Assembly (NCBI RefSeq): GCF_900167335.1 | Contig: NZ_FUXI01000014.1 | Location: 1-64,000, forward strand | Direction: 5' to 3' | DNA from: Pilibacter termitis | Lineage (GTDB): Bacteria; Bacillota; Bacilli; Lactobacillales; Streptococcaceae | Length of the DNA: 64,000 nucleotides | Shown here: positions 1 to 64,000 of the stretch, piece after piece | Position numbering within the stretch: the stretch's first letter is position 1 | Layout of the letters: every line of letters begins with the position of its first letter | Made by a program: the position numbers and the translations under genes | Notes under the pieces: model-generated | What the model saw: the letters and a program-made list of their open reading frames with translations, nothing else | What the model was told of the DNA's origin: nothing | The model's database searches: none

Positions 1-350
1 TCATTTACTAGAAACGTAAGTTTCTAGCGACATTGTGAGCAGTTGCCAGACTTCAGCCCCTCGCAGCTAGACAAAGAAAAGCGGTGAGGGGCGGTCTGGA
101 GTTTGTCGCAGTGAACCATGCCATTTACTCGCCTGAAGCACAGCTTCAGGTGGCATTGCGAACAGCGACCAAACTCCTGCCCCTCGTAGCTGGATCAAGA
201 AAAGCGGAGAAGTGCGGGTTGAAGTCTGTGGCAGTGAGCCGTGCCGTTCATTTACTCGAAACGAAGTTTCGAGCGGCACTGCGAACAGCCACCAGACTTC
301 AGCACTTCGTAGCTAGACAAAGAAAAGCGGAGAAGTGCAAGTTGAAATCT
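1..350. repeat. Cluster of about three tandem hairpin repeats (family copies A-C plus a truncated copy)
   Basis: Imperfect palindromic units of about 120 bp are joined by a conserved linker, AGCTAGACAAAGAAAAGCGG or close variants (66-85, 188-207, 311-330). The stems pair in every copy but differ in sequence. The apical stem is CTAGAAAC/GTTTCTAG (8-27), CCTGAAGC/GCTTCAGG (132-150) and CTCGAAAC/GTTTCGAG (255-273). The inner stem is GGAGTTTG/CAAACTCC (98-105/170-177) and TGAAGTCTG/CAGACTTCA (220-228/293-301). The outer stem is GAGGGGC/GCCCCTC (86-92/179-185) and GAAGTGC/GCACTTC (209-215/302-308). Copy A is cut by the window edge, and a fourth copy stops near 350. Open frames through this stretch are not considered genes. 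Function is unknown. Confidence 0.9.
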
Positions 351-393
351 GTACAAAGAAACTCCCATAAATCTAATAAACTATGGTGAAAAA

Positions 394-798
394 ATGCACA
401 AAAAACTACTTGAATTAAAGATAAAGACTTGGGATATAATTATTTTGACTTGCTTGTTACTAGCAAGTTTTACTCCTTGGGTCATTACAAGTATTCAACA
501 TCAAAACAATTCAAAGGTTACTTATGTCGCAGAATTGCGTGCGAATAATAAAAAGATACGCACCTTTGATTTGTCAAAAAATACAACTTTTGAATATAAA
601 GACAAAGACGGAGATTATAATAAAATTGTCGTCAAAGACGGAAAAATTCGCATTGTGGAGGCAAATTGTGCTGACCAAATATGCGTTCGCCGTGGCTGGA
701 TTTCACAAGGCGGACAAACCATTGTCTGCTTGCCACATAAACTTGTAATCGAAGTGATCGCAAGCGACGGAAATCAAGAAGGGAGCGTGATTTACTAA
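394..798 (+). CDS. NusG domain II-containing membrane-anchored protein
   Basis: A 134-residue protein with one N-terminal membrane segment (about residues 13-32, IIILTCLLLASFTP) and an extracytoplasmic beta-rich domain. The C-terminal half has CADQICVRRGWI followed by GGQTIVCLPHKLVIEV, the pattern of the NusG-domain-II (KOW-like) small proteins found next to polyprenyl synthase genes in Firmicutes. The three Cys residues in that stretch are a hallmark of the group. The stop overlaps the next ATG (TAATG), so translation is coupled to the HepA-like gene downstream. The precise role is not known; association with quinone or electron-transport membrane complexes is inferred from its neighbours only. 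Confidence 0.75.
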   Translation: MHKKLLELKIKTWDIIILTCLLLASFTPWVITSIQHQNNSKVTYVAELRANNKKIRTFDLSKNTTFEYKDKDGDYNKIVVKDGKIRIVEANCADQICVRRGWISQGGQTIVCLPHKLVIEVIASDGNQEGSVIY

Positions 799-1373
799 TG
801 AAATCAACGAAAAAAATGACCTATATCGCCCTTCTCACCGCTCTTGCTGTTGTGATTGGACTGGCGGAAAATGTATTTCCACCACCATTTCCTTTCGCAC
901 CGGGGGCAAAATTGGGGCTTGCCAATTTGATTACAGTTTTGGCTCTTTTTACAATGAAAAAAAGAGAAGTAGCTTTCTTTCTCACGTTACGACTTCTTTT
1001 ACAAATGCTACTTGGTGGCACTGCCTCGACATTCTTGTATAGCCTAAGTGGTGCGATTCTCAGCTGTCTTGCGATGTATCTCGTCAAAATGCTCGGTGCA
1101 AGGAAAGTGAGCATTATCGGCATTTCTAGCGTTGGTGGCTTTTTTCACAATGTCGGACAACTTGCAGTAGCTTGCATGATTGCTGGCACACCTGCTATCA
1201 TGAACTACTTGCCAGTGCTGAGTATTTTCGGTATTTTGGCAGGATTTTTCATCGGCATTGCTGGAAATTATCTCCTTGCGAATATTCAAACTTTACGAAA
1301 TGCACATTTAGTTATGCAGGAAAATGGTAAAAGTACATGGTTAGAGCAAATTTCTCATAGGAACGGAGAGTAA
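798..1373 (+). CDS. Gx transporter family / heptaprenyl diphosphate synthase component I-like membrane protein
   Basis: A 191-residue, highly hydrophobic protein with about five to six membrane segments (residues about 9-27, 38-53, 60-80, 85-100, 110-130, 145-165). The start MTYIALLTALAVVIGLAENVFPPPFPFAPGAKLGLANL matches the conserved N-terminus of the family annotated both as HepA/HepI and as Gx transporter, in which a small membrane protein resembling ECF S-components precedes the polyprenyl synthase. The gene starts on the last base of the upstream stop codon region and ends two bases before the next ATG, so all three genes form one operon. The substrate is unknown; either an isoprenoid-related or vitamin-like ligand would fit. 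Confidence 0.75.
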   Translation: MKSTKKMTYIALLTALAVVIGLAENVFPPPFPFAPGAKLGLANLITVLALFTMKKREVAFFLTLRLLLQMLLGGTASTFLYSLSGAILSCLAMYLVKMLGARKVSIIGISSVGGFFHNVGQLAVACMIAGTPAIMNYLPVLSIFGILAGFFIGIAGNYLLANIQTLRNAHLVMQENGKSTWLEQISHRNGE

Positions 1374-1374
1374 C

Positions 1375-2355
1375 ATGATAGATTATTGGGCAAATATTCC
1401 CTCGCTACAAACGGAGTTGGCGGAAGTAAGAGATTTGATGAAACATTCTATTTCTTTGAAAAACAAAGAGGTGGAAAACGCAATTTTGGAAATGTTGGAG
1501 CATGGCGGAAAAATGCTACGTCCTGCGTATCAGCTGTTATTTTCCAACTTTGGCAAAGAAAAAAATCGAGAAAAACGTTTGAGCTTAGCAGCAAGTATTG
1601 AACTGCTACATACGGCGACATTAATTCACGATGACGTGGTGGATAAAGCAACTATTCGTCGTGGGCAAAAAAGTATCGCTCACCAATTTGGCAGTGATGT
1701 TGCGGTGTATGCAGGTGATTATCTTTTCGTGACGGTATTTAAAATTTTAGCAAAACACTCGGCTAGTCTGGAAAACATTGAACAGCACGCAGGAAGTTTG
1801 GAAAAAATCCTCACTGGCGAGCTTGGGCAAATGAACAATCGTTACAACTTGAATATGACTGTTGACGAATATATTGAAAATATTTCTGGAAAAACAGCTG
1901 AATTATTTGCTCTAAGTGCTTTTGTTGGAGCAAGCGAGAGCAAAGCAAGCCTTACTATCAGTCGCCTTGCTTATGAAATTGGCAAAAATTGTGGCATTGC
2001 TTTTCAAATTTTGGACGATTTGCTCGATTACACACAAAACAGCGACACCCTTGGCAAACCTGTTCTCGAGGATATGAAACAAGGCGTTTATTCCTTGCCG
2101 TTACTCCTTGCATTAGAAGAAAAACGTGCGGATTTAACGTCGTTTTTACAGAAAAAGCATGAGATGACTTCTTTTGATATAGAAAAAATCGAACAAATTA
2201 TCCACGACACAAACGCTATCGAACGTGCGGAACAATTGGCAAATCACTACACTGAGAAATCTTTAAAAAAAATCAAACGCTTGCCCTTAGAAGAGACAAA
2301 TTCACGTGAAATTTTGTATGAATTGACCAAGAGTTTGGTGGAACGAAAACGTTAA
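1375..2355 (+). CDS. Polyprenyl diphosphate synthase (trans-isoprenyl, HepT/IspB-like)
   Basis: A 326-residue trans-prenyltransferase that lengthens an allylic diphosphate with isopentenyl diphosphate units, normally to make the side chain of menaquinone. The first Asp-rich motif is IHDDVVD with the following RRG (about residues 89-102), and the second is QILDDLLDY (about 214-222). HGGKMLRP near residue 43-50 is the IPP-binding lysine/arginine region. The length is standard. In this gene order (NusG-II, Gx/HepA, synthase) the product probably supplies a demethylmenaquinone or similar side chain. Chain length cannot be read from sequence alone with confidence. A strong intrinsic terminator follows. 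Confidence 0.88.
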   Translation: MIDYWANIPSLQTELAEVRDLMKHSISLKNKEVENAILEMLEHGGKMLRPAYQLLFSNFGKEKNREKRLSLAASIELLHTATLIHDDVVDKATIRRGQKSIAHQFGSDVAVYAGDYLFVTVFKILAKHSASLENIEQHAGSLEKILTGELGQMNNRYNLNMTVDEYIENISGKTAELFALSAFVGASESKASLTISRLAYEIGKNCGIAFQILDDLLDYTQNSDTLGKPVLEDMKQGVYSLPLLLALEEKRADLTSFLQKKHEMTSFDIEKIEQIIHDTNAIERAEQLANHYTEKSLKKIKRLPLEETNSREILYELTKSLVERKR

Positions 2356-2366
2356 GGGAACTATAA

Positions 2367-2407
2367 AAATCGCAAGAAATGTTCTATGTTTCTTGCGATT
2401 TGTTTTT
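2367..2407. terminator. Bidirectional intrinsic terminator
   Basis: A 13-bp perfect stem (2367-2379 paired with 2389-2401, AAATCGCAAGAAA and its complement) with a 9-nt loop and flanking A and T tracts. It lies between two convergent operons, so it can end both the polyprenyl synthase transcript and the minus-strand sugar operon. Confidence 0.85.
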
Positions 2408-2418
2408 AGAAGTCCTCT

Positions 2419-3288
2419 TTAGAAATTTAATTTTTCTTCACTCAAAAAATCTGCCGCTGCCCCGATTAAATTGGCATCATTTTGAAATTGACAGACTGCA
2501 ATTTTCGGCATAATTGTTCCAATTTCAACCTTGTCGTAAACATTTTTTAATGCCTCTTGCAGTTTTGGAATTAGAAAATCCGCTTGGGAAATGCCCCCTC
2601 CAAGCAAGACAATCTCAGGGTCAAGAGCATATTGTAGATTAAAAATTGCACGAGCAAGGTTATCAAATATCGCATCAACAATTCTTTTAGCATTCTCATC
2701 ATTTTCTGCTAATGAGAACAATTCCTTACCACTCACACTCGCTTGCTGTGCTTCATTATATCTTCTTGCTGCTTGAACAGGGCTAGCATTTTCTGATAAC
2801 GTATGTTCATTCATGAGCATATAACCAAACTCACCACCCATAAGATGAGCACCATGTCGAATTTTTTTATTGAGAACAACAGAGCCACCGATACCACTTC
2901 CAATGACGAAAAAGAGCAAATCATCATATTCTTTCCCTGCACCAAAAGCCACTTCGGCAAGAGCTGCACAATTAGCATCATTTTCCATTGAAACTGGTAA
3001 CTCAAATTTTGCCTCAAGTTCAGCTTGTATTGGGAAATTGTGGATATAAGGGATAGCCGAAGCACCATAAATCACACCATCTTTCTTGCTCACAGCACCG
3101 GGACTACTAATTGCCACACCTGTTATTTTCACCTTTTGTGAAACTTCGTCTTTTATGCGAATTAAAACTTTGTAAAACTCCTCTAACGTCGTTGGAGTAT
3201 CTTTCGATCCTTTTTGTGATAATTTCCCATTATCAAAACTTGCGTATTTGATCGTTGTACCGCCAATGTCAATTGTCAAAAGTGCCAT
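2419..3288 (-). CDS. ROK-family sugar kinase (glucoside/hexose kinase-like)
   Basis: A 289-residue ROK kinase that phosphorylates a sugar with ATP in the cytosol. The N-terminal phosphate-binding loop is LLTIDIGGTTIKYASF (residues 3-18), the catalytic region is SMENDANCAALAE (about 99-111), and an IGSGIGGSVV loop follows. The Cys-rich zinc motif of classical ROK glucokinases (CxCGxxGC) is missing, as in BglK-type beta-glucoside kinases. It starts two bases upstream of the GH1 gene stop in the same direction, so the two are co-transcribed. Probable substrate: the monosaccharide or disaccharide released in this glycan pathway. Mannose, glucose and beta-glucoside kinase are all possible. Confidence 0.8.
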   Translation of the reverse strand: MALLTIDIGGTTIKYASFDNGKLSQKGSKDTPTTLEEFYKVLIRIKDEVSQKVKITGVAISSPGAVSKKDGVIYGASAIPYIHNFPIQAELEAKFELPVSMENDANCAALAEVAFGAGKEYDDLLFFVIGSGIGGSVVLNKKIRHGAHLMGGEFGYMLMNEHTLSENASPVQAARRYNEAQQASVSGKELFSLAENDENAKRIVDAIFDNLARAIFNLQYALDPEIVLLGGGISQADFLIPKLQEALKNVYDKVEIGTIMPKIAVCQFQNDANLIGAAADFLSEEKLNF

Positions 3289-3289
3289 T

Positions 3290-4717
3290 TTATTCTTTCT
3301 CCATTTCTACTTCCGTCAACTCAACGCTTGATGTCACCGCCAATTCCTTAAAGAAATAAGCTGACTTCTTCAAACTTTTTACTTGAGTATGAATATCCAC
3401 TGAAATCAACCCATAGCGATTGCGATAAGAATTTCGCCAACTAAAGCAGTCAATCGGAGTCCAAAGGTGATAGCCAAAACAATTACTCCCCTCTGCAATT
3501 CCTTTGTGAACGTAGTAAAGATGTTCTTTTATAAACTGAATCCGATAATCATCATTAATTCGGTTCGTCTCCGAATCAAAATAACGTTCTTCACGGCTTA
3601 CACCCATTCCATTTTCCGATACAAACCAAGGAATATTTCCGTAATTTTCTTGAATATTTTTTGCAATATCATAAATCGCTCGTGGATAGATTTCCCAGCC
3701 TTTATCAACATTCATACGCACTCCACGTTTTTCATATTCTTCAAAATATTTATTTGGCAACCAGTCAACCGCTAGAGAATCTGAAGAATATTTCGGTGCA
3801 ATGGCACGGTTTGGGTGGTAGAAATTCACACCTAAATAATCAATTGTATTTTGACGAATCAAATTAAGCTCCTCTGGTGTAGAATCCCAAATCACTCCAT
3901 CTTTTGTCAAAATTTCAACAAGTTCCAACGGAAATTCGCCTTTAACGGACGCCTCCATGAACAAACTATTTTGCCATAAATCTGCAAAATGTGCTGCCGC
4001 CTTATCTTCTTTTGAATCACTCGCTGGATAATTGGGAGTCAAATTAAGAATAACACCTATTTTCCCATTTGGATTTTTATTGTGCTTACGAAAAGCTGCA
4101 ATTGCTTTTGCAGACGCTAATTGTAAATTATATGCTACTTGTACGGCTTTTTTACCGTCAACAAGATCTGGATAGTGGAATTGATAGAGATACCCTCCTT
4201 CAACAACGACCATCGGCTCGTTATGTGTAAACCAATCTGTCACTCGGTCGCTAAAAAGTTCAAAACATTTTTCAGCAAATTGAACATAAAGTTCCACAAC
4301 ACGTTTAGATTCCCATCCTCCATATTTGTGCAACAGTTCAACAGGCACATCAAAATGGTGCAAGTTCATAATCGGACGAATCCCTTGTTGAATAAATTCA
4401 TCTATCACATCATTGTAAAACCTAACAGCATCTGGGTTGAGCGTTCCTGTTTCCAAATCGTCAATTAAACGTGTCCATTGAATTGACGTCCTAACAGAGT
4501 TTAACCCTGCTGATTTCATCAATGCAATGTCATTTTTATAATCGTTGTAGAAATTGGAAGCCGTATCCGGTCCAATCCCGTGCCAATAATTTTGTGGATT
4601 CTTTTCAAAATCATAGTCAAAAATATTTGCGTGAGGTTTATAGAATCTTCCCTCTGTTTGAGGGCCTGATGTAGCCGCACCCCACCAAAAATTTTCTGGA
4701 AACTTTAAAATTGTCAT
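3290..4717 (-). CDS. Glycoside hydrolase family 1 beta-glycosidase
   Basis: A 475-residue GH1 retaining beta-glycosidase with the family start FPENFWWGAATSGPQTEG. The acid/base Glu is E167 in FTHNEP and the nucleophile is E368 in FVSENGMG. The C-terminal aglycone/glycone region reads PIDCFSWRNSYRNRYGL. The Ser in DCFSW replaces the Glu found in non-phosphorylated-substrate enzymes and resembles 6-phospho-glycosidases, but the usual Lys of the phosphate site is Arg here. Specificity (beta-glucoside, beta-mannoside or a phosphorylated form) is therefore open. There is no signal peptide, so it acts on imported oligosaccharides. It sits between the reductase and the ROK kinase genes of the minus-strand operon. 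Confidence 0.88.
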   Translation of the reverse strand: MTILKFPENFWWGAATSGPQTEGRFYKPHANIFDYDFEKNPQNYWHGIGPDTASNFYNDYKNDIALMKSAGLNSVRTSIQWTRLIDDLETGTLNPDAVRFYNDVIDEFIQQGIRPIMNLHHFDVPVELLHKYGGWESKRVVELYVQFAEKCFELFSDRVTDWFTHNEPMVVVEGGYLYQFHYPDLVDGKKAVQVAYNLQLASAKAIAAFRKHNKNPNGKIGVILNLTPNYPASDSKEDKAAAHFADLWQNSLFMEASVKGEFPLELVEILTKDGVIWDSTPEELNLIRQNTIDYLGVNFYHPNRAIAPKYSSDSLAVDWLPNKYFEEYEKRGVRMNVDKGWEIYPRAIYDIAKNIQENYGNIPWFVSENGMGVSREERYFDSETNRINDDYRIQFIKEHLYYVHKGIAEGSNCFGYHLWTPIDCFSWRNSYRNRYGLISVDIHTQVKSLKKSAYFFKELAVTSSVELTEVEMEKE

Positions 4718-4752
4718 CTATATAATCCTTCCTCTATTCTTTTTATTTGTGG

Positions 4753-4794
4753 ATAGCTCTAAAAATTCTGTGCCACGTACATTTTTAGAGCTAT
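4753..4794. other. Intergenic 14-bp perfect hairpin between the reductase and GH1 genes
   Basis: ATAGCTCTAAAAAT at 4753-4766 is perfectly complementary to 4781-4794. In the minus-strand transcript it falls between the aldo/keto reductase stop and the GH1 start. No U tract follows directly, so a partial terminator or an mRNA-processing/stability stem is more likely than a full terminator. Confidence 0.6.
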
Positions 4795-4807
4795 TCCTTA
4801 TTTTCTA

Positions 4808-5800
4808 CTACAATAGTATTTCATCAATCTCCGCTAGTTCTTCCTCTGAAAAAATAAGATTTTCTAGTGCTTTCACATTATCTTCCAATTGTGACAAACG
4901 ACTAGCACCAACAAGAACGGACGTAATCACACCGTCACGCAATATCCAAGAAATCGCCATTTCCGCCATCGTTTGACCGCGACGTTTTGCGATTTCATTT
5001 AATTTACGAACTTTTTCAATATGTTGTTGAACGCTATCTTCCGTCAAAAATCGACTATTCGAATAGGCACGTGAATCTTTAGGAATCTCTTTCAAATAGC
5101 GGTCTGTCAAAATCCCTTGTTCCAATGGTGAAAAAGCAATACCACCAAGTCCTAGTTTTGCCAATGTAGGTTTCAATTCCGCCTCAATACTGCGATCTAG
5201 CATATTATATCTGGGCTGATGAATAACAAATGGTGTTTTCAAATCATCTAGTAATCTCGCCATTTCTTCTGTATCTTCTGCCGAATAATTTGAAACACCA
5301 ACATAAAGTGCTTTGCCATCATGGTAGATTTTACTAAGAGCATAAGCCGTTTCCTCAAGTGGTGTTTCAACATCTCGACGATGTGAATAAAAAATATCAA
5401 CATACTCAAGTCCAAGACGTTTCAACGATTGATTACAGCTTGCAACTAAGTATTTTAGACTTCCTCCATCGCCATATGGTCCTTGCCACATATCATAACC
5501 AGCTTTTGTCGAGATAATAAGTTCATCACGATATGGAGCCAAATCCTCTGCAAATATCCTCCCAAAATTTTCTTCCGCAGCTCCGTAAGAAGGACCGTAA
5601 TTATTCGCTAAATCAAAATGAGTTATCCCCATGTCAAAAGCACCACGAACAATTTCTTGTTGTAATTCTAGCGGTGTCCCACTCCCGAAATTATGCCAAA
5701 AACCAAGTGAAATAGCTGGCAATCTCAATCCCGATTTTTGAATTTTATTGTAAATCATTTTTTCATAACGTTTCTCATTTGGCACATATTTTGTACGCAT
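4808..5800 (-). CDS. Aldo/keto reductase (YghZ/GPR-like)
   Basis: A 330-residue NADPH-dependent aldo/keto reductase with a (beta/alpha)8 barrel. The N-terminal block KSGLRLPAISLGFWHNFG and the block FDLANNYGPSYGAAEENFG, which carries the catalytic Asp and Tyr, match the L-glyceraldehyde-3-phosphate reductase (YghZ) group. Also visible are STKAGYDMWQGPYGDGGS with the active-site Lys, YSHRRD with the catalytic His, and the cofactor motif VLVGASRLSQLEDN near the C-terminus. The N-terminal extension MRTKYVPNEKRYEKMIY agrees with the family, so the longer start is kept. It is probably part of the sugar operon, but its physiological substrate cannot be told from sequence. Confidence 0.82.
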   Translation of the reverse strand: MRTKYVPNEKRYEKMIYNKIQKSGLRLPAISLGFWHNFGSGTPLELQQEIVRGAFDMGITHFDLANNYGPSYGAAEENFGRIFAEDLAPYRDELIISTKAGYDMWQGPYGDGGSLKYLVASCNQSLKRLGLEYVDIFYSHRRDVETPLEETAYALSKIYHDGKALYVGVSNYSAEDTEEMARLLDDLKTPFVIHQPRYNMLDRSIEAELKPTLAKLGLGGIAFSPLEQGILTDRYLKEIPKDSRAYSNSRFLTEDSVQQHIEKVRKLNEIAKRRGQTMAEMAISWILRDGVITSVLVGASRLSQLEDNVKALENLIFSEEELAEIDEILL

Positions 5801-5880
5801 TGTTTTTCCCCTTTCGTATTAAAGATACTTCTAAAAACATTTTTTGTTCAATTTTTATTCCCAAAAAAGTCTGTCACTTG

Positions 5881-6411
5881 TCAAGAAAAACTAGTCGTCT
5901 TTTTTAATAGAATCATTTTCATCAACAACAATTGATAAACCCTTGGAAAAATAAAAACAAAGGCAATCAAATTTAATTTTAAAAGACACAAGCCTAGAGC
6001 GAAAAAACAAATCTTGATTGGGAATTTTTTCCACATATTAAGAAAAGCTTGAGCGTAAATTTCTTGGTATCCTTTTTTCTCTTCTCCGACAAGATTTACT
6101 ACTTCATATAAATAAATTGTTGACAAACTTGTTAAAACTAACAACGATAGAAAAAGAATTGCCATAAACTCCCGCCCTTCTCCAATCAAAAGAAAGCTAG
6201 TAATCGTCAAAATGACCATACTACTCCAGCAAAGCGAAACCACACGTTGTTTTTCTAACGCTAATTTTTCCGATTTGTGCATCGCAAAAATACCTGCAAG
6301 CACACCGTAGACAATTCCATTCTTGAGTAATATCCACCAAAAACGAGTAGAACTCATTACAATCATGTAAAATTTGTCAACCAATCCTGAAATTTTATGT
6401 TTATTTTTCAT
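5881..6411 (-). CDS. YesL/DUF624 family membrane protein
   Basis: A 176-residue protein with about four membrane segments (residues about 24-44, 60-78, 80-100 and 130-165). DUF624/YesL proteins typically sit beside carbohydrate ABC permease genes in Firmicutes, which is exactly the case here: the start lies two bases downstream of the upstream permease stop. The N-terminal FYMIVMSSTRFWWILLKNGIVYGVLAGIF resembles the family opening. Its function is not established; a helper role in sugar ABC import is inferred from conserved context. Confidence 0.7.
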   Translation of the reverse strand: MKNKHKISGLVDKFYMIVMSSTRFWWILLKNGIVYGVLAGIFAMHKSEKLALEKQRVVSLCWSSMVILTITSFLLIGEGREFMAILFLSLLVLTSLSTIYLYEVVNLVGEEKKGYQEIYAQAFLNMWKKFPIKICFFALGLCLLKLNLIAFVFIFPRVYQLLLMKMILLKKTTSFS

Positions 6412-6413
6412 CG

Positions 6414-7241
6414 CTATTTAACCGACCCTGCAACACCATTGTAGATGTACTTTTGAAGTGATAAGAAAACTACAAGAATTGGGATAACCACTATCACAAC
6501 ACCTGCCAAAATAACAGGCCAATTGCTACCGTAAGGACCTTTGAAAGCAAATAAAGCCGTTGAAATAACTTTCAATTTAGGATCTGGCATGTAAAGATAC
6601 GGATTGTAAAAGTCATTGTATAGACCTACACCACTAATAATAAGCATTGTCACAATCGGTGCTTTAAGATTTGGTAAAATAATCTTGTAGAATATTTGGA
6701 AATAGCTTGCACCATCAAGAAACGCCGACTCATCAAGAGAAACTGGAATTTCATCCAAATATTGCATGAATATATAAAGCGAAATAACGTCTGATCCTAG
6801 ATTTAATAAAATAACTGACCAAATTGTATTCATCAATCCTAATGAATTGATAATTTTAAACGTTGCAACTTGGCTAGTAATCGCTGGAATTAGCATAGCT
6901 GCTGTAAAAGCAAATAAAATCAATTTTTTCCCACGGAATTCAAAGCGATTCATCACATACGCAAAAGCTGACCCGATAAGCATTTTCCCGCACATTGAAA
7001 TGACAAAGATGAGCAAAGTATTTTTAAACCCTGTCAACATTTGCCCTTGAACAAATGCCATTTTGTAGTTACTAAAATCTAATTTTTTGGGTAAGGAAAG
7101 GACACTTGTCGTAAGAAATTCATTATTTGACTTTAGACTACCAATAAAAACAACTAAAAGAGGCATTAAGGCAGTAAGTGCTCCTAGAATTAAAACAATG
7201 TATTTGACAATTGTGCCAAATGTCAATCTTTCTTTTCTCAT
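6414..7241 (-). CDS. Carbohydrate ABC transporter permease (MalG type)
   Basis: A 275-residue inner permease subunit of a CUT1-family sugar importer with six membrane segments. The cytoplasmic EAA loop that docks to the ATPase is seen in DESAFLDGASYFQIFYKIILPNLKAPI (about residues 172-198). It overlaps the preceding permease gene by 4 nt (ATGA type) and has a good ribosome site, AAAGGGGC. With the partner permease and the lipoprotein it forms a three-part importer. No dedicated ATP-binding subunit is encoded in the cluster, so a shared MsmK/UgpC-type ATPase elsewhere in the genome would be needed. Confidence 0.9.
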   Translation of the reverse strand: MRKERLTFGTIVKYIVLILGALTALMPLLVVFIGSLKSNNEFLTTSVLSLPKKLDFSNYKMAFVQGQMLTGFKNTLLIFVISMCGKMLIGSAFAYVMNRFEFRGKKLILFAFTAAMLIPAITSQVATFKIINSLGLMNTIWSVILLNLGSDVISLYIFMQYLDEIPVSLDESAFLDGASYFQIFYKIILPNLKAPIVTMLIISGVGLYNDFYNPYLYMPDPKLKVISTALFAFKGPYGSNWPVILAGVVIVVIPILVVFLSLQKYIYNGVAGSVK

Positions 7242-8116
7242 GCTTTTTTGCCCCTTTCAGTAATCAATCTTTGAACAAGCGTTACAACTACCACGATAAC
7301 CAATAAGATAATCGCCATAGCACTAGCAAGTCCAAGTTTATTATATCTAAAGGCTGTATTAATCGTTTGAATAACAAATGTCATTGTTCCATTTGAACCA
7401 CCTGTCATGATAAACGGAATATCAAATACAGACAACGAACCTGCTACTGATAAAATAATATTCAAGAAAATAATCGGTTTAATCGCAGGAATAATAATGT
7501 ATTTGAAAATATTCCATGAGTTTGCGCCATCAATTTCTGCCGCCTCATATACCTCTGGATTAACGGATTGAATCGCACCTAGGAAAATCAAAAAATTAAA
7601 TCCGATATATCTCCAAGTAGAAGTAAATGCTAGTGAGATATTATTAATACTTCGATTTCCTAGCCAAAGTTGCTTGAATCCACCTAGACCAATCATGTTC
7701 AGAACAGAATCTAACGTCCCATTTTCCTTAAAGAAATACAGGAAAATAAATCCAATCGCCACCCCATTAAGCAAGTACGGAAAGAAAAGGATTCCTTTCC
7801 AAAAATTAGCGAATTTCACTTTAAATGAAAGCAATGTCGCAAAAAGAAGTGCTAGACCAAGTTGAACAAATCCTGATAGAAAATAATACAAACTCGTTTT
7901 AAATACGATAAAGTAGTTCGGATCTGTAAGGACTTTTTTGTAATTTTCAATTCCAACATTATTATGTGTAGGCGAAAAGCCATCCCAGTCTGTAAATGAA
8001 TATTGAATCATTTTAACGAGCGGGTAATAGGTAAAGGTTAAAAGCAAAGCAACAGGAATAACCGTAAACAAAAAGATTAGAATTCTTTTCTCTGTTTTTG
8101 CTTGAAATTTAAACAT
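7238..8116 (-). CDS. Carbohydrate ABC transporter permease (MalF/LacF type)
   Basis: A 292-residue permease with six membrane segments and the EAA motif EVYEAAEIDGANSWNIFKYIIIPAIKPII. I place the start at 8116 (MFKFQAKTEKRILIF), because a good AAAGGG site precedes it. The longer frame would need a TTG inside the upstream hairpin. It pairs with the MalG-type permease immediately downstream and with the solute-binding lipoprotein upstream. The likely cargo is a beta-linked oligosaccharide, judged from the GH113, GH1 and CE7 genes around it. Confidence 0.9.
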   Translation of the reverse strand: MFKFQAKTEKRILIFLFTVIPVALLLTFTYYPLVKMIQYSFTDWDGFSPTHNNVGIENYKKVLTDPNYFIVFKTSLYYFLSGFVQLGLALLFATLLSFKVKFANFWKGILFFPYLLNGVAIGFIFLYFFKENGTLDSVLNMIGLGGFKQLWLGNRSINNISLAFTSTWRYIGFNFLIFLGAIQSVNPEVYEAAEIDGANSWNIFKYIIIPAIKPIIFLNIILSVAGSLSVFDIPFIMTGGSNGTMTFVIQTINTAFRYNKLGLASAMAIILLVIVVVVTLVQRLITERGKKA

Positions 8117-8147
8117 AAGCAATCCCTTTCTAGTATTGAACAGGTAC

Positions 8148-8177
8148 AAATGAAGCCAGTATATACCAGCCTCATTT
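8148..8177 (-). promoter_or_regulatory. Intergenic hairpin carrying a GTATATAC core between binding-protein and permease genes
   Basis: The minus-strand RNA of this 30-nt segment can pair over its full length with three G-U pairs (AAATGAGGC... against ...GCTTCATTT). No U tract follows. Such stems between a solute-binding-protein gene and its permease genes often limit read-through or protect the upstream mRNA, so more binding protein is made. The centre is GTATATAC (8159-8166), identical to the core of the two promoter operators of this locus. Confidence 0.55.
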
Positions 8178-8192
8178 GCTCCCTGTCACTCT

Positions 8193-9497
8193 TTATTTAG
8201 CGTTTTCTTCTACTGCTTTTGCCCATTTTGTATTGAGATCTTTCATGATGTCAGCAAAACTTTCTTTCGTATTCCCAATCCCCGCATCAACAATACGACG
8301 TTTTTGGTCTTCAGTTGTACCAACACCTACTTCTGAGGCGTTGTTTACGTCTGTAAAGAGGGACTCTTTCCCTGCTGGTGCTGGTTTTTCTTCCATTAAG
8401 ACAACCCCTGCATCAGCAAGACCTTGAAGGGCAACTGGTAAATCTGCACCTTTCACTGCTGAAAGACCACCATTGACTTCTGCATAATCTGATTTATCAA
8501 CCATCCAATCTATAAACTGACGTGCTGCTTTTTTCTTCGCATCAGATGAATTTTTATTGATACCGTAGTTGTAATCGCCACCAATTGCTAAATAGGTTTT
8601 TCCATCTACTTGATTTGGAAATGCTTGGAATGTTACATCGCTATCATTGTCTTTATTATCATCTGCATCTTTAAGTTGTGGAATCGCCCATGAACCAAGC
8701 AATAAGCAACCAATTTTCCCATTAGCAAAATCAATTTTAGATTGTTCCCAATCCGTTGTTGTAGGATCATTTTCAATTAAACCTTTGTTTGCCAATTGGT
8801 ACAAGGTGTCATAAATTGTCCACATGGTACTTCCTTCTGTAAATGCTTTCGTGTCATTTGCCATATCAAATGTGATACTTGGATTCCCTGAAACACCTGC
8901 ACGAATGAAATCCCAGTTAGAAAGCACCCAACCTGCTGCATAGTTTGTATAGAAAGGTGTCACACCATCTAATTTTTTCTCCGCTTCCATTAATTTGATA
9001 AAGTCCGCCGTTGTTGTAGGAAATTCCTTATAACCTGCGTCATTCATGACTTTCTTATTTACCAAAAATCCAGTTGCGTTTGCTTGAGACGGCAAGCCGT
9101 ATTGAACACCTTCATATTGACGGTCAGCTAAAAGCACATACTTTTCTTCTAAATCTTTCGATTTGCCAAGTGGCTCAAAGAAATTGCCATAATCTTGTGG
9201 CTTAATATCAGCAGGAATCATCAAAACATCACCGTAGTCTTTAGAGTTCATACGAGTTTTCATTTGTCCGCCGTAATCTGTAATCGTTTGAATGTTGACT
9301 TTGATGTCAGGATATTCTTCATTAAATTTCTTAACGTACTTATCCCATGTACCGTCTGCTTGCCAATCAGTCTTGTGGTTTATAAAAGTAATGGAAGTTT
9401 TACCTTCTGCTTCCTCCTCTTTGTTACCACAACCTGTCATCAACAATGCTGAAGTTGCCACGACACCAAGTGTTCCAAATACAGTTTTCAGTTTCAT
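8193..9497 (-). CDS. Sugar ABC transporter substrate-binding lipoprotein
   Basis: A 434-residue extracellular solute-binding protein of the family-1 type. It begins MKLKTVFGTLGVVATSALLM with the lipobox LLMTGC, so Cys23 is lipidated and the protein stays on the outer face of the membrane. Start 9497 is chosen because AAAGGAGAC lies just upstream; a longer frame adds 12 residues with no signal-peptide sense. It is the first gene of the importer operon, followed by the two permeases. Its promoter has an overlapping GntR-type operator and a cre-like site, so it is likely repressed without substrate and by preferred sugars. Ligand inferred: beta-manno- or gluco-oligosaccharide. Confidence 0.9.
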   Translation of the reverse strand: MKLKTVFGTLGVVATSALLMTGCGNKEEEAEGKTSITFINHKTDWQADGTWDKYVKKFNEEYPDIKVNIQTITDYGGQMKTRMNSKDYGDVLMIPADIKPQDYGNFFEPLGKSKDLEEKYVLLADRQYEGVQYGLPSQANATGFLVNKKVMNDAGYKEFPTTTADFIKLMEAEKKLDGVTPFYTNYAAGWVLSNWDFIRAGVSGNPSITFDMANDTKAFTEGSTMWTIYDTLYQLANKGLIENDPTTTDWEQSKIDFANGKIGCLLLGSWAIPQLKDADDNKDNDSDVTFQAFPNQVDGKTYLAIGGDYNYGINKNSSDAKKKAARQFIDWMVDKSDYAEVNGGLSAVKGADLPVALQGLADAGVVLMEEKPAPAGKESLFTDVNNASEVGVGTTEDQKRRIVDAGIGNTKESFADIMKDLNTKWAKAVEENAK

Positions 9498-9550
9498 AAT
9501 ATAGGTCTCCTTTTTCGTGCAGATAGTATGCACTTTATTTTTCGCAAGTT

Positions 9551-9599
9551 TGAACCCGCTTACAACTTAAAGTATATACTTTATCATTCTTCCTGTCAA
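9551..9599 (-). promoter_or_regulatory. Promoter of the sugar importer operon with overlapping operator and cre-like site
   Basis: On the minus strand: -35 TTGACA (9594-9599), a 17-bp spacer, and -10 TATACT (9571-9576). The 16-bp palindrome TAAAGTATATACTTTA (9568-9583) covers the -10 and contains GTATATAC, which fits the GTxTAxAC core of GntR/HutC-type operators. Just downstream, TGTAAGCGGGTTCA (9551-9564) resembles a catabolite-responsive element (TGnAAnCGnnnnCA). This suggests double control by the GntR gene at 14305 and by CcpA. Confidence 0.8.
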
Positions 9600-9733
9600 T
9601 GCTTTTTTAAAAAAGTTTCAAAATATTTTTTTGTAATAAAATTTATTCCACTTCTTTGTTTTTGATAGAATAAATAAAGGGCACCTCTAAAATTCAAAAA
9701 ACTTATCCTGCCTAAAAAAAGATTAAACAAGAC

Positions 9734-9776
9734 AAAAAAACGCATGAAATCAAAGACTGAAGTTCATACGTTTTTT
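9734..9776. terminator. Intrinsic terminator, probably of the ABC exporter/GH113 transcript
   Basis: AAAAAACGCATGAA pairs with TTCATACGTTTTTT around a loop of about 14 nt, with one mismatch, and has A and T tracts on the two sides, so it could work in both directions. The rest of the 9534-10204 gap holds the importer promoter and the repeat cluster. Confidence 0.65.
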
Positions 9777-9796
9777 ATCTTGCTAAATATTGATCG

Positions 9797-10203
9797 ATGT
9801 CGCAAACTTCAAAACACCTCTCTCGCTTTTCTTTGTCTAGCTGCGAGGGGCAGGAGTTTGGTCGCTGTTCACAATGCCACCTGAAGCTCTACTTCAGGCA
9901 AGTAAATGGCACGGCTCACTGCGACAAACTCCTAACCACCCCTCTCCGCTTTTCTTTGTCTAGCTACGAGGGGCTGAAGTCTGGCAACTACTCACAATGT
10001 CGCTCGAAACTTCGTTTCGAGTGAATAAACGACATGGTTCGCTGTTGCAAACTTCAAACCGCCCCTCTCCGCTTTTCTTTGTCTAGCTACGAGGGGCTGA
10101 AGTCTGGCAACTACTCACAATGTCGCTCGAAACTTCGTTTCGAGTGAATAAACGACATGGTTCGCTGTTGCAAACTTCAAACCGCCCCTCTCCGCTTTTC
10201 TTG
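9797..10203. repeat. Second cluster of hairpin repeats, three units, inverse orientation
   Basis: The same family as at the window start, with the linker now as CCGCTTTTCTTTGTCTAGCT. Unit 1 has GAGGGGC, GGAGTTTG/CAAACTCC and CCTGAAGC/CTTCAGG arms. Units 2 and 3 have TGAAGTCTG/CAAACTTCA and CTCGAAAC/GTTTCGAG and are identical copies with a 123-bp period (9961 onward and 10084 onward). The cluster ends next to the exporter stop codon at 10205. Open frames across it are by-products of the repeat. Confidence 0.88.
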
Positions 10204-10204
10204 T

Positions 10205-11959
10205 TCATTGTAAAGTTTGCATTTCGTAGAATTTTCCTTTTCGAGTCATTAATTCGTCAAAAGTACCGAGTTCGATACATTTCCCGTCTTGAATTACCGC
10301 TATTCTATCAGCATTTCTAATCGTCGAAAGTCTGTGAGCAACAATGAATGTCGTGCGATTTCTTTGCATTTCAACGAGCGATTCTTGAATTTTTCTCTCA
10401 GAAACAACATCAAGAGCTGAAGTCGCTTCATCCATTACAATAACCTTCGGGTCACGTATTAATGCTCTAGCAATTGAAATCCGTTGTTTTTGCCCGCCTG
10501 AGAGCATTCCTCCATTTTCTCCAATCTCTGTGTAAACACCTTTAGGAAATTTGTCAATTACGCTTTTTAGATTGGTCATCTTCAGCACTTTTTCAAGCTG
10601 TTCATCTGTCACATCGTCTGCTCCATACGTGATATTGTCACGAATCGTACCAGACAGCAAAATCGAATTTTGTGGTACAACAGCAATATGTTTTCTTACA
10701 GAATGGAGATTTAGAGTTGTCATATCTTTTCCATCAAGGAAAATCTTTCCTGAAGAAGGTGTTATAAAACCGATTGCTAAATTAAGAATAGTAGACTTAC
10801 CAGACCCCGATTCTCCCACTAGAGCGATTGTCTCACCTGATTGGACAGTCAAATCAAGTCCTGCAATGATATTTTTCCCCGTCTCATAAGAAAAGTACAC
10901 ATTTTCAAACAAAAACTGACCTTGAATAGTAGAGACTTTTATTCGCCCGTGATGACTTTCCACTTTATCTGACACGAGAATTTCTCCAATCGAATTGACC
11001 GACTCCATTCCTTTGGCTACCATTGGAATAAGATTGATTAAATTAGCCGCAGATGCCACAACTGTCCCAAAATACGTTTGGTACATTACAACTTCTCCCG
11101 GCGTAACTTTCCCCTTTATTGCCAATATCGCAGTAAAGAGAAGACAAAAAATCTGAAACAACTGGAAAACTGACCATGATATAGAACCAAAAAAAGCCTG
11201 TATAACATCCAGTTTTATTCCTTTTTTAAAAACTTTATCAAATTGTAGTCGCAAACGTTGAATTTCTCGATTTTCTAATGCGTGAGCACGTGACATAGGA
11301 ACAAAATTTATCATTTCCATCACCTTAGCTGATGTCTGTTCCATTTCATGACGAAACTCAGAATTGCTCGATTCGATTTGTTTAGAAAAAAGTTTAATTA
11401 AAAACGTTGCTATCGGAATTGTGGCGATAAAAAAGAGAAACACAACTCGACTGGTAGCAAGCGTAATCGCAAGTGCTACAATCATATTTACCGAAACGCT
11501 GAGCAAGCTAATGAAAATCTGCGAAGAGAGAGTTTGCACTGTTTCAACGTCTCGCATGATTTTTGATTGCAAAACACCCGATTTCAAATCCTTTTGATAG
11601 GAAATGGATAGCTGCTGTAATTTTCTAATCAAAGCACCTCGCAGATTTGCTTCCACATTGCGAATAGCCGTGCTATAAAATTTTGTGTGGAAATAGTTGG
11701 AGACGATGTTTTGTAGAATCAAAAAAATCATGAAACTGCCACAAAATATTACGTTTTTTAAGCTATCATTGTTGATTTTTGTGATATTATCAATCACAAT
11801 CGACATAACCAAAGGTGAAATCCACGCTGGCGTATCTTTGACAATGTAAAGCAAAGCTGAAATGAATAGACGTTTATAATTCCCTTGATATAAGGCTAAC
11901 AAGGTTTTGAGCGGATTTCCTTTATTTTTTTCGTAATTTTCTTGGATATTCCCTGTCAT
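10205..11959 (-). CDS. ABC transporter, fused permease and ATP-binding protein (exporter half-transporter)
   Basis: A 584-residue type IV (MsbA/LmrA-like) half-transporter. It has an N-terminal six-helix membrane domain (about residues 30-310) and a C-terminal nucleotide-binding domain with Walker A GESGSGKST, signature LSGGQKQRIS, Walker B VIVMDEATSALD and the switch His in IVAHRLST. It presumably works as a homodimer exporting a lipid, peptide or drug-like molecule. It lies downstream of the GH113 gene in the same direction with about 60 bp between them, so co-transcription is likely. A role in glycan use is not obvious. The 3' end abuts the hairpin-repeat cluster. Confidence 0.85.
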   Translation of the reverse strand: MTGNIQENYEKNKGNPLKTLLALYQGNYKRLFISALLYIVKDTPAWISPLVMSIVIDNITKINNDSLKNVIFCGSFMIFLILQNIVSNYFHTKFYSTAIRNVEANLRGALIRKLQQLSISYQKDLKSGVLQSKIMRDVETVQTLSSQIFISLLSVSVNMIVALAITLATSRVVFLFFIATIPIATFLIKLFSKQIESSNSEFRHEMEQTSAKVMEMINFVPMSRAHALENREIQRLRLQFDKVFKKGIKLDVIQAFFGSISWSVFQLFQIFCLLFTAILAIKGKVTPGEVVMYQTYFGTVVASAANLINLIPMVAKGMESVNSIGEILVSDKVESHHGRIKVSTIQGQFLFENVYFSYETGKNIIAGLDLTVQSGETIALVGESGSGKSTILNLAIGFITPSSGKIFLDGKDMTTLNLHSVRKHIAVVPQNSILLSGTIRDNITYGADDVTDEQLEKVLKMTNLKSVIDKFPKGVYTEIGENGGMLSGGQKQRISIARALIRDPKVIVMDEATSALDVVSERKIQESLVEMQRNRTTFIVAHRLSTIRNADRIAVIQDGKCIELGTFDELMTRKGKFYEMQTLQ

Positions 11960-12022
11960 GTGAGCACTTCTTTCAAATTAATATAGTTTCAAGCGACAAT
12001 CTCTGTGGCTTTAGGGAAATTT

Positions 12023-12970
12023 CTAGGTGAAATCTTTTTCCGCCCACTTTATAAAATATTCTTTAACGATTGATTCTGCTGGTTTGCCATAAATTGCATA
12101 GTCATTATCTGTCGCAGCTTTTTCTATCGGATAAATATCTGCTTTCCAATCCCAAATTCCAAACCCTCCAACCCAATCACGTTTTTTACAAGCGGCAAAC
12201 ATTGTTTTATAAAATGTCGCTTGTGTCTCAAGGTTGGTTTCACCGTCAAATTGCCAATCATTTGGTAAATATTGACTGCCAGTTCTACTGGCACAGCCTA
12301 CTTCACAAAAGAAAAATGGTTTTTCAAATTTTTTCACCACTGCCTCTATTCTATTCAGCTCTTCTTCCCAAATCTTGACAGAATAATATCCTGAACTAGA
12401 AATCACGTCTAGTGCGTCCCACCAAGTCACCGCATCTTCTTGGAATTTGTCGCAATTATACGTTAACAAACCAGTATAACGCTTGCGAACCAAGGAAATT
12501 AAATCACGCCACTCTTTGTCACGGCGATCTGCATTCACCAATTCACAACCAATAACAAACATCTCGACATTTGTCTTTTCAGCAATATCCGCATAATGCA
12601 AAATATATTTATTATAGCTTTCAAACCATTCTGACCAAGCTGGTTCAACAGGTGCTGCATGATCAAAAAAGTTGATATGTGCTCTCCATGTTCCGTCACT
12701 TACATTGACCATAGGTTTTAAAATCACTTGCAAATCAAGGGATTGTGCATAGCGAATCATTTTGATGACTTCTTCATCTGCCAAATTCCAATCTTCTTGA
12801 TAATGAATTTTCGTTGACCAAGGTGTATCTTGCTCTGCAACGACCGCTAAAATAACAGAATTGGCTTGCGTCCTTTGTTTTAGCAGTGCCAATGATTCGT
12901 AAGAGGACGCTCTATCCCACTCACCACGTTTGTTCATAAATCCAAAAGTAATACCATTAATAAATTTCAT
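12023..12970 (-). CDS. Glycoside hydrolase family 113-like beta-1,4-mannanase
   Basis: A 315-residue (beta/alpha)8 enzyme that resembles GH113 endo-beta-1,4-mannanases. Candidate catalytic residues are E143 in FVIGCELVN (acid/base) and E223 in FFCEVGCASRTGS (nucleophile). Their spacing of 80 residues equals that known for the GH113 type enzyme (Glu151/Glu231). The opening INGITFGF and LKPMVNVSDGTWRAHI also fit. There is no signal peptide, so it would cut imported manno-oligosaccharides in the cytosol rather than polymer outside. A good ribosome site (AAAGGAGACATC) precedes the ATG. Its divergent partner is the CE7 esterase, and a GTATATAC operator lies in between. Confidence 0.8.
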   Translation of the reverse strand: MKFINGITFGFMNKRGEWDRASSYESLALLKQRTQANSVILAVVAEQDTPWSTKIHYQEDWNLADEEVIKMIRYAQSLDLQVILKPMVNVSDGTWRAHINFFDHAAPVEPAWSEWFESYNKYILHYADIAEKTNVEMFVIGCELVNADRRDKEWRDLISLVRKRYTGLLTYNCDKFQEDAVTWWDALDVISSSGYYSVKIWEEELNRIEAVVKKFEKPFFFCEVGCASRTGSQYLPNDWQFDGETNLETQATFYKTMFAACKKRDWVGGFGIWDWKADIYPIEKAATDNDYAIYGKPAESIVKEYFIKWAEKDFT

Positions 12971-13004
12971 GATGTCTCCTTTTTCGATAATTTTTCCCAG
13001 CTCT

Positions 13005-13018
13005 TGTAATCGCTTTAA
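13005..13018. promoter_or_regulatory. Weak cre-like site
   Basis: TGTAATCGCTTTAA matches the TGnAAnCGnnnnCA catabolite-responsive pattern with one mismatch, in the divergent GH113/esterase regulatory region. It is weaker than the site at 9551-9564. Confidence 0.35.
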
Positions 13019-13057
13019 ACTTTTTCCACCTGCACCCTTAAAAATTTTAGTTTCTTC

Positions 13058-13088
13058 TTGACACTCCCTCTCAAAAGTATATACTTAA
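13058..13088 (+). promoter_or_regulatory. Promoter with GntR-type operator upstream of the CE7 esterase
   Basis: Plus-strand -35 TTGACA (13058-13063), 16-bp spacer, -10 TATACT (13080-13085). The palindrome AAGTATATACTT (13075-13086) covers the -10, as at the importer promoter. The start point would be near 13092, leaving a leader of about 160 nt that contains a hairpin repeat. The same operator may also control the minus-strand GH113 gene, for which I see no clear -35. Confidence 0.72.
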
Positions 13089-13137
13089 TCCAGAGGTTCT
13101 ATTTTAATTTAAACTACAAAATTTGTCAAGAAAGAAA

Positions 13138-13245
13138 AAGAGAGGTGGTGTGGAGTTTGGAATAGTAATCTACGTTGTTCCGTTGCATTCAACGTTGTAA
13201 ACAGTTGCCAAACTCCAACTCCTCGTAGCTAAACAAAAGAAAGAG
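13138..13245. repeat. Diverged single copy of the hairpin repeat
   Basis: Inner arms TGGAGTTTGG and CCAAACTCCA pair perfectly. The outer arms GAGAGGTGG and CTCCTCG are weaker, and the apical part has CAACG/CGTTG-type arms. The linker survives as TAGCTAAACAAAAGAAAGAGAG and runs straight into the ribosome site of the esterase gene. Confidence 0.75.
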
Positions 13246-13255
13246 AGAGTAAAAA

Positions 13256-14200
13256 ATGATCGATTTAACAAAATTGGAAAATTATAAAGGAACTGGAAAT
13301 AAGCCTGATGATTTTGAGCAATATTGGGATACAGCACTCGCTGAACTTGCCGAATTTCCGCTTAATTACGAATTGGAAGAAATTGAGTTTCACTCAAATG
13401 TGGCACGTGCTTATCATCTTTGGTTTACTTCACCTGACGGTGCACGTATTCACGCTCAACTTCTAACTCCAAAGGAAACAGCTGGAAAAAAATTCAAAGG
13501 GTTGCTCCAATTTCATGGGTATCATGGTGATAGCGGAGATTGGGTAGATAAAATAGGTGCCGTGGCAGAAGGGTTTGTCGTTGCTGCTCTTGATGCTCGT
13601 GGTCAAGGTGGGTTGTCTGAGGATAACACTAAGACAAGTGGTGGTGTTTTAAAAGGTCTGATCATTCGTGGCATGGAAGAAGGGTGCGATAACCTTTATT
13701 ACAAACGTGTTTACCTTGATTGTGCACATATTGCCAAAATCTTGATGGCTTTTGATTTCGTTGACGAAACACGCATTTTCGCTCAAGGTGCCTCACAAGG
13801 TGGTGCATTGACAGTTGCCTGTGCGGCTCTTGTTCCTCAAATCAAAAAAATTATCGCAACCTATCCTTTTTTATGCGATTACCGCAAAGCGTTTAATCTA
13901 GGAGCTCAAACTTCTGCATTTGAGGAAATTCCTTACTGGTTTCAATTTCGAGACCCTTTGCATAAACGTGAAGAGGAAATCTTCAACACACTTTCCTATA
14001 TTGATTTGCAGCATTTAGCTCCTCGAATCAAGGCGGAGGTCGTCTGGGTTATGGGAATGCAAGATACAATCGTGCCTCCTGAAACACAGCTTTCAGCTTA
14101 CAACAACATTACCAGTAAAAAACGACTGATAGCGTTGCCTGAATACGGTCACGAATATCTTCCAAAAGTTTCTGATGAACTTCAAGGATTTTTTGACTAA
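13256..14200 (+). CDS. Acetylxylan esterase / cephalosporin-C deacetylase family (CE7) esterase
   Basis: A 314-residue alpha/beta hydrolase that removes acetyl groups from sugars or oligosaccharides. The CE7 hallmarks are all present: RGQGG (115-119), nucleophile S180 in GASQGG, D270 in GMQDTIVPP and H299 in YGHEY. There is no signal peptide, so it would act on imported acetylated oligosaccharides, consistent with acetylated mannan or xylan fragments as substrate. It is transcribed away from the GH113 gene, under a promoter with the same operator as the importer. It is followed by a strong bidirectional terminator. Confidence 0.9.
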   Translation: MIDLTKLENYKGTGNKPDDFEQYWDTALAELAEFPLNYELEEIEFHSNVARAYHLWFTSPDGARIHAQLLTPKETAGKKFKGLLQFHGYHGDSGDWVDKIGAVAEGFVVAALDARGQGGLSEDNTKTSGGVLKGLIIRGMEEGCDNLYYKRVYLDCAHIAKILMAFDFVDETRIFAQGASQGGALTVACAALVPQIKKIIATYPFLCDYRKAFNLGAQTSAFEEIPYWFQFRDPLHKREEEIFNTLSYIDLQHLAPRIKAEVVWVMGMQDTIVPPETQLSAYNNITSKKRLIALPEYGHEYLPKVSDELQGFFD

Positions 14201-14232
14201 CCAATAAGGAAAACAACCGTTTGAGAGAGCCA

Positions 14233-14277
14233 AAAATCGCATGAAATCTGTTCTAATGAACGATTTCATGCGATTTT
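14233..14277. terminator. Bidirectional intrinsic terminator
   Basis: A 16-bp perfect stem (14233-14248 with 14262-14277; AAAATCGCATGAAATC and its complement), a 13-nt loop and a T-rich tail, between the convergent esterase and GntR genes. Confidence 0.88.
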
Positions 14278-14304
14278 ATTTTTAGTGACACCCTTTAGGA
14301 GTCT

Positions 14305-15021
14305 CTAAATCTTTCGATGTAGTACGATTTCAAAACCATATTTATCGTAGCGATGCACACTTGTCGAACTTTCAAACGCTGTACCATCTGCTAAATAACC
14401 AATTTGCCTCACCTCAACTACTGGATCATTTTCCTCAAGTTGCAATTTTTCAGCCTCATCTTTTGTCGCCTTACGAGCGGTAATCGTTCGTCGTGCTAAA
14501 GAAATTTTCAACCCAACTTTATGCTCAATATAGTGATAAATTGACTGCTGGACATCTTTTAGTTTCAAATCAGGAATAACAGTCACTGGCATATAGGTAT
14601 ATTCCAAAACCGTTGGAAAACCGTCAATCTGACGGACACGGACAATTTTATAAACTTTTCCTTTAGGATTCATATTCAGTCTATCCGCCACATTTTCAGG
14701 CACCGTTACCGTTTCAAAAACAAAAACTTGTGAAGTAACGTTTTGTTTGGGATTAAGAGCGGTTGTTCCTAAAAATTGGTTCGCTTCAGCTAAAATTTCT
14801 ATCTCTGACGGCGAAATTTCTTGAACAAACGTCCCTTTACCTCTTTGCTTGATGATAAATCCATCGTCCACAAGCATATCAAACGCTTTTTTTACCGTCA
14901 ATTTACTAGCTGAAAATTCTTTGCCTACTTCAGTTTCCTTAGGTAAGATTTCCCCACCTTTATAGAAACCTGTGACAATTTTGTTACGAAAATCATTGTA
15001 TATTATCTGATACTTATTCAT
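14305..15021 (-). CDS. GntR/HutC-family transcriptional regulator with UTRA ligand domain
   Basis: A 238-residue regulator. The N-terminal winged helix (residues 1-70) includes FYKGGEILPKETEVGKEFSASKLTVKKAFDMLVDDGFI and the wing RGKGTFV. The C-terminal UTRA effector domain (about 90-238) includes KGKVYKIVRVRQIDGFPTVLEYTYMP. It probably represses the surrounding sugar genes: the GTATATAC palindromes at 9568-9583 and 13075-13086 match the GTxTAxAC core bound by this subfamily. The inducer would be a (phospho)sugar from the pathway. It is convergent with the esterase gene and is the last gene of the locus. Confidence 0.85.
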   Translation of the reverse strand: MNKYQIIYNDFRNKIVTGFYKGGEILPKETEVGKEFSASKLTVKKAFDMLVDDGFIIKQRGKGTFVQEISPSEIEILAEANQFLGTTALNPKQNVTSQVFVFETVTVPENVADRLNMNPKGKVYKIVRVRQIDGFPTVLEYTYMPVTVIPDLKLKDVQQSIYHYIEHKVGLKISLARRTITARKATKDEAEKLQLEENDPVVEVRQIGYLADGTAFESSTSVHRYDKYGFEIVLHRKI

Positions 15022-15298
15022 CTTCTCACCCTATCAAAAAAACTTTTATGTAACTCGTTTCAAAAAAATCTACAAATAATCTAGGGATTAAATGGTATAA
15101 AAAAAGAAGAGTTCCCTCTCATCTTGTTCCTCCTCATTTTTTACATATCAATCATGCACGATGAAACAAGAGTTTTTTATATCACTCTTGACACTAAGCT
15201 CTGCAAAACTCAATGCTTACTTAGATTTGTTTATGCTAATCATATCAGAGCGTTTTTAATAATGCAAGGGATTTTACAATAAAAGTTTTTTAGCTGAG

Positions 15299-15349
15299 CT
15301 ATCTTGCTTTACAAGCTACCAGTTCTATGCTATATTGTTTTACAAGATA
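15299..15349 (+). promoter_or_regulatory. padR promoter with two tandem operator-like repeats
   Basis: -35 TTTACA (15308-15313), 17-bp spacer, -10 TATATT (15331-15336). Two related 20-bp blocks, CTATCTTGCTTTACAAGCTA (15299-15318) and CTATATTGTTTTACAAGATA (15330-15349), cover the -35 and -10. Each has inverted CTTG/CAAG or TTG/CAA arms. This fits autorepression by the PadR protein. The remainder of the 15022-15372 gap shows no gene. Confidence 0.6.
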
Positions 15350-15375
15350 GTGAATAATTATCGAAAGGTGGTGTG

Positions 15376-15711
15376 ATGATGAATGAAAAAATTTCTTCAC
15401 AAATGTTAAAAGGAATTTTAGAGGGGTGTCTTTTGCAAATTATTTCTCAAGGAGAAGTGTATGGCTATGAAATGAATCTAAAACTCGCAAGCTATGGACT
15501 AGATGCTGTTTCTGAGGGGTCGATTTATCCTTTACTTTTGAAAATGCAAAAGAAAGAGCTGATTACAAGTACGCTAAAAAAATCGGATGAAGGGCCTATG
15601 AGAAAATATTACACATTAACTGAAAAAGGAAAAATAGAAAAAGAAAAATTTTTCTTGCAATGGCAAGAATTATCAAAAGCTGTGAATGAATTATGGAGGT
15701 GTGCGGAATGA
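15376..15711 (+). CDS. PadR-family transcriptional regulator
   Basis: A 111-residue winged-helix protein of PadR subfamily 2. MNEKISSQMLKGILEGCLLQIISQGEVYGYEM and SEGSIYPLLLKMQKKELITS...GPMRKYYTLTEKGK are the family signature, with the recognition helix around YGYEMNLKL. Three tandem start codons (GTG-ATG-ATG) follow the site AAAGGTGG; the second is used here, but the third is equally possible. The stop overlaps the start of the next gene (ATGA), so it is coupled to a membrane protein that it probably controls, as is common for PadR pairs. Confidence 0.85.
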   Translation: MMNEKISSQMLKGILEGCLLQIISQGEVYGYEMNLKLASYGLDAVSEGSIYPLLLKMQKKELITSTLKKSDEGPMRKYYTLTEKGKIEKEKFFLQWQELSKAVNELWRCAE

Positions 15712-16514
15712 ATACAAAAGAATTAATTCAAAAAAATGATGAACTTCGGAAAAAACTAAATGAGCAAAACGCCAAATATTATGGAGATTTGTTACTCTAT
15801 CTTCGTAGCAAATCTTATGTAAAAAAAGAGGAATTAGTAGAAGAAACCTTATTTGAAATCTTACAAGATATTTTGACCGCTCAAGAAAATGAACAATCTG
15901 CTGAAGAATATTTTGGCAAAAATCCTGAAAAAATCGCAAATGAAATCTTGGAAGAATTGCCAAATGAAAATTGGCTTAAAATCCTAAAAACTAGCGGAGC
16001 ATACTATATCTTTTTCCTACTCACTGGCGGGATTTACTTCGGATTGTTTACTGAAAAAACATTGAATTTCGGGTTTCTTTTAGTTGGTTCAATAGCGATA
16101 TGCCTGTTATTTACTTGGATACTTTATTTATTAGGAAAACTCGTTTATGCAAGAAAAAAACAAGTATTTTATTGGGTATTGTTAGCAGTATCATGTTTAC
16201 CTATCATCACCCTATTCGTTATAGGTGGGAAATTCATTCATTTTTGGGAGGTGCCAGTAAGTGAAATCGTGTTATTTTATCTAAAAATCATTTGCTGGAC
16301 TCTCGTTCTTTTGGTTACTGTTTATACTGCAGAAAAAGAAAGTCGTTTGGCACTCACTCTTGTAGCTGTTTATTGCTTTACGTTAGCAACAGCTTTTATT
16401 GAAAAAATTCACATACTCTCTCTTGTATCAGGTATTTCTATCGTTGGTAGCATTTTAGCTGCAGTAGGAATTGTACTTTTCGTGAAACTTTATGTGAAAC
16501 CCAAAAAACAATAG
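15708..16514 (+). CDS. DUF1129-like integral membrane protein, PadR partner
   Basis: A 268-residue protein. The N-terminal 95 residues are soluble, charged and helical (MNTKELIQKNDELRKKLNEQNAKYYGDLL... with EEYFGKNPEKIANEI). They are followed by about six membrane segments from residue 105 onward. The start at 15708 is chosen over a frame beginning 15 nt earlier, because GGAGGTG lies at the right distance and the gene then overlaps padR by 4 nt. The layout resembles DUF1129 proteins of Lactobacillales; that assignment is by pattern only. The function is unknown, and a membrane-stress response role would fit PadR control. Confidence 0.65.
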   Translation: MNTKELIQKNDELRKKLNEQNAKYYGDLLLYLRSKSYVKKEELVEETLFEILQDILTAQENEQSAEEYFGKNPEKIANEILEELPNENWLKILKTSGAYYIFFLLTGGIYFGLFTEKTLNFGFLLVGSIAICLLFTWILYLLGKLVYARKKQVFYWVLLAVSCLPIITLFVIGGKFIHFWEVPVSEIVLFYLKIICWTLVLLVTVYTAEKESRLALTLVAVYCFTLATAFIEKIHILSLVSGISIVGSILAAVGIVLFVKLYVKPKKQ

Positions 16515-16523
16515 ACTTCTCTA

Positions 16524-16553
16524 AAAAAGCGTGCAATCACTCGCACGCTTTTT
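16524..16553. terminator. Bidirectional intrinsic terminator
   Basis: AAAAAGCGTGC (16524-16534) pairs with GCACGCTTTTT (16543-16553) around an 8-nt loop, between the convergent DUF1129-like and ABC-F genes. Confidence 0.88.
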
Positions 16554-16555
16554 CT

Positions 16556-18490
16556 CTATTCCAATTCTTCTAGCTCCAAGCTCAAGCTCGCCCATTCTTC
16601 CATTAATTCATCTAATTTCTCTTGAGTTTCTTTCATGTTCTTATCGCTTTTTGTCAATTTTTCAAGATTGTTTTCATAACTTGCTTGCTCGAGTTCTTCT
16701 TGTATTTTCGATAGGCTATCTTCTTTCTCAGACATTTCTTGTTCAATTTGTTCAATTTTCCTTGTCAATGCACGTAGTTGCCTTTGACTCTCTTTTGATT
16801 GTTGATAATTTTGCTTGGCAATGCTTTGGTTGCCTTCTACTTGTGGCATTTCTCCATTTTCCATTTGCTCAAGAGCTAAAATTGCCTCTTCTTCTTCTTT
16901 TTTCTCCAAATAATAATCGTAATCACCAAGGTACACTTTCGTCCCTTTTTCAGAAAGCTCGATGATTTTTGTCGCTATGCGGTTGATAAAATAACGGTCG
17001 TGACTGACAAAAAGTAGCGTTCCTGCATAGTCAATCAACGCATTTTCCAGCACTTCCTTGTTGTCAATATCCAAATGGTTGGTTGGCTCATCTAGCACTA
17101 AGAAATTCTCGTGATTCATGGATAATTTTGCCAGTGCCACACGTGCTTTTTCACCACCAGAAAGAAGCGGAATGGTTTTCTCAACGTCCTCGCCACTAAA
17201 CAAAAAGCCACCTAGCACATTGCGAATGTCCTTTTCAGGCGTTGTTGCGTGTTCATCCCAAAGCTCACGCAATACCGTTTTATTACTTGTCAAATTCGCT
17301 TGCTCTTGGTCGTAGTAACCAATTGAAACGCCCGCACCTAGACGAATTTCCCCTTTTATCAAAGGAAGTTTGTCAACAATCGACTTTAGAAGAGTAGATT
17401 TGCCAATTCCGTTGGGTCCGACAAGTGCAATTGCCTCCGTCCTGCGAATGTCAAGGTCAATCGGCTCGGATAAAATTTCTCCGTCATAGCCTACCGCACC
17501 ATTTTCCAATTGCAACACCACATTGCCAGAAGGTTTTTCGATTTGAAAACCAAAATGAACACTTTTTTCGTCGCCAAGTGGTTTTTCCATGCGTTCCATT
17601 TTCTCCAATTGTTTGCGACGACTCTGAGCTCGTTTGGTCGTTGAGGCACGCACCAAATTTCTAGCAACAAAATCCTCTAGTTTTGCAATTTCACTTTGTT
17701 GCTTTTCATATTCTTTTAACTCACTTTGGAGCAATTCCTCTTTTAATTCTAGGTATTTTGAATAATTCCCTGTAAATTTCCTAAGTTTTCTACGTGAAAG
17801 CTCTAGTGTTTCCGTTGCCACCTTGTCCAAAAAATAGCGGTCATGGCTCACAATCAGCAATGCCCCACGATAGTTTTGTAAATATCCCTCTAGCCAGCTT
17901 AGCGTTTCAATATCCAAGTGGTTGGTCGGCTCGTCCAATATCAGCACTTCTGGCTTTTGTAAAAGCAATTTCGCCAGTGCCAAACGTGTCCGTTGCCCTC
18001 CAGAAAGCTCGGAAATTTTGCGGTCATAAAAGCTCTCGTCAAACTGAAAACCATGCAAAACGCTCCGTGTTTCACTTTCATAACCATAGCCATTTTGTTC
18101 TTTAAAATCATGTTGCAGGCGGTCATATTCGCTCAAAATACTTTCCATATTTTCTGCACCACTTGCAATTTCACCCTCGAGATAACGCATTCTCTGCTCC
18201 ATTTCTTGCAAATGAGCAAACGCCTTGAGCATTTCTTGATAGACCACTTCCTCACTTTCAAGTCCGGTATTTTGTGCCAAGTAGCCAATCGAAATCCCAC
18301 GTTTTTGCGTAATTTCCCCTTTATCTGCCATTTCCTTGCCACAAATAATTTTCAATAACGTACTTTTCCCCGCACCGTTTCGCCCAACAAGTGCCAACCG
18401 TGAAGTATCTTGAATTTCCAATTGAATATTTTCAAATAAAACCTCGCTACCAAAATAACGAGCGATATTGTTTGCTGATAATAGAATCAT
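16556..18490 (-). CDS. ABC-F family ribosome-associated ATPase
   Basis: A 644-residue protein with two ATP-binding cassettes and no membrane domain. Cassette 1 has GRNGAGKSTLLK, LSGGQRTRLALAKLL and VLILDEPTNHLD. Cassette 2 has GPNGIGKSTLLKS, LSGGEKARVALAKL and FLVLDEPTNHLDID. A charged linker with SELKEYEKQQSEIAKLEDFVARNLVRASTTKRAQSRRKQLEKME lies between them, and a coiled-coil C-terminal tail follows (about residues 550-640). The start at 18490 (MILLSANNIARYFG) follows an AAAGGAC site. Proteins of this kind (YdiF/YheS-like) act on the ribosome E site. Whether it is a housekeeping factor or an antibiotic-protection one cannot be told from sequence. Confidence 0.88.
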   Translation of the reverse strand: MILLSANNIARYFGSEVLFENIQLEIQDTSRLALVGRNGAGKSTLLKIICGKEMADKGEITQKRGISIGYLAQNTGLESEEVVYQEMLKAFAHLQEMEQRMRYLEGEIASGAENMESILSEYDRLQHDFKEQNGYGYESETRSVLHGFQFDESFYDRKISELSGGQRTRLALAKLLLQKPEVLILDEPTNHLDIETLSWLEGYLQNYRGALLIVSHDRYFLDKVATETLELSRRKLRKFTGNYSKYLELKEELLQSELKEYEKQQSEIAKLEDFVARNLVRASTTKRAQSRRKQLEKMERMEKPLGDEKSVHFGFQIEKPSGNVVLQLENGAVGYDGEILSEPIDLDIRRTEAIALVGPNGIGKSTLLKSIVDKLPLIKGEIRLGAGVSIGYYDQEQANLTSNKTVLRELWDEHATTPEKDIRNVLGGFLFSGEDVEKTIPLLSGGEKARVALAKLSMNHENFLVLDEPTNHLDIDNKEVLENALIDYAGTLLFVSHDRYFINRIATKIIELSEKGTKVYLGDYDYYLEKKEEEEAILALEQMENGEMPQVEGNQSIAKQNYQQSKESQRQLRALTRKIEQIEQEMSEKEDSLSKIQEELEQASYENNLEKLTKSDKNMKETQEKLDELMEEWASLSLELEELE

Positions 18491-18712
18491 TGTTTTTTTT
18501 CGTCCTTTGTCTAATATTAAGCTCTCTATAATATAATACATAATTTTTAAGAAACAAAGTGTTTTTGTGGATTTCTTGATTTTTTTATTTGAAAAGTCAT
18601 CTCAGCTTGCGTTTGTCTTTTTTCCAAAAAGCTAAATTTTTTCAAATTCAAAACGGAAAGTTTAAGCGATATACTTTTTCCATAGAGATAGCTAGAAGAA
18701 GGAGAGTTCAAA

Positions 18713-18853
18713 ATGAAAACAACAAAAGATACAAAAAAGGTACTAAAAAGATAACAGTTAGAAACGCGTATTGTTGGATTGTTTATTGGGGCAAATATTG
18801 TAGCGACAGTTTTACTTTTGGTGTTTTCATTTCTAAAAGCCTCCTCATTCTAA
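18713..18853 (+). pseudogene. Small single-span membrane protein gene interrupted by an in-frame TAA
   Basis: After the ribosome site AGAAGGAGAG, ATG at 18713 reads MKTTKDTKKVLKR, then TAA (18752-18754). The same frame then continues QLETRIVGLFIGANIVATVLLLVFSFLKASSF to a TAA at 18851-18853. The whole would be a 46-residue protein with a basic N-terminus and one membrane helix, a common small-protein layout. A single C-to-T change (CAA to TAA) would explain the break. It may be a decayed gene, a sequencing error, or just a 13-codon ORF. It is followed directly by a terminator, which supports a real transcription unit. Confidence 0.45.
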
Positions 18854-18873
18854 GCACTCTATTGATACCCTAC

Positions 18874-18922
18874 AAGAAAGCACATGGAACTTACCTCACT
18901 TCAGCCATGTGCTTTCTTTTAT
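18874..18922 (+). terminator. Intrinsic terminator
   Basis: AAGAAAGCACATGG (18874-18887) pairs with CCATGTGCTTTCTT (18905-18918) around a 17-nt loop, followed by TTATTTATG. It overlaps the 3' end of the convergent Mga-like gene. Confidence 0.82.
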
Positions 18923-20433
18923 TTATGTTGATGCCTCAAAAATTTGTTCACCTTAATTTCATTAATCAAATCGTACAAAATCAAATAATCCTCGTTTGTT
19001 GGAGGGTTGAGCCAATTTACTAAAATCGTAGGTTTATCGGTTACCACCAAGTAATCGGTCAAACAAATATCTGCCTTTTCTATATCATCTGTAAAAATGA
19101 AGTTGTCGTATTTCTTTTGATTTAAAAAACTTTTCGTATGCGTCACACGTGTACTGTTTTGAAAATCAATCATAAAATAGACTTCAGGCAAAATATCCTT
19201 TGTTGGCAAGGTTTCTAAAAATACATAAAAATAATCTTGAAACAAAAAATTGCTGAGCTGAAGATAGTCACCCTCGGCTTGTGAAAAATTTTTCGCCATT
19301 TTGTCAACCACTTTTGCTGTAAATGCAATTACAACGGGGAAATTTAACATTCTCATATTTTCTGCAATATAGTAATGTGGCGAGTACAGATAAAGCAATC
19401 GCAAGTTGATAGCAAATAACCTACGTTTTAACCGTCTGCGAATACGTGAGGGAAGTCGTTTTTCAAAGAAATCTACATAGCACTCCTCCCATATTTCCAC
19501 AATTTGCGAAAGTTGTTTCCGTCTTTCCCATGAAAAATTATGAAATTTGTTATCTTTCGGGTTAAATCCCATCATATAGAGGTAAAGCAAAACGGATTGT
19601 GCCTCAGATTTCATACAGTCTTCTGGCACTTCCACTTTTTTTCCTGTCTCGTCTGTAAACGTGGCACAATGTTTTTTTAAGTGCTGCAAAATAAGCCCGA
19701 AAAGCCGGTCGCTCTCCAATTTTTCCTCTTCCAACATTGCCAATTTATTTTTAGAATGAAGTAGAAAATGCCCGTGAGTCATGCGGTGTTGCGTGATATA
19801 GTACGCATAACAGAACGTAAGCGTTTGACTTTTCCGAAACGGCTCTTTCAAAAAAGGGGAGATTATAGCAATCAACTCCATTGCCTCGTCTTCAAGCTCT
19901 TGCTCATAAAGATAATTGACGTTGCTAAAATACTGGTGAAATAAATCGTAAAAAAACGTGCGAATCATTCGCTCGTCGCCAACAATGTGAAAATTTTTAT
20001 CAATTTCAAAATCGTAGTCGCTAAACGCTTTGTCCAACTTCTTTTTCATGGAAAATGCCGTTTCGATATTGAGGTATTCTTCGTCTGAAAATTGCTGATA
20101 GCTTTTCAAATTCTCATCAAAACAGCGTTTTAACAGCACATAATTTTTCGCCTCCTCTAAGTAAAAATTCCGCAGTTCAAGCAGGTTGATTTTTTTACTT
20201 TGTGGAATGAAAATGCTCTTGCCGTCCAATGTAAAAGAAAGGGGGATTTCTTCTTTTAGCCCGAATGACTCAATGTCGTACAAAAGTGCCTCAATCGTTT
20301 TTTTGATGATATAGGCAGACGAAGAAAATTTCCGTTGCAGTGAGGATAGCGTAAAAATCGGCTGTCGTCGGCTTTCCATTAGCTCCAAAATCTTGATTTT
20401 CAGCACATCTTGCTTGTCAAATAGAAAATACAT
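18919..20433 (-). CDS. Mga-family helix-turn-helix regulator
   Basis: A 504-residue protein with an N-terminal Mga-type HTH (KIKILELMESRRQPIFTLSSLQRKFSSSAYIIKKTIEALLYDI, about residues 10-55). A second helical DNA-binding region and a PRD-like middle follow, then a C-terminal EIIB-like fold (FMIDFQN... DICLTDYLVVTD). Such proteins switch on surface-protein or virulence-type genes in streptococci and enterococci. Start 20433 follows GAGGAGGTGAATGTC; the longer frame adds 32 residues without a site. It is divergent from the sortase gene, which may be a target, but no operator is apparent. Confidence 0.78.
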   Translation of the reverse strand: MYFLFDKQDVLKIKILELMESRRQPIFTLSSLQRKFSSSAYIIKKTIEALLYDIESFGLKEEIPLSFTLDGKSIFIPQSKKINLLELRNFYLEEAKNYVLLKRCFDENLKSYQQFSDEEYLNIETAFSMKKKLDKAFSDYDFEIDKNFHIVGDERMIRTFFYDLFHQYFSNVNYLYEQELEDEAMELIAIISPFLKEPFRKSQTLTFCYAYYITQHRMTHGHFLLHSKNKLAMLEEEKLESDRLFGLILQHLKKHCATFTDETGKKVEVPEDCMKSEAQSVLLYLYMMGFNPKDNKFHNFSWERRKQLSQIVEIWEECYVDFFEKRLPSRIRRRLKRRLFAINLRLLYLYSPHYYIAENMRMLNFPVVIAFTAKVVDKMAKNFSQAEGDYLQLSNFLFQDYFYVFLETLPTKDILPEVYFMIDFQNSTRVTHTKSFLNQKKYDNFIFTDDIEKADICLTDYLVVTDKPTILVNWLNPPTNEDYLILYDLINEIKVNKFLRHQHK

Positions 20434-20638
20434 GACATTCACCTCCTCGTGTTTTTTCTCTACCTTTATTATAAACGCTTTCTTTTGCTTTTTAAAATGA
20501 AACCGAGCGATTTTTGTTTGATTTTCCATTTGTTAAAAAAAAACAAAAGCAAAAATTTGCTAGAGATTCTATACTGTTTAATGGAGATTATTTTTAGAGG
20601 AAATTTTTATCGTTTCCCACAAGAAAGGGCGGAAGAAA

Positions 20639-21379
20639 ATGAGTTTTCGTTTGAAGAAGAAGAGTAGACATATTCGCAAAAAAGATTTCACATTCCTTAC
20701 ATTATTAAATGCTCGTTTTCTTTTGCTCGGGATTTTCCTTTTGGCAATTGGTTTTTGGATAGAATATTTGATTACTTTTGAGGGAGAGAATCAAATCACA
20801 TTTGCAGAGGGACAAGCATTGGTTGCTTTGCAAAATGGGGAGGAGAACAAAAACTTGAATAGTCTTCAGCAACAAATTGTTACAAAAAACGGCGGAATAA
20901 AGAATGAAATTCTTAGAAGAGATACGATTTATTATTCTGACAAAGCCATTCCGTTTAAAGAGGCAAATAACGGGAATGGGCAAGAAATTATTGACAATGA
21001 GCCAGACACTGTCGCATCAACGTGGGGGAGAGCCAACCATTTTTCTGGCACGGATAATCAAAACACCTATTTTATCGGACATCACATGGGAGCGTTCGAC
21101 CCATTTGTCGAGGCGAGATTGGACGATAAAATAACAGTAACAGATGACAAAGGAGTCGCCTACACCTATGTCATCGACAAAATTTCCATTGTCAACGAGC
21201 TTGGTATCGAAGAAAAAACAGGCGTTCGAATTTTTAGCGAGTATATACTAAAGGGGAACGAAGAACGCATAACATTACAAACGTGTCTGAGCGATACCAA
21301 AAGAAAAATCTGCTCAGCGAAACTTTGGAAATTCGGAGGAGAAAAACAAACAACTTCCGCCATTCATTTTGGGAGATGA
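20639..21379 (+). CDS. Sortase
   Basis: A 246-residue membrane-anchored cysteine transpeptidase that attaches LPXTG-type proteins to the cell wall. It has an N-terminal anchor (residues about 20-46), the catalytic His in FIGHHMG (H148), and Cys in ITLQTC (C216). The partner Arg normally lies about a dozen residues after the Cys; here the only candidate is R222 in SDTKRKIC, so this is an unusual spacing. The overall order fits a class A-like sortase. The only LPXTG substrate in the window is the adhesin at 36491. A terminator separates the gene from the CRISPR array. Confidence 0.82.
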   Translation: MSFRLKKKSRHIRKKDFTFLTLLNARFLLLGIFLLAIGFWIEYLITFEGENQITFAEGQALVALQNGEENKNLNSLQQQIVTKNGGIKNEILRRDTIYYSDKAIPFKEANNGNGQEIIDNEPDTVASTWGRANHFSGTDNQNTYFIGHHMGAFDPFVEARLDDKITVTDDKGVAYTYVIDKISIVNELGIEEKTGVRIFSEYILKGNEERITLQTCLSDTKRKICSAKLWKFGGEKQTTSAIHFGR

Positions 21380-21450
21380 ATGGCGGAGGTTGTTTTTTTG
21401 GGTTGAAAAAGAAAGATTCACTTTATTTTCAGAATATTTCGTTTTTTATA

Positions 21451-21487
21451 AAATGCTATCACCTTTTTTGAGGGATAGCATTTTTTT
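21451..21487. terminator. Terminator shared by sortase gene and CRISPR array
   Basis: AAATGCTATC (21451-21460) pairs with GATAGCATTT (21474-21483), followed by a T7 run that runs into the outermost repeat. On the minus strand the stem is followed by TTTATAAAAAAC, so it may also end the pre-crRNA. Confidence 0.8.
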
Positions 21488-22297
21488 GTCCCCTCTCGGG
21501 GTTTAAGGGTTCTGAACGGAAGGAAATGTCATTAACCGTTATAAACCAAAAGCGTTTCCGTCCCCTCTCGGGGGTTAAGGGTTCTGAACTGGAAAAGTAC
21601 GAGATGTACGTTGAGGTCAACTTGTTTCCGTCCCCTCTCGGGGTTTAAGGGTTCTTAACCCAGTGAATTGGCTCGGTGGTGAATGATTATGAGTTGTTTC
21701 CGTCCCCTCTCGGGGTTTAAGGGTTCTTAACGGTGATGACGAAATGACTCAAGAAGTAATTTCAGACTGTTTCCGTCCCCTCTCGGGGTTTAAGGGTTCT
21801 TAACATATATATAGCAATGGTACATTATAATGATTAAGGTTTCCGTCCCCTCTCGGGGTTTAAGGGTTCTTAACTCAACGCAAGCATATTGACGTTGAAA
21901 AGAAAGCTAGTTTCCGTCCCCTCTCGGGGTTTAAGGGTTCTTAACATAAAGAAAAACGCAACTGTATATGAAGTGATAAAGTTTCCGTCCCCTCTCGGGG
22001 TTTAAGGGTTCTTAACTATGTAAAGAAGTAGCTGAAATAAAAGGCGTAAATGTTTCCGTCCCCTCTCGGGGTTTAAGGGTTCTTAACAAGGGTTGTCAAA
22101 CGTCTGTAAAGTCATGCATACGTTTCCGTCCCCTCTCGGGGTTTAAGGGTTCTTAACGTAACCAACTACGCTTAACGAAACACCTACAGGGGTTTCCGTC
22201 CCCTCTCGGGGTTTAAGGGTTCTTAACGAAAGAGAAAACTCAAACGTTATTGCCAGTTACCGTTTCCGTCCCCTCTCGGGGTTTAAGGGTTCTTAAC
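21482..22297 (-). CRISPR. Type III-A CRISPR array, 12 repeats and 11 spacers
   Basis: 36-bp repeats start at 21482 (degenerate), 21554, 21624, 21696, 21769, 21839, 21910, 21981, 22052, 22122, 22192 and 22262. Spacers are 34-37 bp. On the minus strand every intact repeat ends in GAGAGGGGACGGAAAC, giving an 8-nt crRNA handle ACGGAAAC like that of Streptococcus thermophilus Csm. The repeats at 21482 and 21554 carry point changes (TTCTGAAC for TTCTTAAC, plus others), as expected for the leader-distal end. The leader therefore lies at 22298-22408 beside cas2, and the newest spacer is the rightmost one. Part of the repeat (CCCCTCTCGGGG) is a short palindrome. Confidence 0.98.
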
Positions 22298-22408
22298 CCA
22301 CATTTTGTGGGTGTGGAAAATGACACACAATATATTGTGTCCTCCACCAAACCTCTCTTTATTTTACCATAAAAAACGAGAGAAGTAACTTACTTTTTGC
22401 AAAAAAAA
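22298..22408 (-). promoter_or_regulatory. CRISPR leader with pre-crRNA promoter and two palindromes
   Basis: This lies between the cas2 stop and the first repeat. Minus strand: -10 TAAAAT (22361-22366) with a poor -35 (TTACTT/GTTACT) 16-17 bp upstream. The perfect 16-bp palindrome ACACAATATATTGTGT lies at 22325-22340. The hairpin CCCACA/TGTGGG (22297-22311) abuts the first repeat and uses its last base. Both could be integration-anchoring or architectural sites. Confidence 0.7.
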
Positions 22409-22735
22409 TTAAAAAATCATCACCCCATCATTGACTTCTGGATTTTGTGTTTCGCCAAATCGTACAATGGATTTCGTTGTCAGACGAAATAAGACGATAT
22501 TGTCTCCCTCATGTTTCATATAAAATTCCTGCATTTCTCTTTTTAACCGTTGAAACGTCTGCTCGTCACTTCGACCCTCAAAACAAGATTTTTGAACACG
22601 CACACCGTAACCCTCTAAAATTTTAGAAAGTTTTACTCGCCTTTTATTACTTACAATGTCGTAAATCAATAACCAATGTGTTGGCTTTTTATTGGCAAGG
22701 AAAATCTCGTTTTCATCTAAATTAAACAACCTCAT
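22409..22735 (-). CDS. cas2: CRISPR adaptation protein Cas2
   Basis: A 108-residue Cas2 with THWLLIYDIVSNKRRVKLSKILEGYGVRVQKSCFEG, the ferredoxin-like start with the conserved Asp in IYDI, followed by the typical beta4 end VRFGETQNPEV. It forms the Cas1-Cas2 integrase that inserts spacers. Start 22735 follows GGGGAGGGCAAAG and overlaps cas1 by 14 nt; the longer frame is unlikely. Its stop lies 111 bp from the array, with the leader in between. Confidence 0.92.
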   Translation of the reverse strand: MRLFNLDENEIFLANKKPTHWLLIYDIVSNKRRVKLSKILEGYGVRVQKSCFEGRSDEQTFQRLKREMQEFYMKHEGDNIVLFRLTTKSIVRFGETQNPEVNDGVMIF

Positions 22736-23738
22736 CTTTGCCCTCCCCAATCGTATGAAACAACTCCACATCTTTTTCCTCAAACGATCGCTTTAACGCA
22801 TTGACTTGCTGATCAACAGCATAGAAAAAATCATACCGTTTTTTATCTGAAAACAAATAAGGATGTGCCTCGTTCATTCTTTGCGAAAGTCTTTGCAAAA
22901 ATACTGTTCTCAAGCGGTTTTCAAGATAAATCCCGCCATTTTCATTCACCGTATAATCCTCTTTCGTGATTACCTCCTCACGCAAAAGTCTCATGACCAC
23001 ATCATCTACGAGAATACTTCGCCACTCCTCCATTAAATCACTCGCCAAACTTGCATGAGCAGGCTTATCTTGATGTACTATGCCAAAACTCGGGAGCAAA
23101 CCGTGACGACGAATCGCTCCAACGAGATATTTATACAAATTGGCATAGCCAAAAGAAATGAACGCATTGAATAAATCTTTAGGCGGACGTTTACTTCTCC
23201 CTTTGAAACGAAATTCATTTGGCACAAGAAACCCCAGATAATAAAAGTAGCTTTTCGCACATTTTCCCTCAAACCCAAGCACTTCAGAAATGGTTTTCGC
23301 CTCTTCAATTTGCACAAGCGACTGCTCGAACACTTGAAAATCTTCCTCATCTAAGAGACCGTCTTCATTGTAGGACAGCAACAACTCTTTAGAGTGACGA
23401 ATTTTTGCAGAAATAATTTTCTTGCTCATCGCCAAACAGTAATAAAAATCATCTGTCGCTCTTGCTTGATGACGTTGTGCAACACTATTGTCCTTATAAC
23501 TACTCTCTACATGAGCCAAATATCCTCCGCTTTTCGAAAAGAAATAAACCTCAATTCCCTCTTTGCTCAACGACTTCAACAACTGCGTTGAGAGTTGAAC
23601 ATTGCCAAAAACACTGATTGAGTCAATCATACCCATTGCCACTTCTTGGACTTCCTCGCCTAAAAGCGTTGTCAAAACGATACTTGTTTCTCTTTTTCTT
23701 AATTTGTATTGGTCGGTGATTAGTAGGATTTCTTTCAT
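22722..23738 (-). CDS. cas1: CRISPR integrase Cas1
   Basis: A 338-residue Cas1, the metal-dependent integrase of spacer acquisition. It has an N-terminal beta domain (LLITDQYKLRKRETSIVLTT...SISVFGNVQLSTQLL). The helical catalytic domain contains SFGYANLYKYLVGAIRRHGLLPSFGIVHQDKPAHASLASDLMEEWRSILVDD, with the conserved Glu, His and Asp/Glu metal ligands. It is preceded by a terminator after csm6, so adaptation genes seem to be a separate unit from the interference operon. This order (cas1-cas2 beside the array, after csm6) differs from S. thermophilus, where they come first. Confidence 0.95.
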   Translation of the reverse strand: MKEILLITDQYKLRKRETSIVLTTLLGEEVQEVAMGMIDSISVFGNVQLSTQLLKSLSKEGIEVYFFSKSGGYLAHVESSYKDNSVAQRHQARATDDFYYCLAMSKKIISAKIRHSKELLLSYNEDGLLDEEDFQVFEQSLVQIEEAKTISEVLGFEGKCAKSYFYYLGFLVPNEFRFKGRSKRPPKDLFNAFISFGYANLYKYLVGAIRRHGLLPSFGIVHQDKPAHASLASDLMEEWRSILVDDVVMRLLREEVITKEDYTVNENGGIYLENRLRTVFLQRLSQRMNEAHPYLFSDKKRYDFFYAVDQQVNALKRSFEEKDVELFHTIGEGKDEVV

Positions 23739-23790
23739 AGACTTTTACCCCCAATGAAAAATTTAAATGAATAAATCTTATAGTTTCACT

Positions 23791-23837
23791 ATTAAAAAGA
23801 AGTGATTTCTGAAAAGTATATTCTCAAGAAATCACCT
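23791..23837 (-). terminator. Terminator at the end of the csm operon
   Basis: Minus-strand stem AGGTGATTTCT/AGAAATCACTT (23827-23837 with 23800-23810, one G-U pair), followed by CTTTTTAAT (23791-23799). It separates csm6 from cas1. Confidence 0.78.
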
Positions 23838-23847
23838 CAATAACACA

Positions 23848-25107
23848 TTAATGATTATCTTCTAGCCTTTCTAACAATAATTTATTTTGATCATCGTAGT
23901 AATTTAAATATTTCTCATCTAGCTTGAAAACCACTAATAGTAATTCTCTACAAGCCTTTACCGCTCCATTTACATTCTTCAAATTCTTCTTATCAAAACC
24001 ATCCAATCTGTGTGCAACATTATTACGAAGACCATTAATTTGTTGAATCTTGTTTAACTTCTTTCTATTCGAGTCTTCAGGATATAAAAATTTTAAAATA
24101 TTCATGTATATTGGCAAACTCAATATTGTACTTTCCCGAAATTCTTCATACCCTTTTTCCCTCGACATTCTATCAAGATTTTCCTTAATTTTAGGAAAAT
24201 CTTGAACGTTAAGATAAGGCTTATCTTCTTTCACTATAATCAAATTAGATTGTTCCTCATTAAAAAAACATTCTAAAACAAACTCCGCAAAACTCTTTAC
24301 TCGAATTAACACTTCTGCAACTTCGCCACGCTTATGCTTCAAATCAATTAACAGATAAGCATTCAAAGATTTTTTTATCTCCTCTGGAAATTTCATCTTT
24401 TTAATTTTTTCCGGAATGGACTGCGTTTGAATATCGTTTTTTAGACATTCCAACTCTTTCAATAATATTTTTCTCGCTGGTATTCCTTTTTCTTTGTGTA
24501 TTAACTGATAGGCAGCACAATAATCATACTCCTCAATAAATTGTCGTAACTTCCTCTTTAAAAGAGCTTGAGAAAAGTTCACTCCCTCATCTTCTACACA
24601 ACGATTCTCAAAATCTCCTTGATTATCAAGATTCGTTTCAATTAAATCTTGAATATCCTCTTTATTATCATGTCCAACACCCTCATTTGAGTTTTTGACA
24701 GGAGTTGCCACTTGAATCGCTTGTGTGTTCATCTCCTCAATTCGATTGATTGCAAACATTGCACTAATCACTTGAGGCGTTGCACTTGAAAGGTTCAGCA
24801 AAATCTCAACATCTTCTGAAAACGTCTGTCTATATTTTGTAACTATACTCGAAATTTGTTCAAACATTTTATCAAATAGAAAAACTTCACTGTTTTTCAA
24901 TACATGTTCTTCTTGCAATATTTCTGGTTGATAATGAGCAATCCCATTCAGAGCTTTTACAACATTCTCATGTTTCGCTAGTGAACGCTCACTATGAATA
25001 AGAATAATTTTCTCTGGACGATAAACTCTCGCAATATGAAGAATTCCACCATCATGCAAATTACGGATTGGATCTGTATCTCCTACACAAGTGATTAAGC
25101 ATCTCAT
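23848..25107 (-). CDS. csm6: Csm6, CARF-HEPN cyclic-oligoadenylate-activated ribonuclease
   Basis: A 419-residue accessory RNase of type III-A systems. The N-terminal CARF domain opens MRCLITCVGDTDPIRNLHDGGILHIARVYRPEKIILIHSE and has the NLSSATPQVISAM ligand region. The C-terminal HEPN domain has the R-X4-H motif RNNVAH (R361, H366). It would be turned on by cyclic oligoadenylate made by the Csm1 Palm domain and cut RNA without sequence choice. The start overlaps the csm5 stop by 4 nt. No separate ring nuclease gene is seen, so self-limiting CARF activity would have to end the signal. Confidence 0.93.
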   Translation of the reverse strand: MRCLITCVGDTDPIRNLHDGGILHIARVYRPEKIILIHSERSLAKHENVVKALNGIAHYQPEILQEEHVLKNSEVFLFDKMFEQISSIVTKYRQTFSEDVEILLNLSSATPQVISAMFAINRIEEMNTQAIQVATPVKNSNEGVGHDNKEDIQDLIETNLDNQGDFENRCVEDEGVNFSQALLKRKLRQFIEEYDYCAAYQLIHKEKGIPARKILLKELECLKNDIQTQSIPEKIKKMKFPEEIKKSLNAYLLIDLKHKRGEVAEVLIRVKSFAEFVLECFFNEEQSNLIIVKEDKPYLNVQDFPKIKENLDRMSREKGYEEFRESTILSLPIYMNILKFLYPEDSNRKKLNKIQQINGLRNNVAHRLDGFDKKNLKNVNGAVKACRELLLVVFKLDEKYLNYYDDQNKLLLERLEDNH

Positions 25108-26408
25108 CGTTTCTCACACTCCTTTATAATAAAACAACACTTACCCATTTCATATTCCCTACCATTATATTGAACCAACTTCACATTCCTCGGACTTGCT
25201 CCGTGATGAAGTCTATCTTCTACAACGTAAGCTATATTGTCTTTTCCTTTATTTTTTCCAATCTTTATTACTTGTGGTACACTTTCCCCATCTAAATCTT
25301 TTCTTACAATTCTATTTTCATCACGATAAACCTTTGCTCGTCTAGCCGAAAATTGCCCATCTAAAATTCTTTCTACTTTATCAAAGCGATCTAATTCATC
25401 TAACAAGCTCATCCAAATAGTCTTGGTCAAGAAACCACTACCACCTCCAAGATAAATAGTATTCTTTTTTATATTATCCAAATTTTTAAGTTCAAATTTT
25501 CTAAGATATTCTTTCGTGTACTGATGATTTAAGCTCTTAACAAAAAGTTCAAATCGAGAACTTTCAAATGTCTCCTCTTCTCCACACCTCCGATAGTTCC
25601 TTTTCTTAAAAAATTCAGCTAGATTCAGTGCAACTTCCTGATCTTTATAAACGCTTGTATCTATCGTAATAGAGAACTCAACTTCCACCTCTGGTTTTAT
25701 CGCTTGACGAAATGTTGAAATCTCATGCCCATTATCGCCCTCTCTAGTCCCTTTGCCTAATTTATCAAACTTTTGAACCATAATTAAACTTGATTTTTTC
25801 AGCGGTTTACTATCAGAAACAATGACTCCTTTCATGATATCGTACTTTGCATCAGGTTCGTTTTTCCCATCTAAAATCAGAGTTTGTAAAAATTGTCGTG
25901 TAAATTCTTTATCCGACTTTTCTTTTAAAGAAAGTTCCATCATTTTCCGAATTTCTTCAGGATTTTCTTTCCTTTTTTCAACTATCAAATACTGCAAAAT
26001 AATATTTCGCAATGCTCCTTTCAGCGAGCTACCTGGGATATAAGGATTCCCGAAAGGGTCTTTGATTTGAGCGGCAACTACATTCATTCTTGGTAAAATT
26101 AATTTTCCTTGTTTATTCTTTTTAAGCGCCCAAGGATAACTACTCGAAATCTTAGAAATAGCTTTTATTTTCTCTTTCACTGTCGTTTTTGTTAACAAAA
26201 AGTCACTCAAGGTATCTCCATTTTGCAGAAATCGTTCAAATTCTCGTTCTAAGCCATTTTCACAAAACACCTTATACATTTCCCCTAAATCGGGAAAATA
26301 AATTTTTTGCCCATCGAAAAATACTTCTTTTTTCGAATAATTTTCTCCACTCCCAACATGCACAGGAGCAAGCGTCAAAAGCTTAAATGTATATTGTTTC
26401 AACGTCAT
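25104..26408 (-). CDS. csm5: Csm5, type III-A effector RAMP subunit
   Basis: A 434-residue RAMP protein capping the 3' end of the crRNA-bound Csm complex. It has the opening LTLAPVHVGSGENYSKKEVFF, the glycine-rich G-loop PYIPGSSLKGALRNIIL (about residues 120-136), and late ENRIVRKDLDGESVPQVIKIGKNKGKD. The length is longer than many Csm5 proteins (about 340-400). It overlaps csm4 and csm6 by 4 nt each, so the operon is tightly coupled. In other species Csm5 recruits host nucleases that trim crRNA. Confidence 0.9.
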   Translation of the reverse strand: MTLKQYTFKLLTLAPVHVGSGENYSKKEVFFDGQKIYFPDLGEMYKVFCENGLEREFERFLQNGDTLSDFLLTKTTVKEKIKAISKISSSYPWALKKNKQGKLILPRMNVVAAQIKDPFGNPYIPGSSLKGALRNIILQYLIVEKRKENPEEIRKMMELSLKEKSDKEFTRQFLQTLILDGKNEPDAKYDIMKGVIVSDSKPLKKSSLIMVQKFDKLGKGTREGDNGHEISTFRQAIKPEVEVEFSITIDTSVYKDQEVALNLAEFFKKRNYRRCGEEETFESSRFELFVKSLNHQYTKEYLRKFELKNLDNIKKNTIYLGGGSGFLTKTIWMSLLDELDRFDKVERILDGQFSARRAKVYRDENRIVRKDLDGESVPQVIKIGKNKGKDNIAYVVEDRLHHGASPRNVKLVQYNGREYEMGKCCFIIKECEKR

Positions 26409-27307
26409 CTCTCACTCACCTCCAAATTCAACCAAACAGGTTTTGCAAAATGATAAACTGCATGAGGAAAATCACTTGGGCGAACATCTAAAATTTTCCC
26501 AGCTACATCTTGCGAAAATACCGAACCACTTTTAAACGTAAACGCATCTTGTTTTCGATACGTTTCCTTAACCTCAGTGGAAAACGCAAAACCTGAGTGT
26601 TTCTCTAGCAAATATTTTGCTCCAGTAAGCAACTCATCTGTTAAATTTTCCGGATAAAAATTGCCTAATGCCACAAATTTTCCGCCTTTTTTAGAAGAAA
26701 GGATTGCCGAAAATTCTTCACTTACTTCCTCGCAAGAAAGTTCAAATGAGCCAAAACCACTTTTTCGTTTTCCACCAAGTCCACTATATTGTAGGCTTTT
26801 CATCAATTCTTGGAATAATTCATGTTTCGGTGCAAGGAAATATAGCTGAGTATCTCCAAAATAACTCACACCGACTTGATACGGGTCTACTCCTTTTTTC
26901 GTCTGTTCTACAACTTCAAAAAGTTCGCTTTGTTTCTCAACAAAATCCTCAAGCCTATCTGTCCCATTAAGATACTCATGAAATAAAGAAAAAGGAATAT
27001 ACTTTAATTTTTTCGCTGTCTTTGCATTTTTCCTTCTAGCCTCTAAATCTTTTTCCTCATCTTCAAAATCAGGAAAGCCAATCGGTTTTGGTAGAAAAGG
27101 CTCTCCCTTATATGGAAACGCATCACTCAGCACAAAATCTTCTCGGTCTGCAAGAGCTAAAAACTCCTCCAATTTCCCCATTTTCTTACTTTCTAAAATC
27201 AATGCAGAAAAAAGGCGATTGCTTGTGAAAGTCGTTTCGCTTTCGCTTAAAACTCCATTGCCAAAGTGAGCGTTGTGAAATTGCATCTTATAGATTTTAA
27301 GATTCAT
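26405..27307 (-). CDS. csm4: Csm4, type III-A effector RAMP subunit
   Basis: A 300-residue RAMP protein that binds the 5' handle and joins Csm1 to the Csm3 backbone. It has IYKMQFHNAHFGNGVLSESETTFTSNRLFSALILES, the region FLPKPIGFP, and the C-terminal GLGGKRKSGFGSFEL glycine-rich motif. Start 27307 follows GAGGTAAGGC and overlaps csm3; the longer frame adds seven unlikely residues. Confidence 0.92.
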   Translation of the reverse strand: MNLKIYKMQFHNAHFGNGVLSESETTFTSNRLFSALILESKKMGKLEEFLALADREDFVLSDAFPYKGEPFLPKPIGFPDFEDEEKDLEARRKNAKTAKKLKYIPFSLFHEYLNGTDRLEDFVEKQSELFEVVEQTKKGVDPYQVGVSYFGDTQLYFLAPKHELFQELMKSLQYSGLGGKRKSGFGSFELSCEEVSEEFSAILSSKKGGKFVALGNFYPENLTDELLTGAKYLLEKHSGFAFSTEVKETYRKQDAFTFKSGSVFSQDVAGKILDVRPSDFPHAVYHFAKPVWLNLEVSER

Positions 27308-27968
27308 TTGCCTTACCTCGTTTTTCAAAAATAGAACAATCTATTTTTTCATCACCAAAAACTACCTTTGCCTGAAGGTCTTTAAATTTCACTTTTCCGT
27401 ACCCTCTCGAACCACTTCCTCCTAAAGCGTCCATTTCAAGTAATTCCAAACCATCTAAAATCGTTTGGAAATCCTCTTCTATTTCTTTTTCATCAGAAAT
27501 ATTATAGGCATCATAAATTAATTCAAACCGAAATTCACTCTCACGAATTGCACGCTCGATTTGACGAGGTGTGGCTACTGCTGTAACTCTATTGATTGTG
27601 TTTTCAAATTTCACTTCCGTAAACGTTCTAGCTCCTTTTTTCTCAAGATCTTTATCATTACTTAAAACACAATCTCTAAATAATAGTCTAGCGTCCTTAT
27701 ACTTTTCAACATCTCCAAATAAACGGCGAATTTTCTCGTGATCGCTACTTGGAGAATTGGCTACTCCTTCATTCACTGCTTTTGCAAGTAGTGAACGAAT
27801 CTTCCCTTTCAACGAACTACCTGGAATAATCGGTAAATTACTCAAAGGGTCTTTGATAATCGGCGCATCTGTCGCACCAATCGCTGCAAATGCACTACTT
27901 CCACCGATGTGTAATCCACTTTCCAATACCAGTGTTGCCTCAATTTTAACCTTTGCGTAATTACTCAT
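27297..27968 (-). CDS. csm3: Csm3, type III-A backbone RNase subunit
   Basis: A 223-residue RAMP protein that forms the filament backbone and cuts target RNA every six nucleotides. The catalytic Asp is D34 in GATDAPIIKDP, matching D33 of characterised Csm3. The G-loop LPIIPGSSLKGKIRSLLAK and LDALGGSGSRGYGKVKF-type glycine-rich motif (EMDALGGSGSRGYGKV) are intact. The target-RNA cleavage activity is therefore predicted to be functional. It overlaps csm2 by 4 nt. Confidence 0.95.
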   Translation of the reverse strand: MSNYAKVKIEATLVLESGLHIGGSSAFAAIGATDAPIIKDPLSNLPIIPGSSLKGKIRSLLAKAVNEGVANSPSSDHEKIRRLFGDVEKYKDARLLFRDCVLSNDKDLEKKGARTFTEVKFENTINRVTAVATPRQIERAIRESEFRFELIYDAYNISDEKEIEEDFQTILDGLELLEMDALGGSGSRGYGKVKFKDLQAKVVFGDEKIDCSIFEKRGKANES

Positions 27969-28411
27969 TTGTCATTTCCTCCATTATATTTAAAGTATGC
28001 TACTAAAGCCTCCATGTATCTACAAAAACGAATCAAAGTCACTTTGTTCTTCACTCTGTTTTTCAAAAGGTCAATAATCCCAGCTTTCTTTACAAAATAT
28101 TCTACTGATTTATTCCTACCACTTTGATAAACAAATTGCACTCTCAAATAATTAATTTTATCCGTCAATTCCTCAAATTTTTTCACTTGAATCTCATCAT
28201 ATAAATTCGCTGTTAAACTTAAAAGATTTCTGATTTGAGTAGTGGTTAACTTATTCAACTCCTTTTCTTGACTAAGATTTTCAAAGACTGCCTCCGCCTC
28301 ATCAACATAAGTATCATCTTGAAATTCTTTGATACATTCTTTGATTTCTTCTTTTTTATTCTGCATATTGTTTGGGTAACTTCTTCTTGAATGAGTAAAA
28401 TTATTATTCAT
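27965..28411 (-). CDS. csm2: Csm2, type III-A small subunit
   Basis: A 148-residue, mostly helical protein that lines the belly of the Csm complex. The typical LTTTQIRNLLSLTANLYDEI and KIN-YLRVQFVYQSGRNKSVEYFVKKAGIIDLL segments are visible, and the N-terminal 25 residues are polar and likely disordered. Start 28411 follows GAAAGGACGGAGAAC and overlaps csm1 by 8 nt. Confidence 0.9.
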   Translation of the reverse strand: MNNNFTHSRRSYPNNMQNKKEEIKECIKEFQDDTYVDEAEAVFENLSQEKELNKLTTTQIRNLLSLTANLYDEIQVKKFEELTDKINYLRVQFVYQSGRNKSVEYFVKKAGIIDLLKNRVKNKVTLIRFCRYMEALVAYFKYNGGNDK

Positions 28412-30713
28412 GTTCTCCGTCCTTTCTTGTTTCGTAAATATAAAGCATAATCGCACATTCTAACTGTTCTGCATTTTCCTTGTCATCAAACCAAGTCTTG
28501 AATTGTTCCTTAAACTCTTTAAAAAGCTTTTTGTCATCCTTTTTCATAGAATCTTCTAGCCTTGCTAAAAAGTAAGCTAGTCTTGCAAACGTAATTCTCT
28601 CCTTTTCATTTCTTTCTCGAATTAATGACAACAACTTATAAATAAACGCTTTCCCTTTTTCATTCTGATTGTTAAAGAAATTGCGAATAAACGGCAATTT
28701 TTCATTGTAAATTTTCTCTACAAATAGCTCATAGGAATACGTGAATTTACTAGAAAAAAGAGCAATTCCATTCTTATTATCCACCCCTTTCGCACTCTCC
28801 TCCAACTCCCCAGTCTGATGTGCCAAAATATTAACAGGCGTTTTCCCGCCAAATATCCCAATACCACTTGATAAACTCAACTTGTGGTTCGAGAATGTTT
28901 TCAGCTCGTCATCTAGCTTGATCGCAAAATCTATCACAGACTTCCATTGTCCAATCGCAAACACATCATCGCCACCAGAGTAGACAATGGTAACCTCATA
29001 GTCTTTGGCAAATTGGTTCATATAAAGTTTGAAAAACTGACTCATCACTCTGGAAAATGTCGCCGTTCTGGAAAGCGTTTGAAACTTTCCGCCATTTTGT
29101 TTGGAAAAACCTATCATAAATCCAAGTCCTAGATTATCCACATCACAACGCAAAACAGCCAATCGCCGAATCCCAAGTTTCTCATTTTCTCTAATAACCG
29201 TTTCCATTTTTGCATATTCGCCAATATCTTTTTCACTCGCATAATCCGCCACCCAAATGTGTGTCCCGATACTTTCACCTGTTGCAAATTGATTTTTTAC
29301 GTAGATTTTTCCTTTTACCTCACCAGCCTTTATAGCTTTCTCAGATACCACTTTCAAAAACTGATTTTTTCCGACTTCTAACCCAAATTGTTCATTCAGC
29401 TCAAAATATTTTTCTTTCTGAATATCCTTAGAAAATTTTTCCAAGTTCTTGCACATTTGACAAATAGAAGTTTCTTCCTCGTCCACTTCTGGTAAATTGT
29501 CTATACTTCGGCAAACTCGACACTCTCGACCTTCTTTTTTGCCTCCACGATTTAGTTTTTCAATCGTTTCCGCATCATAGCGGTGCAATTTCTTCTCTGA
29601 AATCTGCTTGCTTACCTTTCGGAAAATTTTACTATATTCCTTTGGATCATTGCCTTGCATTACTTTGTTGGCACAAAAATGAGTATAACCAAACGCAAAA
29701 TACAGCTTGGCACCAAATGTTTCCATAAGCCACTCATTCATCTCTTGACCAACTTTTTCTATCGCTGTTCTTGCAAACTCTGTATTGGGCAAAATAATAT
29801 ACGCATGACCACCACCAGAATAAAGCAAGTTCGCTCTTGTAAGAGAGTTTTCCCTCAGCAAATTATCCACTGCAACTTCTGCAATCATCTCCAAATAAAA
29901 CGAACGACTTCTAAGCTGTTGTTGAGCCCCGCTGCTGACAATCGTGTAAATGAAGTCTTGAATACCAGAAAGATCGAAACTGTAAAGTAAAAACGCCTCT
30001 TCTTCGTAAAATTCCTCTGCCTTTTCAAAGAATTTTTCTTTGTAATCAGTGATTTCTTTCTCCTTGGCATATTCATAAATCGCATTGGCTATGGCTGCGG
30101 TTAACTTCATGTGGTCGTATAAAGAAATGTCTGCAATTTCCTTTGTATTCGTTGAACTTGGCACAAATGATAACGTCCCCTCAAGCATATTTAATAAAGA
30201 GTCTGCATACTTTTCTTCAAACTGAATTTTTGTAAGTGTATCCTTTATTTTCGTCACAATTCCCGCATAATCTCCTTGAGAAAATTTATGATTTTCTTCT
30301 CTTGCTTGGTTATATTCTTTCGTATCATCAAGCATGACGGGCTTGTAATATCTTTCAGTTGTTTTTTCACCAAATGTATTGAAAATATCTTCTTGGTTGG
30401 TATAAGTATCCCAAGAAATATTTCCTTCTTCCTCTGATTCTCTTCTATCCACTCCGCTTGCAATATTGTCAGCAATATACGTGATATACCCCAAATCATT
30501 GTCTGCAATTTTGCTCTGAGAAATTTCTTGATAATGATGATGTGCTACACTCGTTAAAATCTCTTTATTCTTCGTATAATCTTTTAAAAAGTCGCACCCT
30601 ACTTTGCTATGCCGTACTTTTTCACCTGTCGCACGTTGCACCACTTTTCCAATATCATGCAAAGCCGCACCAAAAAATAAGGCTACCTGTTTTTCTTCCA
30701 TTTCTTTTACCAT
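28404..30713 (-). CDS. csm1: Csm1/Cas10, type III-A signature subunit
   Basis: A 769-residue Cas10. The N-terminal HD nuclease motif is ALHDIGKV (H19, D20) with a further HHHYQE-type region, which cuts single-stranded DNA. A zinc-binding region CRVCRSID...CQMC lies near residue 400. The second Palm domain has the cyclase motif SGGDDVFAIG (GGDD at 580-583), which makes cyclic oligoadenylate from ATP. Both activities look intact, and Csm6 is the matching effector. The start follows GTAGGTGTAAT, 14 nt after the cas6 stop. Confidence 0.96.
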   Translation of the reverse strand: MVKEMEEKQVALFFGAALHDIGKVVQRATGEKVRHSKVGCDFLKDYTKNKEILTSVAHHHYQEISQSKIADNDLGYITYIADNIASGVDRRESEEEGNISWDTYTNQEDIFNTFGEKTTERYYKPVMLDDTKEYNQAREENHKFSQGDYAGIVTKIKDTLTKIQFEEKYADSLLNMLEGTLSFVPSSTNTKEIADISLYDHMKLTAAIANAIYEYAKEKEITDYKEKFFEKAEEFYEEEAFLLYSFDLSGIQDFIYTIVSSGAQQQLRSRSFYLEMIAEVAVDNLLRENSLTRANLLYSGGGHAYIILPNTEFARTAIEKVGQEMNEWLMETFGAKLYFAFGYTHFCANKVMQGNDPKEYSKIFRKVSKQISEKKLHRYDAETIEKLNRGGKKEGRECRVCRSIDNLPEVDEEETSICQMCKNLEKFSKDIQKEKYFELNEQFGLEVGKNQFLKVVSEKAIKAGEVKGKIYVKNQFATGESIGTHIWVADYASEKDIGEYAKMETVIRENEKLGIRRLAVLRCDVDNLGLGFMIGFSKQNGGKFQTLSRTATFSRVMSQFFKLYMNQFAKDYEVTIVYSGGDDVFAIGQWKSVIDFAIKLDDELKTFSNHKLSLSSGIGIFGGKTPVNILAHQTGELEESAKGVDNKNGIALFSSKFTYSYELFVEKIYNEKLPFIRNFFNNQNEKGKAFIYKLLSLIRERNEKERITFARLAYFLARLEDSMKKDDKKLFKEFKEQFKTWFDDKENAEQLECAIMLYIYETRKDGEHE

Positions 30714-30727
30714 ATTACACCTACTTT

Positions 30728-31474
30728 CTATTTGCTCACCAACTTAATTTTTCCCATGCCCATAGAGGATTTAATGCCTACACCAGAATATTCAGCGAAA
30801 GAAAACAGCATGAAAATATAATTTTTCAACGTCTGATTTCCGTTAACAGAAATCGTCACTTCCCCCTCAAATGCTGGTATTGACGACTGATGCACCTTGA
30901 AATACTGGCTTTTCGTTCGATACGAAGTAACTCTCGCTCTACTCTCAAGCTCTTGTAACAAATGTTCATCAACTTCCTTATCATTTTCATTTAAAGCCTG
31001 ATATTTCCGCATCGCACTCTGAATAAGAAGTCGAATGTCTGGGAAAAAAACATACTCTCCTTGCGATTTAAACGATGTCGGAGATAAAAAGGAAATTGAA
31101 AATTTACTTGGTGCCTCCTTTTCATAAAAATTGCGACTTAATTTTTCTATATTATGCACCTCTTTCTTCTTTTCCTTAATGTTCATCACTAAATCACCAT
31201 AAGAACGCAAAACAATTTCCTTAAAATCATTGTCAAAAAATATCGTTTCTATTCTTTGAGCCAATTTATCGTCGATGACATTAATTTCCCACTTATACTC
31301 CTCATCTATTCGGCTAACCCATGTAGAATAAGGATTAATTTCCCTTTGGTGCAAACTTTCCGCCACCTCACTCGGAAGATTTTGCATTAAAACACCTTGC
31401 AATTTTGGAGCTAAATCTCTAGGATACAACTTCTTTTTCTTTTCGTTTTCTAATATAAAAGTAAACCTTTTCAT
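30728..31474 (-). CDS. cas6: Cas6 pre-crRNA endoribonuclease
   Basis: A 248-residue Cas6 that cuts within each repeat to release crRNAs. It has a tandem ferredoxin-like layout, with the C-terminal glycine-rich loop EYSGVGIKSSMGMGKIKL as signature. A candidate catalytic His lies in the N-terminal half (SLHQREINPYSTWV). It is the first gene of the minus-strand csm operon. Its promoter lies about 140 bp upstream, and the leader between carries one hairpin repeat. Confidence 0.92.
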   Translation of the reverse strand: MKRFTFILENEKKKKLYPRDLAPKLQGVLMQNLPSEVAESLHQREINPYSTWVSRIDEEYKWEINVIDDKLAQRIETIFFDNDFKEIVLRSYGDLVMNIKEKKKEVHNIEKLSRNFYEKEAPSKFSISFLSPTSFKSQGEYVFFPDIRLLIQSAMRKYQALNENDKEVDEHLLQELESRARVTSYRTKSQYFKVHQSSIPAFEGEVTISVNGNQTLKNYIFMLFSFAEYSGVGIKSSMGMGKIKLVSK

Positions 31475-31485
31475 TTTTTCACCTC

Positions 31486-31594
31486 TTCGCTTTTCTTATT
31501 GTCTAGCTGTGAAGTGCAGGATTTTGGTCGCTGTTCGCATTGCCATGACTCACTACGACAAACTCCTGAACGCCACTCTCCGCTTTTCTAAAAT
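31486..31594. repeat. Shortened hairpin repeat in the likely 5' UTR of the cas6-csm operon
   Basis: The linker is CGCTTTTCTTATTGTCTAGC, then GAAGTGC and GGATTTTG arms, a shortened middle without the 8-bp apical stem, CAAACTCC, and GCCACTCTCCGCTTTTC. The inner pairing has one mismatch or G-U pair; the outer pairing is weak. It lies between the -10 box (31618) and the cas6 start (31474). Confidence 0.72.
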
Positions 31595-31617
31595 ACATGC
31601 TAATAGTGTTTTGTTTA

Positions 31618-31647
31618 TTATACCAAAAAAATAAGAAATATGTGAAG
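31618..31647 (-). promoter_or_regulatory. Promoter of the cas6-csm operon
   Basis: Minus strand: -35 TTCACA (31642-31647), 18-bp spacer, perfect -10 TATAAT (31618-31623). Transcription would start near 31611, giving a leader of about 137 nt that contains the hairpin repeat. Confidence 0.72.
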
Positions 31648-31756
31648 TAATTTGGGAAATGTATAGGAAAAATAAGAGAAAAGTTTTTCCATACTGAATT
31701 GAATCCGTACGGAAAAAGCTCCGTTTTTGATGCTTTTAAATTCTTATTCTTTCAGC

Positions 31757-32037
31757 TCAAATATCTTCATTAGGAATAGTGGTATTTGGAACTCCCTCGC
31801 GATAATTTTTTTGCCCTGCTCCACCGAGTTGATGATTCATTTTTCTCAAATAAGATACTTCATATTTTCCATATCGTTTCCAAACAAGCATATCTACTCG
31901 CCATTACCATTTCTATCCAACTCTTTCAAGCGAAATTCATCGAGCGTTAAGTTTTCAACAATAACCTTTGAGAGCATGGAAGTGACTGAAGATTTATTTC
32001 TATCTCGTCTCATAACAAACTCAAATTTATTTTTCAT
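31757..32037 (-). pseudogene. Small unknown gene broken by a 2-nt frameshift
   Basis: The minus strand reads MKNKFEFVMRRDRNKSSVTS...LDEFRLKELDRNGNGE and then hits TAG. Shifting by two bases near 31893-31897 continues YMLVWKRYGKYEVSYLRK...REGVPNTTIPNEDI to TGA at 31757. Together this is a 92-residue basic protein, and 281 nt equals 93 codons plus 2. I do not recognise the family. The break suggests decay at the edge between the CRISPR locus and the conjugative element. The rest of the 31648-32223 gap shows nothing else. Confidence 0.55.
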
Positions 32038-32223
32038 TCATGAGTTGTTTTAATTTACTTAATGTTCACTGTACCTCTTTTTGAACCATTTTTGTAACAT
32101 TTTAGATGAGATATATCAAAAAAACCGGCTGTATACTTTTTGATAAGGATAAGGAAATAAACACTTACTTTGAATAAATTACTTCAAAACAAAAAAACTT
32201 GGAGCAATCATTCAAATAGTTCT

Positions 32224-32254
32224 TTGACAAATTAATATGCAACAAGGTGATAAT
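32224..32254 (+). promoter_or_regulatory. Promoter of a putative non-coding RNA
   Basis: -35 TTGACA (32224-32229) and -10 TGATAA/GATAAT (32248-32254) with an 18-19 bp spacer. No start codon with a ribosome site follows before the terminator at 32440. Confidence 0.6.
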
Positions 32255-32257
32255 CCT

Positions 32258-32440
32258 TGCGGTGTTAAAGTTCATCGAAAGTGAAAAACTTAGGGGTAAG
32301 GTTCGCATGACATAGTTCCACTCCGAATTTTATTTTGTGTGTGCATGGTTGCATTATTTAGGTTCGATTCCTAAGATACACATTGCCTGTTAGTTGGCGA
32401 ATAAGAAGTAATCATAAAAAGTGATTGCTTTTTTTATTTT
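32258..32440 (+). ncRNA. Putative structured RNA with tRNA-like T arm and acceptor stem, ending in an intrinsic terminator
   Basis: About 180 nt without an ORF. Near the 3' half, TTAGG-TTCGATT-CCTAA (32358-32374) is a perfect T arm with the canonical loop. It is followed by GATACAC (32375-32381), which pairs with GTGTGTG (32337-32343) at six of seven positions, and an A in the discriminator place. Only 14 nt separate the 5' strand from the T arm, so D and anticodon arms are absent. Upstream, AGTT/AACT and GGGGT/ACTCC stems are possible. AAGTAATCA/TGATTGCTT (32406-32430) plus T5 is the terminator. The family is not recognised. Confidence 0.5.
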
Positions 32441-32469
32441 TATAGAAAGGTTAAAAAACGCAAACAGAA

Positions 32470-32769
32470 ATGACAAACGAAGAAGAAAAGCAATTCGAGA
32501 AACGGAGTGATATATTTAAAGGAATGTTGAGATTAAAAGTTGATACTTTTAGGGTTTGGAAAGAATTTCATCAAAAAGTATCAAAGAATGTATTTGAAGA
32601 TTTCGATTATACTGTCAAACATTGGAAAAAACAGATAAGATTTTATAATCAATCATTATTTGACGATTATATGAAACGAGTAATTGATAGTTTAATGGAA
32701 GAAGTCAATGAAGATTTTGATAATTGGTATATCGAAAATAAAGAAAGTAAGAGGATAAAAAATGCGTAA
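32470..32769 (+). CDS. Hypothetical protein, first gene of the element
   Basis: A 99-residue, charged, helical protein (MTNEEEKQFEKRSDIFKGML...KKQIRFYNQSLFDDYMKRVIDSL). No known motif is recognised. The ATG lies about 20 nt from the AGAAAGG motif, too far for a normal site, so initiation may be weak or leader-controlled. It overlaps the next gene by 8 nt, which supports both being real. It sits right after the putative structured RNA and its terminator, hence may be expressed by read-through. Confidence 0.6.
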   Translation: MTNEEEKQFEKRSDIFKGMLRLKVDTFRVWKEFHQKVSKNVFEDFDYTVKHWKKQIRFYNQSLFDDYMKRVIDSLMEEVNEDFDNWYIENKESKRIKNA

Positions 32770-33163
32770 AGTAAATGAAAGTATAAGAGATGATTTTCAG
32801 AATCATTCGTTTTATCTTGATTTATTTATTGAAATGAAAGAAAAATTGTCATTTTCATATGCTATGTATAATAGTTATCTAGATGAAATGGATCGTGATT
32901 TGGGGGAGTATTCTACGGGTGATTGGGTGGCTGATGATTATTTGCATTTAGTGCCGAAAGAAGATTATCAAGCTGATTCTGTAATAATGAAAAGATTTGA
33001 AGATTTTTATTTTGAACTTGGCTACTATTATAAAGAAATTCTAGAATATGAGGATAGCTATGAATATTACCGAGCGAAAGTAAATTTTTTTGCTGAACGA
33101 ATAGGTTTTGATAGAGAACGTGAAAATGTTCAAACTTTCGAGATTAATCATTGTATTGATTAG
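32762..33163 (+). CDS. Hypothetical acidic protein
   Basis: A 133-residue, acidic, Tyr-rich protein (EYSTGDWVADDYLHLVPKEDYQAD, YYYKEILEYEDSYEYYRAK). It is translationally coupled to the upstream gene by an 8-nt overlap. High Asp/Glu content is common in DNA-mimic or accessory proteins of conjugative elements, but no family is recognised and no function is claimed. Confidence 0.62.
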   Translation: MRKVNESIRDDFQNHSFYLDLFIEMKEKLSFSYAMYNSYLDEMDRDLGEYSTGDWVADDYLHLVPKEDYQADSVIMKRFEDFYFELGYYYKEILEYEDSYEYYRAKVNFFAERIGFDRERENVQTFEINHCID

Positions 33164-33197
33164 AAAAAAATAAAAAACAATTAAAGGAGAAAATTTT

Positions 33198-33362
33198 ATG
33201 ACAACTATTGTTATTACAGCATTAATCATTGTAGGGATTATCTTTTTATCTGTGTTGACATTGTTTTTGTATTGGTTATCCACAGAAGAAATTCCTTATA
33301 CAGAATCAGTAAGCGAGGCGAAAATTAAAAGACAATATATTGAAAATCTTAGTAGAAATTAA
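33198..33362 (+). CDS. Small single-span membrane protein
   Basis: A 54-residue protein after a strong site TTAAAGGAGAAAATTTT. The N-terminal helix ITALIIVGIIFLSVLTLFLYWL spans the membrane and is followed by a short charged tail ending ENLSRN. It lies between unknown genes of the element. Function unknown. Confidence 0.65.
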   Translation: MTTIVITALIIVGIIFLSVLTLFLYWLSTEEIPYTESVSEAKIKRQYIENLSRN

Positions 33363-33378
33363 TGTTGGGGTAAAGAAG

Positions 33379-33579
33379 ATGAAAAATAAAATAGGTAGAA
33401 AAGTTCTAGCAAATTCAGTTTTACTACAAAAACCGTTTATTTTAAAAATTGAACAAGAGTACAAAAATGTTTATGTAGGGGAAATTATTCAATGCGAGGA
33501 TGTAGATGAAATGAAAGTCAAAGACTACTGTTTTAGAATTGCTGTAAAAAAGAGAAATGTGAGATTTGAAAAGTCATAA
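33379..33579 (+). CDS. Hypothetical small protein
   Basis: A 66-residue protein (MKNKIGRKVLANSVLLQKPFILKIEQEYKNVYVGEIIQCEDVDEM). Start 33379 is preferred to a frame 39 nt longer because GGGGTAAAGAAG precedes it. It is probably a beta-rich cytosolic protein; no family is recognised. It is the last of the four-gene opening group before the tRNA-like RNA locus. Confidence 0.55.
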   Translation: MKNKIGRKVLANSVLLQKPFILKIEQEYKNVYVGEIIQCEDVDEMKVKDYCFRIAVKKRNVRFEKS

Positions 33580-33653
33580 ATGCTTTTATCTTGTTTATTG
33601 CATTTGTGTTTCTACTCGTGAATATCTTGAAAACTTGCAACAACAGAAATTAC

Positions 33654-33762
33654 ACAAACATAGCTTAAAGAGTAAAGCGTAGAATATACCAGTCTGTTAT
33701 TTTGTAGGTAAATAAAAACAACTTGATATTCTAAGATTGAGGTTTGAGTCCTCCTGTTTGTA
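33654..33762 (+). ncRNA. tRNA-like RNA with enlarged anticodon-position arm
   Basis: The 5' strand ACAAACA (33654-33660) pairs 7/7 with TGTTTGT (33755-33761). Then come TA (positions 8-9), D stem GCTT/AAGC with an 8-nt loop starting and ending in A, G26, and an 8-bp stem TAGAATAT/ATATTCTA with a loop of about 36 nt. A 4-nt variable loop follows, then T arm GAGG-TTTGAGT-CCTC (33739-33753, the fifth pair mismatched) and discriminator A. The spacing is that of a tRNA, but there is no recognisable anticodon loop and no encoded CCA. It is followed by hairpin GAGTGC/GCACTC and a terminator. It is not a standard tRNA. Confidence 0.55.
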
Positions 33763-33809
33763 TGGAGTGCAACCCCTAGCACTCACAACCAGAAGTTTCA
33801 TTAGATTTT

Positions 33810-33841
33810 AGAGGGAGACTCCTCCTCCCTCTCCTCTTTTT
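33810..33841 (+). terminator. Intrinsic terminator after the tRNA-like locus
   Basis: AGAGGGAG (33810-33817) pairs with CTCCCTCT (33825-33832), loop ACTCCTC, followed by CCTCTTTTT. It isolates the tRNA-like RNA from the next gene. Confidence 0.75.
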
Positions 33842-33904
33842 GAGAGAAAACGGTGGTAGTGATTGACAAAATATAAAAAGAAAGACATAATAAAGGTAAA
33901 AAAA

Positions 33905-34529
33905 ATGGAGAAAGTATTAATGGGAACACTTATAAATACTTTATTTATTGTAGTGGCAACGGCATTTGTTAATACTTTTTATTTCAATAAGAAATTTGAA
34001 GTATTTAAAGTTGATGTTGAAAAGCAAAAAAAAGGTATCGTTTATTTATTATGAGGAAAGAGCAAAGTTATTAACGAGTTTATATAAAAATTTGTCTCTT
34101 TATTACTCGGAAATGGCAAATCTATTGACACACTTTGAGGCATTGACAGAACAAGTTTTTTCTAATTCAGATTCAGTTGAAATAATGTATAGAAACATAT
34201 CTATTTATAGAAAACAGGTTGATGAAGAAGTGTTGTACGCACGCTTGTATTTAAATGATGATGAAAGTAATGAATTAATGGTTTTTCATCAAAAGCTTGC
34301 GAGAATATCAAATGGTATAGTTGATATATATTTTGAACATAAAAATCTTCGTGAGGAATACAAGGATAAAGAAAAAAATGATTCATTACAAATTATGTTT
34401 ATGGGTGAATTTTCAGAGGTAGTAAAAAGAAACAAAGTAGAACAAGCATTAGACTTTTTATATGAAGAGGGGCAAGAAAATATTGAAAGTCTGAAAGCTG
34501 TATTAAAAAAGACATTAGTTGAAAATTGA
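33905..34529 (+). pseudogene. Membrane-anchored helical protein, split by a frameshift in an A8 run
   Basis: The frame from 33905 reads MEKVLMGTLINTLFIVVATAFVNTF...FKVDVEKQKK, with one N-terminal membrane helix. After the A8 run at about 34027-34034 the sense shifts by one base into SFIYYEERAKLLTSLYKNLSLYYSEMANLLTHFEALTEQV... to the stop at 34529. The two parts make one plausible coiled-coil protein of about 207 residues. An extra A, a sequencing error, or slippage-dependent expression are all possible. An in-frame TTG at 33863 is an alternative start. The family is unknown, and it is coupled to the next gene by context. Confidence 0.6.
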
Positions 34530-34548
34530 AAACACGGAGGGAAATCTA

Positions 34549-35718
34549 ATGAACACAAAAGAATTTATTCAAACAACAAAGGGGAAAATAGCTATTGGTG
34601 GTGTTGTAGCAATCCTTGCGATTGGTGGAGGAGTATTCTTCAAAGTGCAAGCTGATTATGCACAAGAAGAAAAAGTAAAAACCACAATTGCACAAACAAC
34701 GAAAAATACACAAAATCTTTTAGCAAAGGCAAAAGAACTTTTTGATGAAAAACAAGAATTTTTGAGAAAAGACTTAAAAGCTGATGAAATCAAAGCTATT
34801 CAAAAAGAATTGACTTCAAGCGAAAAGACAGTAAAAGACTTTAATAGCAAGAAATATGAAAAAGCTGTCAATGAATTTACGACTGCTGATAAAGAAGTAA
34901 GCAAGCGAATCAAAAAAGCTGAAACAATGCTTGACACACAAACGAAACTCAATGCGTTATTTACAAAACCTGTTTTAAATGGTAATGAAGTCACAAAAGA
35001 AATCATCATCAAAAAAGACGTAAAAACGGAAGATATTCAAGCTTTAGAAAAACAAAAGGAAAAAACACCTTTTAGCGATAAAGTCGCTGAAATCGTAAAA
35101 AATGCACGTATACAATTTACTGATATCGAAAATGCGAAAAAAGCCCTAGTTGAAAGTGAAAAAGACAAAGGGAATGAAACAAAAGCGAACAACGCACAAA
35201 ACGCAATCAATAAAATCAAGAATCAAGAGGTGAAAAAAGAATTACAAACAAAACTTGACCCTATCAAAAAAGCAATCAAAGAAAAGAAAAAAGCTGAGGA
35301 AGAAAAACGTAAGGCAGAAGAAAAAGCGAAAGCTGAAGAACAAGGTTCAGAAGTTGCGAGCAACGAAGAAATAGCACTTGCAAAAGCAAATGAAACAGGG
35401 CAACCTGTCTACAATGAACAAACTGGAGGTTATGTACAACCGACAACTCCTCAATCTAACGGAGGAAATTCTTCTAACAGTAGCTCTAGTGGTTCAACAA
35501 ACAAACCACAAACGCAACAACCAAGTACTCCTCAGCCACAGCAACCTAAACCACAAGCTCAATTTATGGGGTGGGTTAAAAATAATGGAGTTGTTGTTGC
35601 CTCTGCAACATTTGGAACATGGGGAGAGGCTGAAACATGGGCTAGAGATAAATTTGTAGCTATGACTGACAATGATTGGGATAGTGCTACGAATTTCGGT
35701 GTTACACAATTAAGTTGA
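34549..35718 (+). CDS. Hypothetical secreted or membrane-anchored coiled-coil protein with Pro/Gln-rich linker
   Basis: A 389-residue protein starting MNTKEFIQTTKGKIAIGGVVAILAIGGGVFFKVQA, one membrane helix or uncleaved signal. A Lys/Glu-rich coiled coil follows (residues about 45-260), then a Ser/Asn/Pro/Gln linker (QPSTPQPQQPKPQAQ). A compact C-terminal block of about 45 residues, FMGWVKNNGVVVASATFGTW...WARDKFVAM, looks like a small folded domain. Start 34549 follows CGGAGGG. The layout suits a cell-surface spacer presenting the C-terminal domain, perhaps in mating contact. No catalytic motif is seen, so the role is inferred. Confidence 0.65.
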   Translation: MNTKEFIQTTKGKIAIGGVVAILAIGGGVFFKVQADYAQEEKVKTTIAQTTKNTQNLLAKAKELFDEKQEFLRKDLKADEIKAIQKELTSSEKTVKDFNSKKYEKAVNEFTTADKEVSKRIKKAETMLDTQTKLNALFTKPVLNGNEVTKEIIIKKDVKTEDIQALEKQKEKTPFSDKVAEIVKNARIQFTDIENAKKALVESEKDKGNETKANNAQNAINKIKNQEVKKELQTKLDPIKKAIKEKKKAEEEKRKAEEKAKAEEQGSEVASNEEIALAKANETGQPVYNEQTGGYVQPTTPQSNGGNSSNSSSSGSTNKPQTQQPSTPQPQQPKPQAQFMGWVKNNGVVVASATFGTWGEAETWARDKFVAMTDNDWDSATNFGVTQLS

Positions 35719-35764
35719 TATGTGTTATAATAAAAATATAAAATAAGCGAAAGAGGTGTTTAAA

Positions 35765-35980
35765 ATGGCACAAGCATTAAGGGTGGAAAACCTTCACAAT
35801 GATGAAATTGTTATTCTAAGTAAAAAAGAATATGAACAAATGGAAAAGGAACTTGCTCGAAATAAAGCTAAAATTCGTTTTTTTCAAGAAATGCAACAAC
35901 CTTTAATAGAAATGGTTGAAGGGAAAACAAAATCAGCAAATGAAGTTTTGCAACGTTTGAGAGCAAAAAGATATGATTGA
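35765..35980 (+). CDS. Type II antitoxin (RelB/Phd-like)
   Basis: A 71-residue protein with MAQALRVENLHNDEIVILSKKEYEQMEKELARNKAKIRFF, a short DNA-binding-type N-terminus and helical middle. The C-terminus (ANEVLQRLRAKRYD) would wrap the toxin. It overlaps the downstream RelE/ParE-type gene by 8 nt, the usual antitoxin-first order. Start 35765 follows GAAAGAGGTG. It likely binds and silences the toxin and autoregulates the pair, helping to keep the mobile element. Confidence 0.75.
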   Translation: MAQALRVENLHNDEIVILSKKEYEQMEKELARNKAKIRFFQEMQQPLIEMVEGKTKSANEVLQRLRAKRYD

Positions 35981-36287
35981 GTTTAAAAATGTACGTTTAA
36001 CCCTTACTGCCGAAGATGATTTAGAACGGTTGAGAGATTTTTTGTATTATCAAACAAAATCATACGAAGTACTTCGAAAGTTTGATGATGAAATAGAGAA
36101 TGCTTTAAAAGAAATAGAAGATTTTCCAGAATTATATCCACAGGCTTTTGAAGAAAGTACGATGAGAAAGAAAATTGTTTGGAGATATATTATATTTTAT
36201 GTAGAAGTTCAAGACTACATTTCTATTACTCATATTTTTCATCAAAGCGAAGATTGGTTGAACAAGTTAAAAGAAGAATTGAGTTAA
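35973..36287 (+). CDS. RelE/ParE-family toxin
   Basis: A 104-residue protein: FKNVRLTLTAEDDLERLRDFLYYQTKSYEVLRKFDDEIENALKEIEDFPELYPQ, then MRKKIVWRYIIFYVEVQDYISITHIFHQSEDW. This is the RelE/ParE fold pattern (helical hairpin, then a four-strand sheet with conserved Arg and Tyr). Either ribosome-dependent mRNA cleavage (RelE) or gyrase poisoning (ParE) is possible; the LRDFLYYQT and FHQSEDW blocks lean towards ParE. It is coupled to the antitoxin and ended by a strong terminator. Confidence 0.8.
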   Translation: MIEFKNVRLTLTAEDDLERLRDFLYYQTKSYEVLRKFDDEIENALKEIEDFPELYPQAFEESTMRKKIVWRYIIFYVEVQDYISITHIFHQSEDWLNKLKEELS

Positions 36288-36303
36288 AATTAAATACAAT
36301 TCC

Positions 36304-36336
36304 AAAAGACAACTTCCCCAAGAAGTTGTCTTTTTA
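36304..36336 (+). terminator. Intrinsic terminator after the toxin-antitoxin pair
   Basis: A 13-bp perfect stem AAAAGACAACTTC/GAAGTTGTCTTTT (36304-36316 with 36322-36334), 5-nt loop and T run. Confidence 0.9.
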
Positions 36337-36490
36337 GTTACCCTAAAATACAAAAAAACACGAAAGGAATTGAAAAAGTGCTAAATATACGCTCTCCCTC
36401 AAAAAGAAAGAAATAAAAAAAGAGTCTTTAAGATTTTTCTTGTAAAAAAAGAAAATCTAAATTTCAGAAGAAAGGAACAAAAAATTTATC

Positions 36491-39400
36491 ATGATAAAAC
36501 AACTAAAAAACTTGTTTAAAAAAACAAAACAGTACCAAAAGAAACAAAAACTTTCTTCATGGTTATCGTTGCTTACAACAATAGGAGGTGTATTTTTTTC
36601 TTCTTTATCGCCAATAATGGCTCATGCTGTAACTAGCACGGTTGACGGAACAGATAGCACAGGAATTTATTTGAATGTTCAAGGGGGGCTTTCTGGTGGA
36701 GACTTAATTATTCGCTACAAAATAAATGGACGAGTAGCGTATTGTATAGAGCCGAGTGTTCCAAGCTATCACGGAGGGAATGCCTATTCCGAACAACCAA
36801 AACCAACGCAAGAAAAAATCAATATGATAGGTTTAGTTGCTGAAACGCTCTACAATGCGGAAGTCGACAACGACAGCTTTGCTGCTGCTCAATGGCTCAT
36901 TTGGGAAGAAGTTGTTGGGGCAAGTACAATCTCTTATATGTTTGGTGGAGATTACAATCGTATCATTGATTACAAAACAAAGATCGCAAACGAAGTCAAT
37001 CAACGGTTGAAACTTCCAAGTTTTAACGGTCAAACAATCACAGTCAAAATGGGGCAACCTGTAACATTGACGGATATGAATAATCGTGTTGCTGATTATA
37101 ATGTTTTAGTTTCTAATCCGAACAAACTAAAATATTCTGTTAATGGAGATAAATTAGTTTTAACTGCTGATAGTAGTTCTATTCAAGGAGATTCTTCTTT
37201 TTCACTTGGTTGGAGGGAATTGAATATATCTTCTCTTGTATGGAAAACAGATGACGGCTTAGGGAATCCAGCACAAACTATGTTTTCAATAGGTGACCCA
37301 TTTAAAAATACTTTTTCCCTTAATGTTCGTGTCATCAAAACAGGTAACCTAAAAATCCGCAAAGTCGACAAACAAAGTGGTGCAGTCGTACCGAATACAA
37401 AGTTCAAGGTAGAGGGGAATTTTGCAGACGGTACAAAATCTAAAGAAGTAACCACCGATTCAAACGGAGAAGCAATCCTTTCTGATGTCGCAGATGACGG
37501 AGAAAATTTAAAAGTAACAGAAATCTATGTACCAAGTCCTTATGTACTGGATTCAACACCTCAAACAGCCACAATCAAGGCAGGTGAAACAGTTACAATC
37601 ACTAAACAAAACGATCGTCAAAAAGGACGGATTCAACTCAACAAAGAATTACTCGCAAATGTTGTTCAAGACGGAGGAGGGAAACAATTACCGAACGGCA
37701 AATATTCTTTCAAGGGTATTCAGTTTGACATTTTCAACAATGCACAAGCAACAGGAACACCTCTTGAAACGTTAACACTTGATGATAAAGGGGTTAGCAA
37801 TCTCTCTCAATATTATGAATTAGGTGATTATTATGTAAAAGAAAAACCCGTGTCAAGCAGTACAGGACAACTCACAAATGGCAATATTTATCATATTGTT
37901 TTAAACTACAAAGGGCAAACAGTAGCTGATTTTATCGAAAGTAAAACGGTAGAGAATAAAGCCGTTCATGGTGAGATTACCTTTGATAAGTCGCTTGAAA
38001 AATATGGAAAAGTACTGCCAAATGGACATTATAATTTAAGCGGTATTGAGTTTTTGTTGACAAACATTGAAAACAAAAAACAATACACCATTCAAACAGA
38101 CAAAAACGGAATTGCGAAAACACCAAGTGATATGCCACTAGGCGAGTATGATGTAAAAGAAGTCGCAAACTCTGTTACAAGTGCCACAGGTCAAACAGTC
38201 AATACAACAACTTTCCGTGCAACGTTAAAATGGGTAGACGACCACACCGAGCTTGTTTTGCACGATACAAAAGTAATGAATAAAATTGTTACAGGACAAA
38301 TCACAGTAAAAAAACAAGGGTTGGAGAGTGGTTTGAATTTATGGAATAGCCATTATTCACTTGCAGGCAATGTGTTTGATGTGGTGAGTACAGACGGAAA
38401 ATACAAAGAAACAATTACAACGAACGCTCAAGGATTGGCTAAAACAAGCACAGAGTTACCTTTAGGTGATTATGACATTACGGAAATTAAGGCAAGCAAT
38501 GGTTTTGTGAACACATTCAAAAAACAACGTGTTACACTTACGTGGAAAGACAACAAAACAGAGATTGTGTATGCAGAGGGAACAGGGACAAATCAAGAAG
38601 TGACAGGTCAAGTAACTCTCACGAAAACGGATAGTGAGCTAGGTAAAACCGAAACGCAAGGGTTGGCAACATTCAAAGGTGCAGAGTTTGGTCTTTATTA
38701 TGATGAAGATATTTATACTCACAAACAAGGCGACAAAGTAAAATGGACGGAAAACTTCTCTCCAAAATTACTCAAAGGTACAAAAGTTAAAACGAGTGAT
38801 GACACGATTGTAATAGAAGTGGACGATAAAGCACAATTAGGACTAGAACACTTAGCCGTAGGAAAGTATTACTTACAAGAGACGAAATCGCCAGAGGGTT
38901 ATGCTATTGAAACACGTAAAATTCCGTTTGAAATTAAGAAAACAAATGATGACCCGAAAAATGCGGTGGACGTTCAAACCGTCACAAGTAAAGAACAAGT
39001 AATCAAATTTAACCTAGAATTTTTTAAAAAATTTGTTGAAAACAGTTCAATTGGTGGGCTAAACGGAGTAACTCTTAAAGCTACTCCTATCAATAACACC
39101 AAAGGAAAAGAACAACTTGTTACAACTGGTACGTTTACTAATGGCAATCTTCATTACGACGGTTACGGTCAATTTAAGGGCTTAGTTTATGGCGATTGGG
39201 AAATTACCGAAGTGTCTGCACCAAGTGGCTATGCGAAAATTGACCCTCATGTAATAACTATGCGACAAAAAAACGATAATTACGTGTTTACTTTGATGAA
39301 AAAAGGAAACACGAACCCAGCTAAAACAGTCACTGTACCAATCAAAGATTTAACAGATAAAGCTACTTCTTCTTTTGTTGTGGATATGTATGATGTTACT

Positions 39401-40741
39401 TTCTTAGACAATGCGATACAAAAACCAAACTATGAATTATCTACTCATGCATTTTGGGCAAGCAACGAAAAAACAACGTTACCGTTCGGAGTTCAAAAAG
39501 CCTATGATGAAGTAAGTTATAGTTTATCTGAACGCAAAGATTGGTTTTTAGTGACGAAAGTGTTAGATTTAGGAAAAATAGACCAAGAACAAGATACCGC
39601 AAGAGATTTGAATGCTTCTCCTGTCTTGCTTGAAGTTTCTTCTTCAGTGAAAAATGTTGCGTATGAGGGAACGTGGAAAATACCAACTACTATTAATACA
39701 CAAGATTTAGCAGGTCATGATGTAGTATTTTTCCAATATCTTTACAATTCAGAAGAAGAATATAAAGCGAAAAAAGCACCTGTCGCAACGCATACAGATG
39801 TGAATAGCACCGAACAAACTCTTACTATTTTGCCAAAACAAGAGCCGAAGCTAGAGAGTAAGGCAACGGTCAATGGCAAGCAATTTTTCATAGGCAACAA
39901 GGAAACTTCTTTCTTAGACGAGCTAGAAATTAAGGAACTTCAAGACTTTTCTTCTTATTCTCTTGATGTGCTTTTAACTCGTATCGAAGGAAAACAATCA
40001 ACCATTGTTTATAAAAACACGGTTGACTTCAAAACGCAAAACAATAAAGAATATTTAACGAAACAAAAAACAACACTTGATACAAGCAAAGATAAACCAA
40101 ATGTTGAGTATTCATGGAGTTATTACTTATATCAAGTAGAGGGTGGCACTCGTTATCTTTTAAGTGCACATAATGTGAACAATGAGGAAGAAAGCCAAAA
40201 GGTAAAAGTAGTAAAAGGTAATATCACAATTCAAACTAAAGCCCATGACAAAAACGGTAATACTACGTTTAAAGTAGGTGATATTGTGGATATGTTTGAT
40301 GATATTGAAATCACAACAGAGAATTACACGAAAGAGGACGGCTTGCGATATCAAACTTCTCTTATTGCAGTAATGAAAAATGGTTCGACGAAAGTAGTTG
40401 CTCAAACAGAGAAAAAAGTAATTGATGTAGAAACGGATAAATTTGTTACGCAAGAATTGATTAAACAGGTGGATACTTCTAAATATCCAAATGTTGATTA
40501 TTTTACGTTTGTTGAGGAAGTGACGGATAAAGACAATACTGTTGTTCAAACGCATAATGACGATTTCAAAGTGAAAGAACAAAGTCTTTTCCCAGTGGTG
40601 ACGCCAAAAGCGGAGTTACCGAAAACAGCCCTGCCAAAAACAGGTGAAAACAATACAACGATTTTTACAATTTTTGGAGCAATGACACTCTTGTCAGTTG
40701 GTGGTTTCTTCTTCTATCGTAAGAAAAAGAACGCAAAATAA
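36491..40741 (+). CDS. LPXTG-anchored adhesin with thioester domain, Cna-B/SpaA repeats and T-Q-ester-like repeats
   Basis: A 1416-residue surface protein. The signal peptide is cleaved near AHA-VTS (46/47). The N-terminal thioester domain has the Cys-Gln pair C85 (VAYCIEPS) and Q134 (AAAQWLIWEE), which in related adhesins forms an internal thioester that reacts with host or cell-surface amines. At least five SpaA/Cna-B domains follow (starts GNLKIRKVDK, GRIQLNKELL, GEITFDKSLE, GQITVKKQGL, GQVTLTKTDS). About three VaFE/T-Q-ester-like domains come next (ATHTDVNSTEQTLTI and similar). The anchor is LPKTG (1381-1385), a membrane helix and RKKKNAK. It probably promotes aggregation or attachment during mating. 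Confidence 0.9.
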   Translation: MIKQLKNLFKKTKQYQKKQKLSSWLSLLTTIGGVFFSSLSPIMAHAVTSTVDGTDSTGIYLNVQGGLSGGDLIIRYKINGRVAYCIEPSVPSYHGGNAYSEQPKPTQEKINMIGLVAETLYNAEVDNDSFAAAQWLIWEEVVGASTISYMFGGDYNRIIDYKTKIANEVNQRLKLPSFNGQTITVKMGQPVTLTDMNNRVADYNVLVSNPNKLKYSVNGDKLVLTADSSSIQGDSSFSLGWRELNISSLVWKTDDGLGNPAQTMFSIGDPFKNTFSLNVRVIKTGNLKIRKVDKQSGAVVPNTKFKVEGNFADGTKSKEVTTDSNGEAILSDVADDGENLKVTEIYVPSPYVLDSTPQTATIKAGETVTITKQNDRQKGRIQLNKELLANVVQDGGGKQLPNGKYSFKGIQFDIFNNAQATGTPLETLTLDDKGVSNLSQYYELGDYYVKEKPVSSSTGQLTNGNIYHIVLNYKGQTVADFIESKTVENKAVHGEITFDKSLEKYGKVLPNGHYNLSGIEFLLTNIENKKQYTIQTDKNGIAKTPSDMPLGEYDVKEVANSVTSATGQTVNTTTFRATLKWVDDHTELVLHDTKVMNKIVTGQITVKKQGLESGLNLWNSHYSLAGNVFDVVSTDGKYKETITTNAQGLAKTSTELPLGDYDITEIKASNGFVNTFKKQRVTLTWKDNKTEIVYAEGTGTNQEVTGQVTLTKTDSELGKTETQGLATFKGAEFGLYYDEDIYTHKQGDKVKWTENFSPKLLKGTKVKTSDDTIVIEVDDKAQLGLEHLAVGKYYLQETKSPEGYAIETRKIPFEIKKTNDDPKNAVDVQTVTSKEQVIKFNLEFFKKFVENSSIGGLNGVTLKATPINNTKGKEQLVTTGTFTNGNLHYDGYGQFKGLVYGDWEITEVSAPSGYAKIDPHVITMRQKNDNYVFTLMKKGNTNPAKTVTVPIKDLTDKATSSFVVDMYDVTFLDNAIQKPNYELSTHAFWASNEKTTLPFGVQKAYDEVSYSLSERKDWFLVTKVLDLGKIDQEQDTARDLNASPVLLEVSSSVKNVAYEGTWKIPTTINTQDLAGHDVVFFQYLYNSEEEYKAKKAPVATHTDVNSTEQTLTILPKQEPKLESKATVNGKQFFIGNKETSFLDELEIKELQDFSSYSLDVLLTRIEGKQSTIVYKNTVDFKTQNNKEYLTKQKTTLDTSKDKPNVEYSWSYYLYQVEGGTRYLLSAHNVNNEEESQKVKVVKGNITIQTKAHDKNGNTTFKVGDIVDMFDDIEITTENYTKEDGLRYQTSLIAVMKNGSTKVVAQTEKKVIDVETDKFVTQELIKQVDTSKYPNVDYFTFVEEVTDKDNTVVQTHNDDFKVKEQSLFPVVTPKAELPKTALPKTGENNTTIFTIFGAMTLLSVGGFFFYRKKKNAK

Positions 40742-40757
40742 GAATAAAAATTAAAAT

Positions 40758-40811
40758 AAGAGAAACAAAAGAAAGCAAGGTTTGAAAAAATGTTGTTTTT
40801 TTGTTTCTCTT
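40758..40811 (+). terminator. Hairpin after the adhesin gene, possible terminator
   Basis: AAGAGAAACAAAA (40758-40770) pairs over 13 bp with TTTTGTTTCTCTT (40799-40811), with a long loop. The T run lies inside the stem rather than after it, so termination strength is uncertain. Confidence 0.5.
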
Positions 40812-40880
40812 GTTGTTGAAAAGTAAGAAGGAAATGAGTGGAAAAAAATTTTAAGGGTAAGTTAAAAAGGAGCTAAATAT

Positions 40881-41516
40881 ATGCATACACAAGAAGAAAT
40901 TGAAAATTTTAAAGCTCGAGCAAAAAGAGTGGAGGAATGGCTAGAGGAGTCGGGAGATTTTTTAAAAGTATTCACTCGCCAATTTTCTATTAATCAATCA
41001 AAAGTGAATGAGGGTATGGCAAATATTCCTAGTTTAGAAAGCTTTATGAAAGTTTCAATTATTCATTTTCATGATTGTTTGCGTTCGAGGATTGCTTATT
41101 CTCTATGGGTAGAGGAGTCTATGGATTATATTGGAGAAGTGCCAAATATTTATATCATGCCTTTTGATGAAGTGAAATCTACTTTGACAAAATTAGAGAA
41201 AGCAAAAGAACAATTTGATTTATTTTGTGATGAAATAAGGCACTATGTACCGAATAATGCAAAAGATTTACAAGAACAAGTGAGAAAAATTATTCATAAA
41301 AAAGGTTACTTGTTGGACAGTGATTTTGAGGGTGATTATCACAATTGGATAGGTGTTTATGCACGTCCAAAGGATAAACCAACCTATTTAGACCCAGATT
41401 CTTTAGAAGAATGTGTTAAACAACAAAAATATGCAATAAATGGGTTCAAACAAGATTTTGCAAAATGGTTTGAGTTTACAATTGAAAAAGGTGTAGTGAT
41501 AGATTCTAGAAAGTGA
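40881..41516 (+). CDS. Hypothetical protein
   Basis: A 211-residue soluble, helical, acidic protein (MHTQEEIENFKARAKRVEEWLEESGDFLK). There is no signal or membrane helix. Aromatic residues cluster in FMKVSIIHFHDCLRSRIAYSLWVEE. The ribosome site AAAAGGAG is good. No family is recognised. It lies between the adhesin and the ArdA-like gene, where Tn916-type elements carry accessory and establishment genes. Confidence 0.65.
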   Translation: MHTQEEIENFKARAKRVEEWLEESGDFLKVFTRQFSINQSKVNEGMANIPSLESFMKVSIIHFHDCLRSRIAYSLWVEESMDYIGEVPNIYIMPFDEVKSTLTKLEKAKEQFDLFCDEIRHYVPNNAKDLQEQVRKIIHKKGYLLDSDFEGDYHNWIGVYARPKDKPTYLDPDSLEECVKQQKYAINGFKQDFAKWFEFTIEKGVVIDSRK

Positions 41517-41543
41517 ATAAAAAAAGAAAGTGAGGGGTGAAAA

Positions 41544-42002
41544 TTGTCTTTAGATGTATTTATTGACCCACAAAATCTTAACTTTAAAGGTGGCTGGTTT
41601 ACTGTTGGTACTTCTTCTTTTTTAGATTATATGAATAGATTGAATGAAGAAAAAGTAGAATGGAGAATTTCTGATAGTATACCTGTTCCTGTACCAGAAA
41701 TTATTTCTGTTCAACAATTACAAGCATTATCAGATTCAATTGAAGAAAGTGGTTTGTTAGAAAAAGAATTATCAGCAGTTTATTTTTTGTTTGATTCAAT
41801 TGATGAATGTATCGAAAAATTGCCCAATACAATTATCATCAATGCAAACAGTGATGAAGAATTTGGTGAATACATTGTAGATTTGAACGGTTTGTCAAGA
41901 GAACAATTATTGCAGTATTTTGATTATGAAAGCTATGGTCGAGATATGCGTATTAACGGCAATTATATTCAAACTGATGTAGGCTTTGTTAGAAAAACAT
42001 GA
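41544..42002 (+). CDS. ArdA-like antirestriction protein
   Basis: A 152-residue, very acidic protein. The C-terminal block LLQYFDYESYGRDMRINGNYIQTDVGFV matches the ArdA C-terminal pattern (aYGRDl...G.yi....gyv), and GGWFTVG near residue 18-24 fits its N-terminal part. ArdA mimics bent B-DNA and blocks type I restriction enzymes when a conjugative element enters a new host. The start is TTG after GTGAGGGGTGAAAA. Tn916 ArdA is about 166 residues. The match is by eye and rests mostly on the C-terminus. Confidence 0.6.
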   Translation: MSLDVFIDPQNLNFKGGWFTVGTSSFLDYMNRLNEEKVEWRISDSIPVPVPEIISVQQLQALSDSIEESGLLEKELSAVYFLFDSIDECIEKLPNTIIINANSDEEFGEYIVDLNGLSREQLLQYFDYESYGRDMRINGNYIQTDVGFVRKT

Positions 42003-42069
42003 TAGAAATAGAAAACAAAATAAACAAAAAAAATAAAATAAAAAAGAAAGTAATGAGGATGTAAAAAAA

Positions 42070-42840
42070 ATGGCGAATACGTTTGTAAAATTAGATTTAG
42101 TAGAAACAAATAAAACATTAGGAAAAGTAATGGTTATTGAGTGTCACGGACGAACACGTTTAAAAGGTTTTGGTGACCAAGAATTTACGCATTATGAATG
42201 TGTATCAGAAAAAACAGCGATTGTAGATCTTTATGTTCCAAATGCAAAAAAAGCAGTACCGACTGAATTTATGGATATAATTATTGCGAAAGGTTTACGT
42301 GTTGTTCCTTTTACTTATCGTATTGGACAAAATGGACAAGTAGGTACTGTGTTGCTTGCTGACAGTGTAGAAATAGACAAAAACGCTCCAAAAGAATTTC
42401 TTGAAAGTACTCCAGAAGTCCAAAAGGTAGTAGGTGCAACACAAGAAACGTTGAGTTATTTAGGAAAAGTGGCTGATTATGAAAAAACTTATGGCGAGTT
42501 ATTGTTTATGAGTGCAATTCCAGAGTATTTAGTTGTAAATAATCAACGTACGAATGATATTTCGCATTATCGTGTAACGGTCATTTCTTCTGAACAAAAA
42601 ACAAAATTAACAGTGAATTGTTTAGATACAGAGTTAGATTACACGCAATTTTCACGTTTAAAATCAAAAGTAACATTTGAAAATATGCGTCCGACTGCTA
42701 TTTATGATGATAATTCAAGCGTTGAGCGTGGTGGAGTAGAAATTGCTTATACATCAGATTCAGTGAAACTTGCGACTTCTTTTGTTTCATCAACACCAAC
42801 GCAATTAAAAGCTTCTGCACAAAATCAAGAGAAAAAATAA
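42070..42840 (+). CDS. Hypothetical conjugative-element protein
   Basis: A 256-residue soluble protein (MANTFVKLDLVETNKTLGKVMVIECHGRTRLKGFG). A central block is VDLYVPNAKKAVPTEFMDIIIAKGLRVVPFTYRIG, which would suit a beta-rich fold. A C-terminal Ser/Gln-rich tail follows. Position before the coupling-protein gene recalls the DUF961 genes (orf22/orf23) of Tn916, but I do not see a clear sequence match. It is followed by a strong hairpin terminator, so it probably marks the end of the accessory transcript. Confidence 0.65.
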   Translation: MANTFVKLDLVETNKTLGKVMVIECHGRTRLKGFGDQEFTHYECVSEKTAIVDLYVPNAKKAVPTEFMDIIIAKGLRVVPFTYRIGQNGQVGTVLLADSVEIDKNAPKEFLESTPEVQKVVGATQETLSYLGKVADYEKTYGELLFMSAIPEYLVVNNQRTNDISHYRVTVISSEQKTKLTVNCLDTELDYTQFSRLKSKVTFENMRPTAIYDDNSSVERGGVEIAYTSDSVKLATSFVSSTPTQLKASAQNQEKK

Positions 42841-42850
42841 AATAAAATAA

Positions 42851-42893
42851 AAAAAGGAAGTGAAAATTGGTTGTAGTTTTTCATTTCCTTTTT
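42851..42893 (+). terminator. Intrinsic terminator or attenuator before the transfer operon
   Basis: AAAAAGGAAGTGAAAA (42851-42866) pairs over 16 bp (one G-U) with 42878-42893, loop TTGGTTGTAGT, ending in T5. In Tn916 a comparable point is where transcription into transfer genes is controlled. Confidence 0.75.
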
Positions 42894-42913
42894 GCGAGGT
42901 GGTGTGAAAAAAA

Positions 42914-43234
42914 ATGAGAATAGAAACAAAAAACAAAGAGATCATTATTTTAAATCCAATTGGTTTGAATAAGCCGAAAGTAAAAATTGCAGGTGTAAGT
43001 TATCCTCATATGTTTCGGCGAAGTGTAGAGGAAATAAAAAAAGGAAAAACAGGTTTGTTATTAGAAGAAATTAGAGGAGTCAGTGTATTGGTGGTTACAA
43101 AATCTGTCTTAGATGAACAAAAAGGAAAATTAATTTTTTCTTTTTATGAATATACAGGTGAGGGGTGTGAAGCAACGAAAGAAAATTTGTTGTATGCAAT
43201 GGAGTTTCCTTTTTACAGAATGGAAAAATCGTGA
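42914..43234 (+). CDS. Hypothetical protein
   Basis: A 106-residue soluble protein (MRIETKNKEIIILNPIGLNKPKVKIAGVSYPHMFRRSVEEIKKGKTGLLLEE). The ribosome site GAGGTGGTGTG is strong. No family is recognised. It is the first gene after the hairpin and probably the first of the transfer operon. The next start lies 13 nt downstream. Confidence 0.62.
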   Translation: MRIETKNKEIIILNPIGLNKPKVKIAGVSYPHMFRRSVEEIKKGKTGLLLEEIRGVSVLVVTKSVLDEQKGKLIFSFYEYTGEGCEATKENLLYAMEFPFYRMEKS

Positions 43235-43247
43235 AAGTTGTGAGAAC

Positions 43248-43670
43248 ATGAGAGAAAAAGTAGTGTCGTACGAACAAATACAAAAAGATTTTTCGATAAA
43301 ACAATTTAACGAGATAATGCACAATTTAGGCTTTCAAGTGTATAAAATGTTTAGTTTTGAACATTATTATTTTTCGTTGTTTTCTTCTTCTGCTTATTCA
43401 ACTTATTTAGTTGTCGAGGGAAAAACAAAATTTTATCATGGCGATAGAATAGTAGTTTTTGATTTTTATAAAATGAAAAGTGTGAATGGTGTTTGTAAAG
43501 TAGAAAAAGTTTATTGTGAGAATGTACGGTTAAAAAAAATGTTACGACGAGTGGTTGATTTTTTGATTTTTTTAATGGAAGTAGGGTATTTACAAGAATC
43601 AAAAACGGCGAAAAGACAAATAGTAGAATTAGAGAGGTGGTTGTATGTTAAAGACAATCTGGCAATATAA
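43248..43670 (+). CDS. Hypothetical protein upstream of the coupling ATPase
   Basis: A 140-residue protein (MREKVVSYEQIQKDFSIKQFNEIMHNLGFQVYKMFSFEHYYFSLFSSSAYSTYLVVEGKTKFYHGDRIVVFDFYKM). It is rich in Phe and Tyr but without clear membrane helices. The start is placed at the internal ATG because the longer frame overlaps the previous gene heavily; the ribosome site is weak. It overlaps the tcpA-like gene by 26 nt, so co-translation is expected. The family is unknown. Confidence 0.55.
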   Translation: MREKVVSYEQIQKDFSIKQFNEIMHNLGFQVYKMFSFEHYYFSLFSSSAYSTYLVVEGKTKFYHGDRIVVFDFYKMKSVNGVCKVEKVYCENVRLKKMLRRVVDFLIFLMEVGYLQESKTAKRQIVELERWLYVKDNLAI

Positions 43671-45207
43671 AGGCGAGCGTTTGCGATTGTTTCATACGCA
43701 TTTACTATTGAATTATGGGTTTGTGCTTTTTTTACCTTTTTTGATTGTTTTAAGTTTTTATCATTACAAAGTAACATTTCCTATTTTTCGAATACAGGCG
43801 AATCTTCGAGTGTGGCAAAATTATATTCAGCCGATTGCTGTAACGCTTCTTCTTCTTTTTTTAGGTTGTTTGTTTTCCTTATATGTTATTCGAAGAAGTG
43901 AACAAAAGCATGGTTTTTTTTACACAAGAAAAACAAAACAAATAGTAACAAGACATTTGATGTTACAACGATTTTTGACAACGAAAGAGAAAAAAACAGA
44001 AAAAGGTATAAAAAAAGTTGAAAAACTTGTCAAAACGTATTATAAGCATGAAAAAGAATACGATACCATTACGTTTGATTTGGTGAACGAACATTTTGAA
44101 AAAATCTTGGAATTACCTAAGCTACTTGAACAATGGCTAGAAGCAGATTTGGTTTCAAGTGAAAGAAATAGAGAGTTTATTTTTTTTCGTTTTTTACTAG
44201 ACAATGTTTCTAAGCGTATGATGTTTAGCGAAGTGAAAGCAAACGAAGATGAAATTGTGTTGATGAATGGTGTGAAGTGGGTATATCGAAAAATTCCTCA
44301 CGGTTTGATTCTTGCTCCCACTGGTGCAGGAAAAACATTTTTACAATATGCAATGATTTCAGCATTTGGCAAAATAGGGCGAGTGCATTTAGCAGACCCT
44401 AAACGAAGTGATATTTCCCAATTCAAACATTTCAAGGCTTTTAAAAATTTGGTTGTGTCAAATACAGAAGATATTTTTATGCAGTATGAAGAAGCTGTTG
44501 AATTAATGGAAAAACGTTATGCGTATATGATTCAGCACCCTAATTTTACTATTGGAAAAGATTATTCGTTTTATGATATGAAACCAGAATTTTATATCTT
44601 AGATGAATTTGCAGCTTTGGTAAGTGAATTAGAGGGAGCGAAAGGTCGCTTGCCGAATGGCGAACGAAGAAAAGATAAATATGATTTTCAAAATTTGCTT
44701 GCACCATTAATTTTAAAAGCTCGGCAATGTGGGATATTTTTTATTTTTGCGACACAAAAAGCAACAGTTGATGTTATTCCCTCGATTGTGCGTGATAATG
44801 TAGGTTTGCGTGTAACTTTAGGTACAGTAACACAAGACGGTTATACAGCAGTGTTTGGGGATTGGAAAGAAAAGCGTTTTGTGAATAAGGGGGAAAAAAT
44901 GGGTCGAGGATATTTTTATAACGGTACAGGTGTTCCTTTAGAGTTTTATTCTCCTCTTTTTGAAGAAACATTTGACCCTATGACTTATTGGGCAGAATTT
45001 CCAGAAATGCCTTATACAGATGTTTCTCATATTTCATTAGATGAAGAAACAAAAAAAGAAGTCAATGAGTATTTAGATTCTATTGAAACTATTGAAGAAT
45101 TAGAGAAAAAAAAGTTTGTTCGAGAAGAAAATAATCGTTTGTTTGAAGAAAAAGAGAAGCGTATTGAGCAGATTGTTGCAGGTGGGCAATCTTTTGAGCG
45201 TAAATAA
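43645..45207 (+). CDS. Conjugative coupling protein, FtsK/SpoIIIE family (TcpA/ConQ-like)
   Basis: A 520-residue ATPase that brings the relaxase-DNA complex to the mating channel. Two N-terminal membrane helices (about residues 25-45 and 62-82) are followed by the motor domain with Walker A LILAPTGAGKTF (about 225) and Walker B EFYILDEFAAL. A further motif is FFIFATQKATVDVIPSIVRDNVGLRVTLG. This matches Orf21 of Tn916 and ConQ of ICEBs1. Start after GAGGTGGTTGT. It lies one small gene upstream of oriT and the relaxase, the standard order. Confidence 0.92.
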   Translation: MLKTIWQYKGERLRLFHTHLLLNYGFVLFLPFLIVLSFYHYKVTFPIFRIQANLRVWQNYIQPIAVTLLLLFLGCLFSLYVIRRSEQKHGFFYTRKTKQIVTRHLMLQRFLTTKEKKTEKGIKKVEKLVKTYYKHEKEYDTITFDLVNEHFEKILELPKLLEQWLEADLVSSERNREFIFFRFLLDNVSKRMMFSEVKANEDEIVLMNGVKWVYRKIPHGLILAPTGAGKTFLQYAMISAFGKIGRVHLADPKRSDISQFKHFKAFKNLVVSNTEDIFMQYEEAVELMEKRYAYMIQHPNFTIGKDYSFYDMKPEFYILDEFAALVSELEGAKGRLPNGERRKDKYDFQNLLAPLILKARQCGIFFIFATQKATVDVIPSIVRDNVGLRVTLGTVTQDGYTAVFGDWKEKRFVNKGEKMGRGYFYNGTGVPLEFYSPLFEETFDPMTYWAEFPEMPYTDVSHISLDEETKKEVNEYLDSIETIEELEKKKFVREENNRLFEEKEKRIEQIVAGGQSFERK

Positions 45208-45232
45208 TTAGAAAAAAAAAGGTGGTGTAGCT

Positions 45233-45604
45233 ATGCGTGCGTATGATGATGTGCCTTATACGGTAGAAGAATTAACAGAAATACTCAATTATTTTCGAGT
45301 GCCAGATACGATTAGAAAATGGTCGCAGTATGTAGAAGAACGGACAGGCTATAAGTTTTTAAAAGGTGTCAATGAAAATCATATTGTCTATAAAGAGGGA
45401 ACGGACGAGCCTAGGGAAGATTTTTATTACACCGATGAAGAGGTGAAAAAATTTGAGCGTTTTGTAGAATTGTTAGAAGAAAAAGTAGAGTTTAACACTT
45501 CTTTGTATCGTGCGTTTTTGTCTAGTGAAGATTATGCTTTGATGAAACGAGTGAATTTTCGGTACAACACGTACAAAAAAATGAAGTTTGGGAAAGAAGA
45601 TTGA
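45233..45604 (+). CDS. Hypothetical protein between coupling protein and oriT
   Basis: A 123-residue acidic protein (MRAYDDVPYTVEELTEILNYFRVPDTIRKWSQYVEERTGYKFLKG). The opening resembles a helix-turn-helix-like fold (YTVEELTEILNYFRVPDTIRKW), so it could be a DNA-binding accessory factor of the relaxosome, but no family is recognised. The ribosome site AAAGGTGGTGTAGCT is strong. Confidence 0.6.
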   Translation: MRAYDDVPYTVEELTEILNYFRVPDTIRKWSQYVEERTGYKFLKGVNENHIVYKEGTDEPREDFYYTDEEVKKFERFVELLEEKVEFNTSLYRAFLSSEDYALMKRVNFRYNTYKKMKFGKED

Positions 45605-45749
45605 GAAAAAAAAAAGAAAACTTTACGTGTTTCTTTCGCTTTTTTTTGTGCTAAGCCGAAAAATAAAGGAAAAAAATAGACGGTGAGCATAAGCGACACA
45701 AGGCTATTTTTTGCCTTTTCGAGCGTAAAAGCAAGGAAAAGCAAAGAAA

Positions 45750-45802
45750 CAAGGCGAGCGGTAGCTCGCCTTGTAAATACCCCGTCTAGTAACACGGGGT
45801 AT
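45750..45802 (+). other. Candidate origin of transfer (oriT)
   Basis: Two perfect hairpins are adjacent: CAAGGCGAGC/GCTCGCCTTG (45750-45773, loop GGTA), and ATACCCCGT/ACGGGGTAT (45777-45802) with loop CTAGTAAC. The second resembles the GC-rich oriT repeat with a CTAAC-containing loop described for ICEBs1/Tn916 relaxases. It lies just before the mobT gene. A third arm pair ACGTTG/CAACGT follows near 45838-45855. The 45605-45924 gap shows no gene. Confidence 0.65.
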
Positions 45803-45868
45803 CAAATCCACGTAAAACCGGGTGCGACACCTTAGAGACGTTGAAACAGCAACGTTTCAAGCAATTCA

Positions 45869-45907
45869 AAAAATGTTACCAGAAACTAGTCGCTCGGTAA
45901 CATTTTT
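45869..45907 (+). promoter_or_regulatory. Hairpin immediately before the relaxase gene
   Basis: AAAAATGTTACC (45869-45880) pairs over 12 bp with GGTAACATTTTT (45896-45907), loop of 15 nt, ending in a short T run. It could be an attenuator or part of the relaxase-binding region. Confidence 0.6.
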
Positions 45908-45924
45908 CATTAAAGGTAAAGGAA

Positions 45925-47232
45925 GTGAGTAAGATTGACAACTTAACAATGAAACAATTGCGTTTAAAGTTAGGTTACACCATGCAGTCATTCGCAGATT
46001 TTGTTGGTGTATCAAAAATGACGATATTACGTATCGAAAACAACCAAACTCCTGTTTCTAACAAAATTGAACAAAAAATAAAAGAAAAAATCGGTAGTGG
46101 TATCTCTGATTGGCTAGATTATAAATTACACGTTCACTTAGACTATTTGCGTTTATCGTTTTTTGATAGCACGATAGAAAAAGTTATCACGCACGGTTTA
46201 GGGTTAGAAAAAAGATTTTTTCGTGTAGAAGAAAATCACGCAAAAAGTTACACGCATATTTATTCTTGTGGGGCGATAAAGATTTACGTAGGTTTAGCGT
46301 ATCAAGATAAAGACGGCAAACATCACGACCCAAGAGAAGATATTTTGCTTGAAATGAGTGGTATGGCTTTGAAAGAATACGAGGAAATTTTGCAAAAGCG
46401 TGGGTTTTCTCTTTTGGAATGGTTACAAACGATACAAAATGAAGATTGGGCAAGAAATGTTGGTTTGTATTCAAAATTACAGTCCTCACGTATTGATATA
46501 GCGATAGATGAATTGTACCGTTTGGACGGTTCAAACTATGATATTCATGAGTTGTTGAAGAAAAGAGATGACAATTTACTCGAAACTTCTTTGAAAACAG
46601 CACGCAATATCGAAGAACATTTTGAGGGGAAAACACAGGGGTTAACTCTTTATTTTGGTTCGAAACACGGACATTTCTTAGTGCGTATCTATGAAAAAGC
46701 AAAAGAAATTATGAAGAAACAACAAAAAGATTTCGATACAGTCATACAAGAGAATGGAGTAATTAATCGCTATGAAATGCAATGTAGCGGTAATTACGCT
46801 GAGCATATTTTATTACGTTTGTATCATGGTGTTTCTCTTGAAAAAATAGCTTTAAATTTGTTTTTGTCAAAATTTGAAGTATATGAAAAAACAGAGGACG
46901 GCAAGTTTGTTTTTGATAAAAAATTTTATGCGATTTTTGGCGATTACACAAAAATTAAAGTAAACAACAAAAAAGAGATAAAAACACTAGAGAAAAAACT
47001 GATTTGGTTGAATACACAAGTTATGCCAACACTTGCGACAATTCGAGAGATAAAGGGAAATGAATGGTTACAAGAGTATTTAGCTTTACAGATGAATGAA
47101 GTAGAATTTTCAAAGCCCCAACAAGACATGATAAACGGAGAATTAGCTTTAATTGAAAACGGACAAAGTGAAGTATTTTTGTATTGGGAAAAAGAAATTC
47201 AAAAACAACGGCAACTAGAAGAAAAAAAGTGA
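45925..47232 (+). CDS. mobT: MobT-family relaxase (rolling-circle Rep_trans type)
   Basis: A 435-residue protein that nicks oriT and starts rolling-circle transfer, and may also replicate the excised element. An N-terminal HTH (residues 9-50: MKQLRLKLGYTMQSFADFVGVSKMTILRIENN) precedes a Rep_trans domain with SSRIDIAIDELYRLDG (metal-binding region), FGSKHGHFLVRIYEKAKE and NRYEMQCSGNYAEHIL. This agrees with Orf20 of Tn916 and NicK of ICEBs1. The start is GTG (MSKID); an ATG eight codons later is possible. It is preceded by the oriT-like hairpins. Confidence 0.9.
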   Translation: MSKIDNLTMKQLRLKLGYTMQSFADFVGVSKMTILRIENNQTPVSNKIEQKIKEKIGSGISDWLDYKLHVHLDYLRLSFFDSTIEKVITHGLGLEKRFFRVEENHAKSYTHIYSCGAIKIYVGLAYQDKDGKHHDPREDILLEMSGMALKEYEEILQKRGFSLLEWLQTIQNEDWARNVGLYSKLQSSRIDIAIDELYRLDGSNYDIHELLKKRDDNLLETSLKTARNIEEHFEGKTQGLTLYFGSKHGHFLVRIYEKAKEIMKKQQKDFDTVIQENGVINRYEMQCSGNYAEHILLRLYHGVSLEKIALNLFLSKFEVYEKTEDGKFVFDKKFYAIFGDYTKIKVNNKKEIKTLEKKLIWLNTQVMPTLATIREIKGNEWLQEYLALQMNEVEFSKPQQDMINGELALIENGQSEVFLYWEKEIQKQRQLEEKK

Positions 47233-47241
47233 GGTGGTGTT

Positions 47242-48330
47242 GTGTTAACGAAAGAAGAATACGGACGATTTTTCTATACGTTCGCTCAAGAAATGAATTG
47301 GCAATTTCGTTATAACGGTTACGGACGATTTGAAGTTGTACCAGAAACGGAAGAACAGTTAGAAGAAATGCAAGAATATGCAGGACTTATGCACGTACAA
47401 CTAATGGTTGATGATAAACGATTGAGAGAATTACAACTCTTGAAATATGAAAGTAGTGAAAAAGAATTGTTATACAGAATGTTAAAACAGAAAGGGTATG
47501 ATGTACGTTTAGAATATGATGAACAAAGAAATATGTATTTTATCTTTATCACGCTAGACAATAACAATCAAACAAAAAGGTTATTTACAGTGTTGAATGA
47601 TTTTGAGGGGACAAATGATTTCGTGTTTATTTCAACAAAATCACAGCAAGAAAATGAGGTGGACGATATGAATTACAGAGAATTATTAACAAAGTTAAGG
47701 CGATTGGAAGAAATTGAGGTGGTCATTGAGCATAAAAAATATGAGTTAGAAGTGTTTGCACTCACAAATGACGGTAGACGAAAAGCGTATTATTTACAGA
47801 AAGAATACGAGGAAGCAAAAAACTCGAAAGGTGTGTACATTACGTTTAATATGAGTCGTGTTCAAGCTCTTTCGGAGGAAGATTTTTTCTTGCGTATCCG
47901 TGAATTTTCAGCGTTCGTTCAAAAATATCATGGGTTCGTGGAGTTGAGAGATAAAACAAACATTCTTGCATATTATTCGTCAGAAAAAACGAAAGCAGTT
48001 ATTGAGAATAAATTTCGTGAATTTTGGTACACAAAATTAGAATTAGGCGAGGGAAAGACGAGTACGCTAAGTTTGACACTTTCGCCGTTATATCCGAGTG
48101 GTTCAGCTTGGACAATGGAAGAATGGCAAACGATTGGAAAAACGATTCAAGAGAAAATTTCTAAATTTGGCATGAGTATTCGCTATTCTACTTCTTCTCA
48201 TTTAGAAATCGTGTTTTTAGAAGATGAACAAGTGAAATACAATAGCAGTGTCTACAAATACGCTCACAAATGGTTAATCACAGAAAACGGTGAAAGAGTG
48301 AAAACAAAAATTAGCTTTGTAAAAGCGTAA
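47242..48330 (+). CDS. Hypothetical protein of the transfer operon
   Basis: A 362-residue soluble protein (GTG start after GAGGTGGTGTT). It shows repeated-looking alpha/beta stretches, for example FEVVPETEEQLEEMQEY and LEIVFLEDEQVKYNSSVYK, and three similar sections each ending in a FVFISTK- or VYITFNM-like strand, suggesting an internal triplication. There is no signal or membrane helix. It lies between relaxase and TcpC-like genes, where ICEBs1 has ydcS-yddA. No family is recognised. Confidence 0.65.
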   Translation: MLTKEEYGRFFYTFAQEMNWQFRYNGYGRFEVVPETEEQLEEMQEYAGLMHVQLMVDDKRLRELQLLKYESSEKELLYRMLKQKGYDVRLEYDEQRNMYFIFITLDNNNQTKRLFTVLNDFEGTNDFVFISTKSQQENEVDDMNYRELLTKLRRLEEIEVVIEHKKYELEVFALTNDGRRKAYYLQKEYEEAKNSKGVYITFNMSRVQALSEEDFFLRIREFSAFVQKYHGFVELRDKTNILAYYSSEKTKAVIENKFREFWYTKLELGEGKTSTLSLTLSPLYPSGSAWTMEEWQTIGKTIQEKISKFGMSIRYSTSSHLEIVFLEDEQVKYNSSVYKYAHKWLITENGERVKTKISFVKA

Positions 48331-48359
48331 GTGAAGAAAAAAAAAGAAAGGTGGAACAC

Positions 48360-49445
48360 ATGGGGATTTTATTAAAAGAGCCAGAGAGGAAAGACAAGAA
48401 AAGACTTTCGAAAAAGAAACGGATTGTCAAAAAGGAAAAAGCAAAAAAAAGTCCTCAAGCAAAAGAAGTTTCCGCTAAGAAAGCTCGTAGAGTGGTAAGT
48501 GTATTCTTTCTTCTGCTGTTGGCATTTTCTATTTTAGCTGTCTTGCATTCAAATATTCTTGTTACTCAAGTACAAGGAGTGTATCAAGATGTAAAAGAAA
48601 TCAAGCAAAAACAGAAAATATCAAAGGTTCAAGGTGGAAGTAGTGTTGACTTGATGAGTTTGCAAGATTACACGAAACAATTTTTACAGGTGTATTATAA
48701 CGTGAATACAATGAACGGAGAAGATAAGGAAAGAAATGAAAATCTATCTTCTTTTTTGTCGTTTGAAACAAAGGATTTAGAGGAAAAACTAGAGAAAATA
48801 ACTCGTCAATTACTTTCTTTTGAAATGGTCGAAGTGAAAGAAGTCGACGGTCTTTGTTTGACAACGTACAGAGTGAATTGTGAAGTGAGTACACAAAAAG
48901 AAACAGAAAAATTGGTAATGGTAAAAGAGGGGAACAAAACAGTCAAGAAACCACAACGAGTGAAAGAACTTATCAAGAGTGAGCGAGTAGAAGAAATTGT
49001 CTTGCCTGTAAAAATTTCAAGCGGAGGGTATACCATTTATAGTTTGCCTTACACAAAGGCTGTAAGTTTTGCGAAAGCGAACGTGAAACAGACCGCACTA
49101 AAATTTGATTCTGTTGAATTATCTGCTAAGCAAAAAGAAAAACTTATGCAATTTTTAGGTGTGTTCTTTACAAAGTATGCAAGTGCAAGTAAGGAAGAAT
49201 TAACGTTTATGATGAAACATGTGGAATTGACAGCAGGAAATGAAGTACCTCAAGCAATTTCAGAAGATAACGTGCAAGTATTTGAAACAAAACAAGCAAC
49301 GTTGGGTGTGCTAGTGTCTGTGGTGTTCCAAAACAATAATACAGGAGAAACGCATAAAGAACACTTTACGTTGTTTTTGAATGAAACAAAAAACAGTTTT
49401 GAAGTGCAAAATTTAAAACATTATTTTTCGGTAAATGAAAATTAG
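48360..49445 (+). CDS. TcpC/ConB-like mating-channel protein
   Basis: A 361-residue protein with a very basic cytosolic N-terminus (KKRLSKKKRIVKKEKAKKSPQ), one membrane helix (about residues 48-68, VSVFFLLLLAFSILAVL), and a large external part. The external region contains two NTF2-like domains typical of TcpC (LQDYTKQFLQVYYNVN... and KLMQFLGVFFTKYASASKEEL). It is a core scaffold of the Gram-positive conjugation channel, equivalent to Orf13 of Tn916 and ConB. The start is moved to ATG 48360, after GAAAGGTGG. Confidence 0.8.
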   Translation: MGILLKEPERKDKKRLSKKKRIVKKEKAKKSPQAKEVSAKKARRVVSVFFLLLLAFSILAVLHSNILVTQVQGVYQDVKEIKQKQKISKVQGGSSVDLMSLQDYTKQFLQVYYNVNTMNGEDKERNENLSSFLSFETKDLEEKLEKITRQLLSFEMVEVKEVDGLCLTTYRVNCEVSTQKETEKLVMVKEGNKTVKKPQRVKELIKSERVEEIVLPVKISSGGYTIYSLPYTKAVSFAKANVKQTALKFDSVELSAKQKEKLMQFLGVFFTKYASASKEELTFMMKHVELTAGNEVPQAISEDNVQVFETKQATLGVLVSVVFQNNNTGETHKEHFTLFLNETKNSFEVQNLKHYFSVNEN

Positions 49446-49477
49446 AAAATAAAAAAAAAAGAAAAGAGGAAACAGTT

Positions 49478-49711
49478 ATGACGGACGGTTCAGGAATTTT
49501 AGGTATTTTAAGTGGTTTTATTTTTGCAGTGATTATTGCGTGTGGTACGTTTTATATCATTAAAGAATGGAAAAATAGTAACTGGTTAAAAATTGGCAGT
49601 GTTCTTATTGTGTTTTTGATTTTAGCTGATTTTACAACGAACAAAGGACAGGCTACACGTGATTTACTTGCAAAAGTAATCAATACTATTTCTGGTGGAA
49701 CATTTAAATAA
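49478..49711 (+). CDS. Small membrane protein of the mating channel (ConC/TcpD-like)
   Basis: A 77-residue protein with two membrane helices (about residues 8-27 and 37-54) and a short charged loop KEWKNSNWLK. Its size, position between TcpC- and TcpE-like genes and topology fit ConC of ICEBs1. Ribosome site AAAAGAGG. The assignment rests on layout more than sequence. Confidence 0.65.
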   Translation: MTDGSGILGILSGFIFAVIIACGTFYIIKEWKNSNWLKIGSVLIVFLILADFTTNKGQATRDLLAKVINTISGGTFK

Positions 49712-49722
49712 GAGGAAAGAAC

Positions 49723-50109
49723 ATGAATTATTATGATTATTCAAGGGGCTTAAATGCTCCTTATTCTATTCAAGTCTTACGTACAAGAAAACATATTATT
49801 TGGGTATTCGCTCAACCTGTTTCTTTAGCGTTCTTTGGGTGTTTTCTCGTGGCATTCGTTTTGTTGTTTAGGTTACTAAAAGAATTGTTTGTAAATAATG
49901 GACAAATGCTTGGGGCAAAAATCGCTTTAGAAATGGCAAGTTCATACTATTTAGCGAATCAATATGTGAAAACAGAAATTGACGGCAAGAATTGTTTTCA
50001 GTATCTAAAAGATATGTTGAAATTTGTTATTGATTTTGTTTTAGACAAACGAGAAATGTATCGTTTTGAACGAGTGAAACAGGTGAAAGAATTTTCATTT
50101 AAACGTTAA
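49723..50109 (+). CDS. TcpE/ConD-family conjugation protein
   Basis: A 128-residue membrane protein starting MNYYDYSRGLNAPYSIQVLRTRKHIIWVFAQPVSLAFFGCFLVAFVLLF, with a hairpin of membrane helices at about 28-52. The C-terminus has DGKNCFQYLKDMLKFVIDFVLDKREMYRFERV, which fits TcpE (Orf17 of Tn916, ConD). It recruits the VirB4-like ATPase encoded next to it. Confidence 0.78.
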   Translation: MNYYDYSRGLNAPYSIQVLRTRKHIIWVFAQPVSLAFFGCFLVAFVLLFRLLKELFVNNGQMLGAKIALEMASSYYLANQYVKTEIDGKNCFQYLKDMLKFVIDFVLDKREMYRFERVKQVKEFSFKR

Positions 50110-50143
50110 GAAACAAGCAACAAAAAAGGAAAGGTGGGAGAAA

Positions 50144-52654
50144 ATGACAACGTTCGCTTACCCATTGAGGAAAGAAATTAAGGGGAATATTGCGTTAACA
50201 ACGGATAAAACACCTCTAGCTTTTTACAAAATAGAAAGTGAAAGTCTGACATTGGTTGACTTTGAAAAGGCAGAGAGAGTGAAACATAAAGTTGGTTTGG
50301 TGCTTGAAAAGTTTGAAGTGAATAAAGGGTTTGAAATCGACTTAGTACCGTTCGATTTAGATTTACATGAAAAAATGGAAAAACTCATTGAAATTTCAGA
50401 TCCTCAACATGAAAACATTGTTTTGAACCATGCCATGCGTACAGAACAATCGCTTATTCAAGAATTGATTCAACCGTATGAATACAAATGGATACTGAGT
50501 GTACCGTTGCCAAAAACAGAGCTTTCAGCCGATTTTAAAGAAAGCATGAAAAATAAATATGATGAAGTGGTAGAAAGCTTTGTCAATGGGTTTGGTCTCG
50601 AAGTCGCCTTAGAGAAAGATTGGGAAAAAGAATTGTTGTACAAAGAAAAAGAAGTTTTTCAAAGTCTGAATGAGTTTCATGTTGAAAGGTTAACAGAGAG
50701 TGAAATACAGAGAATACAAGGCGAACAATTTGTCAATTACATTCCTCATAGTGCAGATGATATTTTAAGTGTTGGCAAACTTGACAATTTACTTGATACA
50801 AAAATTGAGGTGAAATTCAATGGTATGTTGGAAATGCAACATGCTAATGGAGTGAGTTATGTAGATATTCTCCCTTTAGGAGATATGGGCTTTGATTTAC
50901 GCAATGCCAACGTATTAAGCTATTTACAACTATTTGATTTCCCTATTCATGCGAAGTTTCAAGCGAAATTTGCAGAGAAAAAAGGAGCGTTAGCCTTGGC
51001 GGGTCGTTCAGCACGTGGAAAATCACGTTTGAAAGGAATTGCCGAAGAAACAGAAGTGAGTGGTGGAGTGCAAAAGAAAAAAATCATTTCCTCCATGTTA
51101 ACATTGAATGACCTTGACGAACAAATAGACAACAATGAACCTGTTTTGGATTGGTCTGGGTATTTCATTATTGCAGGTCGTACAAAAGCCGAGTGTAGAG
51201 ATAGACGAAAAGCGTTACTCAATTCTTTTCACAATAATAAAATCAGTTTGTATCGAGCAACGTTTGACAATCCTTATCTATTTCAACAAACGCTGTACGG
51301 CCAATTTCTTTTATCGGAAAATAAAAAATGGCGACACACCTCAACGGTGAAAAGTTTTGCGAGAATGGATTTTTTCACAACACAACGTGCTGGAAATGAT
51401 ATTGGCTACTATTTTGGGCGAGTAGACTTAGATTTATCCGAAAAAATAAATGTCAATGCGATTGTGCAACGCTCAAACAAATTAATCTTTCGAAATTTCC
51501 TCTTGTCTAATAAAAATAAAATCAGAGGAAAACGCACAAATAACCCTCACGTTGCAGTAACAGGTGTTACTGGAGGAGGAAAATCGGTGATGTGTAAACG
51601 TGATTTTATTGAAGTTATCAAACTAGGAGCAAAAGCTCTCTATATCGACCCTAAAAAAGAAATGCGGAAAGAGTTTATCTACAACTCACAAAACAAAGAT
51701 TTTCAATACAAGTATCCAGAAATGGTTGAATTGATTGAGAAAATCAACTTTGTTACACTTGACAATACTGAAAAATCAAACTTAGGAGTTCTTGACCCTA
51801 TTGTGATGTTTGAAAGAGAAAAAGCTTTAGAAGTAACAAAATCTATTTTGACTTATATTACTCCACCGAGTAGCCCTTACACGAGAAAAGAAAGTGCTGT
51901 TTTGTATGAAACAATTGCTCAAGTGATACAAGCAAGACAAGACGGCGATAAAGTGGGGTTGTGGCATGTTGTGGATTTGCTTATGCAAGATACAGATGAA
52001 GAAATACAAATTTTAGGTCGTTATATTCGTTCTATGGTACAAGGTTCTGTATTGGAGTTGTGCTTCTCTTATGGAGATGTGAAAGGTTTATCTTTTGATG
52101 AACAAGCAACGGTCTTAGAAATTGAAAACCTTGATTTGCCAAAAGAGCGTGAAGATAATATTAGTGATAATCAGCGTTTGTCGGTGGCTTTGATGTTTGC
52201 GTTAGGTACATTTTGCGAGTATTTTGGAAAACGAGATAGGACAGAGGAAACGGTTATCTTCTTTGATGAGGCTTGGATTTTCTTGACAAGCGATAGCGGG
52301 AAGAAAGTTTTGAAATCTATGTTGCGTGTCGGTCGCTCTATGAACAACTTCTTATACTTTATTTCTCAATCGGTGGACGATTTGAGATTTTCGAAAGAGG
52401 AGGGTATGGAGTTTGGCGAGGTGATTTGTTTCAGCGAGAAAAAACCAGAGAAGATTTTAGACTTTATGGAAATTCCGATTGATGAAAATTCGATAAAATG
52501 GGTAAGCAACATGGCACAAGGGCAATGTATTTTCAGAGATATGTTTTTTAATATCAATCGTATAGCGATTCATATTTTGTTTGAAGAATACTTGTTGCTC
52601 TTTAAAACGGTTGATGACACAAAAGCGAGTTTGCAAGTAGGCACATCTTTTTAG
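50144..52654 (+). CDS. VirB4-like conjugation ATPase (ConE/Orf16-like)
   Basis: An 836-residue cytosolic ATPase of the HerA/FtsK class that powers the mating channel. Walker A is VAVTGVTGGGKSVMCKRDF (about residue 468-486) and Walker B is ETVIFFDEAWIFL (about 700). The arginine-finger region SMLRVGRSMNNFLYFISQSVDDL follows. It is the largest and most conserved gene of the module, matching Orf16 of Tn916. The ribosome site AAAGGTGGGAG is good. The following gene starts 10 nt after its stop. Confidence 0.93.
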   Translation: MTTFAYPLRKEIKGNIALTTDKTPLAFYKIESESLTLVDFEKAERVKHKVGLVLEKFEVNKGFEIDLVPFDLDLHEKMEKLIEISDPQHENIVLNHAMRTEQSLIQELIQPYEYKWILSVPLPKTELSADFKESMKNKYDEVVESFVNGFGLEVALEKDWEKELLYKEKEVFQSLNEFHVERLTESEIQRIQGEQFVNYIPHSADDILSVGKLDNLLDTKIEVKFNGMLEMQHANGVSYVDILPLGDMGFDLRNANVLSYLQLFDFPIHAKFQAKFAEKKGALALAGRSARGKSRLKGIAEETEVSGGVQKKKIISSMLTLNDLDEQIDNNEPVLDWSGYFIIAGRTKAECRDRRKALLNSFHNNKISLYRATFDNPYLFQQTLYGQFLLSENKKWRHTSTVKSFARMDFFTTQRAGNDIGYYFGRVDLDLSEKINVNAIVQRSNKLIFRNFLLSNKNKIRGKRTNNPHVAVTGVTGGGKSVMCKRDFIEVIKLGAKALYIDPKKEMRKEFIYNSQNKDFQYKYPEMVELIEKINFVTLDNTEKSNLGVLDPIVMFEREKALEVTKSILTYITPPSSPYTRKESAVLYETIAQVIQARQDGDKVGLWHVVDLLMQDTDEEIQILGRYIRSMVQGSVLELCFSYGDVKGLSFDEQATVLEIENLDLPKEREDNISDNQRLSVALMFALGTFCEYFGKRDRTEETVIFFDEAWIFLTSDSGKKVLKSMLRVGRSMNNFLYFISQSVDDLRFSKEEGMEFGEVICFSEKKPEKILDFMEIPIDENSIKWVSNMAQGQCIFRDMFFNINRIAIHILFEEYLLLFKTVDDTKASLQVGTSF

Positions 52655-52664
52655 GAGGTGGAGT

Positions 52665-54671
52665 ATGGATGAACTAACAAAAATGGATATTGAAAGCTAC
52701 AAGCCATATTTTGAGAATGGAAACTGGGATAAGTTGCCAGAATTAGTGAATTGGGTGTTTGTAGATTTGCCGTATTCTATTTTGCGCTTCAATTTTTATA
52801 TTTTAGAGAGCATTTTGGAAAAACTTAATTTCTCTGATTTGTTTATCAATCAACAAGGCAATGCGTTTGATAGAGGAGTAGAAATTTTTAACAATCTAGG
52901 TGGAGCAACTATGAAAAATGGTTCTTTGATTGCATTTCTATTTAGTTTGTTGGGGTTGTATTTGGGCTACTTATTCTTTTTTCAAAACAGACAATTTGGT
53001 CGAAAATGTATCCATGCCTTACTTGTGGTGTTCGTGTTTCAATTTTGGTTTTCAACGGGAGTCAATGTAAACAATAAGAGCCAAACAGGAGGGGAATTTT
53101 TGATTACTTCCGTTCGGACATTGTCGAATGATTTCAAGCGTGAAATGAACAAAAGTTTGTCTACATTGAGTGGTGACAATAATTTTTCAAGTGAGAATTT
53201 AGAGGAAAATGCGTTGTTTTCTTCTGTTATTAAAGAAACTTTCTACTTAATCAATAGTGGGAGTACAGACGGCAATTTTGGTAGTGGTGTGTTAGATAGT
53301 ACTAAATTGATTATGCCGTTGAATGAAAAGGACAGAAAGAAATTTGATGAAGAACGGCACAAATACATCAATTCTCTTGTCGAGGACAATCCTTATTTTA
53401 GGCAAAATCTTGATAAGACCATGGAAAAAAGTGCAGTAATTTCTTTAGGGTTTGCGAATTTAAGTGTCGTGGGTTTGCCTGTGGCATATATTAATGTGAT
53501 GACTTCTCTTGTGGAAGTAGTGGTGTTGATGATGATTTTATTGTTTCCTGTATTTGTATCGTTTTCGTTTTTCCCTAGGTTACAAAATGTGGTGTTCCGA
53601 GCACTTAAAATGACATTTAGTTTGTTGTTTTTTCCATTGATTCTGAGCATTATTTTGGCAGGTTTTTTATGGATAAACCATTTGATTGATACAGTATTGA
53701 AACCTATTTTCTCTATTACAGGTTCGATTTCAACATTTTTAACAGGTGGGCAAGGTGTGGTTGTATCTGCATTTACAATTTTCTTAATTAAATTTGTTGT
53801 TCTTGTGGTGTTCTTTAAAAATCGTTATAAGATTTTAGGTTTGTTTACAGACAACAAGGTGGAGGGGAATGTATTGGAGCAGAAAATTCACGAGAAAGCA
53901 ACGCAAGGAGTAAAAGTCTTAAGTGGTGCAGTCATGACAGGTGCAGGTGTTGCTCTTGCGAACCCTCAATTAGTTATGGAAGGAGCGAACATGGCTTTGA
54001 ATCAATTCGGCACAAGTGCTACTGCTTTAAAACAAAAAGGCGAAATATTGATGAACAATCAAAGTTTAACTAATGCAACGCACACGAAAGACACGAAAAA
54101 ACCAACTGAAGAAACGAAAGAAAAAAAAGAAGAACGAAAAGGAACGGGATTGTGGAATGAAAATGGAGAATTACAATCTCAAAATCGTTACAAAGGAAAC
54201 ACTCCTCCTCAATCTTCTACTTATGAACGATTCAATGTAACGGATAGACAAAGGAATATTCGCTCGTTTAATTTTGAACAAATGACCGAACTTGAAAAAG
54301 AAAAATTCTTCCAAAGAGAAAGGCGAAAAACAGGGGTATCTGAAGTTGAGTTCCTGGATAAAGTAGTAAGTGGTGAAGTGTCTACGTGGCAAGACTTAGA
54401 ACGATTGAAAGAGGAACACACGGAAAAATTCAGTCCTCCAAAACCTCTCTCTAAGAGAAAAGTGAAAAAAATAAATAATAAAGTAACTCATGAATGGCAA
54501 GTACAAACGCTCTTGCAAGACAATGTAGCTGTTGCGAAAAAATTCTTTTCTTTCTCTACGTTCAATCGAAATTATGATTACGGAGATGTAAACAGAGGAT
54601 TGACGACTTCTTCACTTAAAAAGGGAGTAGAAAAAGCAACAAAAGAAAAAGCTGATAGTTTAAAGAGATAG
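52665..54671 (+). CDS. VirB6-like polytopic channel protein (ConG/Orf15-like, CD3337/EF1877 family)
   Basis: A 668-residue membrane protein with about seven helices in the N-terminal 410 residues (for example SLIAFLFSLLGLYLGYLFF, VVLMMILLFPVFVSFSFFP, VVVSAFTIFLIKFVVLVVFF). A long hydrophilic C-terminal tail rich in Lys/Glu/Thr follows (TKKPTEETKEKKEERKG). It forms the trans-membrane passage of the mating channel, matching Orf15 of Tn916. It is tightly spaced with the VirB4-like gene upstream. Confidence 0.85.
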   Translation: MDELTKMDIESYKPYFENGNWDKLPELVNWVFVDLPYSILRFNFYILESILEKLNFSDLFINQQGNAFDRGVEIFNNLGGATMKNGSLIAFLFSLLGLYLGYLFFFQNRQFGRKCIHALLVVFVFQFWFSTGVNVNNKSQTGGEFLITSVRTLSNDFKREMNKSLSTLSGDNNFSSENLEENALFSSVIKETFYLINSGSTDGNFGSGVLDSTKLIMPLNEKDRKKFDEERHKYINSLVEDNPYFRQNLDKTMEKSAVISLGFANLSVVGLPVAYINVMTSLVEVVVLMMILLFPVFVSFSFFPRLQNVVFRALKMTFSLLFFPLILSIILAGFLWINHLIDTVLKPIFSITGSISTFLTGGQGVVVSAFTIFLIKFVVLVVFFKNRYKILGLFTDNKVEGNVLEQKIHEKATQGVKVLSGAVMTGAGVALANPQLVMEGANMALNQFGTSATALKQKGEILMNNQSLTNATHTKDTKKPTEETKEKKEERKGTGLWNENGELQSQNRYKGNTPPQSSTYERFNVTDRQRNIRSFNFEQMTELEKEKFFQRERRKTGVSEVEFLDKVVSGEVSTWQDLERLKEEHTEKFSPPKPLSKRKVKKINNKVTHEWQVQTLLQDNVAVAKKFFSFSTFNRNYDYGDVNRGLTTSSLKKGVEKATKEKADSLKR

Positions 54672-54715
54672 GGAGGAGACTCTCTATCTTTTCTTTTTAG
54701 AAAGAGGGTGTGAAA

Positions 54716-55783
54716 ATGAAAAAAGGAATGTTTGTCGTTTTACTTCTACTTGTTTTACCTCTTTTGCCGTTATTGATGATTTTGTTTTTAGGAGGTGGTT
54801 TTCTTGCGACTTCTATGAATAAAACGGCAGACGGTGGGAATTTCACACCAAGTACTGAACAAGAAAAAGTGGCTGTCGCAATCAAAGATTATGTTCTTTC
54901 TCAAAATGGCACATTAGAATTTGCGTGTGCATGGATTGGGAACGCTGAGGGCGAGAGTGGACTAAAGGCAGATTGTATTCAAGGAGGTTTCGCTTACAAT
55001 AATTCGTGGGCTACGGACGAAAATGTCAATGGCTATGCGTTAGGACTATTTCAAATGGACGGTGGACGGAGAGTTGCTATGTTGAAAAAAGCGACTGAAG
55101 AAAAGAAAAATTGGCAAGATATTGAGTTTCAGCTCAAGTGGGTTTGGAATTTTGATAAACCAGACAACGAGCTTTTAAAGAAATACGCAACACGAAAAGA
55201 CATGACAGAAACAACACTTGATTTATTGAAAAATTGGGAACGTGCAGGTACGCAAAATAACAGAGAAGAACAAAACAAACGAACAAGTTCGGCTCAAAAG
55301 TGGTTTGCGTTGTTTTCAAGTGGCAAAAGTGGAGCGAGTGGTGGACAAATCAAATTTTTGCAAGAAAAAGTAGGAAGTTTTGTTTATAATGGGCAATGTT
55401 ATGGATTGACTGCGTTTTATGTGGACAGTTTCAATACACCGATTCATCTTGGGAGTGGTTCTCCTCATGGTTTAACTGAAACAACAGGGAGCGATACAGT
55501 GAGTGCATGGAATATTGGCAAAGCTTACCTTTGGGAAAAGCACGGTTGGCAAGTGATACACAACCCTAAATTTAGCGAAGTGAAAAAAGGTGATATTATC
55601 AACTGGGGCATGGGAGGATATGCAAAAACAGAATACGGACATACAGGTATTGTAGCAGATGTAGGCAAAAACAATCGTTTTTTCACGTATGAACAAAATG
55701 CCGAGGGAAAAATGGTAAATTATTATGCGAGAACATGGGGTGTAGAATTTCCCAATGTAACAAGCCTAGTCAGAAAGAAATGA
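54716..55783 (+). CDS. Cell-wall hydrolase of the transfer apparatus (lysozyme-like plus CHAP, CwlT/Orf14-like)
   Basis: A 355-residue protein with an N-terminal signal/anchor (MFVVLLLLVLPLLPLLMILFLGG). A phage-tail-type lysozyme-like domain (about 50-195; WIGNAEGESGLKADC... GLFQMDGGRR) is followed by a C-terminal CHAP cysteine amidase domain. That domain has catalytic Cys in YNGQCYGLTAFYVD and His in YGHTGIVADV. It opens the peptidoglycan for the mating channel, as CwlT of ICEBs1 does, but with CHAP instead of NlpC/P60. Start 54716 follows AAAGAGGGTGT. Confidence 0.88.
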   Translation: MKKGMFVVLLLLVLPLLPLLMILFLGGGFLATSMNKTADGGNFTPSTEQEKVAVAIKDYVLSQNGTLEFACAWIGNAEGESGLKADCIQGGFAYNNSWATDENVNGYALGLFQMDGGRRVAMLKKATEEKKNWQDIEFQLKWVWNFDKPDNELLKKYATRKDMTETTLDLLKNWERAGTQNNREEQNKRTSSAQKWFALFSSGKSGASGGQIKFLQEKVGSFVYNGQCYGLTAFYVDSFNTPIHLGSGSPHGLTETTGSDTVSAWNIGKAYLWEKHGWQVIHNPKFSEVKKGDIINWGMGGYAKTEYGHTGIVADVGKNNRFFTYEQNAEGKMVNYYARTWGVEFPNVTSLVRKK

Positions 55784-55792
55784 GGAATGAAT

Positions 55793-55903
55793 ATGTTGTC
55801 ATTAGATGCGATTTTAACATTAGGAGCTATCTTTTTAGTTGTTTTAGCAGTAAGTGTTGGTTCTATTGTAGGAGCGATTCTATACAAAAAACGCAAGGGA
55901 TAG
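55793..55903 (+). CDS. Small single-span membrane protein at the end of the transfer operon
   Basis: A 36-residue protein MLSLDAILTLGAIFLVVLAV... with one membrane helix and a basic tail YKKRKG. Ribosome site AAATGAGG. It sits right after the CwlT-like gene, where ICEBs1 has yddI; equivalence is by position only. The sequence from here to the IS (55904-56126) has no convincing gene, only a 12-codon frame at 56015-56053 and an A9G6 run. Confidence 0.5.
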   Translation: MLSLDAILTLGAIFLVVLAVSVGSIVGAILYKKRKG

Positions 55904-56126
55904 AGAGAAAAAGATTGAGAGGGAGAACAAAACATAGAAATTCAATTTAAATTTGACGATTTTGTGAGCTTTCTTTTCATTAGATATTTTAGAAAACAAT
56001 CTAAATTTTTGTTATGGTAGAGCAAAATAAGGAACACGAAAAAAGAAAGTGAAAAAAAAAGGGGGGCATGCTTTATTAAAGAAGAAAATAATCAAAAAAT
56101 AAGAAAATAGTTATTTTTATTTACAA

Positions 56127-57461
56127 CACCTATTCTTTTTGTTAGTCTTTAGACAACTGATAAAAGAGGAGTTGTTAGAATGTATAAAGAAATACTTGCT
56201 ATTCAAGATGAACATATCACAATTGAGGAAAACGTACGAAAAGAACGTTTAGGGAAACAAATTTGTCTTGTTTATACTGGTACATTAGACTATCAACCAA
56301 CATATTGCGTACACTGCCGAAAAGAGAATCAAAAAAGCATTGTACGTAATGGTTGGATAGGGAAAGATGTAACCATTCAAATAAATCAAGTATCAGAATA
56401 CAAAACGTTTCTAAAATTAAAAAAACGCGTGTTTTTGTGTAAAGCGTGCAAAAGAACATTTGTCGCCCAATCTGAAATCATTCAAAAGAATTGTCAGATT
56501 ACGCAAGCTGTAAAGTTAAAAATCGCAAAGTATCTTAAATTAAAAATGGACTTAACTCTAATTTCAAAATTATGTGAAGTATCTACTTCTTCTGTATATC
56601 GTGTATTGGAAGAACTGGCAATATATCACAAAGTGAATTATCATTACTTACCAGAGATTTTAAGTATTGATGAGTTTCACAGTACGAACAGAGAAGAAAC
56701 AAAAATGAGTTTTATTTTTCAAGACACAAAAGAAAGAAAAATCATTGATATTGTCGCAAACAGACATCAAGACAACATTATCAAATACTTTTTACAATAT
56801 GATAGAAAAGCAAGATTAAACGTTAAATTAATCACTATGGATATGTACAAACCTTATTTAAACATCATAAAGAAATGTTTTCCCAATGCAGAAATAAGCA
56901 TAGACAGATTTCATATAGTGCAACATATCAATAGAGCATTTAATCAAACAAGAATACAAGTGATGAATACTTTCAGAAAGAATGAACCTAAGAAATATAG
57001 ACGACTAAAAAACAATTGGAAATTACTACAAATGGATAGTGACAAATTGAATTATTCTGATTGGAAACCAAGACAATCTTTCTCATGGAAACAACTAAGT
57101 CAAAAAGCGATGATAGATGAAATGTTAAGTTATTCACCAGAATTAAAACAACACTATGAATATTATCAAGAAATTCTAGGAGCAATCAAAACAAAGGATA
57201 TAGAACTCTTTGATGAATTAATCAAAGAGAATGTGAATCAATTCAACAATAGATTTCAAACAGTCATAAGAACATATCGCTATTATAAGAAACAGATACA
57301 CAACGCTTTGATTTTTCCTTATTCTAATGGTTCATTAGAGGCAACAAACAATATTATCAAGAGTATTAAGCGTTTCTCTTTTGGTTTTCGGAACTTCGCA
57401 AACTTTAGAAAGAGAATCTTTTTAATATTAAATAACTCATGATATTAAAAAAAATAGGTGT
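56127..57461 (+). mobile_element. ISL3-family insertion sequence
   Basis: A transposase gene is flanked by inverted repeats ACACCTATTCTTTTT (56127-56141) and the complement of ACACCTATTTTTTTT (57447-57461), 14 of 15 identical, giving about 1.34 kb. The 8 bp outside each end (TATTTACA and AAGCCTTT) do not match, so no target duplication is seen. Either the true ends differ slightly or the flanks have recombined. Confidence 0.75.
56180..57442 (+). CDS. ISL3-family transposase
   Basis: A 420-residue DDE transposase. The N-terminal zinc-ribbon pairs are YCVHC and LCKAC, followed by an HTH (LKLKMDLTLISKLCEVSTSSVYRVLEEL). The catalytic triad is visible in LSIDEFH (D), ISIDRFHIVQH (D) and SNGSLEATNNIIKSIKR (E). 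The length and C-terminal GFRNFANFRKRIFLILN agree with ISL3 members. The frame is intact, so the IS may be active. The ribosome site AAGAGGAGTTG is good. Confidence 0.95.
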   Translation: MYKEILAIQDEHITIEENVRKERLGKQICLVYTGTLDYQPTYCVHCRKENQKSIVRNGWIGKDVTIQINQVSEYKTFLKLKKRVFLCKACKRTFVAQSEIIQKNCQITQAVKLKIAKYLKLKMDLTLISKLCEVSTSSVYRVLEELAIYHKVNYHYLPEILSIDEFHSTNREETKMSFIFQDTKERKIIDIVANRHQDNIIKYFLQYDRKARLNVKLITMDMYKPYLNIIKKCFPNAEISIDRFHIVQHINRAFNQTRIQVMNTFRKNEPKKYRRLKNNWKLLQMDSDKLNYSDWKPRQSFSWKQLSQKAMIDEMLSYSPELKQHYEYYQEILGAIKTKDIELFDELIKENVNQFNNRFQTVIRTYRYYKKQIHNALIFPYSNGSLEATNNIIKSIKRFSFGFRNFANFRKRIFLILNNS

Positions 57462-57618
57462 AAGCCTTTCTTTGTCATGCCCAAAAATATTAAAAAATCT
57501 TACAAAACAAAAAAGAGAGTAGACAACAGAATGTTTACTACTCTTTGTAATTGTTTCGTTACATGGATTTAACGGAATTGTAATAGAAATTTTTATCCTT
57601 ATTGGTTGACAAAGAGCC

Positions 57619-57655
57619 AAAAAACCACACAAAACAAAAGTCTCGTGCGGTTTAT
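57619..57655 (-). terminator. Intrinsic terminator of the gltBD operon
   Basis: On the minus strand AACCGCAC pairs with GTGTGGTT (G-U pairs) around a loop of about 15 nt, followed by TTTT. It lies just past the gltD stop. The remaining 57462-57618 segment shows a small hairpin AGTAGACA/TGTTTACT (57509-57532) and nothing else. Confidence 0.72.
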
Positions 57656-57666
57656 TATTCCTCTTT

Positions 57667-59097
57667 TTACCCCACCAAAACGCTGTCTCGATTGAGAATT
57701 GTTTCAACAGCTTTTCTTCCTTCACGGATTCCCCAAATGACAAGGCTTGGGCCACGTCTGGCGTCTCCTGCTACGAAGATTTTTTCGTTATTGGTTGAAT
57801 AATCGTCTAATACTTCACTTATACCAAATTGTTCAAAAATCGCTTGTTCTGCTCCGATAAAGCCCATGGCAAGTAGGACAAGATCAACTTCTAAAATTTC
57901 TTCCGTGCCTGCGATAGCCTCAAAGCGTTCGTTGACTTTGACCGTTTTTAGAGCAGTCAGCTCGTTTTTCTCGTTTGTCAAAAATTCTGTTGTGGAAATT
58001 GCATAGCTTGTGACTTCGCTTGATTGTACGAGTGCTGCCTCTTCTTGACCGTAGCCTAGTTTGCTGACGAATGGATATTCTGGCCACGGATTGTTGCTGT
58101 TTCTCTCGTTTGGCAAAGGTTGCGTAATTTCTAGTTGTTTCACGCTTGTTGCCCCCATACGAACAGCAGTTGCTAGACAGTCATTTCCCGTATCTCCGCC
58201 ACCAATTACTACCACACGCTTGCCTGTTAAAGTTTGTTTCACTTCTCCAGTTTCAAGCAATTCTTTGGTTGCTTTTGTCAGGAAATCTACTGCAAACTCA
58301 ACACCTTTTGCCTTGCGACCTACTACATTCAAATCTCTTGGCACACCTGCACCAATCGCTAAAATCACTCGATCAAATTGGCTTGTTAACTCCTCAGCAG
58401 AAATCGTCTTGCCCACTTCACAATTTGCAACAAATGTAATCCCGACTTCTTTCATCACGTTAATTCTGCGGTCGATTACCGCTTTATCCAATTTCATATT
58501 CGGAATGCCATACATCAACAATCCACCAAAACGGTCGCTTTTCTCAAACACCGTTACGTTATACCCTAGTTGATTTGCTCGCCACGCTGCCGAAAGTCCT
58601 GCGGGGCCACTACCAATAATGGCAATTTTTTTGTCCTTACGCTCAACTGGCAACCCTGTTTCTTTCACCCAGTCATTTTCAAAGGCTGTATCAATGATAA
58701 ATCGCTCGTTATCATGAATGGTCACACCACTACCATTCAAACTTTCCGTACACGCTTTTTCACAAGGAGCTGGACAAACTCGACCGGTCATTTCTGGCAA
58801 TGGATTTGTGCGACTAAGGCGTTCAAATGCTTTTTTCACATCGCCACGGAACAAGTAATCATTCCATTCAGGAATTAAATTATCATTCGGGCAACCACTT
58901 ACCGCTCTTGAACCTCCGTAAAAATTCCCCTCGTGACAGAATGGAATCCCACAATTCATACAGCGACTAGCCTGTTGTTGACGTTCTGCATTGTCTAATG
59001 GCACTTGAAGTTCTTGCCAATCTTTCACACGAACACTTGCCAATCTATACGGATTATCCTTGCGTTTTACCTTTAAAAATCCAAATGGATCTGCCAT
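57667..59097 (-). CDS. gltD: Glutamate synthase (NADPH) small subunit
   Basis: A 476-residue beta subunit that passes electrons from NADPH to the large subunit. The N-terminal 4Fe-4S cysteine patterns are CMNCGIPFCHE and CPAPCEKAC. The FAD site is IAIIGSGPAGLSAAW (about residue 148) and the NADPH site is RVVVIGGGDTGNDC. The C-terminal FAD-closing motif is GDARRGPSLVIWGIREGR. The ATG lies 2 nt after the gltB stop in the same direction, so the genes form an operon. Together they make two glutamates from glutamine and 2-oxoglutarate. Confidence 0.95.
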   Translation of the reverse strand: MADPFGFLKVKRKDNPYRLASVRVKDWQELQVPLDNAERQQQASRCMNCGIPFCHEGNFYGGSRAVSGCPNDNLIPEWNDYLFRGDVKKAFERLSRTNPLPEMTGRVCPAPCEKACTESLNGSGVTIHDNERFIIDTAFENDWVKETGLPVERKDKKIAIIGSGPAGLSAAWRANQLGYNVTVFEKSDRFGGLLMYGIPNMKLDKAVIDRRINVMKEVGITFVANCEVGKTISAEELTSQFDRVILAIGAGVPRDLNVVGRKAKGVEFAVDFLTKATKELLETGEVKQTLTGKRVVVIGGGDTGNDCLATAVRMGATSVKQLEITQPLPNERNSNNPWPEYPFVSKLGYGQEEAALVQSSEVTSYAISTTEFLTNEKNELTALKTVKVNERFEAIAGTEEILEVDLVLLAMGFIGAEQAIFEQFGISEVLDDYSTNNEKIFVAGDARRGPSLVIWGIREGRKAVETILNRDSVLVG

Positions 59098-59099
59098 TG

Positions 59100-62000
59100 T
59101 TACGCACCACCTTTCGTTGCAGCTTCAAATGTTTTATTTTCCAATTCTTCGCCAGTTAAGCCACTCTGTGCAAAGTTTTCCTTGATTTCCATGATTTTGC
59201 GATAGTCTTTTGGATAGACTTTGACAAATTTTTGTATTGCACTTTCCCAATCTGACAAAATTGATTTTGCTTTCGCCGAATTGGTATAGTTTGCATGATT
59301 TTCAAGCATTTCTTTCAATACCGCATCCCCTGTGGTTTCGCCAAGTTTGAATAGCTCAATCATTTCCATGTTACATTTCTTTGCAAAGTTGCCCGTCTCG
59401 TCATAGACGTACGCCACACCTCCGCTCATACCTGCACCAAAGTTTCGACCCGTTTCACCCAAGATTACTGCCACACCACCTGTCATATATTCACAACCGT
59501 GGTCACCAACACCTTCAACGACAACTTTTGCACCTGAGTTTCTTACGCAGAAACGCTCGCCTGCTTTTCCTAGGAAATACCCCTCACCTTTGTTTGCACC
59601 AAAGCAAGCAACGTTTCCTACAATGTGCGATTTCTCAACGTCATATCCTGCATCAACTGGTGGTTTCACAATAATTCTACCGCCACTCAAGCCTTTGGCT
59701 ACATAGTCATTCGCCTCACCAATCAAACAAAGTTCCATTCCTTGTGTTGCAAATGCTCCAAAACTTTGCCCTGCAATTCCTGTATATTCAAAGCAAATTT
59801 TTCCAGCCTCCAAGCTATAATTACCAAAACGCTCCGCAAGCCAACCTGCAAACCTCGCACCAGTCGTGCGATTAACGTTGTTGATTGGTTGTGTCACTTT
59901 AATTGGTTGCTCAGACGTAACTGCCATTTCAGCAAATGCATCAAGCTCACTCCACGCTCGTTTTTCTGCAAACGGATCGACTACTTTTCGTTCAATCGGT
60001 AATGTGTGGTTCAAAATTCTTGAGAAATCAAGAGTTTTCGCTTTATCTGGCAAGTCTTCCCTAACGTGCAACACTTCAGCGTGTCCTACCATTTCATCAA
60101 TCGTTCTAAAACCAAGTTCACTCATCATTTCACGCAGATGTTCGGCGATAAATGTGAACATATTAACAATATGCTCTGGTTTGCCGACGAAATGTTTGCG
60201 TAGCTCTGGATTTTGCGTTGCCACACCTACTGGGCAAGTATTCAAACTACATACTCTCATCATCACACAACCTACTGCGACAAGTGCGAGTGAGGCAAAT
60301 GAAAATTCTTCAGCTCCTAAGAGAATGGTTTGAGCAACATCACGAGCAGTCATTAATTTTCCGTCCGTTTCAAGTGTCATACGATTACGCAGACGGTTGA
60401 TTGATAACACTTGATGTGCCTCAGCTAGACCAATTTCAAGAGGTAAACCAGCGTCCCGCACACTCACACGTGGACTTGCACCTGTACCACCGTCAAATCC
60501 TGAAATTACCACTACGTCAGCTCCTGCTTTCACACAACCTGTGGCAATTGTTCCTACACCTGTTGAGGAAACGAGTTTCACGTTGATTTTTGCGTATGGA
60601 TTGATTTTCTTCAAGTCGTAAATCAACTGTGCCAAATCTTCAATCGAGTAAATATCGTGATGTGGAGGAGGTGAAATTAAGCGTACCCCCGGAGTAGAAC
60701 CACGAATTTCAGCGACCCACGGAAATACTTTTTCCCCCGGAAGTTGACCACCCTCACCCGGTTTTGCCCCTTGAGCGAGCTTGATTTGCAATTCTTCTGC
60801 ACTCATCAAATATTCCGCATTCACACCAAAACGACCGCTTGCGACCTGTTTGATTTTTGAGTTGAGATTTCGTCCATCAGGTTGTACCTTGAAACGATTG
60901 CGGTTTTCTCCCCCCTCACCAGAGTTTGATTTTCCGCCCATGCGGTTCATCGCCTCAGCAATACATTCATGTGCTTCTTTGGAAAGCGAGCCAAAACTCA
61001 TCGCTCCAACTTTGAAACGTTTGACAATTTCACTTACTGGCTCCACTTCATCAAGCGGAACAGACGGTCTATTAGATTTCATTTCCCATAGATGACGTAA
61101 ATTCGTTGGTTCAGAAATTGCATCATTATCTAATTCTTCCGCATAGCGTTTGTACAGCTCGTAGTCGCCACTTCTTACTGCCTGTTGGAAGTTGTAAATG
61201 GTTTTCGGATTGAACAAATGATGTTCTCCGTCCACCTTAAATTGAAATGCTCCGCCACTTTCTAATAAGTCTGCACGTCTTTCGCCAAAGGCTTGTTTGT
61301 GATATTTTTTATATTCTCGTTCAATCTCCGCCAAGCCAAGACCGCCGACACGTGTTGTCGTACCTGTAAAGAATTTCTCCACAACTGTCTCAGAAATTCC
61401 CACCACCTCAAATAATTGGGCAGAGAAATACCCTGTAACCGTTGAAATTCCCATACGGCTCATGACTTTCACAATTCCTTTCACACACGCTTTTGCAAAT
61501 GTTTCAAGGCGAAGTGCTGTGTTTTCCTTGTAAGTATCACAAATCACCTCGTATGCTCCGTATGGATGAATGGCACTCACACCGTAGCCGAGCAAGCAGG
61601 CGAAGTGATGTACTTCACTCACCTCAGCAGAATCTGCCACAAGCGAGAATTTCGCCCCTTTTCCTTTACCAATCATTGCATTCTTCAAACCTGCTGCTGC
61701 AAGTAAAATCGGCAAAGCAAGCGTATTTTCATCCATTCCTCTGTCGCTTAGCACTAAAATATCTGCTCCGTTGTCAATTTCTTTTTCCGCCTGTGCAAAT
61801 AAATCAAGAAGTGCCTTTTCAAGAGACGTTTCATCAAAGCGGTAAAGCGTTGAAAGAATAGCTGTTTTGTGCGGAGCAATTTCACCTGTTGTCAATTTTT
61901 CAAATTGTTCTGTTGACAACACTGGAGTTTTCAATTTTATTTTATGACAATTTTCAGCAGCCACATGTGCTAAGTTTTCTGTGCGACCCAAATACATATC

Positions 62001-63548
62001 CGTACCAATCACGAGCGACTCACGCAAAGCGTCAATCGGAGGATTGGTTACTTGTGCAAATTGTTGCTTGAAGAACGTAAAGAGCGATTGTGGTTTCAAT
62101 GACAAGACAGAAAGTGGTGAATCGTACCCCATTGAAATAACAGGCTCGTCTCCTTTTTCTGCCATTGATAAAATAACGCTACGAATGACTTCATCCGTAT
62201 AACCAAACGCACGCCAAGAACGTTCTCTTTCTTCTTTTGATAACGAAGGAACGCTAGAAGTTGCCTGAACGTCGTCAAGCGACAAAAGACCTTCTTTCAA
62301 CCAGTTTGTATAGTCATATTTATCTGTAATGCGTTTTTTCACTTCATCATTTTTCGCCACCGTGCCTTTTTCCGTGTCAACAAGCAGAACATCTCCGGGA
62401 CCTAGCACCCCTTTTTCCACAATGCGACTAGGCTCAAAGTCAACGACGCCACTTTCAGACGAAACGACCATAAATCTATCTTTTGTCAATGAATAGCGAG
62501 ACGGTCTAAGTCCATTTCTATCAAGAGCAGCACCAACTAAATCGCCATCTGTGAAAACAAGACCCGCAGGACCGTCCCAAGGAGCGACAAAACTCGTTGC
62601 ATACTCATAAAAACTTGCCGTTTGCTCATCCAGTCCAGCCTCTTTTGAGAAACTTTCTGGCACCATCATCATCAATGCCTCTGGAATTTCACGACCGTGG
62701 CGATAGAAATATTCCATACAGTTTTCCAATTTCGCTGAATCCGAATTTTCTTCATTGTAAATATCAATATTGCTTGCTTTCATCCAATTTTCCGCACCAC
62801 GCAAAGTGTTGATTTCCCCATTGTGTGCGATAAAACGGAACGGTTGAGCTCTATCCCAACTTGGAAATGTGTTGGTTGAAAACCTTGAGTGCGTCAAACA
62901 AATGTGCGAACTCATAGCAGGATGTTTCAAATCATCAAAGAAAAGCCCTACTTGATAAGCGTGTAACATTCCTTTGTAGCAAAGAGTTTTACTACTTAGA
63001 CTGGCAACGTAGCAACGTTCTGCCGGATAATTTTTCTCGATTTTCCTTCGAAGTTCAAAAAGTTTGTCCTCAAACACTCGACCGATTTCAATATTCGCAG
63101 GTTTTTCTAAAACAATTTGCACAAATGACGGCATTGTTTGTTGAGCAGTTGGCCCACATTGCTCAAAATTAACAGGCACATCTCTTGAGAAAAGAACGTT
63201 ATAGCCTTCTTCGGCAAGCAATGTTTTCAACTCTGTCTCAAGACGATTTTTTTCGACTGCCTCTTTTGGCAAGAAAAACATTCCGACAGCATATTCATTT
63301 TTTCTTGGCAAAAATATGTTTTCTTCTTTTGCCGTCTGTCTGAAAAATTCATCAGGCATCGCCATTAACACACCAGCACCGTCACCTGTGTCTCCTTCTG
63401 CTCCTGTTCCTCCACGATGATTCATGCGTGTCAACATTGTCAGAGCGTATTCAATCAAAGTGTGGCTGTCCTCGCCGTCAAGCTGTGCCACAAAGCCCAT
63501 ACCACAGGCATCATGTTCAAATGTTGGTTCCCATAGCGTTTTGTTCAT
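59100..63548 (-). CDS. gltB: Glutamate synthase (NADPH) large subunit
   Basis: A 1482-residue alpha subunit. The class II glutamine amidotransferase domain begins at Cys15 after a 14-residue propeptide (FEHDACGMGF). The central domain and FMN-binding synthase domain follow, with the 3Fe-4S cysteines in CVMMRVCSLNTCPVG, and the C-terminal GXGXG beta-helix domain. Start 63548 follows AAGGAGAACGAC; a longer frame adds 36 residues without a site. The strong promoter lies about 130 bp upstream. All domains look intact. Confidence 0.95.
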   Translation of the reverse strand: MNKTLWEPTFEHDACGMGFVAQLDGEDSHTLIEYALTMLTRMNHRGGTGAEGDTGDGAGVLMAMPDEFFRQTAKEENIFLPRKNEYAVGMFFLPKEAVEKNRLETELKTLLAEEGYNVLFSRDVPVNFEQCGPTAQQTMPSFVQIVLEKPANIEIGRVFEDKLFELRRKIEKNYPAERCYVASLSSKTLCYKGMLHAYQVGLFFDDLKHPAMSSHICLTHSRFSTNTFPSWDRAQPFRFIAHNGEINTLRGAENWMKASNIDIYNEENSDSAKLENCMEYFYRHGREIPEALMMMVPESFSKEAGLDEQTASFYEYATSFVAPWDGPAGLVFTDGDLVGAALDRNGLRPSRYSLTKDRFMVVSSESGVVDFEPSRIVEKGVLGPGDVLLVDTEKGTVAKNDEVKKRITDKYDYTNWLKEGLLSLDDVQATSSVPSLSKEERERSWRAFGYTDEVIRSVILSMAEKGDEPVISMGYDSPLSVLSLKPQSLFTFFKQQFAQVTNPPIDALRESLVIGTDMYLGRTENLAHVAAENCHKIKLKTPVLSTEQFEKLTTGEIAPHKTAILSTLYRFDETSLEKALLDLFAQAEKEIDNGADILVLSDRGMDENTLALPILLAAAGLKNAMIGKGKGAKFSLVADSAEVSEVHHFACLLGYGVSAIHPYGAYEVICDTYKENTALRLETFAKACVKGIVKVMSRMGISTVTGYFSAQLFEVVGISETVVEKFFTGTTTRVGGLGLAEIEREYKKYHKQAFGERRADLLESGGAFQFKVDGEHHLFNPKTIYNFQQAVRSGDYELYKRYAEELDNDAISEPTNLRHLWEMKSNRPSVPLDEVEPVSEIVKRFKVGAMSFGSLSKEAHECIAEAMNRMGGKSNSGEGGENRNRFKVQPDGRNLNSKIKQVASGRFGVNAEYLMSAEELQIKLAQGAKPGEGGQLPGEKVFPWVAEIRGSTPGVRLISPPPHHDIYSIEDLAQLIYDLKKINPYAKINVKLVSSTGVGTIATGCVKAGADVVVISGFDGGTGASPRVSVRDAGLPLEIGLAEAHQVLSINRLRNRMTLETDGKLMTARDVAQTILLGAEEFSFASLALVAVGCVMMRVCSLNTCPVGVATQNPELRKHFVGKPEHIVNMFTFIAEHLREMMSELGFRTIDEMVGHAEVLHVREDLPDKAKTLDFSRILNHTLPIERKVVDPFAEKRAWSELDAFAEMAVTSEQPIKVTQPINNVNRTTGARFAGWLAERFGNYSLEAGKICFEYTGIAGQSFGAFATQGMELCLIGEANDYVAKGLSGGRIIVKPPVDAGYDVEKSHIVGNVACFGANKGEGYFLGKAGERFCVRNSGAKVVVEGVGDHGCEYMTGGVAVILGETGRNFGAGMSGGVAYVYDETGNFAKKCNMEMIELFKLGETTGDAVLKEMLENHANYTNSAKAKSILSDWESAIQKFVKVYPKDYRKIMEIKENFAQSGLTGEELENKTFEAATKGGA

Positions 63549-63681
63549 GTCGTTCTCCTTACGTTTATTCTCTTTTTCAAGTGTGGAAATTTCGCTGATT
63601 TTTTTGATTTTTTCGCTCTCAAAAGTCGCTGTTTTCCCCGTAATTCTATCATTCAATTATCAGAATTTACTTTCATTTTAT

Positions 63682-63710
63682 AGTATATCTTTTTTTCTCC
63701 ACAATTTCAA
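63682..63710 (-). promoter_or_regulatory. Promoter of gltBD
   Basis: Minus strand: -35 TTGAAA (63705-63710), 17-bp spacer, -10 TATACT (63682-63687). The leader to the gltB start is about 125 nt. Confidence 0.72.
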
Positions 63711-63730
63711 TAACTTTTTATCATCGAACT

Positions 63731-63760
63731 TTGGCAATCTTCGTTCAAATTTGCTACACT
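63731..63760 (+). promoter_or_regulatory. Promoter of the DtxR-family gene
   Basis: -35 TTGGCA (63731-63736), 18-bp spacer, -10 TACACT (63755-63760), divergent from the gltBD promoter. Confidence 0.6.
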
Positions 63761-63855
63761 ATACAAAAGGACTAGAAAATAACTTGATTTTCTTAGCTTT
63801 TTATACTAAATTCAGGGTAAAAAAATTTTTCGGAAGAAAGTGTTAGGTAGAGCAG

Positions 63856-64000
63856 ATGACACCCAATAAAGAAGATTATCTTAAACTTATTCTTGAGCTT
63901 GGTGGCGGAGATGATTTGGTGAGCAATAAAGAAATTGTTTCCAACTCAGATGTTACGCCTGCTAGTGTTTCAGAGATGATTGGCAAACTTGTAAAAGAAG
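63856..64000 (+). CDS. DtxR/MntR-family metal-dependent regulator (partial, runs off the window)
   Basis: The first 48 residues read MTPNKEDYLKLILELGGGDDLVSNKEIVSNSDVTPASVSEMIGKLVKE. The opening MTPNKEDYLK and the winged-helix pattern (NKEIVSNSDVTPASVSEMIGKL) match SloR/ScaR-type DtxR repressors of Lactobacillales, which sense manganese or iron and control metal uptake. The 3' part with metal-binding and dimer regions is outside the window. It has its own promoter, divergent from gltBD. Confidence 0.82.
   Translation, partial: MTPNKEDYLKLILELGGGDDLVSNKEIVSNSDVTPASVSEMIGKLVKE

Follow-up and report, generated by a model that had tools for sequence, protein, structure and literature searches.

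The window, by which is meant the whole 64-kb stretch of DNA that was analysed, comes from a bacterium that its kin place in the Streptococcaceae; it encodes a Rep_trans relaxase (PF02486), TcpC, an FtsK/TcpA-like protein, an AAA_10 ATPase, a lysozyme/CHAP protein and a large SpaA/LPXTG surface protein, and is therefore taken to carry a conjugative element, in agreement with the initial annotation, for which the relaxase, TcpC, FtsK/TcpA-like and AAA_10 proteins are the relevant finds. The RNA site considered here (33654–33762, plus strand) is placed between small ORFs (32470–33579) and the ORFs at 33902/33966 and 34519. The small ORFs include one of 99 aa (32470–32769, plus strand) and one of 66 aa immediately upstream of the RNA (33379–33579, plus strand), whose homologs at another locus of the same genome, referred to as C14, are 58% and 52% identical respectively, the latter lying upstream of the RNA units found there. 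The sequence immediately before 33654 yielded no strong promoter. Downstream lies an intrinsic-terminator-like hairpin with a T tail and a C-rich loop (33810–33832, plus strand; one found against 0.3 expected in shuffles); a terminator had been claimed 50 nt downstream, and it is present at a distance of 48 nt after 33762. It is followed by a predicted sigma-70-like promoter, from which the next unit would be transcribed (33863–33891, plus strand; TTGACA-17-CATAAT, 11/12) and by the ORF at 34519–35718 (plus strand), which encodes a membrane-anchored coiled-coil protein with homologs (51–53% identity) downstream of RNA units at C14 and at a further locus, C30.

Several other features of the neighbourhood are recorded here in their own right. 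At 33902–34529, frames of 63 and 187 aa meet across a run of eight A, and the relative of these frames in genome G008 is a single continuous frame; the split may reflect a frameshift, a slippage site or a sequencing error. A two-gene module, the second gene of which encodes a ParE-family toxin, occupies 35756–36287, and related modules recur at L087 1339–1858 and L088 2377–2914. On the minus strand, a block at 23848–31474, identified by eye, resembles a CRISPR system of type III-A (Csm), Cas6 included, and adjoins the small ORFs of the element; no direct repeat array is present in 31400–32500.

The RNA site reads as a tRNA-like cloverleaf on the plus strand, and the tRNA spacing previously claimed for it was recovered in full from the sequence. 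The acceptor-like closing stem is formed by ACAAACA (33654–33660) and TGTTTGT, with seven of seven pairs Watson-Crick and the two strands (33654–33660 and 33755–33761) covarying in the alignment of related segments referred to as A6; the 3' strand is followed by a discriminator-like A (33755–33762 together), and CCA is not encoded. Between the two halves, TA occupies positions 8–9, and the D-arm (33663–33678) has a 4-bp stem, GCTT/AAGC, and an 8-nt loop, AAAGAGTA. A single G at position 26 leads into an enlarged arm at the anticodon position (33680–33733), whose 8-bp stem, TAGAATAT/ATATTCTA, is as first described, while its loop, given earlier as about 36 nt, counts 38 nt; this arm stands in place of a 7-nt anticodon loop and bears out the claim that a U33-anticodon layout is absent. 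A 4-nt variable region (AGAT) precedes the T-arm (33738–33754), (T)GAGG TTTGAGT CCTC(C), which is supported by fold, sequence and covariation and has a 7-nt loop and an open outermost T-C pair. Immediately 3' of the discriminator is a hairpin (33763–33787) with the loop AACCCCTA. With tRNA numbering as assigned in this analysis, the sequence is compatible with the tertiary partners U8-A14, A15-U48, G18-U55 and U54-A58, and with A at position 19 and U at position 56 an A19-U56 pair replaces G19-C56. The minimum free energy (MFE) structure of 33654–33762 is the proposed cloverleaf, at −22.2 kcal/mol (z −1.9; 7 of 200 shuffles were equally good), with weak inner pairing in the 38-nt loop.

Elsewhere in the genome, the three loci C14, C26 and C30 hold seven diverged tRNA-like units. 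The first lead was a sub-threshold Rfam tRNA match at C14, which turned out to be a tRNA-like unit whose neighbours are homologs of the ORFs flanking the site in the window, and further searching added C14-2, C26-1, C26-2, C30-a, C30-b and C30-c. At C14 the units are flanked by homologs of ORFs 32470, 33379 and 34519, and at C30 a homolog of ORF 34519 lies downstream of them; C26 is situated at the end of a contig, and the gene downstream of its units is out of view. A fourth homolog of ORF 34519, at C36, has no unit upstream, its place being occupied by a P-type ATPase gene. The typical unit consists of a closing stem GCAAGTA/TACTTGC, a variable middle, a T-arm GAGGG TGCAANT CCCTC, one base and a hairpin, and several units carry an additional 5' hairpin. 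The features by which a unit is recognised, namely a 7-bp closing stem on a 5-bp T-arm with a 7-nt loop, a hairpin and a position upstream of an ORF34519-family gene, are all found at the window site.

Conservation is concentrated in the minihelix made up of the closing stem and T-arm. All other units retain the closing stem and most retain the T-arm, the T-stem being poor in C30-a, C30-c and C26-1, and the hairpin right after the discriminator is present in seven of the eight units, the window unit included. The D-arm and the long central arm are far less conserved and vary widely, and a complete cloverleaf with D-arm is clear in the window unit only. C30-a can form a cloverleaf (−14.2 kcal/mol) but strongly prefers another structure as its MFE (−30.5 kcal/mol); its D stem reads GCAA/TTGC where the window has GCTT/AAGC, which amounts to two compensated pairs. 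Terminator-like sites also lie downstream of C14-2 and C30-a, and the sense strand folds more stably than the antisense in seven of the eight units. CCCC occurs seven times in C-rich loops against 1.5 expected, three of the sites being near-identical copies, and these recurring loops give a weak hint of pairing with ribosome-binding sites. At C14 and C26, the tRNA-like units enclose two-gene modules whose flanks are nearly identical while the genes themselves have diverged, a pattern that looks like exchange by recombination.

Kinship between the window RNA and these units was assessed from compensatory change and with covariance models run in both directions. Compensatory changes occur at 5 of the 12 minihelix pairs in alignment A6, a value reached in none of 500 shuffles, for minihelix pieces that had been excised by structure, which favours pairing; G-T wobbles are present within the conserved stems. 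Covariation was thus found among element segments of one genome. A covariance model of the window sequence alone (R1), run with its filters disabled, gave four known units 17.5, 15.5, 15.0 and 14.9 bits; they were its top four matches in 50 kb and, once the site and the reverse complement of the site are set aside, four of its five best in 77 kb, although the individual matches are weak (E 0.1–0.7) and a chance match within the window reaches 17.2 bits. In the reverse direction, a model of six C14/C26/C30 units (R2) does not recover the window site, so the case for common descent rests on position and shape rather than on sequence. The window RNA and the units at C14, C26 and C30 likely have a common origin or answer to a common constraint.

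The earlier suggestion of an RNA class belonging to these elements accordingly holds within this genome, where the acceptor/T-arm shape is shared with compensatory changes. Spread through Lactobacillales plasmids and integrative conjugative elements (ICEs), which had been anticipated, was not borne out: no relative appeared in the sampled family genomes, order genomes or plasmids; in these sets and in phages and viral contigs, nothing was found beyond coding-sequence or chance matches. The large genome sets were searched with strict filters and few candidates scored per genome, and weak relatives can therefore escape detection. DNA similarity searches of plasmids, of phages and of the family gave short, AT-rich chance matches, and those in Lactococcus plasmids adjoin a heavy-metal ATPase gene. 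Short same-genus matches (L003–L006, L009) have no cloverleaf, and two of them (L004, L006) appear coding; the R1 match in G261 (L082) likewise lacks a cloverleaf, an Rfam match at C15 overlaps a coding frame, and the sole exact pattern match in viral contigs (L119) is without the partner 5' stem. R2 matches in G332 and G304 (L183, L184) were judged chance, L183 lying within coding sequence. The sequence upstream of the G008 relative of ORF 33966 holds no such RNA. Protein scans of genome contigs and viral contigs returned no relatives; an HMM search of whole genomes found ORF34519 relatives in 89 of 385, showing the contig protein scans to be insensitive. In the upstream regions of 19 of these relatives, R2 detected no unit and a looser descriptor gave weak matches only.

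The best reading of the site, to which a probability of roughly 0.4 is given, is a structured non-coding RNA of the control region, in which the tRNA-like acceptor/T-arm would serve as a module for folding, processing and stability, with a terminator after it. The RNA would form the 3' part of a transcript ending at the 33810–33832 terminator, between the small-ORF block and the 33863 promoter. Its core would be the acceptor/T-arm minihelix of 7 + 5 bp with a 7-nt loop and a single-base discriminator, accompanied by the D-arm, by the enlarged arm that replaces the anticodon arm and then by the hairpin. RNase P on the 5' side and RNase Z on the 3' side could recognise the minihelix, whereby a small RNA would be released or protected, and the enlarged arm together with the C-rich hairpin loops would be its variable, target-facing part. 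We infer the transcription, processing, stability, regulatory role and targets of the site RNA. A broader proposal, in which the conjugative elements of this lineage would code for a hitherto unrecognised class of tRNA mimics, processed to maturity by host tRNA enzymes and serving as regulators in trans or as decoys, with a freely evolving target-binding arm in place of the anticodon arm, is considered unlikely.

The same position would also suit a cis-acting leader or attenuator, in which the fold, the hairpin and the 33810 terminator govern whether transcription of the small ORFs runs on into the conjugation and pilin genes downstream and no separate small RNA is made. The site lies between the small-ORF block and the ORF34519, pilin and conjugation genes with the terminator right behind it, and in Enterococcaceae relatives the corresponding gap often has a different, structured non-coding stretch of 400–500 nt, which also speaks for control in cis. 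Such large stretches were seen in the syntenic gaps of L046 (4825–5320), L153 (about 3813–4320), L157 and L163. They are closed by a long-range stem of 15–25 bp, and a hairpin loop, ATCAGCRYRRCT (ATCAGC..), is common to four elements and enclosed by differing complementary stems, that is, covarying. In the loci scanned they match no Rfam family; parts of the L046 stretch recur in 513 plasmid records, all but one from Enterococcus (512), and the plasmid matches listed have no annotated feature beneath them. These cases suggest that the gap habitually carries structured RNAs, and that these are of several kinds. One of the Enterococcaceae elements further fits a leader in having an Rgg-type regulator gene and an Anti-Q match upstream: in L153, the Anti-Q match (RF00388; 45.9 bits, cut-off 45) lies upstream of the large RNA at 2849–2945 on the minus strand, beside an Rgg/PrgX-like gene (1457–2398, minus strand). 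Separately, L046, the Enterococcus plasmid pEG002, has a Group I intron (RF00028, 64.8 bits) at 8001–8335, ahead of IS200/IS605 transposase genes. Against a leader, the strong promoter-like site at 33863–33891 follows the terminator, so that the downstream genes need no read-through, and the alternative antiterminator pairing is putative; this explanation is possible, if on the unlikely side.

The relation of the control-region RNA to true tRNAs was examined with standard models. The tRNA check of the locus returned no tRNA call: ARAGORN found 0 genes, tRNA or tmRNA, and the Rfam tRNA model (RF00005) scored 17.8 bits against a cut-off of 29, no Rfam family reaching its gathering cut-off at the site. 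No tmRNA model of ARAGORN or Rfam matches there, and a T-box leader is absent among Rfam matches up to E 10. Of the features of a functional tRNA, the 7-bp acceptor, D-arm, T-arm and tertiary partners are present at the site and an anticodon loop of 7 nt with U33 and anticodon is absent; with ARAGORN silent and RF00005 below its cut-off, the site does not qualify as a functional tRNA. The genome itself has 34 tRNA genes listed above cut-off in the Rfam tRNA search, and a DNA search of it with the site returned short chance matches only. The site is without likeness to these resident genes and hence does not represent a piece of a resident tRNA left behind by integration, as described in PMC9897764. 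A decayed pseudo-tRNA, a former tRNA gene of the element degenerating without function, would account for the tRNA-like features, including most tertiary partners, and for the weak Rfam tRNA score, and is nevertheless rather improbable: the perfect acceptor and D stems, the compensated changes across units and the recurrence at a matching place point to selection on the fold, and similarity to resident tRNA genes is again missing.

It is more improbable still that the fold acts as single-stranded DNA, as a single-strand origin or a transfer-related hairpin. Single-strand origins are hairpin-rich, the relaxase of the element is of the rolling-circle type (PF02486, Rep_trans), and tandem hairpins do lie in non-coding DNA here, but the terminator on the same strand, the G-T wobbles in conserved stems and the greater stability of the sense strand in seven of eight units favour RNA, and DNA origins have no need of tRNA acceptor/T-arm geometry.

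The fold energy of the site is unremarkable, and its improbability resides in the specific geometry. A strict descriptor (seven Watson-Crick acceptor pairs, a T stem with G53-C61, a loop T...A.Y and a span of 60–140 nt), which states canonical tRNA rules but was composed after the site had been seen, has one match in the 64-kb window, both strands scanned, and none in 219 kb of other real DNA. In 11,424 random 64-kb windows, acceptor and T-arm geometry alone matched 689 times (0.06 per window), the addition of the D-arm left 19 matches, and the full geometry, with D-arm and an anticodon stem of at least 5 bp, gave none. The structure at 33654–33762 is genuine and far beyond chance; a chance fold within an AT-rich intergenic region, though the energy is just modestly better than that of shuffles, is very improbable given these counts and the related units at syntenic loci.

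Bacterial tRNA mimics with roles other than translation are, to our knowledge, few. A literature search found no tRNA mimic as a repeated, covarying unit of conjugative elements. Should tRNA enzymes prove to mature the control-region RNA, conjugation genes would come under the control of a tRNA pathway that is essential to the host, and the eight natural variants in one genome would be a ready set for studying RNase P and RNase Z requirements.

Among known systems, the Anti-Q/prgQ region of pheromone plasmids (RF00388) likewise places a structured control-region RNA ahead of conjugation genes, and among the syntenic Enterococcaceae elements L153 has an Anti-Q match, whereas the window has neither an Anti-Q match nor a recognised Rgg/PrgX-type gene, and the RNA shapes are unrelated. 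The tRNA-like domain of tmRNA shares the acceptor, the T-arm and a long arm in place of the anticodon arm; in contrast, the window RNA is matched by neither the Rfam nor the ARAGORN tmRNA model, does not encode CCA and possesses a D stem. ICE integration leaves partial tRNA genes (PMC9897764), which are also tRNA-like sequences tied to an integrating element, but the window has both acceptor halves, no resident tRNA match and an internal rather than an edge site. The pseudo-tRNA of Bacillus cereus known as tRNA-Other is linked to a genomic island, has a Trp anticodon, is poorly aminoacylated in vitro, is not used in translation and has been proposed to contribute a tRNA-like structure to a larger regulatory RNA (PMC3399842). 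The window RNA differs from it in lacking an anticodon layout, in being ARAGORN-negative and in belonging to diverged, partly tandem units; both are tRNA-like elements on mobile DNA or an island, and the module role proposed for the one is comparable to that proposed for the other (PMC3399842).
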